The notes beneath the pieces were generated by a model that was not told where the DNA came from, did not search any database, and saw only the letters and a program-made list of their open reading frames with translations. Shown here in pieces: positions 1 through 64,000 of a stretch of 64,000 nucleotides of DNA. The DNA comes from Trichuris trichiura. Its lineage: Eukaryota; Nematoda; Enoplea; Trichinellida; Trichuridae. The translations under genes and the position numbers were made by a program. The stretch covers positions 806,001 through 870,000 of the forward strand of contig JBAJFE010000042.1 in NCBI GenBank assembly GCA_037903355.1, written 5' to 3'. The first letter of the stretch is position 1. Each line of letters opens with the position of its first letter.

Positions 1-1268
1 GAACACCGCAAAAGAACTGATGCAGTTTGCTGGAGGCGAAGAAAAAAACATAGAAGAGGTATACGGTTTTGTCGTTGATGCGATGCTGCTTCCAGTACAT
101 TGGTTTTAAGTTTGTGAAAGGCCTCCATCAGCTGGGCATCAATGTAGTAGTAACTGGAGGGAAGCTAGGCGACTTACATGTCCACTTTTTGAATAAATAC
201 AAAATGCTTGGCGTTAAAGTTGGAAGTAAGTTTGATCTTCGTCGGCTATGCCGTTCCGTTGGTGCGGTGGCAATACCTACATTGGTAAGACCGCGTGCTT
301 TTCCCTTACCAGGTAAGTTTTAATGTCGTTTTAGCGCACTCCCGCTATCGAGGAAGTGGGCGAATGCGATGAAGTGTACATCGACGAAATCGGCAGTGAC
401 GAACTTGCATTCTTTAAACAAAGTTAGTTGTCTCATGTAACAGCTTGATTTTGGCTTTTGCTTTTCGTTGTAGACCTGACTGCGGGGCATATTGCTACCA
501 TCATAATTCGTGGTTCATCTGCCAACGTAATGGATGATACCGAAAGAGCAGTAATAGATGGCATAAACAATTTCCGCGTTTTGACGAGGGTATTGTTTTC
601 ATGTTGTTAAGCATGGCTTAAATCTGTCCTTCTTTTTAGGACAACCGCCTTCTTGCTGGCGGTGGTGCGGTTGAGTTTGAATTGGCTCGTCAAATAGAGA
701 AATATGGCGCTGTATGTTACGCTTTATCCTTTTATTTATCTTGTCAGTTATTTGCTTCAGCTGTGTCCTGGAATGGAGCAGTATTCAATTAATAAATTTG
801 CGGTCTCGATGGAAGTGCTGCCGAAGCAGTTGGCAGACAATTCTGGTGCAAAAGTGATAAGCTCATCGGCTTGAATGCGTATGTTACATATCAGCTTTTC
901 AGTCGATTAATCTTTTATCTCAATTACGTACTGTTCATCAAGATGGCAAAAAAACGTATGGCTTGAACGTAACGGTAAAATTTTGTTCGTTGCATTTCTG
1001 AGCTATCTTACGAAGGCGAATTGTAGCCCGAAGGTACCACCGTTGCCGATATGGTACCGTTAGGCATTTATGATCCTTACCTGACGAAGTATTGGATGAT
1101 TAAGTTGGCAACAAACCTGGCAGTTACTTTGCTCAGCGTTGACCAGGTAGCTAGGATAAATCTATGCTCCTGTACATTCAATTTCGCTTTCAGATTATTA
1201 TGGCCAAGCAGGCTGAAGGACCGATGCCTAAAACTCCAGGAAAGGTAGACCCTGGTGATGAGGACTAA
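1..1268 (+). CDS. CCT8: T-complex protein 1 subunit theta (CCT8), 3' portion, multi-exon
   Basis: This encodes one subunit of the cytosolic TRiC/CCT chaperonin, which folds actin, tubulin and other proteins using ATP. The window opens inside the gene, so the N-terminal half is missing. Spliced pieces match the theta subunit in order: NTAKELMQFAGGEE, VNVVVTGGKLGDLHVHFLNKY-like, SKFDLRRLCRSVGAVAIP, VGECDEVYIDEIGSDELAFF, IIIRGSSANVMDD, LLAGGGAVEFELA, CPGMEQYSINKFA, then GIYDPYLTKYWMIKLATN and VTLLSVDQ-IIMAKQAEGP. The SKFDLRR and GGGA.E.ELA segments are chaperonin hallmarks, and the IYDPYL..YWMIKLATN tail is typical of theta. Introns are short, for example about 59 bases at 59-117. The stop TAA is at 1266-1268. 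The family assignment is secure; individual exon edges were set by eye from GT/AG sites and conserved protein sequence. Confidence 0.93.
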
Positions 1269-1309
1269 ATGTTACCGCTTGAGCGGGCCGCTGAAACAAA
1301 CTTTGAACA

Positions 1310-1315
1310 AATAAA
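1310..1315 (+). promoter_or_regulatory. Poly(A) signal AATAAA of CCT8
   Basis: An AATAAA hexamer lies about 40 bases after the CCT8 stop codon and about 115 bases before the TSR1 start. It is the natural candidate for CCT8 3' end formation and implies very short untranslated regions between these two genes. Confidence 0.55.
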
Positions 1316-1429
1316 CGTTGGGCTTTCCTGTTGTGCTTGTTGTAAACAGAGGATACAACTTAAATCCGAGATTTTTAAATCAGTGTTTTGGGAGTGAAAT
1401 CAGAATTACAGAGAAGGTTGCTAAGCAGT

Positions 1430-4400
1430 ATGAAGCCTCGCGGTGTTCACCGCTCTGGGTTGCTGAAGCAGCAGAACAAATTGCACAATACAGGTCGCCA
1501 TCGAAGCAAAGGACAACTTGATGCTAAGAAAAAAGGTTGTATGCTTTTGTTAACTATGGTGCATGTTTCAATTCATTTAGGTCGGACAGCTAATATTTTG
1601 AGCGTCAGAAAGCACGGCAAACCAATTAGCAAAAAGGACAGAAGAAACAAGGTTAAACAGTATTTAACAGCGCTTTTAACGTGTTAGCATTTTTGTTGCC
1701 TTAAGAGGAAACAGCTTCGCTCATTAAAACGAGAGCAAGCAAACGAAAGAAAAGGAACAGGGATTCATTTACGGCCACCAGTTGTAGTTGTTAGTTGTGT
1801 TGCTGAATTTTTAAACTGGAATCATCTGTCGAATGTTGCAGTGCATCTTGTCGCTGTCCCGCAGTATCGATCCTAAAGATATCCTCTCACGTCTAGTGCA
1901 AAGCAGATACAAGGACAGCGTTGTTGAGTCGGAAAGAGGCCTTACATTTCTTAGGCAAGACATGCCGAATTTACTCGTTCATTTTCATGCATTTTTGCAG
2001 GTTGCCTGAAAGAAGAAGCAGATTCTGTTTCTTGTGTCCTGATGCAATTAACATGGTGGACGTCCTCGACTCTTTAAAAGTACTAACTCTTAGAAACAAT
2101 TCCAAAAAAGGCATAGTATCATTGTCGCTTGCAATGAAACGGTTGCCTTTCAAAAACATAATTCGCTTCTTTATCATTGCTTGATAATTTTCCGTGTCCA
2201 CTTTACACTGTTTAACTGCCTGCCAGGCCGGGTTTGTTCTTTTGCGATTTCAGAGCAGCTGAACAATATAGGCATGTTCTTACGCTATAGTCAAAAATGA
2301 ACATCGCGATCCCCCCCCCCACCGTTATGCTTATATTTTTGTAAAGCCAAATTTTTCGTAAGCAATAATTTAAAGTTTCACTATTTTTGCGATGATTTGT
2401 TTATTTACCTTTCTATCAGGGCTTAGCATTCTTGTTACCGATGTCAGAGTGTGTTCTATGCGACCTGCAGGTGTCAACATATGCGGTGCGGTTCTACGAA
2501 TTACTTTTCTTTAGGTGGCAGAACTGGTACTGTTCGTGTGGAACGGGCAAGACTATGAGCTAAGCGACTATTTTCTTCCTCTTCTTTCCAGTATTCTCGC
2601 TCAGGGCTTACCGTCTTTTTTCAATGTGCTTATTGTAAGCAAGCTAGCCAATTTTCACTTTACGCCTTTCGCTTAATGCCATTTTAGAATCCGTTTGAAA
2701 AAAACGTGAAGTATGAACAAGAAAAAAGGTGCCTTACCGCAATGGCTGAGAAATGGTCAGTTTTGTGCTCCTCTCTGTCGTATTGTTTTGCTTATGCTTT
2801 TTCTAGGGGATTGAAAGGAAGATTTTATAAGTTGGATACAGTGAAGGAGCAAGACGCGCTTCTTCGATTGATGTCTAGCTGTTCGACAAAGCCCTTGTCC
2901 CTTCAGGAGCACAGAACTCGCCTTTTAGTGGAATCTTGTACCATTGCAGAATCCAACTCTGAGGTTTTATTGAACCTTCAACGGAACGTTATCTCATTAA
3001 AACGTTGATATATGCTTTGGTAGACAGGCTTGTGTACCCTTCGCCTCTGCGGATATGTACGTGGACCCAGTCTAGATGTAAATCGCTTGGTGCACATACC
3101 GGGTTGGGGAGACTATCAGTTGACCAGCGTGGACGTTCTTCTCGATCCTCATCCGCTGCACGAATTTCAGCAAGTATGATGTGCCACGCAGTTTGCTTTC
3201 AATTTTGATTGCTTAATAATTTTAGTTTACCATTAATGGCTTTCCAAACTTTGCCGTTGCGAGTCCAGAATGTCAGGAAAAGCTTTATAGCGAAATTGTA
3301 ATGGAACAAACAGCCTTGGAAGAGGCAGCACCCATTACTGAAGCTGAGCTGCAGCTTGAAGGCAGCATTGTTTTCGAATTATTTGCATTACGATCAATTC
3401 CAGTGCTTCTTAGGTGATTTCATGCAACATCCAAAACATCTCTTTCCGAAAGGTACGTCGGAATATCAGGCAACGTGGATGATGGACCTCCAAGAATGTG
3501 CGGAAAATACACTCGAAAGTGAAAACGTAGTGACAGTAATATTTATTATTTGTGTTCCCATAAGCGTTATCCGCATTTATTTTGCTCTATTAATAGATTT
3601 CTACCGATGGAACAAACGATGAAGCATGTAATTTGGAAGTAGGGTCAGCCTCATCCGAAAATGATGTACGGTCTTCACGGGAGTACTGTTACTGTGTTTG
3701 ACAATTCCTTTTTAGGTTGAAATGTTAGATTATGAGGAAACGGATACAGGCAGCGGCCCTTGCGAGCAATCTGCGGCTGCGGATTGGCAAGTACAAGCTT
3801 CAGCTCGTTATGAACGTGACAGCTGGTAATTTTAGGTTAGCCAGGGTTCGGGAAGAGCGGGAAGACAAGCTGTTCCCAGATGAAATAGATACGCCGGCTC
3901 ATGAGCCAGCTCGCATCCGTTTTCAAAAGTATACTCTAAGTAGTTTGGTTTAAGTGGATTTTAAAATGATTTCTTTTAAGGTATAGAAGTTTGAAAAGTT
4001 TTCGCACGTCGTTCTGGGATCCGAAGGAAAACCTTCCCCGTGATTACGTCAGAATCGTGCACTTTAAGAACTTTTCGGTCACCAAGAAGCGCATATTGGA
4101 GCAAGAAGTTAAAGGGGCTGTTGTAAGTGCTTTTAACGGTTTGTACTCCTGTATTTGATTCAATCGCTTAGGACGGTTGGTACGTGGCGGTATATGTGAA
4201 GGGTGTAAAAATCGAATGTGCAGAATGTAAGTATTCTATACGTGACGGTTACTGCGCCGATGTTAATCTTGTCGTTATAGTCCTGTGCAATTTTTCCCAT
4301 CCATTGGTTGTCTACTCACTGCTGCCAAACGAGCAGAAAATGGCTCTTTTGAATGTTCTGCTAAGAAAGCACTCCCTTTGTGATCAGCCGATTAGGTCGA

Positions 4401-5480
4401 AAGATGAGTTGCTGTTCCAAATTGGCTACAGGCGCTACTTTGTTTCTCCGGTTTTCTCTCAACACACAATAGCGGACAAACACAAGGTTTACTCTTTCTG
4501 TCTAGTAAAACACCGCCTATACACTGCTTGTTATTATTTAGGTGGAACGTTTTCTACCCGAAAATGCTACAGTAGTTGCTTCATTTTTTGCTCCCGTAAT
4601 GTTCCCGCCAGCAGGTGTGTCAGTGTTTAAACTTGGTACAAACGGTATTTAATACTTGCAGCGGTGCTGATTGGCGAATGACGTTTTTGGTATTCCAGGT
4701 CAGCTTTCCCTAGTCGGAACTGGGAGCTTGATGAACGTTGATGCGGATCGCGTGATTTTGAAGCGCGTTGTTCTTTCCGGACACCCTTACAAGATCAACA
4801 GACGGCACGCAGTGGTTCGCTATATGTTTTTCAATAGGGGTAAGATTTTTGTTTTTCAATAGTTTGATTCAAGAAACATGGTAGGGTTTATTTGCTTTGT
4901 ATGTCTTATATTTTCGTACACCACAATCTACACTTGTTCATTTACTTATGTGCAAAGGGGCATAAGAAGAAACTTAAATGTAAGGGGAGAAAAACACCCA
5001 AACACCTGTAAGAAGAACCATAAGTGTAAGGCAAGAAAATACTTAGGTTTATTCAGGCACAGCGATGTCATCATTTTCTGGGACGTCTTCATAAATATCC
5101 AAAGTCTGAATTCCGGCCTAAATTTTTTGCGACTCCATTTTTAGCACGAAAGATTACAGGTGTGAATGGAAAACATGTAAGGTTCTTTCCTATTGCAGAT
5201 GACGTTGAATGGTTCAGGCCTGTTGAATTGCGCACAAGAAGCGGTCGTCGCGGCTATATCCGAGAACCTATTGGTAAGCGTTGTTTATGAAATCTTTTTG
5301 TCACCGTTTGCTTTTCAAGGTACTCATGGGTATATGAAATGTAGCTTCAACGCTCAGCTGCCATCTCAAGATGTTGTTTTCATTGACTTATACAAGCGAG
5401 TCTTTCCTAAATGGACCTATGATCCACTTGTTGATCAGCGACTATTTGCTGAAACTTGCTCTAAGATGGATAGTTCGTAA
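1430..5480 (+). CDS. TSR1: Pre-rRNA-processing protein TSR1, multi-exon
   Basis: TSR1 is a catalytically inactive GTPase-like factor of the BMS1/TSR1 family that binds late pre-40S ribosomes in nucleus and cytoplasm. The ATG at 1430 begins [17 protein letters not shown], matching the family's basic N-terminus (GPLKQQNKAHK.GRHR). Later exons give VAELVLFV (2515 on), the AARP2CN segment [20 protein letters not shown] (near 3050), [14 protein letters not shown] (near 3455) and [21 protein letters not shown] (near 3870). Then come [79 protein letters not shown] and the C-terminal [13 protein letters not shown]. The stop ends at 5480. At least ten short introns interrupt it; the largest I infer is about 2079-2514 and contains a C homopolymer near 2310. 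All conserved blocks are present, so it is probably functional. Confidence 0.95.
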
Positions 5481-5599
5481 TTTATTCATAGTAAACTGCT
5501 TGCTCAACTGAGCTAACTAATAGCCGTTTTCACTTGCTGCGAGTTTTTGAATGATGTCTCTGTCAGATCACTGACTTACTTCAATTCTTTTGTGCATAG

Positions 5600-8500
5600 T
5601 TTGTTGGGAAAGATTCGCCACTTGCATTTGATTTAGCCGGTTCAACAAGTGTTATTGTGGTACCCGCGGAAGGTAAGATAATTTTAGCCATTACAAATGC
5701 TTTCCTTTCTAATCGCCTAACACGCAGTTTTTACACTTTTCCCGCTGACATTTTGGTTGACTTTTATTAAGCTGCTCGTTAAATTTGTTCACAGTTCGCT
5801 ATTTCTAAATTCCGTGCAGGTGAAGCCTTCTCTGTTTAAGCACGTGCTCGCAGTCTGGACAGTCTGATGGACATCACCATGGAAAGTAGTATTTCTCGAA
5901 TTTCACGTTCACCTTTTCATGTCGAAGTATGAATATACATTCATCGGAATTTTTAGGTCATTAAATTTTTTTAAGATTACCCCTTCAATGAATTATGAAC
6001 TTAAAAATGTCATCCAATGTGATATTGCTCAAGTAAAGCAAGTTTTGCTTGAATTCGCTAGTGGCTGCCTAGAGATTCGCAACTTGATTGTCGAATGCCG
6101 TGAAGTGTATTTGCCTGCTTTATGTGTATACAACGCTGAGATACAACTCTGTAAAGCTTTCTTTGTCGCCACGCTGTACTACTCATGATTCTGTAGGTTC
6201 AGAGAAACGAACTGAGACAGAAATCGTACGCTCAGTGGGTCACCTGCTTCCGTTGTTAAAGGTTGTTGCATTTGAATTTGCGTATTGTTGTATTTATGTT
6301 GCGGCCTTAATTCAGGATCTTCTACGTTTCGTTCGTCGCTGCGATGCGGCAATTCATCGTCTTATTTCTCTTATGCATAAGGTTTACTATGAAGAGTAAG
6401 GCAATTTTTAACTTTTTAATTCATTTTTGAAGTCGTTTAATTCAAGACTACCGTCGAAATGGAAGACCAACCACTTGCATCTCCCAACTGTTTTCAATTT
6501 TCTGGCTGAAATCTTGGCGTCGCTTGTATCCCTCGACATGGCCATTCAGATGCACGGTAGTCTTAAAGACGACTGGAGAATATATTCACGGTACGTATCG
6601 TTTACTCGTCTTGGTTTTCATTAGCCAATTAATTTCAGTTTTACAAAAACTATTTGTAAAAGTGATGTTGCCACTGAGGCGGAAGCAGCCAGGATGAAAA
6701 CAGTTGAAAAAATATTGAAGACGATTGATGAGGAGTTGTTTAAGGGCTGTATCTTTAAGGTTTTATCTCTACTGAGCTTCCTGCAGCGGATTAATAAATT
6801 GTTTTGTAGAATTGCGCTGCGAAGAAAAATGCAGAGAGCACAATAAGAGTAAACGAGAAGCTCTTGCGCCAGTTTTCCTCTATGACTAGAACCTATGCAC
6901 TGAAAGCTGACAATGCTTATTGTAATATTTCTGTACATGAATTTCAATGGCTAATCGTATTCGTTTTAGCATATGAATGCGACATGGAAAGACATATTAT
7001 GTGTGCTTGTGCTCTGTTGTCTTTCGGGCATCTCTATTTTAGGCGAATCGACAAGAAACTGGTCCGCTTTTTTTGGAAACGGTATTCCAAAGTATATATT
7101 CTTTACTTGTTCTCATATGTTCAATGCTCGTTGAGTTTGTACGTTTAGACTTCCGCCTTTACGTTCTGTTGCAAAATACGTTGGCACGCATGCGAATTTC
7201 TCTGTCATACTTTGCCTGATATCGGAGGCATTGTTGATACTAGTTCAGTCCTTAACGTGCCATCAGAATGCAACATCGACGTTCCTTTCTCCAGTCAAAT
7301 GTTCGATCTTTCTCACCATGAGTTCGTATCTCTCGAAGTTACAATAAATTCAGCGTGCAGCCCGGAGTCAGTGCTACGACAATCTCCTAGAAAATTCACT
7401 TCAATCTTATTCAGAGTAAGTGTTGCTTCCATTAAAAAGATGAACCATCACAACTATTATTGCCAAAGTGAATTTTGCAACCATTCAATATGAATTCTGT
7501 ATCCTGTTGTTTTCCTTAACGCTTCGTCATGCAAGCTTTGCTTTGCGTATTTTGTTTATGTCAATGCTTATCAAGGATAGTCTCCCGATGAGGATAGTAG
7601 ACAGATAAATTAAGTAATGTCTACGCATTGATACCAGTTTTATCTGAAACTTTTCCATGTAGCAGTCGCCGGCTTCAAAACTTGCTTTCACCTTTACTTT
7701 GGGCCTCGTTGATAACATTAGCCTTTCACTTCCTGTTTTACTTTAGGTACTGCAGTTGTCAACGGAAGTAAAGCACGAAAGTCAAAGAGTGATTTCTAAT
7801 TGGCTGAAGTCAACTTCAATGGTAGAAAAGTCTTCGCTTGAAAAATGTGTTCGCTGCCTTAAAGCAGTCAAGGTTAGTTTGCCGTTTTTTAAATTGTAAA
7901 CTTCGTAATGGTTTCATTCGTCACTTAACGTTTTTCCGACGCAAATGTGCGGCAGTTAACAAACTTCACATACTGGATATGCCTTCAGCAGAGCTTAAAA
8001 ACGAATTGCACGTAACAGCGACTTCCGTAACGCACCGCTGAGTAATGTTGGTTCATTTAAACTCCTCCTAAAAGCTGGACTCGAGAAGTCCGGAAAGCTA
8101 CGAATTAAGGTTTAATTTCCCAAATTTATTTGCCTTTTTCAGCTTTTTCAATTTGGGACATTGAAAATGGGACTCCTTTTGACCGTCCCTCAGCGTTTGA
8201 CAATATTTGTACAGGATCAAACCGTTCATTGAATTTTTTGAAATAAGGAACCTTTTGCGGTGACTTTTCCTGTCCTCATTTTCAATTCGTTGGTGAGGAA
8301 AGTTGTCCCTGCTAGCTCTGCGTTGCTGCAGTGTCACAATAAACATTTTTGTCCAGTGAGAGTACACGCGACCCGCCCTTTGTGAGCCTCCTTGTCTATA
8401 ATGAATAATTCAACGTGCAATGTTTATTTTTATTGCCTCCAGGCAACTGCACTCTTTTTGTAAAATTAGCTTCCTGTTTTCTGCTAAGCACTTTTTGTTC

Positions 8501-11500
8501 ACCTTCTGCCAGAACATATTAATTTGTTTCGTAAGTGCATCGCGTTTTCTTCAGAATGAAATTCTTTTGTACATCCCTGCTTATATGCCACGCTGTACTT
8601 ATCATTTAATGTCACTCCATGTCCTCTGCAAGCAAGTAGAGTTAGATTTTAACGTGGGGCGCTCATGAGAAGTTTCAGCTTTACTCGTGAAATGGAGTGT
8701 CAGGTCTAGAAAAAGGAGTATCTCCAACACATGCTGCTTTTCCAGTATAATGAAGGATTGAGCGTTGTCGCAGCGGCTGGAAAGACCCACACAATTTACG
8801 GTAACGAGGCTATCAGCGATCGAGCAGCCAGAAAGTAATTTTCCACCTTGGAGAGGAAAAATTTGATCTGAGCGACAGTGCGACGTCGTGGTGTCCAGGC
8901 GATTTTGATGAAGAGAGACCGTTGGTTTTGAGCGAAAATAGGGTGTTTTCTAACGGGCGTGTTTATGTTCATAAGAGCTCACAGGATTTTTGTTCGTTTT
9001 TATTGATAAAAAGGTTGTCTTGAGCTTTTGGTTCACTGCGGTACCATCTTCAGCGTAATAATTCTTACAACACAGTCTCCGGATATGAGCAGGATTCAGA
9101 ACCTGTGTTAAGAATTGTTCCCTCGAAGACGGTTTTTCCACAACGAGTTGAAAGCTCTGAACAACCCTTTTGTCAATAAAACGGACAAAAGTCCCACGAA
9201 ATCTTATGAAATTGTAGGTTCTAGTACACGAGGTTCCACAGACAATCGACATGCGAACTGGATGAGAAAATGGGCTGAAATCACGTGACTGTAATTGCCA
9301 AATGTTGTCTATGGATAAGGTTCAAAAAATGGGATCTTCTGTGCCACATCAGCTGAAACAAGGTGACAAAATCTGGTGGGTTTCGGTACAGTCAAACCGT
9401 TGCCTAAAGTCATCCGTATTTTCTATTTCTAATTTGTGTTTTCTGCAGCATAGCGTAAGCAATGTTTCACTGTTTTCAGGCTATACAAAGATGTTTAATG
9501 AAGAACCAGCGTTACTGCGCAGATTTTCTCTTCCGATCAATGCAGCGGTTATCAACCTTGTTGTTAAAAACACTCGTTGCCGTCCGGGTTTGAAGTTAAC
9601 TTTAGATTTTTTTTACCTTCTTTTCTCTTTTTAGCCTTCACTGATGTGCGACAGACGGTACAGAACAGTAGTTGATAACATGCTTGACGCTCTCAATGCT
9701 GGTTTGCACGTGCTTTCAAGACCAGTAACTGTCGAATCATGGGTAGTTTTAAATTTAGCCTTTTCGTTTGGCTTGGGAGTAAGAATCAGCGAGTTTGGCC
9801 CGTCCCGAAAGTTTCTGTTCTCGTAGGAAATTGTCCCGACTGACCAGATGAAGATTATTAACGAGCTTATGGATCAAATGAGTTTCATTGTCAATTACCG
9901 CGAAAATTTCAGTCAATGCTTCGATTTTTCATTCTTAATTTATGTTCCATGGTGGAAGTTAAATGATTCTCTAACTTCGCATCTCGAGAAAAGATGCGAC
10001 TGTTCACACTCAGAGGTAATGTTTTTGCAACGCGCGTCTGGTTGAATATTTTTGTTTTGGCAGACGTTATTCTCTGCTTTGAACGACCATTTATCTCACT
10101 CCGCAGCAGTAGCTCTTGAATGGCGTAACTCTGATTTAATGCCAAATCTTGAGTTACGCATGTTGAATTGTCTTAGTCAGGTAATATTATTTATGTTCAA
10201 ATGTGTACTAGAACAGTTTTTATAGAATCGTTTAGTGACGCTAGCAGACGCTGTGGAGAACAATCTTCGATTTTCCTTGTTTGGTAATTCCCAGCAGGAA
10301 ACGCTGGTTTCGGCTAAAGAACGCCTGATTTGCATACATATGTTGCGGCAGTTGCCTTTTCGTGTTGGAGCTAGAGTTGTAAACATCAGGGGTGTGCAAA
10401 CACGCAAAGGTCCATTCATTATTTGCCTGTTTATTTGTTTGCAGAATTTGTTCGACGACGTCTCGATGAAAACTTTTATAATTTGAGCACGGTAGCGTCT
10501 TACGACTGGCAGAGTTACGCAGAAATGCGTCATTTATCAAAGTATGAACTGCAAGTGCCCATGAGTGTTCCGAATTTGCCTTGTTGCAACCAAGAACTGG
10601 ACTTAATAAGTATACTGCGTCAGTTTCAGACGTTCGTCGATGCTTACGCTTACAATTTGGACGATCAGGTAACGATGTATTAAAATACCTCATTCACTGT
10701 GAATCTTAAAGGCAACTGTGCTTTTAGTATTTCGTAGAAAAAATTAGGAAAAGCAAATACCAGAACATTTTTGGACTGCAACGTGCCTTACAGTCGATGA
10801 AGACGCATGGCCTTGGCGCCTTAAGCACTATAGTACTAACAATCCTTTGCGCACGCTCAGTGCTTAAGAGTTAATTGACATTTGCATAGATGAACATCGC
10901 TTACAAGTTTTTGACAAACAAATTACGTATATGCCTTGAACATATGCTCAGCCGTAGTTTTAAGTCCAAACTTGCTAAGGTATGCTCGTTTACTCGTCTT
11001 GTTTAATGGTATCATTTTTTACATTGTAGGAAATGCGCTTCATTCAAAATCTTCCTTCTGGTTCAACACGAACGGTAGAAGCATTTTCTGAACTTTGAAA
11101 TGGTTCATGTCTCATGCTTTACTTTTACATTGTAGTATCCATATGACAGGGCTGAGGCTTTGGAACGAAATTTTAAATCCAGTACTGATACGGATGGACA
11201 GACTGATTTAGATCGGCTGCGTATATTTCTTACTGAGATCGGTGCATGTCTAATGCTTATAATCCATTTCGCTTTTATTTATTTATTTTTCAGGGAATGC
11301 CTTGGGATACCTGCGGTTGATTAGAAGCGCTGGGTTAAATATGTGTTTTGAAAGTCTTCGCTTGTTGCCTAACCATAAAGTTGATTTTGTGCAATGCAGC
11401 TGTTCTGAAGCCATGAATCCCACTTATGGTTTGTGGAGAGATGTCGCCAGTCGAACTGCTGAATGGCAACAAGGAATACTGAAGCATCAGGATTGCTTTA

Positions 11501-13727
11501 AAGTATGCACTAAAAAAACTATTCTTGCACATCCGTAGTTTCGTCACTGTACGCTTTTTTGTAAGGGATGCACAAGTTCTCATGCAAAGGGGATGCTGTG
11601 GCTTTTGTAAACTCTGCACAGCGTCGTCCAGAAAATCTTGGGCTTTTCATCAAATTCTATTTATAGACAGTCCCTACCTACCGCTGCTGATTGCAGTAAG
11701 TGCTCCCCGCGTGAGCCGATACCGAAAATTGGCAACAGTGAGTCTACTGCACTTAAGCGTAAACCAAAGCCGAATTTAATTACTTCTGTGTAACTATATA
11801 ACGCACCCATAACACTGAAATAAACATATATTAATACTTCCATCTCATTTTGGATTTAGGCTTAGGCAGCGTAGACTCACTGCGGGTTGCGGTGGCTTCG
11901 TCGAAAGTTGTTTTGTAGACTGACGTTTTGTAAAATGTGTCGTAAAATGTTTCGCTGAATTTTTCATTTTACCAAAGGGTAGTTCGCCTAGACGAGCTGT
12001 AATCATGAATAGGCCAGAATCTTTAATGAGCGGAAATTTGGGTAGGCTGAAATGAAATCCCAACGAATGAAAGGATAAATGGCTGCCACATCATCCTTCA
12101 AGTGGTGAAGGCGGGAATAGACGATTCCCGAAAGCTTCACTAGGTAAACTTTCATCCACGAATATGGGGTATTGTCCGCATAGCTCACTGTTGAATTATC
12201 CAAGACATTTAATATTTTTGTTTTCAAGACCATTATTTTTCAAAACATCATGGAACTCATGTGAACTGCACCCTTACCCCCTGCTAAGCTATTTATAGAA
12301 CGCGTTGCAAAGTTAGGCTTTTGCACAGTAGACTATTCCGTCATTATAAACCATTTCAAAGTTTGGACGGAGTGCATTTTTGTTATGGCTGAATTGGGCG
12401 CTAGGATTTATTTCTCCAATGTTTGAAGTGGGTGGAAGCTTTACTGCATTAAAAGAGTTTGCTATGACTTATAGTATGAAAGTTGTGGTTCGGTTCAGTA
12501 GCAGAGAAGAAAAAAATACTCTATAAGAGGTAATTCGCATAAACTATAAGTACCGCGTGTACGGCGTACAAGGTGCTGGTAAAATTCGAGACCGATTTTA
12601 GGCATTTATCTCATCTCAGACTAGACAGAAGATGCACGTTCAACCCAAGTGAAAGTCAACACCCAAAAAGTAATAGAATAAACGTGCATATTGTGAATGG
12701 GGTTACTTTGCATGAATTGCCGCTGCTGCAAGTGGGGCAGCACGAACTGAAGAGCGTTTTTTACTTCCATCAGGACAAGTCCGCTTTCAAGCAAAGCATT
12801 AACTGATTGCTACTTGTTGGTAATATCTAATTCTCAAGATAAGTTTCTGAATGAACTTGACGCGTGCCATAATAAGAGTAGTAACGGTATCAACAGTGCT
12901 TGAGACTGATAGCCATGGCATACGAGATTTAAAACTTATGATTCGCGTTATTGCTTATATGAGTTTTTGAATTTTCAGCTCCTTATCAAAACATTTGCAA
13001 CTGAATTTCGAGGAGATGACTTTCCTGCAGCGCAAAATTTTTACTCTGTAATCCCTGCTTTAGTACGTTTGCACTTGGTTTTGTTTGCGTCTCTGATACT
13101 TTGGCGATGAATTTTTGCAGACACTTAATTTTGCTAACCACTGCCTTGTATACAAAGAAAGTGTTCAGCATTACTACGAAAATGGTTTGTCGTTTACTGA
13201 TGACGGATTTGCAGTTGGTGCGAAAATTTTAGCGGGAAAAGCAATTTGGCTAAATACTTTCTCTTTAGGAGTAGCTTTCTTGTTGAATATTTTGGGTCAG
13301 TTTGATCAATTCACTTCACTCAGATGGTTCACTTCTGTTTCTTCCAAGATATCCGGTGACAAAGTGAGTTGGAGCATTATTTTTGCCTTGTCAAATTCTG
13401 CATGTGATCATTGCAGCAGTCGTTAATGAAAGAGCTGCTCGGTACTGCTGATAAAACGTTGCAGCAAACTGTCTCATTTCGAATTAGACAGAAAGAGGAG
13501 TTTGAACAAGTTAGTAGTTGTTTCGTATTATTCGTGTCATACTTGAGCCTTTGATCATTTAAGGAGCTCGTCAAGGTATCTGACGCTTTGGCTTCGTCGC
13601 GTATGTTCTTCCACGCGGATATGACATACGAACTAGTTCCTTCGAACTCACTCAACTTGTACTTACTGCCATTTTCATTTACATCTCTACTTGTGCTATT
13701 TGCAGGAAGTTTACTGAAGATACTTGA
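5600..13727 (+). CDS. WASHC4: WASH complex subunit 4 (SWIP), multi-exon
   Basis: SWIP is a scaffold of the WASH complex, which activates Arp2/3 actin assembly on endosomes for cargo sorting. Blocks align in order with animal SWIP: DLLRFVRRCDAAIHRLI (6318 on), LVSLDMAIQMHGSLKDDWRI (6515 on), FGHLYFRRIDKKLVR (7024 on), LSTVASYDWQSYAEMRHLSK (about 10485) and DLISILRQFQTFVDAYAYNL (about 10600). Then come NALGYLRLIRSAGL (11295 on), GLSFTDDGFAVG (13180 on), ILGQFDQFTSLRWF and ASSRMFFHADMT (13588 on). I end it with a short intron (13659-13705) and SLNLKFTEDT plus TGA. The first exon is unresolved: the earliest segment I can tie in starts after the acceptor at 5599, and the start codon must lie just upstream, close to the TSR1 stop. 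Two longer introns lie around 8045-9300 and 11750-12975. Confidence 0.88.
8045..9300. other. Long WASHC4 intron, no gene seen
   Basis: No exon matching SWIP and no other recognisable coding segment was found here. Short open frames on both strands have no family likeness and lack good splice context. I treat the stretch as intron, but a poorly conserved SWIP exon could be hidden in it. Confidence 0.5.
11750..12975. other. Long WASHC4 intron, no gene seen
   Basis: This lies between the segment following the LGYLRLIRSAG block and the exon at about 12979 (LIKTFATEFRGDDFPAAQNFY). I recognise no coding match or repeat in it. It may hold divergent SWIP exons that cannot be seen by eye. Confidence 0.45.
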
Positions 13728-14003
13728 CGGAATCTACAAGATTTGTATTCAATGTGCTTCTAGCCTTTTCCAAATCCAAGCCTTTATCGTTTTCTTCATT
13801 CTTTCACAGTGAAGTCGGATAAATGGGTTTTAAAATTCAAAAATTGGTTCCGGTAACCGTTACTGAAATTCGGATCACTTTACGGTATGTTTAAAGTTTC
13901 CGAATGCAGTTAACATGTCCACCCCGTTGAATTGTACTTGCACCTATTGCAAGGCAAACTGAGACCCTGCATTTTTCCGCCTGTAACAACGATTGAAGTT
14001 GCA

Positions 14004-16249
14004 ATGTTCCCAGACAAGCTTCAAGAACAGGATCAGTGTCAAGGGTCTCAAGGAGGGGTGGCAAAAGAAGGCAGTGCCAAAAAAAAGAACGCTAAGGAAA
14101 AGGCTGATTTACGAGAAGGTTCTCCAGACCATCGCGGGAAGACAACGAAACAGGGCAGCAAAAATCCATGCAGTGAAGAAAGTGCACCCACGTTCACCGA
14201 ACCGGACATGACGGACTATGATACGTCAGATCGTATATCTAATCTAACTGATAAGGAGAAGAAAAACGTGAAAGTAGGGTGGTTTGCAAAGTTTCTAGTC
14301 TAATCACGGTAATAATTCATAAATATTCTGTTCAGAATCTGCCGCGTCTTAGCCGAAAAGATAGGCACAAATATCGCTGCGCATTTCGCTTGTTTGACAA
14401 AAACCACGACGGCAAGGTAACTGTTGCCGAGCTAGCTGCAGGGATGCAGGCATTGAATCAAAAGTTCACTAACGAAGAGGCAGCAAACATGGTGCATCGT
14501 TATGCTGAAAACAGTAAGTGATCCGCTACAGTTAGCTATTTGTTTGCAAAAGCGAGAACTCTGCACATTTCCATAATTCGAAAGCCTTTAGGAATAGTTT
14601 ATCCTGTGAATTTACTTTTACGTTTAATTATGCCCAAAAATAATTTTAACTTCGCACGCATATAGTAAGACCTTCGTATCCGCGGCTAATAGTGAATGCG
14701 TATAAACGCGCGTACACAACGTGACTCTAATACGAATACATGTTAGCTTCGTGCAAAAACAAGATAGTTGATAGGAACGTTTCCCAGATAGCCTACCGTC
14801 AATTCGTTCTTCAACGGTCCATATTAGCGAACCCGTGCTCCTGCTAGGTCTCTTACCATCGAACATGTGTTCCTTCGGTAGCGGTCAAAATTTTGAAAGT
14901 CGAAATACCGAATAGGTCGAAAATACACTGTACGGTGTAGCCTTGTGGCAGTTCTGCATTGACATCTAGATAAGAAATGTACTTGAGTAGAAACGTTATT
15001 ATACTGATCTTGCTTGTAGTAGGTGATCTAGCGAACAAGAGCATTAACACTGTTTGCTGAATATTCAACGTGTAGGTGCACCATTTTTGGCCGTTGATAA
15101 AGGAGCACATAGCGGCATTTGCTTATCACCCATCAGCAAAGAAGCATGGGACGATATTAGTAACCATGCGTGTCAGAAGAAAGAATACGTTAGCGCCATA
15201 AAAAATGAATCAGTTCCTGACAATCCCCCCACCAGACATGTTTTTAATTTCTCAGTTTGATTGGCGCATCATGAATTGTCTGGATGCCGTTTTTGCTTTT
15301 TATGCAAGTTACAGACTATGTAATGTTAAATTGTATGACAGAGAGCATGGCGACGTTAGGTACAGAAATTTAGCTGCCTATACATATGTGTCGCAGTTCT
15401 GAAAATTACCCGCGTCACGTAACTTTCTTATTTATGCTAATCAGTGGGATTATCACGGATGATAAAAGCTGCTTCGAATTCTAGTTCTTTCAATGGTTTC
15501 GTGCTGTTTTATTCTTGCAAAACGGGATGGTAAATTGCCAAATATGAGTTCTTAGTAACTACATAATGTCTAGGGAATTATAGGAAAAAAGATAACGTTG
15601 TTTGCATGATCTTCAGTAATAATAATATGAAACGTTCAAGGTCTTTGTTGTCGTTCCGTTAGTTTGAGTTAATAAAACGTCAGCAATGGTGTTCCACCTT
15701 TACGTTTATTTTGCTTTCAATCTTTTGTTCTTGTTTTAACAGCAGCTAAAAACGTGAACAGTTTGTTCCTAGCGGATGATCACATCAGATTAATTTATAC
15801 GGTGTATATACATTGACTTAATTAAATGAGTAAAATTTGTAAACTTAGATGATGGTACCGTAGACTTCAGAGGGTTTCTGAAAATTATGTGCGACAACCC
15901 TACTTTTCTGGACAAAAGCGCTGAAGTGATAATTGCTTTCCAAGTAACAGATGAGAAGCTGCATTGCCGAAAGAATAATAAATTATTAACGCTGTCTTAG
16001 ATTTTTGACCGAGACAGAGACGGGTACATAAACCAGGATGATGTCAGGAACGGAGTAGCTACTATGGGTATAAAAGTAAGCGATGCTGAAATCGCCTCTA
16101 TGTTTCAAGCTGGCGACCATGACAAAGATGGAAGAATAAACTTTAAAGGTTAAACGGCGTACATTCCATAAAATCTTATTGCGTGCTTTGAAAATTCTCC
16201 TTGTTTAGAATTTGTTCAAGTGTGGGTAGACAGCGTCAAGCGGTCCTGA
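14004..16249 (+). CDS. Calmodulin-like EF-hand calcium-binding protein with charged N-terminal extension, five exons
   Basis: This is a probable cytosolic calcium sensor of the calmodulin/troponin C superfamily. I infer exons 14004-14273, 14336-14513, 15849-15943, 16001-16148 and 16209-16249, all with GT/AG borders and matching phases. The first ATG in frame is at 14004; an upstream exon is possible. The N-terminal 90 residues are Lys/Glu-rich and low complexity (KEGSAKKKNAKEKADLREGS). Four EF-hands follow: loop 1 DKNHDGKVTVAE (canonical), loop 2 AENNDGTVDFRG (Asp-1 replaced by Ala and position 12 by Gly, so probably weak or dead), loop 3 DRDRDGYINQDD and loop 4 DHDKDGRINFKE (canonical). It ends FVQVWVDSVKRS and TGA. 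The extension is not seen in calmodulin itself; I cannot assign an orthologue. Confidence 0.85.
14514..15848 (+). other. Long intron of the EF-hand gene, no gene seen
   Basis: The donor GTAAGTG at 14514 and acceptor CTTAG at 15844-15848 bracket it, and joining them restores the EF-hand 2 reading frame (AEN/NDGTVDF). Open frames inside on either strand are short and resemble nothing I know. Confidence 0.7.
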
Positions 16250-19200
16250 TTCACCCGTATTAAAAACAGCTCTGCTATGTTAAATATTGTCGTGACATGG
16301 CTGGCCGGGAACAAAAGCACTAATAATAAGCATAATAACAAACTTCCAGCGTATTGCTAGTGTTTTAAAAATAAATAAACGAAGTAATCGATAGCTAATT
16401 CGCAAAAAAATTAACGCAATTCGTTACCAAGAAACCAGCTTTTCAAATAGTTCAATGTTGTCACATTCATTGGAAGACACAAAGCTTTGCCAAACTGAGC
16501 TTTTCTAATGGAAGAAGCGGTTTTACTTGCTTCTATTCTACCATTACGAAAGGATAACTAAGTGAGATTGTTAACTTTAAAAGATTACGCGCGGGAGATG
16601 AAGCTCACTTGCGTTTATCCACTCTTTTCTGACATTTTCGAAGGAAATTTAGTTCGAGATAATGTACACCACTTTCTTTGGTAATCAAGGTTACTGTGCG
16701 TTTATGGATCACTAAAATTGCAATTATTTGCCGTGTACATTTCACTCAGTTCATTTTGCGTCAGTTTGTTTAAAGAAGAGATCATTGTGAGGACATTTGA
16801 ACCCATCATGTTGCTGCAGAGGAACAACTAAACAGTGGCTTTAAAATTCATCAAAAGATCGATCGCCCATGGTTTAACTCGTTCCTCAACCAGTGTTCTA
16901 GCTGTAACTTAGTGTATATATGCTGTTATCATCAAAAGGTAGGATAGTAATTTGGACAGATATTCATGCTTTCACTGACGACATCAGTCGCAAAGAAACT
17001 TATACACAGATAGCATTTTAGTTCGGCTGTAAAACTGCAAATGATAAGCTGATTCTTCAGTCACATCGTTACTTGCACCTAGCTCGTACTTTTAACCCTT
17101 TGGCTTTGCTGCTTGTTGGCTGTGATTATGAGCTTGATAAATCGTTAATGGGAGCTTGTACATTTCTTCATGTCTTAATAAGAAGTCAACGAGCCAGTTA
17201 ACTAGTATGCATTAGCTCTTTAGCCCCATTTACTTTTAACATAATCAAATGACCGTATTTTTCTGGCACTTAATGTTTACTAATGAAGGATGTGTTGTTG
17301 CACTTGCTGTAAACTACCCCATTCTGCTTTCTGCACAGATTTCCAAGAGCTCCTCCTCGTTTAATCAGCTACTGCTGTTAGTGTCTTGTGCTTATAGGTT
17401 TTCTGCCTGACGGCAGTGCATTGACATCATGCGAGTAGTTGAAGCACTACTGATAATGCAAAACATAAGCGTTAAAGATAGTTGGACTTAATTTACATGA
17501 GCTAACCGTCAAGAGAGTTTACCGTCTTTCACGTTTCTGCCTAAATCAGCAGCCAGTTGTTAGCGTGATTCTTTCTCATTCGTTAGATATCTCGCGTCTA
17601 ATTTGCTCAGCTTAGAAAGCGTTGAGGTCTTTAGACCTTTTTGCTGCTCAAACGGAAGCCCACTAGCGAAGCCAAAGTGCCAACTATGCAAGAGTATAAC
17701 CAGAAAACAGGATCTCTTATAGCGGTGTATAGACTTTCATTGCGCATGCATACGGTGTGCATGCTTTAATTAAAGAAATCGAGAAGAAATGGAAGTCAGG
17801 AGCTGTTGGTACCCAAAATCCGTCACCATCGTAAGAAATAGAGTGGGGGATCTTATGATAATGCACTGCTTGGTCCTTTTAACATTTGTTCTTTTAAAGT
17901 AACACTATTGTGTCTAAAAGTGTTGCCAGAGGCTAACCAGCTGTTGTATTCATAATGATCACAAGCCTACCATAAAGTGGGTCTTGAACAGTAGCAGACA
18001 AATAGTTGCATCTGTGCATTGAAAAGTGGTGAATGGATTGCATACGTGAGCTGAAGTCCCTGCTCTTGTGCTTGTCATTTTCCCTGTTAATTTATTATGG
18101 GACTCGAAATAACTCTGATCTGAAAGTATCCTGTTTTGTCCTGACGCAAAAACTTAAAAAAATTCTTACCTGACTTTTAGTTTTAGCATATAATGGCAAT
18201 TCTTGATTTCGTGCTCATAACAAAATCCTTTTGTGCAAACGAAATATTTCAGGTGCGCTGAGCACAGACGAAATTTTTGCTGTACTGCTCGCGTGCAGCG
18301 TAACGCAGAGACCAGCAAAATTATTAAACTTTCCACGCTTACATGAAAGTAGCAATTTTTTAGAGCAGCAACAGACTCGCTGCTTTCTTAAAGAAATTTA
18401 AGGAATAAAAGCAGTGCATTTAAGAAAATTATTTCCCAAGAAAACTGAACGCTTTTCAAGCGGTGTAAAAGTCTTCACATTCAAACTTCCGTACAGTCGT
18501 TTCTGTCCCCAGTCTTAGTTTCTGAAGTTAGACCAGACAAGCGCCCTACCAAAAAATGGATGACCGGTTATTAACGAAAAAATTACTTCCCGAATTCCTA
18601 CTCTCGAGCAAGCTTTCTTAAACAGAAGAGTGCCTCAGTAACTTAACATGATGAAGGAAGTTTACAGAAGCATTAATAATTTCTGTTCGATCAAAAGCTT
18701 TTGTATCAGCAGTTTTCTCTTCCGAGCTTATAATTTAATCTTAAGTAGCTCGCAGTTGCATAGAATGAAAAGAATGGGTCCAGACGCTTCTGGATAAGCT
18801 AAACATCGTTGGCCACCTTTTTATGACACGCGGCACTTCTGTTCTAACGAGCGTAGTTGCTAACATCGTGCGATGTCTCATTGCTAAAGGGGATAAGCCA
18901 GCGTCGCCAATGTTTTTATACTAATGACTCACAAAGGTGTAGCTTCTCATTGAACATTCATAAATGGCTAACAAACGTGCATGAGCACCATTCGGCAGCA
19001 TTTCATGTTGGATTCTGAAACCAAGGAGAATTGAAAGATCTAAAACACTGCATCTAGGAAAGCTACTGACTCAAAACTCTTGGAGAGCACGAGGACTTGA
19101 AGCCTGGCCTAATTTTAAATTTTTGGTGGTCTCAGTCGTCCTGGCTCCACGCCCAGTTTCAACGGCTGGCCATCTATAAAAAATTTCAAAGTAGCGGCAA

Positions 19201-21703
19201 AACTAAGGAGGATGTCAGTTTAAGGACTTCTATTTTTCCGTAATGATGGGAACAGGCGAGTCCTTAAAGCCGTGGCATTTGTCTTTGAAGTTTCACCGAT
19301 GAAAGTGCTTTCAAAGTTAACGGCAGTGGAACCTTAATGTTTTTTTCTCAATGCACGTCGAAGTTCAGATTAACAGTCACCATTCTGCATAGATTTAATA
19401 TGCATTCATGTTGAAAACAAGCTAAACACGCGTTGTAGGGCGTCTGCAATTACCTGCAGTGACTGCTGGACAAGCGCGGGTGCAGAATTCAACCATACCG
19501 ATATCATTTTTACGCGATATGCCATGAATGAATGGCATGCTAGCGTTCTCTGACTTGCAAATATGTACGGGCGATCTTTTTATTATGCTTAAGACGTTAC
19601 TTAATAGTTCAGATCGCAACTTTTAACTTGGATTATTATGCAAGCGACTGAGTGGTTTATTCTCTGTATTTGGGAGAGGTTATGTTTCATGGTAAAGGTA
19701 CAGGTTCTTCACTTACATAAACGCTTTTCAAAGTAAATACGGATATCTGGTGTTTTTGTTACTGCTTCTGGGATATATAATTAAATGCTGACTATGAGAA
19801 GAAAGTTTCGAAAGCTCCTTGTTTAAGCATTCAAGAAAATTCACCTGTTTTGTCTTTCGGTCTTCTTAACGACAACTGATACTTGTGGCACTAGTGAGCT
19901 TCAGCCTTTACCCGCTTAAGCCGACTAAGGAATAATACTGTTGCCGAAAAAATATCTAAACGTTGTTTTCGAAGCTTTTTTGACATAGAAACAAAGTAAT
20001 TATGTCCCCAGAGGCTTTTCTTATATTGAAAGATTAATGAGACCTGTAAGTGACAGCGTCTCTCGTTGAACAGGGACAAAAGCTAAGAGACCAGTAAGTT
20101 ACGGACTAATCAAGCAACCACGACTGATTCCAAAGCAAAAGTTATGTAACCCTTATTTATAACCCAGGAGCGTACCATTCTATGGTAGAATGTTGTCGGT
20201 GAAACTCGTAAGTTTCGAAGGGTTTTCCTAAGTTCAAGTTAACCTACGCTTTCTAATAGACTACCTCATCTGGGTATTACGTATACAATGCGTGATTCCT
20301 TTTCTGCTCAGTAAGCACAGTGCGAGAAAGCAGTTTCAAATACGATTAATTAACCTTAAGCAGTTTTCAAGTATTCCATTTTTAATCTTACACGAAATAC
20401 TGAGATCACTGTCTGAACTTTTCTATTAAGTGAAACGCTAAGGAGAATGAAGTCACCGCTATTAATATTACAATTTAATATGTGAAGAACAAACTCGGCA
20501 ACGTTTCAAAGCATGCAGGTTTCGAAATGCTAATGCGTTCGCAAAATAAGGGATACTGACTGGAGAAATGATGAAAGAACAGGTTAAAAGCAATCTCTTC
20601 TGTCTAGCCTACTGACTTGTTAGTTTTAAACAAGGCATTCATTATTTTGAAAGAAACGATGCATAAGAGAAGTTGCATTTTAAACAGCTGCAGCATTAAC
20701 AATTATGGATGAAATTACGTATTAATAGTTTACAGGCCGTTTAAGCCCTACATTGCGTTACGTTCTGAAACCCATTTAAATAGACTAACTTCCTCCAGTT
20801 TGGCAGCGTTGACTCGATTGAAGAATGTTTCATGGCACTTCAGCGAACATAATATTGCTAGGGACTAATGCTCGGTAGAGCTGCAACTCAAAACCAGTCT
20901 GTATCGGAGAAGTCGCTAAAAGGCGCAGCGACTGGAAAGTGTAATCCCGCTTCGTTGGCTGTGAACTCGAAAGTTGACTGAGACAGCAGTAGTTGACAGC
21001 TATGTTGATTTATTTTATCAAGAAAAACTACAGCGCGAAAAGTTCTTCAAAAATACGTAGTCAGGAACAATTACGCTAGCGGCATGAGAATCGCGTGTAA
21101 GTCATATGATTGGAATGCGATCAATTAAATAGAATAATAAAGCCGTGTTGTACTACACTTAATCTGAACGGTTTTTGCCTAGCAACTTGGCGTCCAAGTG
21201 GTAAACGCACCTTGAAAATAATTCTGACAACAGATGCAACAAAGTTCAGTTTATTCTTTAAGACAAAACTTTTTGATTCAATACTTTTAAATGTAAACTT
21301 AACATAAAATATGTTAAAGATGTTATCCAAAGAAACACTTGGATAGATAACAATGGTTGTCCCACTTTTAACTGGAAGCATCAAAGCAAGAGGCAAGCAC
21401 GAACTTGAGGCGACTAGACCATTACTAGCTACTTTCCACCTTAGAAGAATGATAAGACCAGTACAGAAGTCTTTCTATTGAAAGAAAGCATGCGTACCAT
21501 TGGAAAAAGTATGGAACTACCTTTTCTCATAAATTATACCCAGTTAGTAAGGAGCGATTTGGGCTGCAGTCGTAAAATGTAAAATAGCAGCACGCGCTTG
21601 ACGGAAACGCATGAAAAAAATATACATGCTAATAAAATATGCCGAAAGGAGATCGTATTTACCAGCCGCAGCATTTTTAAACGCAGAGGGTTATTCTCGG
21701 CGT

Positions 21704-21814
21704 TGAACCATTAGAAAGTTTTTACTTCTACTTAGCCTTCACAGCAAATCATTCAGACGAGAAAGCGTGGTTTGCTTTGAAAGCTACTTGAAGTAAAAGC
21801 TTCCTAATGGTTCA
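21704..21814. repeat. Imperfect inverted repeat (foldback), arms about 45-50 nt
   Basis: The left arm starts TGAACCATTAGAAAGTTTTT and the right arm, read on the reverse strand, starts TGAACCATTAGGAAGCTTTT. Similarity continues through TACTTC and GCAAA. This is a hairpin-forming repeat of unknown class, perhaps a MITE. Confidence 0.6.
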
Positions 21815-24800
21815 TCAGAGAGCATCACGTTAATGTAATCAAGAAATGTAAAAGTTTTTCCTTTACGAAAGGGTTTGTTTCTCAATAAACTTAGAAGGGT
21901 AAAGTAATACCCTGCAAGCTATTTTATCTTCTGCGCTTAGTGTACCTGTGAACAGCTGTTCGACATAACGCGGCTATACCCTGCTAACGTGTTGCCAAAA
22001 ATGAATACCGTTGCAGTTAGCTGACTTAGCTCTGCAGTCCCAGTCCCGCTTAAGTTTTCGAAACGAAAAACAGTAATTTCCGACAGGGTCGTAAAGTTTC
22101 ATCGGTAAATAGAGCTTCGATTTTGATAAGTTTTTAACATCATGCTAACGTGCGCACTGATGGAGAAGAGTTTGCGTTCTGAACCCTAAGTGCGTTTTTG
22201 CAATAAGCAGTTAAAATCACAAAACCATATTTAGCGATGAGTTTTACCAGGCAGAGAGGAATGGTTTTGCCATTAGCTGCAACATTAATAATTCACACAT
22301 TCCGCCAAAACTTTTCTTTTAGTGCTGCATGCATTCGTTATTCAAACAATTTTCTCAAATGACTTGTGGAGCCCTCGTAAGATGAGCGGTAGTTTTCAAC
22401 CGAAGATGTAAGTTGTCCGTTCGAAAAGCCAATGGCATTTCTGAATGAGGAATAAGTTCAGCAGTGTCTTGTAGTAGAGAGAAAAGTGGGAATAGGAACT
22501 TCGACTTTGTCACAGAAAGTTTATTTCAAAGATTTTTCAGCAGTAAATCCAGTTAGGAATATATTCACAAACACTACGCGAAGTCACATAGTGTACAGGT
22601 AGTTATCAGCAAAACAAAAGCCGTGTAAGGTGCACCTGTTCCAAGAGATTTTGGAACTTTGCCCTTATTCATTTCACTTTCCTTTGTCACGCGCCCAACT
22701 GGATTTTATGAAAAGTGGCACACGAACGCTACCTTGCTTTTTCTAAGTGAAAATTTTGGAGCAGACAGAAGGCAAAAGAAAAGACCAGAGAGTTGAGAGA
22801 GAGAGAATCATAGTTATCTCCGGCTTGAAATATAATGATTTGAATATAGTTTGGACAGCTTGCAGTTCCGAAATGTTGGACTGCTCCATGTTTCTACATG
22901 CTGATTTGAGACAATGGCATTGTGCAGGGGTCAGATATTGACAGCATCGCTGAGCATGGAAAAGTCCAGCGCAAAATAAGTTATCGAGCATTCAACACGC
23001 TGATTGCGATACCCGCGTCAATTCTCCGATTGACGCAGTTTGGTTGCACAAACGATCTGATCATCTGGCGACACTCGCTAACGCTGCCGTGATTACAAAT
23101 TATCCCATACACAAGGAGGGAAGTGTCAGCTTGTTTCCACATATTTTTATCTTTGAGCAATGCGCTGCTCTTTTCCATTCTTTGGCTGAGTAGGAAGAGA
23201 ATTCATTCTGGTTCATCGGTTATGCATTACCAGTTCGATTCAAGGTTGGCTGGTACCTTTCAGGTCAGCATTCGTTCAATAAAGGAAAACTCAGCGTTTT
23301 GGCCAAGGCGAAGAAGAGATGAAGTGAGTGACTTAAGAAATTTAGCATGAGGGAATCCGGGTGATTGATTTTAGAAGTACTCTGTGTTAACAGAGGTTTT
23401 GCTATTTCCAGCTGGAAGCTTAATTCAGTCAGTTCATTTTATCCAACTTGCATTTTTCTGTTTAACATATCCATCTTAGCATAGCAGCTCGACTGTAAAG
23501 GATTCATTTGAAGAAAATCGAAACATAAGCCTGAATCAGACTTAAGGCCTTCTTTGGCATGGATCATTTTGACACGTTGCAGTTTTATTGATTGGGATGT
23601 TTAAAACCTTGTAGCAGCTTTGGAGACTTTCGTATTATTCCATCTTCTTTTTTAAAAAAGATAGAGGTAATCAGAACTTTAAGCACGAAACACGCGCAAA
23701 AGTAATGAACGCTTTGATTCAGTGTAATTTAGAGCCAGATACGTGATTAAGTTTAAAGTTCAAATTTACTTTAGTGCACCTTGCTTTATGAAGAATTTAT
23801 AACGCGGTGTTGCTACGCGCTACGAATTAATGCTGCTTTGTATTAATAGTTTATAGCGGTTAAATGGTTATTGTCGTAAGTACTGCGACGAAGGTAAATT
23901 ATGTCGCAATGAGCACGTGCAGCGCTTGTTCTGTGGACAGATAATCTCTGTTATATTCCTTAATCACGAATACATCAAGCCACATCATTTCACTTTCGCG
24001 AAATTGGTTTTGTTTCACCTTTCCCTACGTAGGCATCCTCCCTGAACAATGAACAAAGGTTCGAGTCAAATAACACACTGTTGATCGACCGGTGAATGAC
24101 TGACTATCACCAAAAGTGATTGGGCCGAACAGCTTGAGCATAATATTTTCATGGCTCTTCCAGATCCACCTGTTTTCACAGCAAAGACTAAAAATTTTAA
24201 GGACGGGTTCTTCTCAGCATCAACTTTACAACTGCGGCCGTGCTTCAGAACAGTGATAAGAAAGTAACCTGGTATGGAATCCGTTTATAATCTAGCACGC
24301 AAGAGCAGTGCTTCTGACTTCAGTGATAGGTACTAATCCATTAAGCGAACAGTAAACTGTTTTTCAATTGCAGACAGCCTATTACTACCATGAAATGCTC
24401 TGTTCTGAGAGGTTTGGCGTGGCTGCTATTCCACCGCGCCTGTAATTAAAGATTAAAAGCTGTTCAACGAATGGATGTGTAAACATCAATGAAGACAGGA
24501 TTGCTACGAGCATTGGAATACAGAGCAACTAAGATGAATTTGTTATGCACTTTCGCTTTGTGTGTAGAAATAGCACTTCTATTGATCAACGTCCATTAGT
24601 TCGTTGGTTAAGGCCTCCCTCCTAAGTTGCAGACGTTCGTAATTAGCAGTGAGAGCGCTTCATTTCAGAAATAATAGACCATAGCAGCATTTTTTACTAA
24701 AAATCTTTCTCTCAACTACCTCCTACTAGGAAATAGTGATAAGTCAGTTTTTAGAAGGCGTAGGTACTCCTCTTGTTATTTACATGACTTAATTTCGTTC

Positions 24801-25180
24801 ATGAATTATGTGAAATTGCTTGCATTTACCTTCGTATGACTAGCAGACACCAACAATTAGTGTGAAAAGCACAAAAGGTTTTGCGCGCGCATAGTATGTG
24901 CTAGATATGTGCTGAGAAAGAACAAAGTAAGAGCTCAAACTCTTGTACGCAGACATCGTAAGCGTCGGGTACAATAATTAGCGTTCACAGAAAATACACT
25001 ATCTGAGAAAACTGCCTTCGTCTTGATTAGCAATAGAAAAGAAGCATTAGTGTTTGAGACAAACCTTGCGTAACAGTAACTTTTTCCTCGTAACCGGCCA
25101 GAAATACAGGTTTTTGAATGTCTTCAAAGGCTCTGGTTTCCTTGAACATTACAGTTACTTAGGGAATACACACACACAGA

Positions 25181-25361
25181 GGGTCCCTGACTTACGATGC
25201 ATTTCGTTCCAAGCGTTCCATCTTAAGTCGAAACGCGTAATCAATGCATTCAATGCCGAACAGAACCATGCCAGCGGAGATTCCGTAGTGATAGGTTACC
25301 CTATTGCTCATCGTTGGCCACACATTGTTCCAGCGCCGTCACTGCTTTACGTTTCGACTTA
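25181..25361. repeat. MITE-like remnant with GTCGAAACG inverted ends
   Basis: The stretch begins GGTCCCTGACTTACGATG, which resembles pogo/Tigger-type terminal sequences known from many animals. It carries TTAAGTCGAAACG at 25223-25235 and the inverted CGTTTCGACTTA at 25350-25361. No transposase is present. The class assignment rests on sequence resemblance only. Confidence 0.35.
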
Positions 25362-27072
25362 GGTTTATATTTAAGATAAAGTTGAATTCAATAGTATTCG
25401 ACGGATTTCAGCGTAGGCCCTTCAAGACGGATACGACGAATTGTAATTAACCCATAGTGAAAATTAAAACCTACAAAACGCTAAAGGTTTGCGCAGCCTG
25501 TCTTAACAAAGTTAAACTCTTGAATTAGCCCACGCCTAGCTTTAACATAGCTGTTCTGTTTCAGAGTTAATAAAATAAAACCTCGTATATGATTGTTAAT
25601 GTGCACGGACATATGAGAACACTAGTCCGTAAAAATGTTCGATGCTCTCAACTAATATTGCAAGAAGATAATAATCACATAGCGATAACCCGTGAACTCA
25701 TCTACTTGACACAATGGTCGCTGGAAGAAGGCATCCCTGTCATGACTGATAATGTACCTTCTGCGTTCCTGAATATATTTCTTTGTAACAAGTGAAGGCG
25801 TTTTGAATCTAGCGATCAGCTTTCATAAATCTGTAGCAATTTTTATTCCTTTAGAACAGAATACACATTTTGAAGCGGAGAAGTTCTGCTGTCAGATCCA
25901 TCATATATCCAAATCTCCCGTAAATCGTAGCATCTTAAGTCAGAGACCCGCTGGGCATGTTTTTTGTCAAGCGTTATGTGAATAAAAGATTATCAAGCAA
26001 ACGGGGTTTGAATACCAATGTTCATAATGTTCAGCCTGCTTGAACAGTTTGATACTGTTTATATGCTCAGGTACAAGACTCGCGTAATTGTGCCAGTTTG
26101 ATGTCATAGAACGATTATATATTACCGGCTCAGAAGTTCCTTTCCACCAAAAGGGAGTGCTGTGTTTGACTTGTTTGTAGATGTCCCTATTCTCTTCAGA
26201 CTGCTGCTGGGGTCTTCCCAGAGAAAGTTTTCTCTGCTCTTCACAGAGGCTATTCATACTCCTGAAAAGTTTTACTTAAGAGAAGCTTCTGAGACGTACC
26301 TCCGCTTGTCTTCAGCGCAAAAAAGGGAATAAAAAGAAAAATAACTACAAGTAACATAGATGGGTTTGCATGGCTGCAAATAAGTGCACGTCTAGGTCGT
26401 GCTTAATTCTAGCCTCTTACTAGTGTTTTCCAGTTCTCTGCTTCCTCTTCCTCATGAAGACAGGGCTGAGCATCTTTTGAAAGCGCGAATAGTAAAGATC
26501 TTAAAAGAAACTGCAGGTTGCCTTTTAATAAAGCGATGAAGATATGTGCATCTCACTACTAACTCATGCATCTTTTATCCTAGCAATAATTTATCTCTTT
26601 TTCGACAATAAGGGGCAGCTTTTATGTTCAGAAGTGAAACTAATAAAGCGCAACAGTCAGTCACTTCTTTCGTTTTGAGCAATTCTTTACGTGCTAATAA
26701 TTTACGTGTGAGTAATGTATGACAATTGCTTTTAAGGGCAGAGAAATTTATAAGCTTGTTTGGCGATCAGGAAATATCCGTCCTGCTCTTCCTCGATGCA
26801 GCAAGCACGCTGCCAAGATGAACGACGTTTTGCTTTGCATGAATTGTGGGTTCAATAACCGTTAAAACATAAAGAAACCATTATCAGAGCAGGAGCGATC
26901 ATTTTAGATATAAGCAAGAAATATCAATTATTAAGGCATTGTGTTAAGAAGCTGCTTATTTTATCATGAGATCAATGTCATTAGCTTAGATTTGAATGAG
27001 CTGAGCACTACAAGCAAACTTTGAGGCAACAAACTGCATAACCTTGAGAGCGCAAAATCTTTTTTCTAGCAG

Positions 27073-27121
27073 AGCTTCTACGCGTTACTCTGTTGCGAGC
27101 AACAGGATAGGCGTAGAAAAG
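27073..27121. repeat. Short hairpin
   Basis: CTTCTACGCGTTACTCTGTTGC is followed after two bases by GCAACAGGATAGGCGTAGAAAAG. On the reverse strand the second arm reads nearly the same as the first, with one internal bulge. Function unknown. Confidence 0.5.
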
Positions 27122-27620
27122 ATCTGACGTGAAACCACCACCCCGTTACAGCAGAAGCAATGTCTTCAAGGATATTCTTAAGAATGCGGCAAGTTATACC
27201 TGTTAAACCGGAAACAATTCAGTTAGTAACCTGAATATACTGCTTAGAAAATTGCTGTTATTAAGAAATAGCTAAATCCAAAACAAAGGAGTGAAAAGAC
27301 GGACTAATGTGTAATCTTTCAGTCGCAGACTTCATTCTCTGCCAACAGTTTTTACCTAGAATTAAACCGAGATAAAATCTTGTCTGTGTTCTATTTTGTT
27401 CATGTTTTATTCTAAGAAGTTAATTAGTCAGAAATTATTAAAGTGTAAACGTAACTTCGTTGAAACCAGAAGCATAGTTAAAATCCTAAAGAAATTACTT
27501 AATCAGACTAATTTTGAAGATGTGATGTTTTAGTACGGGACTGTATGTTTTCATATTTAAATGTCTTTATTACGGTTGCAGTGTCCCGTTGATGTGCCCA
27601 ATGAACGCTAAAACTTCCTC

Positions 27621-27658
27621 CGGAGCTTTCGGGTCTTTTCGCGACCCGTCTTCAGCGG
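27621..27658 (-). ncRNA. Hammerhead-ribozyme-like motif, copy A
   Basis: On the minus strand it reads CCG, CTGAAGA, C, stem GGGTC, loop GCGAAAA, stem GACCC, GAAA, GCTC, CGG. The CUGANGA and GAAA boxes, stem II and the closing stem I are intact. AGCU before the C is self-complementary, and CUC would be the cleavage triplet. It is the left half of the palindrome at 27544-27797. Confidence 0.6.
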
Positions 27659-27680
27659 TGTGATACTACACATAATCTGA

Positions 27681-27719
27681 CCGCTGAAGACGGGTCGCGA
27701 AAAGACCCGAAAACTCCGG
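27681..27719 (+). ncRNA. Hammerhead-ribozyme-like motif, copy B
   Basis: It reads CCG, CTGAAGA, C, GGGTC, GCGAAAA, GACCC, GAAA, ACTC, CGG. It is nearly identical to copy A but has AACU instead of AGCU before the putative cleavage site, so the self-complementary stem III is lost here. A conserved hairpin (27750-27767) and AATAAA (27768-27773) follow. Confidence 0.6.
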
Positions 27720-28425
27720 AGGAAGTTTTTGCGTTTATTGGGCACATCAACGGGACACTGCAACCGTAATAAAGACGTTTAAATATGAAATCATACTAAT
27801 TTTGTCCAAATTTTGCTTCAATCATACTAGTAAAAGCAAATTTAAATAAACCTGGCATTCATCTCAGGTTCTGGCTGGCTTTTTAAATTTTGTATCGAAC
27901 ATAATAAAACCTAAAATTTAACATAAAATATTTATTAAAAGACATGGTTTTTCATGTATGAGGTTACGACCCCGTTTTTAAAACAACACAATGATAAAAA
28001 CAGTGGAACTTTTGGGAGTCCTGCAATTCCATTTTCAGAGTATAACAAGAAAGGACACTACATGAAAACAGACTCACTGCAGCAACGTCAAACATGAAAA
28101 CCAGTATCTTTGGCTGGAGAGGCTAATTAGTCAATTTTAAAAAAAGACAGCATGTGCTGCTTCGAAAAGCTTGCAAAACTTTGAAAACAAACTAAGTCAG
28201 TAACTTGTCAAAAGTGGTTGATTAAAAAAATGTTGCGATGTTGAAAACCAAAAATGTGCTTTATGAAAATCCCTTTTATTTACATCCTCCGCTCCTGCGT
28301 GAGAAATAAATGAGAATGTCCAAGAAAACTTCTTTGGGTTGACTTTTCTTTGTCTTTGCTCTTGAAATGTATTTTAAAGCATTTAATTTCTTTCTCGTGC
28401 ACTTTATTCATATGTCAATTTAAGA

Positions 28426-28464
28426 CCGCTGATGACGGGTCGCGTTTCGACCCGAAAGCTACGG
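28426..28464 (+). ncRNA. Hammerhead-ribozyme-like motif, copy C (best preserved)
   Basis: It reads CCG, CTGATGA, C, stem GGGTC, loop GCGTTTC, stem GACCC, GAAA, GCTA, CGG. In hammerhead terms CCG/CGG is stem I, CUGAUGA and GAAA are the catalytic core, GGGUC/GACCC is stem II and CUA is the NUH cleavage triplet. Stem III is only A15.1-U16.1 within the palindrome AGCU, which could form fully only between two molecules (double hammerhead). The single C between CUGAUGA and stem II is not part of the standard core. Confidence 0.68.
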
Positions 28465-28489
28465 AGAATTTAGTAATAAAAGTTTTTCA

Positions 28490-28507
28490 ACGGGACTCAA
28501 AATCCGT
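28490..28507 (+). repeat. Conserved tail hairpin ACGG-N10-CCGT downstream of copy C
   Basis: ACGG and CCGT can pair around GACTCAAAAT. The same block follows copy B (27750-27767), a diverged form follows copy E (38386-38401), and another occurs alone at 63029-63046. Each is followed by an A-rich AATAAA-like stretch, suggesting a 3' end of a short retroelement. Confidence 0.6.
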
Positions 28508-31500
28508 ATAAAAAAAAGAAGCAACCCAATGATTCTTCAACTAATATTATTCAGTTTTGTTTGCACAGTTCTTGTTGGGATGTGATCCTGCTCTTCTTCA
28601 ATAATCTGATTCTTTGTTATGGAATTTTTGTAATCATTGCAGGCACTGAGAGATTCATATCCCGTTGTTTAACTGATGTTACAAGTAGTTTCTACTGCAT
28701 TAGATGGACAGTAAGACCGCTTGAATTTTCTTTACCGCTTTAATAAGGCAGTCAGAAACGAGCTAGTGATAGGATAAAGCAGTAGAGCGAATTCTGCTCT
28801 TCAGAAAGTGCATTATATAAAGGATTAAATAAAGGTTCATTAAAAATGAACATCGAAGTTTGGAAATAACAAAAACAGCAACTACTTTTGTCCCAACTAG
28901 ACACACACGCATATCAAATTAGGGCTGTGTAGGTTGTCATAAGTTGTTCGCTGTTATCCGCGGTAAGCCTTGGAACCTTTGCCCTGTGGACGCGGGTATC
29001 CACCCGCATGTTAACAGGTGCCTTCAACAAGAGATGTAGATCTATCAACAAAACAAATACTTCTACAAGGTTTCTCACCTCAAGGTATGCACTGACTGAA
29101 AATTAAAATCCCTTGCTGCGATGAAAGAAATTTAAAAAACTTAAGTTTTAACAGCAAACATTTAATTTGCTAACCCAACTTAAAGCAACAGTTTGCTTCT
29201 TTCTTTAATTGCTAAAGGTATTCAAAGTTTCAGTTGTTGCATATTATTTCCTCATCGGCATGAACTCTGCATGAAATTCAATCTTTTGGCTGTTTGACGG
29301 CGCATGTTGTGACATAGAACTTTCGCTCATAAGAATTTTCATGTAAGCTTAAATCCATGAGTTATTGATGCGGGCTTTCAAACGTGTCTATTTTTTCCTT
29401 GTTGAAAACTTGTCTCTCCTGTTGAAATTAATAATGCCCTCAATAATACACTAAGCTGGCCAGACGGCGAACGACAGATGAATCAAGGCTAGAAGCTTAG
29501 ACATTTATCTTGACCATGCGAAACAGCCAATACACTGCTGCTACCTCTTCAGCCGTGTAAATCTGGCTGTTTTTCTCGGGTTCTCTTACCTTCTGATTCG
29601 CTCTTTTAAGTAACAAACCCTTAAAAATAACCGAAATACGTATGTTCGAAATAATAAACCTTTTATAAACGAGTGATAAATTCATCTTTACAGCTGGTTC
29701 TTTAAGTGCGATTTTACCTGCTATGTATCGAAAGTACTTTCCTGAACTTTATTTAGTTTCGTATGCAAAATGTACTATGCGATGGGTACGCCAGACATAC
29801 TCCGCAGCTGCAAACAAAGGGGAAGTAAAATATAAGATCGAATGGCTTTTTGACGGAAGACAACTTGTTCAGTTCTTCGCAGAATGCTTTTCATCATTTT
29901 GAGTCCTCTGCTTGCTACTGGATAAGCTATTACATTGCAGCAGGCCCTGAAAATTAATTGTCCAGCTAGAATTCTGGAAACTGCGCCATGCATAAGGCGC
30001 TTGGAGTGATCAAACTGCCTACTTATTTTTGATGAGCAAAGATAAGAAGGCGGGATTACGTCGCCAACTGAATGAAAGCTGTGATGAAAATGATTCTATG
30101 TTTTGAAAACTCGGTGTCACCTAGCTTTAGATCGTTACAATTATTGCACACTGCAATTTCGCGCCAAGAGTTCCTGCTTATGCGCAATTAGTTTAGAACT
30201 AATTAGGTATTAGCTCCTTATCCAACATTCACCTATAATGGGACGGCTCACCAGAGTTCAGTCATGTTGTGCATGATTGGAGAAGCCCTATGAATTCTGA
30301 CTGATTGATTGATTGATTTGGCATGAATTTCGCTATCTGAATTGATTTTAATCAACATGCCCTGCTAAATGATAAGCAGACATGACCTTTTTAGCCCAAA
30401 CTATCCGTACGTTCCGCTGAGAATCTGGCATAGCTTCAGGAAGTGTACACCTGAAGGAGGCTAACATCTGAAATGAAGTAATAAGACTTTGGTTCACCTG
30501 ACATGTCACTGCTAAAATTTCCACCATTTCTTTATGTAACGCGTTCTGCCTCGTAATTGCCAAATTACTACGCCAATCAGAACCAGTCTTTCAGTCATCA
30601 TTGCTTTAAGGAAGACGAATTGCATCTTCGCATCTGCCAGTTGTGAAGAACTGAGACGAATAAATTGGCCCGTCAGTGTGATAAATACTGCATTGTATCA
30701 CAATTTCCTTAATGCGTTTGGTCATCATTTGCTCGTTTTTAATCGCTACAGTCAGGTGGAAATCAATTGAACTTGACGTGCCTGGAAAGCAGTGCTTAAA
30801 TACAAAGCACTTATCCGAAAAATCTGAGTGCTTTATTGAAGAAAGAAGTCTCAAAACTCATTTTAAAAGTGTTTCTAGACATGGTTCGCACGGAAAGACG
30901 AGTGATAATGCGAAACTTTATTTTCTTCCGTTCAAGGGAACTAACTGTAGCATTTGATGTGATTTGCGTCACGCTATTGCTAGTGCTGTTAAAATAAGAA
31001 ATTTGACTGCTAGAAATGATAGAGGAACAATAACGCAAACACATTTTGTATATCTCTAAAAATGTTCTCATAATGTGTGAAGTGACTACTATAATCCTGT
31101 TTTCTGAGAAACGATGTGCGAACAAAGCGCATACATGTGACATAGTAATTCTTTCTTTGCAAATATATCGATTAATAGCAAAAACCACCGTTCCAGTTTC
31201 GAGTTAAAAGTAATCAAGCATATTTCCTCTTTCATTTCCGTTTGCCAGGAAAGCTAAAAACATTCGACTTTAGTAATTTACCTTTTTAATAGGGGTAGGC
31301 AAAAAAATTGGTGCGGCTACATGTTCGAATGAAAATAATGGGAGAAGCCCTTAGTTAACGTCTTCCATTTGTTAACTGAGTCGAACTCCTTTCCAGGATC
31401 AGCACTCATTGGAAGTTACTTTGTACTTTGAGGGTATTAGGCAAAATGTTAGACAACTATGCTTAACCGAACGATGATTTACATTGCTCACTTCCACATT

Positions 31501-32996
31501 AACCAACCTTTTTCTGTAAGATTTAATTAATACTAAACAATTACCAATAATTTTAAGTACAATATTTTCTAAGCGGATTGCCCGTATACCTGTCAATACT
31601 ACGCTTTTCTTTCTTGGTCAATTGTTTTGGCAAAGTTTAAATCAGCTTTAGGTTGTTTTGGATTATAGTAACATAAACTACAGGCCCAAAAACAGTTCCT
31701 TGATCCTAAGAGTGGGAGCAACTAGCCCACTGAATTGACTATGTAACAAGTCAAGAGAATAATCTTATGCGGTTAGCTGTATAAGGCATACTCATTTGGA
31801 AACTCACGCATCTGTACGTGTCATATTCATGTTTTTGGCAGCAGTGACTAATACACGAATTTCACTTTTGCTAAACAACCGTTAACGTAAAATTCTCAGT
31901 TTTCATGATAGACAACTTCTAGTTACCTTTAAAGTGCTACACAAAACTATATTTGCATAAAAACTTGAGAAAAAGAGAAGGTTACTTATTCTGCGATTCA
32001 AGATGAGTCATTTCAAAGGTGCAAGCAAGGAAAGAGCAAAGTATGTAATCCGTTTCTATAAGTCGTAACCTTTTCCTTTGGAAAGTCAAGTCAATGGTTT
32101 TATACAAAATGAATTAGCTCTTCTAAAGTTTGTCCACAACACAAGAAATGGTCAGAAGAGGAAGGTTTGCTGCCTATTGAGACGCTTAAATCGTACGCAC
32201 ACCTCAAACAGTATTCACTCTACGTAGGAGACGTTGTAATTAACATTGCGAGAATTTAGTAAACTGAAGGATAGATTGTTTCTAGGCAACTACCATTCTC
32301 TGATGGAGCTCTCTATTTTAGTCTTCGCTAGTCATCGCAGAAAGTATGAAAACTTGCATGCACGTTGCAAGACATCTATTTTTAGGCAGGTAACTATCCT
32401 TTAAACGCCTAAGTTGAAACTAGAAAGTAGTTGCTCAGCTTTTAGCATGCTGGTATCAAATAGCAGCAAGATGCTAACACCAGGGAGCTAGCGCTTTCTA
32501 CGTCAAAAAGTTTAGGGAGTGTTACGTTGCTCTTATAAAATTCACAATAGCGCAACGCTATTATTGCCGCTATAACTGTTTAAGTAACCTACTTAGCACC
32601 TTATCTGTCGATCTTAACCATAAAAGCAGTGCGCTAAATGAACAAAATCAGTTATGAATTCATTCGTTCCCTTCCCTTCAGAAACAATATTATCGCGTTA
32701 GACATAGACATTCGAAAATCAGCTTGCGATGCGCTACTGTTATTCTTTTCAGTAAATCAGGCAAAGAGATCCTGTCAAGAGTAAAGAAATTCATGTGAAT
32801 AAGTAAGCACTGAGAACTGTTGTAATAACTAGTGAAACCATCCGGTATACTTACGTTAATCCATAGTGATCATGGATGAAAATGCGTCTGCCATATACTG
32901 AGTCCGCCTACTTCTTATTAGTCATTCCCTCTTACTAAAGTTTTTTTTCATGCGCGCAGTTCACTTTTTAACAGAAATTAATATTTAAACAATGTT

Positions 32997-33034
32997 CAGA
33001 GCTTTCAGGGCACTCCTTTTCCCGCTGCCTGCGG
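32997..33034 (-). ncRNA. Degenerate hammerhead-like motif, copy J
   Basis: On the minus strand CCG is followed by CAGGCAG (a decayed CUGANGA), C, GGG, a loop, CCCT, GAAA, GCT and CTG. Only GAAAGCTCTG and the spacing are well kept. It is probably an old, inactive copy. Confidence 0.25.
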
Positions 33035-34844
33035 ATTAATCGATGTTGGGCTATGCATGAGTCAGCAAACGGGTTAAACTCCGTGCGTAGCCAACGTCAT
33101 TTAATTCGCTGAAAGTGGAACAGCAAGTTTTGCGAAAAGCTCTAGGAATGTGTGTAGATATTCTTTTCAGTTACGTGCAAAACGTGTCCATTAATATAAC
33201 GTTTTCATGAGAACCGTTCATTAGCTATATGTTTAACGCGATTCATGCTGCAATTAGGTGTTTGTTATTGGTGCAAAAATATGTTGGATTCGTCTTCTCT
33301 GCATTTGCTAAAATAGCTTCTTTTATCTTTTTTAGAAGCAGTTACAGTAGGAGTACCAAATTAGCATTGTAATTTTTTAAAGGAAAGTTTTCCCAATAAG
33401 ATATACTCTTTGCTCGAAACGGCCATTGCTGCTTTGCCAAAAAGACGTTAGAATTATTCAATCTGTGAATAGCCTCAGAAAGCCCCTTCTGGAGCACCCG
33501 TCAGCTTCCAACTTATGGACAGGAATAGTTCTTACTTAGCGTTGTACTCAGCTGAAACTAGTTCTCTTCGTGATACTAATAAGTAAAGGATGCCCTTTTC
33601 CGCCTTGAAAAGATTAGTGGCCACTGACTTAACCACGTTTCTTTCAATCGAAAAATAACTGCAGTGTCTACAGTTAGATAAAATTCAATCATTGAAAAAA
33701 TAGAACGCCGTTTGTAGTAGTATTTCATTATCGTAGGAAGTACTAGATCGTTCATGGCTTTCATCATTTTAGAAGTATATGGTTCGTGTGCTCCAAAAAA
33801 ACTAAATAGGCATTGCGCCTTAACATGTAAAAACAGGGGACTAAGTTCCGGCGTTTCAAAGCAATATTATTGGAAAAATCTTCTTTCAGCCAGAAGATTT
33901 CTCCGTTGTTGCAATATTTGTGAGCTGTTAAAAAATATCTTTTGAACATAGCGTATTCACGCCCACGAAATGACAGATATCTCGGTTTGTTGATTATAAG
34001 AGTTTATTGAAATTTCTGTTTTAGTTTCTCCCTTTTTCAGTGGACTTAACTCTGATGCTCTCATTTTCTCGACTGGAGATCATGCGCAGCAGTTGCAAAA
34101 TGCTATGTGTTTAAAATAAAGCAGCAAAGTTTTATTTTCTTGATTTTTCAAACTGTGGACCATTACAATTATGACTAAATAAGGAGCGCCTGTTCAAAGT
34201 GAGTCATTTCATAGACGAAACAAGGTTTACTGTTCACACAGCGCATCCATAATCAGAAACAGTCAGATTCGAGAGCAAGAAGGGGTATAGTACGGAATGC
34301 AATACTTGTGAAGTGGCATTCCAACTGTTGTGTTAGCGCTTGCAGCCATATCTTTCGTTACTAAGGTTTATGGCGTAGGCAAAAAAAGCATTGGTTCGCC
34401 GTTGAGGATTTATATTTCAAAAAACGTGGAATCATCCTGTATTAGAAGGCACTTGTAAACAGAATTTTATCCGGTCATCTGTTCTACTGTTAATACGCGT
34501 TGTGATATAAATGAAAGTACTGTCTACCTTGAGAATTGCAGGGCTCACAGTATTTTTTATTGGTTACGTCTGCATGCTGTAGAAAAACACCTGTGAATTA
34601 GCGGTAAAACGTAGGAGTGCTTTTTTTGGCAAACTTTTGTGCAATCCTGTTAACATCAGTCGTCATAATACGCCCTTCTCAGTAGAGCCTGCACGAGCTG
34701 ATCAGTAAGTGTTTTCTTGTTACTGGTGGTTTGCACTTTTTTTCAAAATGCAAAACTATTGAAAATTAGGTTGAAGAATGTTAGCCAATAAAGTGCTGGT
34801 CCAAGCAACAAAAATCATTGCGTTTGATAAAACTCTTCATGAAT

Positions 34845-34888
34845 CACAAACGTGAAGTTTGAATTAGTATCCAAACTTCATGTTTGTG
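34845..34888. repeat. 17-bp inverted repeat (hairpin)
   Basis: CACAAACGTGAAGTTTG is followed after ten bases by CAAACTTCATGTTTGTG. The arms pair with one mismatch. No coding context. Confidence 0.6.
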
Positions 34889-35261
34889 GTTCCGTAAACT
34901 AAAAAGAATGAAGATCTACGCATCTGTCACACGGCATCCTAGCTATAACTTCACTAATTGAAACTTTATTTTCTAATGATCAAATAGACACGACGAATGT
35001 GGCACAGGAGTGGTTTTCAAAAAATATCCAGTAGGAAAGCCGTGTCTACATCGCAGTTTATTTTCTGAGCAGATACACAGAGAAAGTTAACACTAAAAAC
35101 TTTAAAATGTTTCGATTTACTGGAGCATGCGCAGATTTGAATATCATAAAACTTTTAATGCGCTGAATTTAGTAACGGGTGCGTAAATTTTTATGATAGG
35201 TTTTATGTTTACAGTAGCAACCCGTTTTTAACGTATTTCTCACCACTTTCTAACAGTATTT

Positions 35262-35299
35262 CAGAGTTTTCAAGTCCGTTCTTGACACGTCATCAGCTG
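35262..35299 (-). ncRNA. Hammerhead-like motif, copy D'
   Basis: On the minus strand it reads CAG, CTGATGA, C, GTGTC, AAGAACG, GACTT, GAAA, ACTCTG. The core boxes are intact, but stem II is weakened to GTC/GAC plus wobble and mismatch, and stem I is decayed. Confidence 0.4.
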
Positions 35300-35360
35300 T
35301 TAAGAATTAAAGGTAAACTAATTTTTGAGATCTGGAATCAAATTTCCAGTAATTCTTTAC

Positions 35361-35398
35361 CGCCGTTAACGGGTCAAGAGCGGAACGCAAAGCTTCTG
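35361..35398 (+). ncRNA. Degenerate hammerhead-like motif, copy D
   Basis: CGCCGTTAACGGGTCAAGAG then CGGAACGCAAAGCTTCTG aligns with the element, but CUGANGA has become CCGTTAA and GAAA has become CAAA. It is almost certainly dead. Confidence 0.3.
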
Positions 35399-35469
35399 AA
35401 TAAACCATGCTAGAACTGGGTAGAAATTGGTTAAAGACAGATCGTTACTGTAAACATAAAACTTATCAT

Positions 35470-38324
35470 GAAACTTTTTGAGAAACCGTTTTGAATATAG
35501 TGCATTGTTTATTTATGCCACAGTATGAACGGCTAACTGTATGACTGGCAATATCTACTAGTTACACATATCAGGTTATCCATGAATTGGACAATCTCAT
35601 TAGGTTGCTTCTTTTTTATGAATTGGACAATCTGAGGATAAACGATTGATAAACATCAGAAATGGTGGAAGTTTCACGACCTGCCTCACCCATTATCAGC
35701 ATCATATGGTAATGACTATGAGAAGGTAGTCATTAAAAAGCTGCAGGACATGATAGTTTGAAGTAAGAGCTGCTAACTCTAAGAAGTTAGTCACGTCTGA
35801 CACGTGGAAATTGAACTACGTGTTTTACATTGACGCTTGGGGTTGCTATTTTCAACATGAAAGGATCTGAACGAAGCGGTCTTGTTTCAACAGGTCCGTA
35901 AAAGTAGGCATTTTTGCGAGTTTACTGATTTCGCAAAGATCGTCGCAAGACCTCATCCAAAGTCATTTGATGTGGGTAGCCCGGACTGCAATTCTTCCTC
36001 TATTAATACTTTTGCAAGATTTACTTGGTAATTATTCTTACATGAACAAAGAATTGTATTCGCTTATATCTGTCTGTTTTGATTATACATTTGTGCTCAT
36101 ACAGATCCCTATCTTTCGCAAAAGAATTTTAAGAGTTTTGATGTTGCGAACTATTAGACACAGAAATTTTATTTAACTTTTTTGTAGTTCACTTCCAGCC
36201 ATCCATTCCTCTTAGCATGACTACAGCTGAAGCGGTTTTTAAAGGATTAAAAATCAGCGCCAACTGCGTGGTAAATTTTCGTAGGTAACATAAGCACGAG
36301 TCAGTAAACCCTACGAAAAAAATGTTGGTCTTTATCTTACATAAAGGGTTTTCAGGTGCTCCATAGTTAGTAAAAGTCGCAGCAGTCTTCTTTGAGCTTC
36401 TGCTTTTCAAAACTGTTTGAGGCTCATATATACGGTCTCTTAAATACACAGGAAACCTGTTCAACCCGGCCAATGAACTCCTAGCTATTTCAATAGATCA
36501 TACAGGCGTGGAACGCGTTCATGGAAGTAAGAAAAGAATTAGCAAAAGTTTCGGATCAGAGCAGGAAAACTACCAGACTGAAGCTCCAATGTGAGTGTAG
36601 CTTGAGCTCTAATACTTGGCAGTTCTTTTGATCAAGCGGGTCTACGGGGAGCCGCTTCCAAACCGTTTTCGCTCCAAATTTTTTTGGCTTCAGTTCAAGT
36701 TAAGAACATATTTAGACATTTTCAGAAAAATAACAGCATAAAATGCTATTGACATTCGCCTTGAACGCTTCACATTTTGTCCTGGTGACGATAAGGCCTG
36801 CAGTCTTGAAAGTTCTACTTTTTCTACTCATCATTTCTTTTTTCTAGGAAAAAATAGTTTCTCGATAAATTTATCAGTACGTTAAATGGACGTATCGTAA
36901 CCTTTGTCATGAAAACCCATCCTGTATTCGTGATTTAATAATAACGTCAATAGTGTTGCAGAACTTGCTTTTTTATAAGTCAGTCCTGCGGAAACATCCG
37001 TTATTATTGAAATATTTTTACTGCTTTCGATACCTTCCATTCCACAGTGCGGAGAATGTTCAGTGCTGCGGAACCTAGACAATTCCTTATTAATTTTAAT
37101 ACCATGAAGGCAACACGCTAACAAAAACTTCCATATAACCTTCCATTTTCAATGTCATAATAGTTTCTTGAACTGTTTACATTCAACTCTAATTGGGGTA
37201 GTAAGCAAGTTAAGAGCAATCAGAACAGTCGAGTTTGACGAATCGAACGTGAATGGTTGCCGGGCTATTCACGCTGCGTTGACACTGGCAGGAGAATATA
37301 GTTATTGTAAGCTACGCCAAAAGTTAGTAGTTTAATAAATAAATGGGTTGTTTCCTTTAAAAAACGGAAAAGTTATCGAGCTTTTGAAATTCACAGTTGC
37401 CAGCTACTTCTAGTGCCAAGGTTAGTCCCAAATCCGACTATAGTTCTTGACATTATGCTTTTGAGCAAAACGTCTAATCTTGCCTTAGTAATGACGGATA
37501 TTAATTTTCTCACGACGTTTAAAAACAGGAAGGTGCCCAAACTACACACAACAGAAATGCTTTCGTGAAATTTGTGACAGGACTAGGAAAGTCGCTCCCT
37601 TCGTCGCGCTTACCATACGTAATAAGTTTTAACACGGTGGCTGAGAATCTTTGGATAGAAACCGTGGGAAATCTGGAAACCTTTGGGTTGCGCTGCATAC
37701 TGAGCGCTTAACTGCGGTTAGTTTTGCTTTAGCCAACTCCAAAGGCCAGCGGATCCTGATATAAAAGCGCTCAAGGTCATAGTATTTTGAGTTACTTTGA
37801 GCTCTTCTGCCGTTGGTGTACATGTTGACAAGCACGCGGCCAAACGGCCCTTGCGACATCTGGAGAGGATAGTGACCTCTGAAGGGGCGTTGGCGCGAAA
37901 AAGGTTGAGAAAATTGGAAAACTGTGTTTTAGCCAGACGCGCTAAGAAAATAATTTGATGGAAGTTAGTAATTGTTTTATAAATGAAACATGATTAAAAG
38001 AGTCTAACGTTAGTCATTACTTCTGATATTCTTTAATCAGCAATTGTAGCTGAATTAAAAATCAATCATTTTAAATAAAATAAATGAGTTTTAGTAAGTA
38101 AATGCATATTATACAGTGAAAAAGAAAACAAACTATGAATATGTCAACAGAATGATTTGTTTTCGACTGGATGTTTCATTACTTTCGAAAGAATTTCATT
38201 ATTCTATCATCAGAACCTTTATTGACTGGCTTCATCACAAGGGATAGATACATTATGATATGTGCTGATCACATCGTTTTTTTAAAGGACCGTAGGCTCT
38301 CATTAGCCCTGTTTGTTATTTTAA
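35470..38324. other. Gene-poor region, no supported gene
   Basis: Only short unrecognised open frames. A 16-base direct repeat (ATGAATTGGACAATCT) occurs twice near 35582-35634. Confidence 0.5.
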
Positions 38325-38365
38325 CCGCTGAATACGGGTGACGGTTAAACACCCGGGAACTTCGG
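38325..38365 (+). ncRNA. Diverged hammerhead-like motif, copy E
   Basis: It reads CCG, CTGAATA, C, stem GGGTG, loop ACGGTTAAA, stem CACCC, then GGGAACTT and CGG. Stem II has changed by compensation (GGGUC/GACCC to GGGUG/CACCC). However, G8 of CUGANGA is U and GAAA is GGGA, so catalysis is unlikely. A tail hairpin (38386-38401) and AATAAA (38403-38408) follow. Confidence 0.45.
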
Positions 38366-38468
38366 TATCTTTTTCTCCCTGGTTGACCGGACCCAGTCCG
38401 TAAATAAAGAAACAAAACTTTTAATTCGTCGTTTTATGCTGACAACTCATGATAGGTGCTTCTTTGCT

Positions 38469-38552
38469 GCTTAAAAAACTTTGGTTAATCATCAAATAGA
38501 AATGCTGTAATAACAGCATTTTTATTTGATGATTAGCCAAAGTTTTCTAAGC
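38469..38552. repeat. Near-perfect 39-bp hairpin, 6-nt loop
   Basis: The left arm GCTTAAAAAACTTTGG... to AATGCTG (38469-38507) pairs with CAGCATT... to TAAGC (38514-38552) with three mismatches around TAATAA. The size resembles a microRNA precursor or the tip of a foldback transposon. Nothing here decides between them. Confidence 0.7.
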
Positions 38553-41500
38553 AATGAGGAAGAGATGAAGTAGCATTAGTGCTGGTTTAGTCATTCCAGT
38601 CGTTCTCTTTTTTCCGTTTGAAGGCAAGCCCTTTACTTCAACAATAAGCGCGTTTACAGTTAATAATACAGCTTTCGAAACCAGGCGTGTCGCGTCTTAA
38701 ACTTCTGTCATAGACATAGTAATTAGCATGGACAGACGACGAATTTTTATGTTCTTCAAAGGTTTGTTCACGAGCAGAAGCACACGCCGAAGACGGAGCA
38801 CTGCTGATGGTGAAAACTAGTACAAGTGTGAACACTTAAAAGCAGCTTACCACTGCGCAAAGAGCTGAAAGGTTATGCGTTACGCAATTACTTTAAAAGA
38901 AACGTTCTGTTTGCGAAGCTGAAACGTGAATGTAGTGCTGGCGTAAACTGAAACGTTAAAATAATTTATTTTAGATTTACATATTAAATTGGCATCTCTT
39001 AGCTGTTTGCATTAACCGGACAAGACAACCGAAGTCATAGTTACATTAATGCACTATAGAACCGTTATAAAAAACTGGTTTTCAAAATCGGCATCTTCTG
39101 TTGCGTGAGGTGCGGATTGAGTCTAAATCTTGAACTTTGAAGAACACTAGACATCGTTCGCTTTGAAAAGTTCGAACGACGCGGCTATCGCATCAAACTT
39201 AAAAAACGATAATTAAACAAGAAAGTAAAAAAGCAAGTTCGAACTAACCAAATATTTACGCCAAATGGACCTCAGGTTTTAGAATGTTTTATCGCTATAG
39301 CAAAGAGTTTCGTTGCATGCTAACAATAATCCAGCACAGAAAGGAAAAGCATTATGATTTTCAAGGCCAATCGAATTCCTCTAAGGCGCCTGTAAATTTG
39401 TTCGAACATATTGATCCCTCTGGTTAACATTCGCGTTTCTGCACGTCCAACACAACTGGATACAAGATTCAAAAATAAGAGAGAGAGAGTAAAGAAACCA
39501 ATATTTATTGGCCTTCCAGTTATGCTTCTGGAACGAACTATTAGTTTTCCTACCATTCGTTGAAATACAATTAATATTACGTTAAATCCAGATCAAATAC
39601 GCTTATTCACGCTGGGGACAGCACGATCACTATGTCAGCTCCTTAATGCATCGCAATAGCAAAAACTTTCTTCATCGTTTGGTGTTCTTTCAATAGGATT
39701 TAACATGTGCAGGGCATACTGAAGTTTGAGCTCAAACATACAGAAATTGTAGTGCTTTTTAAGTGCCATATGCAACCTATAATTTTTCACGAAGCGAGCC
39801 GCTTCATTAACTTATAAAATCACATTACCCTTGGGACTAGTATGTTCTCATCTTCAATATAAAAGCTCGAAGAACTTCTTGTAGCAACGGACTCCACGAT
39901 GTGCCATTGGTTTTTATTCACCTCGAAAGATAACAATTATCATTACACCTGTTCCGAACGCTTATGCCTTATCAAGCTGAACGCGAGCAGATAAAGTGCA
40001 CTGACATTTCTGTTTACGCGAAAGGTTCAGAAAAGCAGAAACGTGCTTATTCTACATCATTTCTTGCATTAGCTTGCTAAACTAGTAAATCTTCTGCAAA
40101 AGAAATTGTAACTTGAGCTGAATCCCTAAACGCACCTTGATTTCGTAACGGAAACTCTAAAGTTCAAGGGAATGACGGCAATGAAACTCAACCATTTTCT
40201 CCAATATAATTAAGGTAAAAGAAAGCTGTGAGTTCCGCCTAACTTAGTTAGCTACTAACGCTCTGGGGAAGGCCTTCGACCTGGGACTAAGGAAAATTAG
40301 GGATAACTGAGTTTTGATGAACTTGTCGAGAATAATCTTATGCTAGAAATGACAGAGGTGAAAATAAAGCGAAGCTATGTGCTCTACTTCGTCTCGTTAT
40401 ATGGCCAAAGATCAAATCTGCCCTCTTGCTTATCATATCGATTAGAAATGCTCTGAAGGTCTTGTTCGTTCCCTATTTGTCCACCAAAACAATGTGAGAT
40501 GCAGGTGCGCAAGGAGCTCTTACCGTTTGCTGATCGACTGTCCTTCAGAAAAGAAGCCAGTAATTTGGGCTTCTTTCTAGCTTGACATTTAGCGCTCAAA
40601 GACAATTGTACTTCATGATAAACTCTTTTTAAGTGAAAGAACTGATAGATCCATGACTTCTCACTCTGAAGGAGAGTCGACTGGTCTGTTTTGACATAGC
40701 TGAATGCCGCTGCCACCACGGACTGCCAACTATCAGTCAATTGAAGAAGCTGGCCGATGTATTTTGATAGCTGACGTAGCAGCCGTACACTAGAGTGGCG
40801 CTTCTCATAACTGCCATAATAGAGATGGGCTGATTACGGTCTCCTGAGGCTTGGCTTCCAAGACTTACGCAAAACGATTCGATCTTTTCCATTATTAGCG
40901 CGGTCTATGGATGGGGCGACCAATAGTTCACTCTAGGATGGCCTCACAGAAATGCCGTTACAAAACAGCCGAAAGCACTAGCTTCCCTGAAAGTCTCAGC
41001 ACTTTCAGCGCTGCACTCAGGTAACTATGTGAGCAATCCTTTCATTTTTGGCGTGTGAACCGTTTGCATTTTGTCAGAACGTTGCTTCGGCATGCTATTA
41101 TGAAAAGAAGTATTTTCATAGTTTTTTAGCTTTTCCATCTTGGAAAAAAGTTTGCTTAGGCACCAAGAATAATAAGAGTATGACTAAAAGTTGAAAATTC
41201 TTGAAATATTTCCTTCCTGCAAAGGATCATTCGCTGACGTTAGCAAACAAACATGTGCTTAAAGATGATTTCTCAGGTAAATTGTAAGTTTTTGTAATTT
41301 TTTGATCTTTTGCAATGTGCATGCTGTGGCATTAAGTTAATATTGAAACGAAAGATTTGACACAGGCTAGTATGGAATGGCTATGTGCATTGCCGAATTA
41401 AACAACGCTGCTTCGAGCTCAAATTAGCGATTTATTTTGCTGCCCTCAGTTTTGTTGCTGATGCAAGAGTAAATGAATTTACATTTTCTCTTCGCTTTCT

Positions 41501-44500
41501 TCTGAAATAAATGTTTCAGAAGAAAACGAATAGAAAATCTTTCTGTTGGCAAAATGCGAAGAATGAACATTATTATATGTTTGAAAACTGGAGTCTCATA
41601 ACTGGCGTATAGGTTTTCATTGAGGAAGAAATGGAAATTCAAAATAGGAATAGAAATTCTGCATGTCTATTTTAATGAAAAAGGAAGACGAAATAGGAAT
41701 TCAGAGCTAACAGGGACTACAAGTCCGGTCTTCGTCGTAAGCGGTTGGTCTCCTCACACCTTTTAATGCAGCGAAGGCCCCGAATTTCTATTTCTTCTTG
41801 TTTTTCATTGAAACGGGCTGGCAGACTGTAACTTTCTACATGAATTGTTTAATGCTTTGTTTGCGGCGCATGAAAGTTTTGAGTTACGTTATTTTGCAGC
41901 TTTACTATTGTTTTCTTGCCGCGTTTAGTGCAATACTGCTCTAAGATTCTCGGTTAACGATTGCAACTTGTAGTTCCTCGCTTCATCCTTTCATTACCGC
42001 TTAAAGACGTGCTGTAGTCATTGCGTTTTGCCATGAAAACTGCCATTGAGTGGAATGGCTGGTTAATAAACCGTCGAAGTTTGACTTCTTGTCTTCATCA
42101 ATTGGCATGGCGATTGGCAATTTGTGCCGTCGTATATCTTTCGTGGATAGCAAGCCGCTTGCCCTGCGAACCATTCTTTCGAATATAAAACGTCTGCACA
42201 TCGTAGTACTCGGTCGTGTGAACCTTTCGAAATCGGTTTATTGATTTAGTGTGCATTTCGCAAAATGCAACAAGCAGTAGTTAATTCCCAGCAAGAAGCA
42301 AAGCGCACTCAGCTTTTTTCGCTCGCAGTGGATTGTTTTTCTTATACAAGTATTTTCAGCGAAACTCTTAATTGAGAATGAACTGATCTAAAGACGTTTG
42401 ACGATAAGACCCAATTCTGATCCTTCTTCCGCAGCGGTGCAACCACAGTCGGCGTTCATGCTGTCTTTTATGTGACCACTTTTAACATGCCGTCAGTCAA
42501 GCCTAAGCATGATATAGAAATGTTGTTTAAGTGCTAGTTTGTAAAGTTTGTGGGTCCTATCTTACCGACACAAGCGGTCTGGAAGTTCAGTATTACCGGG
42601 TACTTTTTGACGATGCAGCCAGCTGAGCTCGTTTATTATCCTAAGCTGGATCATCAAAAAAGAAAGAATATGGTCCCTAAAAGGTATCATTGGGACAGTG
42701 TGAGTTATGCATACCTCGTTAACACCTTCCCAAGTTTTTCGTTACGTAAGGCAGTTACAAGACTTTTGAATTCCTTACGAGAAGTATTCGTTTCAAAAAC
42801 TTTTTGTGCTGGTTCTTCCACTCACAGCTGAGACGGTTAGCAGTGTCGCTTAGCGTCTGCGCAAACGTTGCCATTTCAACGAATTCTGCCTCCTTAGTAT
42901 CCATCGAATACACGCTAAATGTTTCTATCTATTTTTTGGACTGATACCTCCATAGCAAAATATTCCAAGTTCGGCCATCGAATCTGATTGACATGCCGTT
43001 TCCAGATTTTTGCATTGACTTCAATTAAGCATATGGTTGAGCATATAAGCATTCAATCACATTTTCTTGCTTATGGCTGCATAGTTTCCCCATGCGACAT
43101 AGTCCTTTACAAATATTTTCTCGGGAACTGTGGAATTATGAAAGTTTCTGTTGTTAGAGCACATCTTTCTCTGATGCAGTCGTTCGAACCCATCCGTTCT
43201 TGTTGGGAACATCAAATTCAAGATGGTTGTGACTTGTATCTTCGTTGGAGCTTCTGACTAAATCCGCCGTATACGCAGATATAGAGTTATCCAGTATGTG
43301 GTTAGAAAGCTTTTCAACTTTTCAAACGTGATGCCACTGCCACTGTGGGTTTTTCCAAGGCTCTTTTCAACGCACCTGTGAACCTCTTAATTCGTCCGCT
43401 GGAATGAGACATGTAAGGTATAGATGATAAAGACGTTAGGGGGTACAAAAAGATAACGTTTCTTTGAGACGAATTGGGGTTAACCATCCATTATTGGCAT
43501 TTCTGGCATTCCGTAGATGCTGAACATCGTTTTCGCATTTTAATGACAGTTCATCTTGCGGTCGCGTCACATAAGATAATTGTCGCACGTGTCAATATGA
43601 TAATTGCTTCAGGCAATTCAGAATGGCATCAGATAACACCAAAGCCATGAATCCGCTGATAAGACCAACGAAATCTGCGTTGAAAGGTTTCCATAGTTCT
43701 CCAGCTGTGTTCCGTAGTCGTAAGGGGACCTACGCTGGACTTTTCATATCCGTAGTGTTTTGGATGGAACCAAATTCTCATTTCGCGATATGTTGATTCA
43801 TCGCCGGTAACCACGAGTACTGTCGCGCTTCAGACATCATCCGGTTTCAATCCGAGCATGTTTCAAGCAGGCATGTTAAGGTTTTCCGTCGTAGTGCTCA
43901 AAAACGACAATTCTAGTTATCCAAACCAAACAACCATATGCTAATTGAAGCTTTCTGTTTCTCTAGAAAAGCGGTTGGATTTCCTGTTTCAGCCATTTAA
44001 CCGATTGGCTGACTGACACGTACTGATGCATTTCCTGAAAAATCCTATCCCGTTTTGTGTGCTGTTTTATTTCGCATATTGACTGCTTGATCACTAGCTG
44101 ATCTTCTGCCTTACTGATATCAAAATTAAGACCAAACAGTTCATCACTTGACACTGGTATTAGGGACAATTCACCCCTTCCCCAAGTAACTCTGTTTCGT
44201 GGTAGATGTGAGAACCTAACGCATCACGTTAATGCAGCAGTTTACGGCACTGCCTTTGTTGATTTAAATCTTGTCACCAACCGCTTATGGTCAGTGAAAA
44301 GAATAAACTTACGACCTCCATAAGTACTTGTGGAATCTCTTTACTGCTTACACCAAAGCTAACGCTTTCTTTATCTACTTGCTCTTAATTCCGCAAGGTA
44401 CCGTTCAACAACAGTACGTAGGCGACGACTTAGGAATTATCCCCTAGTCGGATAAAGTAATCAAGTAAAAGATGCCATCTTTTACTTGATTTCTTTGTAA

Positions 44501-45274
44501 GAGAAATCAAACAGCAAACATGCTCACGGAAGCTACTTGAAACATGAAGGTGCCAATGATTTGAGCAAACAGATTCTCTTGAAGGTTTCTTGCACTATAT
44601 AATTGATGTCCAGACAGGCATGAAGTTGCGGGAGGCAGACTTCCCACTTCTCCTCCTTCGAATCGAAATTTCCGTATGGAGCGATCAGCTTCTGCTCGCT
44701 GATTCCGGTTTTCGAAGGCTTATTCAACATTGTAAAGTTCAGCTCGTCACTATCTGTAATAGGGTGTCTCCTGACGATGCCACCAAGTCAGACTCGTTCT
44801 TTGTGGTAAGTTGGCTTGTCAGTTCGTAAAGAATATGGTTTCAGAAAGAAGTTACTGGTACAGTGCGAGTTATACATACCTCTTTACCGTTCTGGTTGAC
44901 TATTCCACATTCACTTGACGCAGCAGAACGTTTTGTGCCCGTTTGAAGATTAGCTTTTAAAGAAGCCAAACCTTTATCATTGCAAAAATACAAGTTTTGT
45001 GCTTGTGAGAAATCGTCGCAAACTGCTGCATTTTAGGAAAACTTTTCATGAACCCATTTCTGTTTCTATCGATGTTTCTGGTTGCGTCATAGGAAATGTA
45101 TATGCACGTAATTTTCATCTTTTATTCATAACTACTGTCCGTTGTTCAGGCTTCCTGAGAAATCATTAATGTACTCATTCAAGAAATAAAAAAATGGCTT
45201 GAATCTCATTGAATTTTTTTCAGTTATTATTATAACTTTTTCCTTGATAGATTCTGAGAATTTTTATTTTTTAG
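38553..45274. other. Gene-poor region upstream of the K2P gene
   Basis: I find no recognisable gene. The minus-strand frames at 40384-40740 (118 codons) and 43629-44730 are the longest, and I cannot match them to a family. The first exon of the K2P gene should lie somewhere in this stretch. A diverged duplicated segment occurs near 42660-42735 and 44825-44900. Confidence 0.45.
44459..44491. repeat. Perfect 15-bp hairpin
   Basis: AATCAAGTAAAAGAT, then GCC, then ATCTTTTACTTGATT. Function unknown. Confidence 0.6.
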
Positions 45275-46754
45275 TTCTGAAGGTTTGAGCTTCTACTTAA
45301 ACAATGAACAAGATCGGCCTGAAGAAACAGAGGCATGCGGAGACCATCTGATTCCAAACAACTACCGATCATTACCAATTAACGACACATTTAAGTCTCA
45401 GGTGCCTTCTTTGTTCAGTGATTCTGATAGCAAAAACTGGAGGAAGGTAAGTTCTTCAACTATTCGTCTTGCTCATAATTTAATGTTGTTTAAGGAATTG
45501 TATATTATCCTTCCACACTTTGGACTCGTATTTCTGTCTCTAATTTACACGGTCATTGGAGCAGGAGTTTTTTATTACATTGAGTATCCTAACGAGTCGA
45601 TTCTAAAACGAAAGAGCTTGGATCGAATAAGCCAACTACATGGGGTTTTTACTGATGACCTGTGGCAGCTGTTTCTTAACCAGTCTATCAGTTCCAAAGG
45701 ACACTGGGACCAGCTGGTGGATGCGTACTTTGATCAGTTGATGGAAACCATGCATGAAGCGTTCTCTGATAATTATATATCAGTTGACGAAATACGGAAC
45801 AATCGCACTGAAAATGTTTGGACATTTTCGTCCAGTTTCTTCTTCTCAATAACTCTTATCACTACCATTGGTAAGCTGTTACAAAATGGAATGGGCCATA
45901 TATCAGTAAGCGTATGAAATGCATGTAAAGACCGGCGCATGCTTATTGTTCATTAGAGCAATGCTCTTAACGGACACGTAATGATCTGCTGATACCACAT
46001 AACATCTGAAATTCAAGGAGCAGGTGCCAGGAATGCGAATAAAAATGTTACTATCAATAACGTAGGATCACAGGAGCGGAGTGTTTCCAACATGAAAGCT
46101 TATACAGTTACTTCTCTGACCTATTTAAGTATTGTAGAATACTTAATAAAAGAGAGCAGACAGAGAGGTCCCCGGAACAGAACTGGTTTATTTCAGAAAA
46201 CTTACTGCGTAGTAGTCTGGAAGCTTTCGCTTATGTGTATCTGCTATGCATGTCCCCGAAAGCGAATGGTGTTGTGCCTTTTTATTATTTTACTGTCCTT
46301 TGAAATGGTATTTGTTTTTGAATGCGCGCAAGGTTTACTAACCATGTAATCAAGTCATTCAAAACAAAGAACAAACTTTTTAAAAACTGTTGCAAGAGAT
46401 CACACCTTTTTATTGATCCTAGAATTGCTTACAGAATGCTTCACCGTGCATGGTGACCAAAATCCTGCAATCATTATTTGAACGATATATTCCAGCGCGT
46501 AAGAAAAGTTGGATGACTAAAATGACTTTGTAACGTGTCATGAGTTGATACCTCCAATGACGGTTGAAATTAATAATAATAATAATAATGGTTGTTCCTC
46601 TGGTTCACGGGTTTGGCCTGTTGCATGTATTTCTAAGTTAACTTCAAAATGCCCTACCAACAAACGGATGAGCAAATTGTTAGAGAAATTACTGAACAAT
46701 TCAATACCGTACGTTTCAAAACTGCTCGTGTTCCGTCGTCAGCAGTGTTGGGGC

Positions 46755-46789
<35 letters not shown>

Positions 46790-49700
46790 TTGGAGAGAAA
46801 GAACGGCTGTCTCAGAAGTAAAAGGCTCTGGACATTCAGTTTTTTCTCTCAAGCGTTTCTGACAAAAGGTGCACACTATGTTTCTATAATAAAAGCATAA
46901 ACGTTTGTTACATAGCACTCCATTTTCCGAACTAAGTATCACTTTAAAATGGCTAGGTGTGGGTTGAATAACACTGCGAGAATTTAAAATCAGCGCTATT
47001 TCTTCAGGAGGTTGCGAGTAACAGAAAAGTGAAAAAGTGTATTCCAAATGCTAAAACCTGTGAATTTTCAGGGAAGTTTTTCCATTGGGACAATCTGAAA
47101 ACAGGATGTTTTCTATCAGACTGTTTCATGGTTTGTTAGATCTTCTACGGCTTTTCCCGTTGTTGTTACATCTTTTGTTACGCATTCAACTTAGAAGCAT
47201 TCAAAATAGCATCACTGCAGTAGGTACTTCCATGAAGGCCATTAAATTTTCCAGAATACTTTTTTATATAACTGAATTGCTACAATGTTGATCTCAGAAT
47301 GCTTCTGAACCTGTAGCATTCAGTAATAGAGCATACCTTTTCATCCAGAAAAATATTTACAGGTGTACCGTTTGTTAGACACTCCACCGTGAAAGATTTC
47401 CCTGAAGCTTTCAGAATCCATTTTTTCCATCTTCATGGGATAGATGTGACTCGCAGTTTAAGTTTATTGCTGTGGAAAATTTCCTGTTATAACGTTCAAT
47501 AAATTTACTTCCAGAGTTTTCCGGTCCAGTCTTGACCCGTCATCAGCAATTAGTTGGAAAAGGATTTAGTTAAGTTCCGCTGAGGGAACTTCAATCCTCA
47601 TTGAGAAGACTATATAAAATTTTGAGAGGATGAAATTAGAATTTTTGGAGAGAGCTCTTTTAAATAGTAACTAACTAGAATTTCATCAGGATCCAAGGGC
47701 TAGTTTCGTATTTCGTCAACGAACGTTCTGCTATTTTTAACGAAGGAAGGCACCTTGCCCGTTAAGGATTTGATGAGCTTCTTTAAGCATCGACTTAATT
47801 CATTTGTGGTACTGCTTATTGTAGATACTATTGGCCGTAGTGGGATGCCTGGCTTGTGCAACTTTAGAAAACCATAAAGCTCAGAAAATTTGTAATTCGA
47901 TGCGAACTTAAGGTGCGCTGCCAATTTGGTAATTTATAAATCATACTGGCTCACAAATATTCATGATTGTCTGTTGTTCTGTTTTCCAATACAACGTAAT
48001 ATTTTTTTCAGGTTATGGGCATCTTGTTCCAAAAACACTGGACGGACGAGTGGCGTGCCTTATATTTGCTGTATTTGGTATACCATTAATTTTAGTTACA
48101 ATAGCAGACCTGGGAAAGTTTCTTTCCTTGCTCACCGGGAAAACTTACGTGGCCTTGTCAGGAACATGCAAAACAATTTGTAGAAGAACATGCATTTTGT
48201 TTCCACTTTGCGCAAAACGCTCAAGTTGCGAAGGGTCCGCCAGAGGTCATGAGAGCACGTCGGTTAGTGAAACATATCCAGGAAACATATCGGAAAACGA
48301 GTTCTTAAACCCTGATGAAAAAACAGTGTCCGTATTTTTCGTCATGGCAATCTGGATTGGTTACACTGCTCTCGGTGCCCTTCTCTTACAGCTCTGGGAG
48401 CCGTGGACTTTCTTTGATTCTTTCTACTACTGTTTCATTACTGTTACAACGATTGGTAAGTTACCGTGTCGTGAAAGAAACTCCTCTTCTGACCATTGTA
48501 ATGCATTGCGTAGTAATACAAGACGTACTGCGGTTGGTCTCACCGTGTTACAGACAAATGGCTTTGGCATTGTATAACGCGTCGATTAGTTTATAAATTG
48601 TTTCCTCTTTACTGCTTAGGAATTTTGTCGCAATAATTATAAGAACAAGCGAGGTTCAAGTAGCTTGAGCGATGCGTTCCGCAAAAGTTGTGTTGTTTGA
48701 AATAATATTAAGGTAATTTTAAAATAGAACGTGTAGTAGTAAAAATCAGAGAAGTCGTTAAATATAGGATATCTCAGAAAAATTAAGAATTTGTTTTTTT
48801 AAAGAGTTGGACTTAAGTTGCAACATTGCCACTACGTCTGCGCTGCAGGCAGAAACAGTGGCTTCCAGAAAACTTTGCTCAATAAAATGATTTCACGGGC
48901 TGAACATTTCATACTTAAACTATGCAAGTTGCAGTATTCCATTTATTCCAATAGTAGAATTGAATAGTCTTGCTCTGAAAATTCCATGTCCACATATTCC
49001 CAGTGACACTGGGTTTTTAGTAGGAAATCGTCGCCCATCTTTTGTTGGAAATTCTTTTGCAGGCAGATCCCTGTATATGCGGTTTCAGTTACATGTGATT
49101 TCTCTCTCCTCGCCCTGACAGTTTAGTATTACATAATTCGCAGCTTATGTAAGGTGTAAAACCGAATCCTCGAATTTCTGCTTTTGCGAATAGAGCTAAT
49201 ATACAAAACAGTCTTTTTATTGATAGAGTTTATGGAGTCATCATGAGTTTCCACTCTCTTTTTTGGGGCACCGCCTGGACTCTTTGTTCAAACAGGCAAG
49301 GTTGATAGCACCGTGCAATTTCTCATCGCTACAGGGCGTCGGGCTAATGGCGTCACATGTTTCTTTATCGATAATTCACAGAACCGCTACCACACACTGA
49401 ACATTCAGTGAATAGCTGCGCAATATTGTGAATCCTGTTATGAGAAAGCTGTGCAATAGTGTCTCAAAATCTGCGTACGGACTGATCCCTGGAGCCTCCA
49501 TGGTTCTGAGTAAAAATTAAATATTTTCATGACTTCACGTGCATATTCCGTCAGAGGAGGTGTTGGGAATCTACTTCTCTGAATCAGAAACATAGAATTA
49601 CATTTTAACATTGCAGGTTACCCGTTTTTTTGAAAACTTAAAAAGACTGCATTCTAACTAGTCAGTTACATACAGTCGATCATTCGACTTACCATGTCAC

Positions 49701-50290
49701 GTTGTCAAGGTGTATGGATCACCGCAATTCACTTTCATTTAGGTTTTGGAGATATTGTACCACTAAACAAGGCATTTCTTTGGGCAACAGTTCTGTACTT
49801 CGTCCTCGGCTTGGTAGTGACCACGATGTGCGTTGACCTTGTCGGGTCACAGTATATACAGAAGTTTCACTACTTTGGACGCAACGTCAAGCGTGTCACC
49901 GAAACTGCGTTGGCAAATTGGAACGGCCGTGTTGTTCGCCTTGGTGATGTTTTTCACTACGTTGCCTTTCTGCAAAAGTCCTTTGGACTAGGCCCAGAGC
50001 AGATGGACCGCATCGCGGCTCTTCCGACAGACTATTTGATTGAATGCATGATGCACGGTCGGCAACCAAATCTCAATCTTTTCAGTGGACGACCATACAT
50101 TCCTAACGACATTTATTACATTAAATGGATCGAGCAACCTCGAACGGCTAGCTATACTAGCGATAAGGTATTGGCCAGTGTAGAAAGCTTGGAGGTGACA
50201 TCAAGGTGCAGCACGAAAAGAACTCCGAGGGAGTGGTATTACCACATGGCATTCGAGCACATGAATGCTGCTGCAGAATCATCTGCCTAG
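45275..50290 (+). CDS. Two-pore-domain (K2P/TWK) potassium channel, 5' exon missing
   Basis: This is a leak potassium channel of the plasma membrane, formed as a dimer with two pore loops per subunit. Exons are 45275-45870, 48012-48455 and 49743-50290, about 529 codons, each joined in phase inside the Gly codon of a pore signature. Order: TM1 (IILPHFGLVFLSLIYTVIG), a long extracellular cap of about 90 residues, pore 1 TTIG/YGH, TM2 (LIFAVFGIPLILVTIADLG), TM3 (VFFVMAIWIGYTALGALLL), pore 2 TVTTIG/FGDIVP and TM4 (FLWATVLYFVLGLVVTTMCV). YIQKFHYFGRNVKR follows and resembles nematode TWK channels. The first exon starts at an acceptor (AG at 45273-45274) with no suitable ATG, so the start lies upstream and was not found. 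Pore 1 has GYGH where GYGN is more common. Confidence 0.92.
46567..46590. repeat. TAA trinucleotide microsatellite
   Basis: A run of about six AAT/TAA units lies in K2P intron 1, just upstream of hammerhead-like copy F on the + strand. Confidence 0.8.
46707..46745 (-). ncRNA. Hammerhead-ribozyme-like motif, copy F
   Basis: On the minus strand it reads CTG, CTGACGA, C, stem GGAAC, loop ACGAGCA, stem GTTTT, GAAA, CGTA, CGG. Stem II pairs through two A-T, one C-G and two G-U. The palindrome before the cleavage site is ACGU instead of AGCU, a compensatory swap. It lies in K2P intron 1 between two TAA microsatellites. Confidence 0.6.
46757..46789. repeat. AAT trinucleotide microsatellite
   Basis: A run of about ten AAT units lies in K2P intron 1 directly beside copy F. 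Confidence 0.85.
47511..47549 (-). ncRNA. Hammerhead-like motif, copy G, next to a Penelope-like RT fragment
   Basis: On the minus strand CTGATGA, CGGGTC, AAGACTG, GACC, GGAAAACTC, TGG. The CUGAUGA box is intact. The stem is GGTC/GACC, with a possible outer C-G pair, and stem I is weak. It lies about 150 bases downstream, on the same strand, of the RT fragment ending at 47700. Confidence 0.48.
47700..47924 (-). pseudogene. Penelope-like element reverse transcriptase fragment
   Basis: The minus-strand frame contains ELYGFLKLHKPGIPLRPIVS followed by TNELSRCLKKLIKSLTGK and SFVKNSRTFVDEIRN. This is the N-terminal RT region of Penelope-like retroelements (YGLPKLHKP...PLRPIVS, then LAK.L.PL.GK...VKNS..F). 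The fragment is about 75 codons and lacks the catalytic YXDD region and the GIY-YIG endonuclease. It sits in K2P intron 1, ending less than 90 bases before exon 2. Penelope-like elements are known to carry hammerhead motifs in their terminal repeats, which makes the nearby copy G meaningful. Confidence 0.85.
48456..49742 (+). other. K2P intron 2, nothing else recognised
   Basis: Bounded by donor GTAAG at 48456 and acceptor TTTAG at 49742. No repeat or coding block recognised inside. Confidence 0.7.
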
Positions 50291-51147
50291 TGCTCAACGA
50301 CTTCTTAGCTAACACGTCATTTCTTTTATAAAATGTGAATGAAAAGTTCACACTATGCTTACGATCAAATGCCCGTTGAAAAGTTTTACTCGAAGCCCAG
50401 TTATCAATGTGCGTCTTTTCAAATAAGTAGGTTTTGCTGCGGCAGTTAAGCAGGTATTCTTCTTTTTATCATTATTAGTACTAACACAATATTTTATTAC
50501 TTGTGAAACATTTTAACTTTTGTGACTGTAACGCGTCTACCTATAAGCAACCTTAGCGGAAGCGTAAGGTTCAACAGTCCAATAGCCAAAGGTAAGTTCC
50601 TTCGGGAGCATCGTAGGGAACTAAGACTCATGTTCAAAGATTCAGACATACAACTGTCTGAAGCTTCATTAGGAATTCAGCAGCACAGTCTAGTCCACCG
50701 CTTGCGTCAACTTGTGGCACGCTTCAGGCCAAACCAAGCTTTTTTAAACAATGAAATATAGCCACCTGGCAGCAGAGCAAAGTCTTTGCTAATCGGTGTG
50801 TCGTTTGTCCATTGCTCTTCCGTAACCCACCTTGCAAGGAGTCTACTTGGAAACCTGACGGGCACCCAAGCAGTTCGACAATCAAAGTATTGAAATCTCT
50901 CTTTAAGGGGTTTCCCAAAGCAGTGTTCTACTACACGCAAACTGAGGGCCATCGTCATCATATACGGAGCACACGTGACGGTGAGCTTCAGCTGACTCAT
51001 CGCGAGAGCTGAAGGAAATCATATTGCGATGGCTAAAATGACTCTGAGCATGCGTGAAGTTTTTGAGAACCATGATAAAACTAAAGATAGAGAGCTCACT
51101 GGTCATGTCTCATCTGTAGCTTTAAGAAGAGCAGCAAAAGCATATGA
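50291..51147. other. Interval between the K2P gene and the mariner element
   Basis: A + strand frame (50540-50761; SNLSGSVRFNSPIAK, then EHRRELRLMFKDSD) looks somewhat protein-like and contains a GTAAGTT donor-like site, but I recognise no family. The opposite strand is also open. I cannot say which, if either, is coding. Confidence 0.3.
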
Positions 51148-52384
51148 GGGTTGTTCAAAAGGTTCCTGGAAAAATTAAATAAAAATTTTATTTGCGATGA
51201 TATCAAACTTATTTCTCAACGTATCTCCCGTCAACTTCTAGGCACTTCTGCAGATGGTCTCCACCCTCGCAGACCTTCCTTGTAGAATTCTGAGGGTTGT
51301 GTATTGCACCAAGTCGAGACGGCGCGTTTCGCGTCATCCATTGGCTCGAACAGCGTGCCTTTTAAATGTTCCTTTCACTTTGAGAAGAGGAAAAGGACTG
51401 AAGGAGCAAGATCTAAACCGTAGGGCTGGAATGGAATGACTTCCCATCGAAACTCATGAGGAACTGTCCTCACAGTCTTTGACGAACGAGCCAGAGCAAT
51501 ATCGTGATGGAAAAAAACACTGAGGTGCAACTTACCACGCCGTTTTCTTGCCACTGCGGTCTCTAATTGTCGCAACACTGCTTTGTAGGAATTTTCCGTG
51601 ACTGTTCGCTTTCTTTCGAGAAAGTAAATCAGAATTACTCTGTCTGAGACCCAGAATAAGGTCGCCATAACTTTCTAGCTGACCGCTACGCTTTGAACTT
51701 GACTGGACCTGCTAACCCCCTCGGTAACCCCTGCTTGGAATAGATCTTACTCTCAGCGTCATATTGGTAGATCTGCGTTTCAACTCCCGTGACTATACGG
51801 TCAAAAAATTCAGTCTAATTTGCTTCAATTTTCACTAAAAGCTCCCGAGAAAGGTTGCCACAGCGAACCGGCTGTTCTTCGCGCAACGCTTTCGGGACCC
51901 ACCGAGCTGAAGGCTTCCTTAGATCAAAGGTTTGACTCAGTATTCTAAATGCTGAACGGAGGGAGATCCCAGCCATTCTAGCAATCCTTCTGATGATAAT
52001 TTTGCTGTCCCCTTCCATTAGGTTCTGGAAAAAGGCCACAGTTCTTCGTTCGTTGCGGTTGCTGGTCTTCCCGCTCTCCGGTCGTTTTCGATGGCCTCCC
52101 CGTCCTTCTTGAAACGTCTTATCCACTCATAGACAACCGATTTAGATGGTGCGCTACTGCCGTACACTTGCTGCAAAAATTGAATAATTTTCTTCGGCTG
52201 CCAACCAAGCTTGGATGGAAATTTAATGTTCGCTCCGACCTCAAAACGAAGATTTTCCATATCACGAGAAAAATGATTACTTTAGGAGCAGCTTGTACCA
52301 CACTGGCGCTGCGTCTGATAAGGCTACCTCTCTGTGCAAGTCTGAAGATAACGTAGATAAGATCAAACATGTTTTGACCCACCC
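51148..52384 (-). mobile_element. Decayed mariner-family transposon
   Basis: The length (about 1.24 kb), single transposase reading on the minus strand and imperfect inverted ends fit a mariner element. The left end is GGGTTGTTCAAAAGG; the right end on the minus strand is GGGTGGGTCAAAA. A flanking TA duplication is not clear, so the ends are approximate. Confidence 0.7.
51334..52260 (-). pseudogene. Mariner transposase, inactivated
   Basis: Reading starts at the ATG ending at 52260 (MENLRFEVGANIKFPSKLGW) with the helix-turn-helix segment GSSAPSKSVVYEWIRRFKKD. A frameshift near 52050 leads to IRRIARMAGISLRSAFRILS and RKPSARWVPKAL. Later pieces give VTG-V-ETQIYQYD, RRGKLHLSVFFHHDIALA and WEVIPFQPYGLDLAPSVLFL, ending FKRHAVRANG. 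Compared with the mariner DD34D triad, the first Asp (VTGDE) is Val, the second (HHD) is kept and the third (PSD) is Val. With the frameshift and an in-frame stop near 51813 the protein cannot be active. Confidence 0.85.
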
Positions 52385-52634
52385 GTTGGCGTGTTGTTAG
52401 ACACTGCACGGTCTTTCCGAAAATTTTCCGAACGTCCCTTATATATGCAAATCCTTCTTAAAGCTAATAGCAAGAAGACTTATTTTGTAACTCAACAAAT
52501 TACGTTGCGAAGTTCTTTATAATTTCAGCAAAGAAATATATTGAATAATGGATACCTTTTAACAGAGTTTTGTTTATTCTTGCCCCTTATAATGACTGGA
52601 GAAACTGTTCGTGAAAATAAAAACGCCTTAATTT

Positions 52635-52673
52635 CCGCAAGTTTCAGGACCCTTCTTGTTCCGTCTTCAGCGG
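52635..52673 (-). ncRNA. Hammerhead-like motif, copy H
   Basis: On the minus strand it reads CCG, CTGAAGA, C, stem GGAAC, loop AAGAAGG, stem GTCCT, GAAA, CTTG, CGG. Stem I and both core boxes are intact; stem II has one mismatch. CTTG breaks the AGCU palindrome and the NUH rule, so cleavage is doubtful. Confidence 0.48.
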
Positions 52674-53449
52674 AAAAACGTAGAATGTCTTCTTGAAAAG
52701 ATGGGAACCGCTTAATTTTAAGGGCGGTAAAGTAGCACCTTCTGCGGCTAGTAAATTCAAAACTCTTAAGAATAAATCTGTACCAGAAGCTCATACATTC
52801 AGAGAGGAAACCGAACCTTTTTCCAAGCATCGAATAATTGTGAAACTGCGCGTCATTACAGAGATGATTTGTCATTCAGTTAGCCTTTGTAGCCCAGAGT
52901 TGATACGGAAAGAGATATGTCATATGAGTATGACTCCAGAAAAGAAGGACTTTCCAATGAACCTGACTGATACGACTATCAACAGCAGGGTTGAGGCTAA
53001 ACTTATGAAATTCAAGAAAGGCTACTAGTGAAAAATCACGTCGCAGGCTATTCCTGCTACACTGTCTTGCTGCTGTGGCAATATGCAAAATCGCAGAAAA
53101 GTTAGGTGTCACTGCAGTGTTCAAAAGCTTGATGTTCGAACTTGCGTCTGATCTTGAGGTCAGACAATATTAAAACTCAGTCGGAACAAAAAAATGTGAT
53201 CTAGAACCTTAACTGGGGTTGCAAGGCTAGGCACTTAATAGAAACAGGCCACACGATATTTCACAGATTAGTAATAGTTCATTAACAGGGGTTAACCATA
53301 AACCTGTAGAACCATTAATGTCGCCGATTGAAAATGGCTAGTTTTAAAATGCACAAGAAACAGAAAAGTATTTAAAGGGATAATGATGATTTTAAAGTTC
53401 GAAATTACAGATCCACTCGAAGTTAGTCCTAACTTTGGCGGTCCCGTGA
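52674..53449. other. Interval upstream of the PDZ gene
   Basis: A + strand frame of 111 codons runs to 53028 (basic, Lys/Ser-rich) without a family match, and no clear exon borders are seen. It may be part of the repeat that carries copy H. Confidence 0.3.
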
Positions 53450-54445
53450 ATGTCGGAAAAGCCTGAGGATAATTCTAGCAGTGGTAAAACGTCAGGTGAC
53501 GCTTCCCGTTCTTCTACCTTAGAACCTGAGAATAAAGGCAATGTTGATAGCAGCAAAACCGAAGGCAAACATCCACATTCAAAAGGTACGTTAGTTGTTG
53601 TAAATCTAATTTGAAGTTCAAGAAGTTATACTCAGGAAGCTGTAAGTGCTGCGGCAACGCGTGCTGCCTCGCCAAGAGTATTGTCAGGTAAGAACATTTG
53701 ATCCAGAAGACATTTCATACGTCTTTTTTAGGGTTAAATGCAGTGTGCTAAGCACCAGTGTTAGTGGAGAGTTACTCCGGCATTTATTACATTCACCGTT
53801 TAGCCAGTGCTCTTATTTTGAAATAGTTGTGGATAAAGTAAGCCCTGGACCAGTTGGAGGAATAAAGCTCACGGGACAACCAGCAACTGTAGTAGCCTTG
53901 GACGAAGGCTACGGATGGGACAGATCACTGCGCATTGGCGATAAGATTTTGGGAATAGAACGGAAACGGCCTCAAGATGCCCAGCACTGCCAAATACTAA
54001 TGAATCAATACCCAACATTTAAACTGGTAATCGAAAGACCAATTGCCAAACTGGAAGCAGCCCCAATGGTAAGCAAAGACAACAGTGCGCTTTTAGATTG
54101 AAATCATTATAGGAACCTGAATGTGACATAGCAGATTTGGAATTAATTGGCGACAGTGGTAGTCCACCCAAGAAGGAACCGAAAATTAAGCCTCAGGAAC
54201 CTAAGGTAGAAGAAGATGAAGAAGGAGCTCAGTTTTCTATGCTTCCACCTGATGTTCAAATGATACTACGTAGAAAAAGAAACAACTTCCAAGTCGATAT
54301 GAAAAAGATACGCGAGCGTGGAGAATTCCGACATTTTAGTCGAAAGAACGTCGCTTCTGCAACAATATTAGATAAAGTACAAAAGGTGGCTATACGCAAC
54401 GACATCCCTCGATGGAAACATCTTCGAGCACCTCCCAAAATGTAA
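53450..54445 (+). CDS. Small PDZ-domain protein, four exons
   Basis: PDZ domains bind C-terminal peptides and usually anchor proteins at membranes or junctions. Inferred exons are 53450-53585, 53636-53687, 53732-54068 and 54113-54445, all GT/AG with consistent phase. The ATG at 53450 opens a Ser/Glu/Lys-rich segment (SEKPEDNSSSGKTSGDASRS). A Cys cluster follows (SCKCCGNACCLAKSIV). The PDZ core comes next: FEIVVDKVSPGPVGGIKLTG, ATVVALDEG, GWDRSLRIGDKILGIE, DAQHCQILM and FKLVIERP. The canonical GLGF carboxylate loop seems to be GGIKLTG, which is atypical. The acidic linker PKVEEDEEGAQFSMLPPDVQ leads to a basic C-terminus (LRRKRNNFQ, RWKHLRAPPKM). The Cys cluster could be a palmitoylation site (inference). 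AATAAA lies at 54468-54473. No named orthologue recognised. Confidence 0.82.
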
Positions 54446-54467
54446 ACGGGCACATATGGAAGCTGCA

Positions 54468-54473
54468 AATAAA
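54468..54473 (+). promoter_or_regulatory. Poly(A) signal AATAAA of the PDZ gene
   Basis: The hexamer lies 22 bases after the PDZ gene's TAA and fits a very short 3' untranslated region. Confidence 0.6.
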
Positions 54474-54549
54474 TTAACATTTTTTCTATCGAAACTTTTT
54501 CATGGAAGCTCCCGCTCTCTTTTCGAAACTGTTTAATCTCTTTCAAGAT

Positions 54550-54945
54550 AAACCCTTGGGGGGCCCTTTTGAGCTGTGGGGGCTACATACCCAACCTGGG
54601 CAATCGCGTTGAAGTGGAAAGGAAGTTATGGTTTGCAGGCCAGGTATTGTGTCTTCTGCCGAAGAGAAAGCTGAATGCCGTTGCGTCCCGCAATTCTGAT
54701 TGCCTGGAAGGGAAGGCAGGAAGGAGCCGGCTCGGAGGTAAGAAAGTAAGTGTTCAACACACTATCCGGGAAACGCTTTCCTCACAGAGCTTTTGTGCAA
54801 CATTATGACGCCCGTGCTGCCTTCCGTCCCCCCATCCAGCCAATCAGCGCGCTCGAAATCGACTAATCAGAATTGGGGGACCCACACGCTCAGAACGTTT
54901 ACAAGGAGCCCTGGCAGCCCTGACCTTGAGAAACACTGCTCTAGA
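54550..54945. repeat. GC-rich insertion, possible hAT-like non-autonomous element
   Basis: Base composition jumps from AT-rich to markedly GC-rich for about 400 bases, starting CCTTGGGGGGCCC and ending CTTGAGAAACACTG. The reverse of the right end, CAGTGTTTCTCAAGG, resembles hAT terminal repeats. The left end matches it poorly and no clean 8-base duplication is visible. Confidence 0.35.
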
Positions 54946-55893
54946 TCAAGGAGTAACTATTACATTAAGACGAAACACCAGACCTAGTTCCGGCAGTGGG
55001 TCATTAGCAAAGCAGATTTATTCATTCGGTTTACGTTTGTTTGTTTTCAGCGGTAGAGAGATTTTTGTTCATTTCATATAACCAGTAGTGTTTTTGAGCT
55101 GAGCTAAAGCAGCGGGCAATTCGAATTATCTTCTGGTTTTTGCAAGCGTTTTCCCTTCACTTAAGCTTGTTGCCACTAGTGATAAACCTGCTATATGTTC
55201 TCCTGAGAATTGCAGTTGTAAAAAGCAAAAAAAAGAATAACAGTAAGAATAAAATTAAGAGTTTGAAAGAGGAAACTAGACGTGAACATCGGAAGGCACC
55301 ATCGCCTACAAACGACAAATATGCGGATGATATGCAGTCATGCTAAGAGGATTAGAAGATCTGCTGAAAGTACGACATCTTCAGGTGACGCAAGAGTAAC
55401 TCGGTCTGGAAATAGTGTAATCGAGAATATGGAAAGACTAAAATGTTTGGATTCGGGCACTGTATTAACAAAATTATTCGTGTTCGCTAATGGCTATGCA
55501 AACGGAAACATTAACTTTATCGTCAACGTTTTGAAAGAGATGAGGTTTAAGCATGTGAACCATTATTTTAAATTCATTGCAAGACAAGATATTTCCCTTT
55601 GCTGATCTTAGCCTAAGCACGTCCGTGAAACCCCACTGAGGCATTACAAGGCAGTGGGCAAACTGGCAGAAATAACAGACGCAAAATGTAAGTTCACCTT
55701 CTTATACCATGCGTTTAAACATATGCCATGCATACTGAAAACTTGTTTGAGAGTACTTAGTAGCTAGATAACCCTACGAGGTCAAAACAGTAATAAAAGA
55801 TTCAGCATGCAAATTATTTCTCACTGCATGCAAATTAAGGTTAGTGGACAGAATAATTGAAAGTAAAGGGCAATCATTGCAGGAAGAAACATA

Positions 55894-57345
55894 ATGAGGG
55901 TAAGAATAAGGAACTCAATCTGAGTTAATTAAAAGAACTATTTTTCAGAATTTAGCCGTCTGTGCCCTGCTTGCCGCATGGTTCGCTTTGGCTGGAGCTA
56001 GAAACGCTCATGCTGACGAGAACTTAGTGAATGGCGGAGGAAGGCATTTCTTGAGATCTCCTGCGCCCTTGGATGATCTCCAAGCAGACAGCGCAATGGC
56101 ACCCACCGTGAAACTGAAATTAATGCCTGATCAAGAAAGAAATGAATTTGGCGCAGCAGATGCAAAAAATCAGAAGGAAATGAGCTACGAAGAGGCGAAA
56201 GCTATTGAAAGTAATATAATGGAAAAACTTAAAGCAGATAATGACGAAAGACCGATAAAGTTTTCACCTGCGCAACGTAAATTTTTGGATACTGTGCAGA
56301 ATACTATCAGCAGAAGAAACCAGGAAAAGGAAAAAGAGTTCGCAGATTCAAGACAGATGGGCTCATCAATTAGTGACTCGGAATTACGAATGCAGAATGA
56401 GGAGCACGTAGCTGATCCAAGATATGTGCCATATAGCGGCGGTTACAGGATGGTCAAGAAGGTTCAACCTGAAGCAGTAGCGCACAAATGGAAGCGCATT
56501 GAGGGTGGAAAGCCGAGCAAATTTCGTGTCTCCAATTTTGAATCTGATCATGTTGAACTACTACCTGACGGAGTACAAAGACGTCATTGGTATTCCCATT
56601 CTTTATACCCAACGAGAGAACAAGCTGCAGCAATTCCTGCATTAAAAGTTGGGGACTACATGGCCGATGCTAGTTCTTACCTAATGAAAAAGCCAGAATT
56701 CAATGGATGGTCAATGGGAGGCGATTCGTTACCATTTCTTTCCTCGAAAAGGGGTAGGAGAAAACAACGAAATATTATGAATAGTGGGATTCGTCATTCG
56801 GAAAGAAAGGTTTCTGCTGATCAACCAGCGTTAAGAGATCAAACTCAGCCTCTTTGGATAACGCTGGCTAAGGCAAGAAAGAATTGGGAAGTTCGCTTCA
56901 AACCTAGCAATAATGGATTTCAACCGTACCTTACTGTTAGGGAACAGAGAGTTCCTGGCGGCAAGCCAATCGTCAGAGAAGGATTCTTGACGAATAATAC
57001 TTTCAGAATTGTACCAAGCGTTCAAAGTAGTTCGCCTGCTGTACAAGCTGACACGCAAAATAGTGAGCCCACTAATAATACCTTCAGTGAAAGTGTTCGG
57101 GTTCTCAACTTGACGAACATTGACGCGGGAAACATTCCCTCGCTTGAGCGGGTGCCTATGGAGTTTTTGAACAACGTGCTCAACATCACTAGGTTGGTGG
57201 TTATCTTTAGCGCACGTAACTGAAACAACGTGTTTTCAGCCTGATGTCAAACGACGAGTTCAAGCGAAAGAAATTCAAATGTTCTATTTCACTGGAGACG
57301 AAATTGACAATATGCGGTTACGTTTTGGAAAATAAGAACCGCTGA
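55894..57345 (+). CDS. Secreted protein of unknown family, three exons
   Basis: Exon 1 is only ATGAGG (55894-55899), exon 2 is 55949-57192 and exon 3 is 57240-57345, joined by introns of 49 and 47 bases with clean GT/AG ends. The joined start MRNLAVCALLAAWFALAGA is a classic signal peptide, with likely cleavage near AGA/RNAHA. The mature protein, roughly 430 residues, is hydrophilic. It has an acidic/Lys-rich N-terminal third (YEEAKAIESNIMEKLKADND), a Trp/Tyr-rich middle (RRHWYSHSLYPTREQAAAIP, EFNGWSMGGDSLPF), a basic patch (SSKRGRRKQRN) and possible N-glycosylation sites (NNTF, NLT, NIT). It ends SNDEFKRKKFKCSISLETK... and TGA. I know no domain matching it. The basic patch could be a prohormone-convertase-type cleavage site (inference). 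Confidence 0.8.
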
Positions 57346-58464
57346 AACAGGACCTTATACGCCCTTTTTTGTCGTCTAAATACTTTTCCTTTCAATTAAT
57401 GTCAGTTTTTCTCAAAGTTCTGTTGAAATACCGCGCTCAGTGGAGCGTCACATTAGCAATGCTACATGCAGTCACGCGCATCACGTTACAAAAAAAAATC
57501 GCAGTGTTCGATTCCATTCCCAAAGCAACTTCTTTCATGGATGCTATGCAGCTTGCCTAAGCCCAGCCAGAATTTTACTACTGTACTTTTTTCTTTGAAT
57601 GAAACTCCTGCTTGTTTCATTTAGCGGATGTGCTGTCCAACGAGCCTCCCTGCTTGACAATTCGTCAAGTAGGACAATTCGTTCAACTCGCCCATGCAAT
57701 TTCGTGAAGACTGAAGGAGGGTGCTTCGTAACAAGACTGAGTTTTTTGTTTATTGATCATCTTCTCACGAGACGTCCCGTTTTTCTCCGCCATATTGCTA
57801 ACTGCAGAAGCATAGCTTTTTGAAAGATCCGTTAGTTCGCCGCGTTTTGAATTTCACCTAACAATCGATTAGCCATCTGTTCGCAGACGGTTCGTCTGAC
57901 TTACTCACTATATCAAAAAAATAAACGAAAAAATACATCGAAAGGTGGCTTATAAAAGCATTTTCAGTTCAAATTAGGTCTTAAGCATATTCTAATACAA
58001 GCTAGCGCTACGGGAAAAGTTCAATCCCCAACTTAAGCTTATATTATGCTACATCCGGATGCGGTTGCTTAGTTAGTACCTGACCATCACTAACCTAGCT
58101 TAACTTGATAATTATCGACGTGACTGAAGTCTTGCTGTGCGAATAAACGGTGATACATTGGCACCATTATTTGCATAGCGCTACGTTTTTATAGCCACTT
58201 TTACCTTCGTATGAAACGTGCCTGAGCTAGGAATGTGTAGTACTAATAGTTCCGCTCAACACGTACGAATTGTGTCACTGCCTTTTGGCATAGGCTTGGC
58301 CTGTTTAAGGCAAAACTTTTCATTTACGATCGCAGAAAATGAATTTACAGTTGCAGCAACCGCTTGCAGTGGCGAGACACTCTGGTGGGTGATAACGCAC
58401 TTTTCAGAGGACTTAATCATTGAAAATCAGAATACGGTATGAAACTAAAAAAATCATATAATAT
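57346..58464. other. Interval with no supported gene
   Basis: Short open frames at 57369-57560, 57599-57823 and 58218-58442 lack recognisable sequence or paired splice sites. Confidence 0.45.
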
Positions 58465-58676
58465 TGTAACGGCAGAGATAAGCAGGTACGACGGAATGCA
58501 GGTATGAGGTTGGCGGCAGACACACGTCAGGAGTCGGAGAGTCAGAGAGTAGTCAGTAGTCTTCGCGGACGCTCGTTGTGGGGTGATCCGCGTCTTCGCT
58601 GTCGTTGGTGTTATTTGTGTGCGCGCGGCGCGGTACCGTGAATAAAAGGCTTGAAGACACTCAGTGGTTTGTTACA
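58465..58676. mobile_element. Putative solo LTR (Ty3/Gypsy-type size), 212 bp
   Basis: It starts TGTAACGGC and ends GTTTGTTACA, giving short inverted ends TGTAAC/GTTACA with TG...CA borders. It is flanked on both sides by ATAT, a possible 4-base target duplication. It is GC-rich against its surroundings and has GTGAATAAAAGGC (AATAAA) near the 3' part, as expected in an LTR. No gag or pol coding follows, so it may be a solo LTR. The GC-rich 58677-58920 could be leftover internal sequence. Confidence 0.6.
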
Positions 58677-59600
58677 ATATTATCATCGCGCGCGGGTGTT
58701 GTTCGGTCATGCGTCTGGGCTGGTGAACGAGAGATAGGATACGCAGAAGAGTTATGTTCGGACAGCAAACCGTTAAACGGCAGCGTTGCACAAGGTTCCG
58801 CTCCAGAGACGCGACCTATAGGTCCTGACGGCAGCCCATACAGGAGGCTCAGAGGGCGGTGCAAAAATGGTGCCTTGACGCCACAGCGCCGTTCTCAAAA
58901 CCGCTGTCATCAGGCACGTTAGTTTTCGTGAAGCTCGAAGTACAGAATAAAATTCAGCCTTATCTTAGGCAATAGTCGCTCATCCAGAGCGGGCGATCCT
59001 TCTACCCTGATTCAAAATTGCGAAGTTAATGAAATGTGAGTAACGAAAAGAAAATGAAAGAAGGTGGATATGTTCACCTAAAATTTGGAAGTTTCTAGGC
59101 TCTATTAAAACTACGCAGGTGGGTTTCCACATTGAAAGTTCTGAAAATTGTATTTTGAAGAAACAGAAACCTCATCTTTTTCAGATTGTTCAAATTTTAA
59201 AAGGTTACACATAAGCAGTAACAAGCCAAAAATGGAGAATGAGTAAGCCTACGCAATCTAACGACAGTGCTAACTTTAACGATAAAACGGAAACTTACGC
59301 ATGAAACTGAAGTAATGGCGGCATACGGTAACTCGCGCCAACAAGAAAGCACATTGCGCAATTCACAGCCAGCTTGCTACTCACTGCGCTAGCCTCTCAC
59401 GTGCCAAAGACACATAAGCGTGTGACAGAGAGATTTCGCTTACCGGGAAGTAATGAAACTACTAAGTATTTTCATCACTTCTTTATACGGTATGTTTTCT
59501 AGCCCGTTGATGGGTTCCGGAATTAAACTGAAGCAAATGCCCTACCAACGGATGGGTGAGCAATTATTAAGAAAAAATACAGAACAAACACTTAACAGTT
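58677..59600. other. GC-rich tail then unassigned sequence
   Basis: To about 58920 the sequence stays unusually GC-rich, with no protein match on either strand; it ends abruptly into AT-rich DNA. No primer-binding-site match can be argued. The rest to 59600 shows nothing recognisable apart from the repeat segment adjoining copy I. Confidence 0.35.
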
Positions 59601-59639
59601 TCGTAGCTTTCGGGACTAACCTTGTCCCGTCGTCAGCGA
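59601..59639 (-). ncRNA. Hammerhead-ribozyme-like motif, copy I (well preserved)
   Basis: On the minus strand it reads TCG, CTGACGA, C, stem GGGAC, loop AAGGTTA, stem GTCCC, GAAA, GCTA, CGA. Compared with copy C, stem I changes CCG/CGG to UCG/CGA and stem II changes GGGUC/GACCC to GGGAC/GUCCC, both with pairing kept. AGCU and the CUA triplet are conserved. Confidence 0.68.
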
Positions 59640-60276
59640 TGGTGGTAGTGTAACTCAAAATCTCTATGTAACTCAAAATCAAAATGTTATATGAAACAGT
59701 TTCGCGCTGAAGACGCAAAGAACAGTTTTCCGAAGGCTACGCTAATTTAAATAAGCTTTGATGGCTCGCACTTTCATAAACCACTATGAAATCATATGCA
59801 ACAAGTTATAATTCAATATAGTCATAAAAGGTAGGTGAGTACTTTCTTGCATGTGATACAAATTTGCAATAATTTGTGATAGAAAACGGTTAGTAGCTGA
59901 AGAGATAAGCTGAGACATGCGATAAATGCGATATCATGGCCAGATCGACTTCCATTAGATAAGAGAAAGATAAAATTTGTGTCCAACAGCCTCAGGCAAG
60001 TCACTTTAAGCATAACGTCCAGTATTGCGCAGTATCATCGCTTATTGCAATTCGGTCGACAGATAATTGGGTCGTGTGCACTGTTTGCTTAAGGCAACAA
60101 ATCGTTGGATAAGATAACAGGAGCAAAGTGAGGTCACGTTGAGCGTTTGCCTTTTATTGATAAAAACGGCTGGTTCGTGTGGCTGCATTTCTTTCATCTC
60201 ATTCCAATCCCACCTTTCCTGTTGGAAAGGAAATTTCAGGTGATACATTTTTTGCCTGTTTTGTGTTTATTCGCAG

Positions 60277-60356
60277 ATATCAAAGCATCCTGGCCAACAG
60301 GGATGGTACCAGATCAACTGGCCACGTTCAGCGCAGCGTATGACAGCTCTTTGTAG
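60277..60356 (+). CDS. Possible exon of an unrecognised gene
   Basis: After the acceptor TTCGCAG the frame reads DIKASWPTGMVPDQLATFSA and AYDSSL before TAG. The composition is protein-like and the acceptor is good, but no partner exon is certain. It may be a terminal exon, or it may splice at GTAGAC near 60353 into the gene starting at 60932. Confidence 0.3.
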
Positions 60357-60931
60357 ACAAGTGGGCATAGCGACTACTGGTCACTAACAAGGTGGTCATC
60401 AGTAACCGCGCAACAAATATTTGATACGAAAACGCGCACAAGAGCAACAAGGTAGCTGCAATGCAACGCCAACAGTACCGATGAACGACTGAAAGCCGCA
60501 ACTGCAATTTATTTCTGCGTATTACCATTTGTTTTATGCACACTTGTAATTATTGCGTTGCCTTCGTTATCCGCAAAATTTGTGTTGGCTTTTTGTTTAA
60601 TTCTTCTGCTTATATGGCCACAGTCAGTACATTCCAGTCGACGATGAGAAGAATTTGGTAAGTTTGCATTTTATCCTTTTAATGAGAATAGAAAGGAAGC
60701 TTAAACCGTTCAACGGTGCCAGAAAAGAAGAAGGAATGGACGAACAGGAAATGCCACTTATCAGTATCAGTAAGAGCACCACACCGTAGTATGCGGCTAT
60801 AATAGCAGTGCAGAATTAGAACGCTAGACATTTACTTATAACAAATGTAGGAAACTTAACTGGCCCTGAGTAAGCCTTTAAGTCCTTAAGTAGAAGTTCA
60901 ACGTAGCACCTGTTTAAAAAGCGGAGCCATT

Positions 60932-61868
60932 ATGCTTACAAGCAAAAGTCTAAGCGAGGCGACGAATCATTCCTTAGAGAATATATTGGATTCGGTAGCA
61001 CTAAGATTAAACCTGCCTGAAATCAGCAGAAGATACAGCGACATTATTGCTATAAGAAATGTATGTCCCAAGCCAATTAAATCATAATTTTATCAAGGTA
61101 CAGAATGTACACTGTTTAAACGAAATTCAGCGTGCAGATACTATTACAATCTTTAAGTTGTAAGCTTTGTTACAATCCGACCAATGCCAATTCTTAAAGT
61201 TAAAAATTTGGAGAGATGACTGGCAGTGGCAGATCTCAAAGAGTAAATTATGTGTTGTATAGGCTTCCATTTCCAAAATTCAGCATAAGGTGGCCTTTTG
61301 TTGACGACGAATTCTAATCTGTTTAGCAAATTTACCGTTTTTCTGACTTATTTCACACTTCCTTAAAGTAAGCTCTACGCTTGCCGAAGGCAACACATTA
61401 CAAGTAATACGTAGAGTGCTTTCCCTTTTCAACTGTTAAAATTAAGCCTGTTGTGTGGGAAGTAACCGCTTTTAAGACCATTTCTTCAGGGTAAGCACGA
61501 CCAACACGCAAAAATAGGTTATTTACGTTAGAGGAAGTATGAATCTATCAGGGACACAAAATAGTTGATTTTATCGAAGAAAAGGTTAATGAGATGTCTA
61601 AAACCGTAATAAAACGGATGTTAGGTCTTTCAGAACTAAGTTATTAAAGATGGCATTTTCAAAGCCTCTTCTTATACTGTTTTCCTCCAGGCAGTTTGAG
61701 TAAAACTAACCAATTTACAGTTGTTCGTTTTATTTGTAGATTAAGAGATGCGACCTAGCGTCCACTCCAAATGCATCGACAAAACATCATTGGTCACATT
61801 GCGATGTTAGGTGGAACGAGTCGAAGATACCAACTGACTCAACAACCATACGACTTGTCGAAGATGCG
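60932..61868 (+). CDS. Unrecognised multi-exon gene (two clear exons)
   Basis: Exon 60932-61060 reads from ATG: MLTSKSLSEATNHSLENILD, SVALRLNLPEISRRYSDIIA, IRN, then donor GTATGT. Exon 61740-61868 follows the acceptor TTTGTAG: IKRCDLASTPNASTKHHWSH, CDVRWNESKIPTDSTTIRLV, EDA, then donor GTAAGTAG. Both are exactly 129 bases and phase 0, so joining them keeps the frame. A further small exon may be 61935-61970 (QRVQLTTNAYQA, then GTAATC), and an upstream one may end at 60660 (YIPVDDEKNL, then GTAAGT). I do not recognise the protein. The first ATG may be internal if an upstream exon exists. Downstream exons up to 64000 could not be found with confidence. Confidence 0.45.
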
Positions 61869-61970
61869 GTAAGTAGTCGGATTTTCTCCAGTATCCCATG
61901 TATTGCATTGTCTGCAAAGCCAGCATTAATGCAGCAGCGCGTCCAACTAACGACCAATGCATATCAAGCG

Positions 61971-64000
61971 GTAATCATGCGAGCAGAAAAATTTAGCTTC
62001 ATCTCCAACACGTAACAGACTTGCAAACAGTTCACTGCTGAGTTTGCGAAATGCAATGTTCCATGGAAAAAGCGGCTAAAAATCAAACGGCGGCAATAGT
62101 TTCGTTTCAACGCCTTAAGGTCGACATTGAATAAACTGCACGCCTACAGCAAAAATTACGCGAAAATTGTAAACGTAATGGAAAAATCCAGCGAATGTAA
62201 AACAGTCATTCAGATCAAAACTGATGCAAAATTAGAAATATATGTGAATATCGATTAGTACCAAAAACGAAGAATAAGGTGAAGACAACATACAGCAGCA
62301 TAGCAAAGCAATGAAACGTTCAGTAGCCCGTAAAGCTGTCTTATTTTTCCACTGTTCAATGGCGCAAAGAAAACATCATCTAATTTCTGTAATATCATTA
62401 ATCACAACGAACTATGAGTTTAGTTTCAAACATGTCAAGCTGAGTTGCAAACTATTATTCGGTAGAACACTCGAATGAACAGAACAAATGAAGAACGAAA
62501 GACGTTTTACGAAGACAAGTGCCGCAAAAATAGTAATGAGACGTAGGGAAGATATTACGAATGATACATTTTAGCAAAATCCAAAAATATCATATGGCTT
62601 GACAAAGTAATAAGCGTTGGACAGAAACACCGTCTACAGCATAACCAGCAATATATTATTAAGTGTTACGGTATAGTAGTGATTACTTTTCGAAGTGTTT
62701 TTATCTTCGTTAATGCTACACAGCAATTCTGTAGCCAAAAAAGACGTCCATTAGTTGTGCAATTTCTTTGTATCTACAAGGAAAATACGCAGTGCTGGCA
62801 TATATTTTATAGTTTCTCATGTGATCTTGTAAAGCACTTTCTTCCCTAGGATGGCCATCTTTTGCTACGTAGAAAGAAATTTGCTTTAGTTTGTTGCTTC
62901 TTGCCAGCGTGTTTTGCCATAAGTAATATCGCTCATTTACACGTACCTTTGCTAAGGAAAAGAATCTTTCCATTTAATTGTTTCCAGCCGGAGTAAATAG
63001 TACTCCGGAATAAATAAAAAGTCTTTAAACGGGACCCACATTCCGTATAGAAAGAGTACAACGTGAAAATCCACTGTCCCGTACCAAGAAACTACATTTA
63101 CCAAAATATTTCACGGAATGAAAATTCGCAGAATTTTATGTGACATTCTTTCTCAAAACTGTGCCTCAATTTCTTCCACACCTGTTAAACCTTAATTATG
63201 AACCATCAATAGAGGACAACTTTGCTGCAATCCTTTATCCCATCAACGCCTCACAAAAGCAAATCACTTTGTTTAGTATCAGTATTCACAATACCTTTCA
63301 CAGATAAGCCTCGTCAAATCTTCAAATCTGCAAAAGGTTTTTTATTCATTGATTTTCTTAGTCTTGTAATCATCCGTTCTGCCGGTTAGTAAGTAACAAA
63401 TTATAGCTCTCTCACAGCCCGCTTTCTCTCTTTCTTTTTTTGCAACCAGCTTGTCCATTACCTTTTCTAGAAAGTTAAAGCAAAATATTGGCTACAGAGT
63501 TGCTAAAAAGCATTAACGGAAATAAAAAAACATATTTACCAAGTTTTGACCACTTAGTCTAAAATAATGCTGTGCACCTGCAATAGCAACAACAGAAGTT
63601 TATTGACAGAAGTGGGAGCCCTGTAATGCTGGATGTTCGCTAACGGTCTACACTAATATGTTGTCCCATTTTACTAGCACAGAGTCGTGTCGTAAAAATG
63701 AGAAACAGTAGTATATTAGATCTATGCATAAACTGTACAGTGTTTTTACGTTAAATGCGCAGAAAGTGAAGTTGCAATGCTACTAGTTCTTTCGTGGAGT
63801 ACTCGTCGCTCTCACACACATTGAAGCGTGTTGACGCCACCGTCTCTTTTCATTGATGCCGGAAATGCCATACACGTAATGTTTGAAGCATATGCAGCAA
63901 GTCCTTTTTCATGCAGATATGCGAAACATTTGTAAAGTTTTGACGAATACGATTTTTTTGTCGTGATTGTACTTCGTATTTCTTTGTTTTCATGTATTCA
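61971..64000. other. End of window, no supported gene
   Basis: No conserved coding block found. A minus-strand frame at 62716-62973 (MERFFSLAKVRVNERYYLWQ...) is unassigned. A hairpin (62988-63008) and the ACGG...CCGT tail (63029-63046) mark a remnant of the hammerhead-bearing repeat. Confidence 0.4.
62988..63046 (+). repeat. Tail-only remnant of the hammerhead-bearing element
   Basis: CCGGAGTAAATAGTACTCCGG forms a 6-bp-plus hairpin. About 20 bases later ACGGGACCCACATTCCGT matches the conserved tail seen after copies B, C and E. The CUGANGA/GAAA part is missing, so this is a truncated or rearranged copy (K). Confidence 0.5.

Follow-up and report, generated by a model that had tools for sequence, protein, structure and literature searches.

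The motif at positions 28426–28464 (+) of the 64,000-nucleotide stretch of Trichuris DNA analysed here (the window) is very probably a minimal type I hammerhead ribozyme located in the 5′ leader (pLTR) of a Trichuris Penelope-like retrotransposon (PLE), with an activity that is predicted from sequence. Hammerheads in PLEs are already published, and the Trichuris family adds a member to this known kind; a search of titles and abstract openings, with most subscription journals outside its scope, found no paper on hammerheads or PLEs of Trichuris. The Trichuris copies form several lineages with compensated changes and include insertions with readable ends, which makes it possible to ask from sequence whether cleaved RNA serves as a template.

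Copies of the motif in the window and the genome

The copy at 28426–28464 (copy C) reads CCG-CTGATGA-C-GGGTC-GCGTTTC-GACCC-GAAA-GCTA-CGG, in which stem I (CCG/CGG) encloses the CTGATGA segment, an extra C (position N9.1), stem II (GGGTC/GACCC) with its loop GCGTTTC, the GAAA segment and the palindrome AGCT, and in which cleavage is predicted after CTA, at 28461 (+). Direct reading bears out the order of parts given in a preliminary description of this DNA, which had the parts themselves right and overlooked the extra C between CTGATGA and the 5-bp stem. The core is intact, and a family covariance model (R1) built from 44 copies, all from outside the window, scores it at 52.1 bits (E 1.1e-10, second best in the window, the E-values of the tool being rough). 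Copy C is a solo copy whose 3′ leader (28465–28525, +), compared by eye with loci L004 and L066, consists of a spacer and the conserved AACGGGAC...CCGTA element; homology stops near the expected ATG, at an end that is approximate.

The same model yields 12 window matches at E≤1, of which 8 fall below 0.01, and this count fits the earlier estimate of copy C plus about ten further copies. The rigid pattern CTGATGA-N18-GAAA occurs four times in the window against a shuffle mean of 0.04, and the core accompanied by at least four of the five stem II pairs occurs nine times against a mean of 0.1 and a largest value of 2 in 200 dinucleotide shuffles. Throughout the genome (72.7 Mb, 62 contigs), three disjoint exact patterns found 1547, 383 and 487 copies, more than 2400 together, and a further exact pattern found 1526; reversed-pattern controls gave 0 in each of six genome searches. 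The 383 copies are those of a lineage with the palindrome ACGU. At one place in the genome (G000 C1:2085396–2086507), four copies of a group ending in CGC, the last three 475 nt apart on one strand, look like a short tandem array.

Eight family copies in the window, copy C and seven others, have an intact core CTGANGA...GAAA (CUGANGA in the RNA): 27620–27658 (−), 27681–27719 (+), 28426–28464 (+), 35261–35299 (−), 46707–46745 (−), 47511–47549 (−), 52635–52673 (−), and 59601–59639 (−). Several of these have decayed outside the core, and the palindrome is broken in the copies that begin at 27681, 35261, 47511, and 52635. A divergent copy, 59601–59639 (45.7 bits), has TCG/CGA as stem I and GGGAC/GTCCC as stem II, both compensated changes, and keeps AGCT. 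Together with a weak match at 59704–59742 (+, E 0.013) it may be the remnant of an old head-to-head pair, and a 53-nt stretch near it (59535–59587) recurs at 46647–46699, adjoining the copy at 46707–46745. The latter, found with the family model, belongs to the second lineage, with the palindrome ACGT. The copy at 52635–52673, likewise found with the family model, is decayed and has a G at position 17; near this inverted copy, two weak stretches within 52819–53270 (+) resemble the C-terminal part of a PLE open reading frame (ORF; E 0.007 and 0.015). Two other copies are also decayed: that at 35261–35299 (E 0.1) lies within a larger inverted repeat (arms 35185–35248 and 35414–35477), with a partner remnant near 35360 (+), and a weak one lies at 12102–12140 (+, E 0.0064).

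Within the window, the family copy at 47511–47549 adjoins a remnant of a PLE reverse transcriptase (47558–47933, −; tblastn E 1.8e-33), which has 63% and 65% identity to residues 325–427 and 428–450 of the ORF of locus L062 and stops 8 nt short of the hammerhead end at 47549. The remainder of the ORF was not found by tblastn around this remnant.

Covariation, core positions, and predicted cleavage

The structure-based alignment proposed in the preliminary description supports stems I and II by covariation, both in 52 distinct aligned copies and in the CGC-ending group, represented by 71 distinct strings. The 52 copies were found by their core, and the invariance of the core among them is due to that selection; five core matches (L055:263, window positions 8554 and 13197, L063:2639, and L083:211) were left out as non-members or frame-shifted. 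In this alignment the proposed helices pair in 92.5% of cells, compared with 15–52% for slid versions, and 19 cells are changed on both sides, compared with 3.6 in shuffles, none of 500 shuffles being as high. The number of pairs changed on both sides (5) was reached by 47 of 500 shuffles and is a weak measure. Variants of the outer pair of stem I include C-G, G-C, U-G, and U-A, and those of the stem II pair in columns 15/26 include U-A, A-U, C-G, and G-U. Among the 71 strings, stem II pairs in 321 of 355 cells, far above the mean of 239 in 1000 shuffles (sd 7, largest 261).

Within a single copy, stem III is no more than a palindrome able to pair between two copies. Most copies counted carry AGCU and 383 carry ACGU, a both-sided change at pair 15.2–16.2, so that covariation weakly supports a putative stem III formed between copies; few independent lineages stand behind this change.

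Position 7 varies in a way that a hammerhead permits, being T in 30, A in 29, C in 10, and G in 2 of the 71 strings, and the family keeps an NUH cleavage triplet, with G at position 17 in 6 of 1547 exact-pattern copies and in 3 of the 71 strings. An extra nucleotide lies between A9 and stem II in all 52 aligned copies (45 C, 7 T) and is C in 62, T in 6, and A in 3 of the strings. Natural hammerheads with an extra base at this place exist, as in CChMVd. The RNA of the family is predicted to cleave itself after position 17. The covariation of stems I and II, the compensated change of the palindrome from AGCU to ACGU, the scarcity of G17 and, as described below, the direct association of the motif with PLE ORFs all uphold the class first suggested for it: a minimal hammerhead of type I, as in PLEs, whose stem III is palindromic and almost missing.

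Two other parts of that suggestion fared less well. The Rfam hammerhead type I model had been named as a check, and the Rfam hammerhead models gave no match at the gathering score or at E≤10 in the window, including a rescan of 27600–28500, and none in locus L065. A genome search with RF00163 (Hammerhead_1), in which 73 of 12,095 candidates were scored, reached at best 26.7 bits against a cut-off of 34, with a candidate that is by sight another sequence outside the family of copy C. The RF00163 model is taken to expect a real stem III and serves as a practical test rather than a definition; the Trichuris family has in common with it the core nucleotides and the order of helices. A further suggestion was that the motif would fold well as a dimer and not otherwise. 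By nearest-neighbour energy, two monomers (2 × −14.7, or −29.4 kcal/mol) are preferred to the double hammerhead of copy C (−21.3 kcal/mol), and in the predicted monomer fold the extra C pairs with G12 and closes the core. Energy models ignore non-standard core pairs, and the dimer energy is therefore weak evidence.

The Penelope-like element and the ends of its copies

A search of the genome for the GIY-YIG domain gave 71 matches, and in all 20 loci listed among them the motif lies downstream on the same strand, mostly 600–800 nt and once about 200 nt from the start of the domain. A narrower expression of the motif finds it in 18 of these 20 loci, missing L054 and L055 for a one-base change in GAAA. 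At the larger PLE loci the motif lies no more than about 400 nt past the ORF in six of six; the matches at PLE loci include low-scoring ones with up to seven mismatches, the copy at L067 having five, and one L067 copy appears twice (2789, 2790). All four ORFs scanned contain both RVT_1 and GIY-YIG, the pairing of reverse transcriptase and endonuclease by which PLEs are recognised, and relatives of the ORF proteins include Trichuris, lepidopteran, sea-urchin, and amphioxus proteins. No PLE relatives were found in IMG/VR or GTDB contigs. The motif with and without the extra nucleotide occurs in 6, 9, and 2 stretches of IMG/VR, roughly the chance level reckoned by hand, and nothing is therefore drawn from these counts.

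The motif belongs to a leader with the following order: a 5′ boundary, about 9–21 nt, the hammerhead (38–39 nt), a spacer, AACGGGA...CCGTAATAAA, and then, as read by eye, ATG and the opening codons of the ORF. The first codons after this ATG constitute the optional "tail" of the element. Locus L065 has the motif on either side of the ORF, in direct arrangement and 2.8 kb apart, and the copy is flanked by a 14-nt direct repeat, AGAGACTAGCAACT; with a second leader following the ORF, a single transcript could contain two hammerheads. When 25 leaders are folded to a consensus, ACGG pairs with a CCGT located past the ATG, with little covariation. By eye, in the leader of L047 and its relatives, a conserved pairing of ACGGGAN with NTCCCGT, which spans the start codon, looks as if it covaries (GGGAC/GTCCC, GGGAA/TTCCC, GGGAG/CTCCC); it may be a structure at which reverse transcription starts, and the consensus fold gave four pairs of it.

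Motif copies (more than 2400 by exact pattern) far outnumber the 71 GIY-YIG matches, and their ends are those of PLE copies: pLTRs in direct or inverted arrangement, a tail that is present or absent, and target-site duplications. A survey of 3′ ends used a single leader as the query and scored 40 of 1442 candidates, giving 47 matches, the query itself included. Of the matches listed, 17 end at 289–308 and 30 at 329–343, with none between; these two end sites, about 35 nt apart, correspond to the absence and presence of the tail. Each of the 11 nearby −/+ pairs among these matches has, by eye, one end of each kind. In the stretches fetched separately, both outer ends could be read by eye in 12 pairs, a tally that leaves out L087, L091, and the extra piece of L103; 11 combine a long end with a short one, and the exception, L072, carries the tail in both arms. 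The outer flanks share at least 9 nt in 16 of 23 inverted pairs and at least 12 nt in 9 of 23 (one of each from L087), and 14 of the 23 share 9–18 nt at the distances expected for a duplication, the geometry being judged by eye. In the control of all 506 mismatched left/right pairings, 28 share at least 9 nt and one, L087 against itself, at least 12.

Many copies are arranged as head-to-head pairs within one target-site duplication, and the window contains an example. Its left arm (27517–27658, −) comprises leader, hammerhead (27620–27658), and tail, and its right arm (27681–27794, +) comprises the hammerhead at 27681–27719, with the broken palindrome AACT, and a leader that ends just past ATGAAA, without the tail. 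The arms are 94% complementary, and the pair is bounded by a 10-bp duplication, ACTAATTTTG, on the left (27507–27516) and again on the right (27795–27804). Matches of this segment (27610–27729) to miRNA-like Rfam models were rejected, as they merely report the long inverted repeat.

The 5′ ends of the copies were sampled with a pattern downstream of the ribozyme in one subfamily (278 matches, the first 49 giving 40 stretches and 52 copies). Of these copies, 13 continue upstream for more than 150 nt or as far as the fetched stretch reaches. Among the 39 readable ends, 21 lie 9–21 nt before the hammerhead, 6 lie further upstream, 9 fall in the interval from 5 nt ahead of its start to offset 33 inside it, and 3 fall at offset 36 or beyond. 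Just 2 of the 39 are within 2 nt of the predicted cleavage site, which leaves cleaved RNA unsupported as the source of these ends; since the ends do not cluster there, the sample of copies read offers no indication that the usual template is cleaved RNA. On the simplest reading, the cluster at 9–21 nt would mark the 5′ end of the RNA, and the short copies would be cDNAs that run from the first tail site to that end.

These features suggest the following mechanism. Two copies of the hammerhead, in one tandem RNA or in two RNAs, would join through the AGCU or ACGU palindrome and so complete stem III, perhaps with help from the protein of the element, and the joined hammerheads would then cut after N-U-H. 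Most small genomic copies would arise when reverse transcription starts at the tail by the 5′ leader and runs to the 5′ end of the RNA, and in reaching that end it would carry the ribozyme along. Head-to-head copies within one target-site duplication would be single insertions.

Alternative readings and known systems

A possible but doubtful alternative holds that the structure derives from a hammerhead and no longer cleaves, the extra pyrimidine pairing with G12 and the hairpin persisting as a signal for the PLE reverse transcriptase, for binding or packaging. It parts from the active-ribozyme reading over activity, not over descent, and the likelihoods we attach to the two need not sum to one. 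The predicted monomer fold, which closes the core, agrees with it, as do the presence of C or T as the extra nucleotide in 52 of 52 aligned copies and 68 of 71 strings, the copy 5′ ends, which leave the cleavage site unmarked, and, in a study of a lizard PLE, hammerhead mutants that leave insertion in vitro unaffected (PMC11167929). A mere hairpin, however, would have no need to avoid G at position 17 (6 of 1547) or to vary at position 7 as it does; A as the extra nucleotide could not pair with G12, and three of the 71 strings have it; and the lizard study describes cleavage that is assisted by protein (PMC11167929). We also offer, as a rather improbable extension of the active-ribozyme reading, that the extra pyrimidine after A9 would act as a lock: paired with G12, it would hold the ribozyme shut, and either a second copy or the PLE protein would release it, cleavage thereby being confined to the retrotransposition complex. 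Under the same reading, the leader and tail would in parallel be copied alone from the 5′ end of the RNA. If so, the ribozyme leaders of about 150 nt would be a self-contained non-autonomous element that outnumbers its parent.

The remaining readings concern the nature of the copies. Metazoan retrozymes are small non-autonomous repeats in tandem that have canonical type I hammerheads and spread by way of circular RNA, and they would account for the very many small copies in which a type I-like motif occurs; one proposal is that PLEs mobilise retrozymes (PMC7229834), and one place in the genome resembles a short array with 475-nt spacing. We nevertheless consider a retrozyme very unlikely here. 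No tandem array with the motif was found in the window, the fetched copies examined stand alone, in head-to-head pairs, or beside an ORF and have the ends and tails of PLEs, and there is no real stem III within one copy. Even less plausible is a DNA transposon (MITE) with terminal inverted repeats that contain a hairpin by accident. Many copies are indeed inverted pairs with target-site duplications, but the outer ends of the two arms usually differ by about 35 nt, the duplications vary from 9 to 18 nt, the inner ends lie at differing places, solo copies exist, and reverse transcriptase-endonuclease ORFs are flanked by the same leader; the asymmetry of the ends and the association with PLE ORFs are what disfavour this reading. 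To a chance likeness of unrelated short sequences we give almost no credence. The core motif is short, and one core match in the window, at 13197, is missed by the family model and looks accidental; the nine window matches against 0.1 in shuffles and the six reversed-pattern genome searches with 0 matches refute chance as the origin of the family.

The preferred reading, a minimal hammerhead in a PLE leader, has clear precedents. Minimal hammerhead ribozymes of PLEs were reportedly treated by Cervera and De la Pena in 2014, and a 2017 paper by Lunse and colleagues is said to contain in its title the phrase "cleave RNA as dimers"; as this phrase appears in papers, the dimer idea is already in print. 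Published accounts describe PLE hammerheads that likewise have a type I core with helix III all but missing and likewise occur in the pLTR near the start of the ORF in many genomic copies (PMC11167929, PMC6155905, PMC7229834). Set against these same accounts, the Trichuris family has the palindrome AGCU, or ACGU in its second lineage, and, as a possible further difference, the extra nucleotide that separates A9 from stem II.

The study of the lizard element states that its hammerhead cuts only with protein present, that it is dispensable for insertion in vitro, and that a 30–40 bp tail is tied to two reverse-transcription start sites (PMC11167929). In the lizard PLE the ORF starts at stem II and the cut falls 26 bp past the start codon, whereas in Trichuris the hammerhead and the predicted cut precede the ATG; the Trichuris copies end about 45 nt into the ORF, compared with a start site 111–118 bp in for the lizard (PMC11167929). 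Penelope elements of the rotifer Adineta vaga resemble those of Trichuris in a pLTR that includes the first codons, an optional tail (about 31 bp in Adineta vaga), adjacent inverted pLTRs, target-site duplications (8–10 bp in Adineta vaga), and palindromes at head-to-head junctions; the word ribozyme is absent from the main text of that study (PMC3846280). The satellite hammerheads of newt and axolotl (PMC6155905, PMC7229834) also have a weak stem III with a palindrome and a proposed action as dimers, but the axolotl motifs lie in tandem repeats of 330–350 bp, unlike the Trichuris copies examined.

Other features of the window lie apart from the family. A hairpin at 38459–38562, with 50-nt arms that are 86% complementary and sub-threshold miRNA-like Rfam matches, is perhaps a small inverted-repeat element. 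The protein of a host ORF at 55910–57223 has 98% identity to Trichuris trichiura, 71% to T. suis, and 49% to T. muris, so that this one protein assigns the genome to the human whipworm or a species very near it. Open frames within 45258–50290 (+) resemble, by eye, the exons of a two-pore potassium channel.
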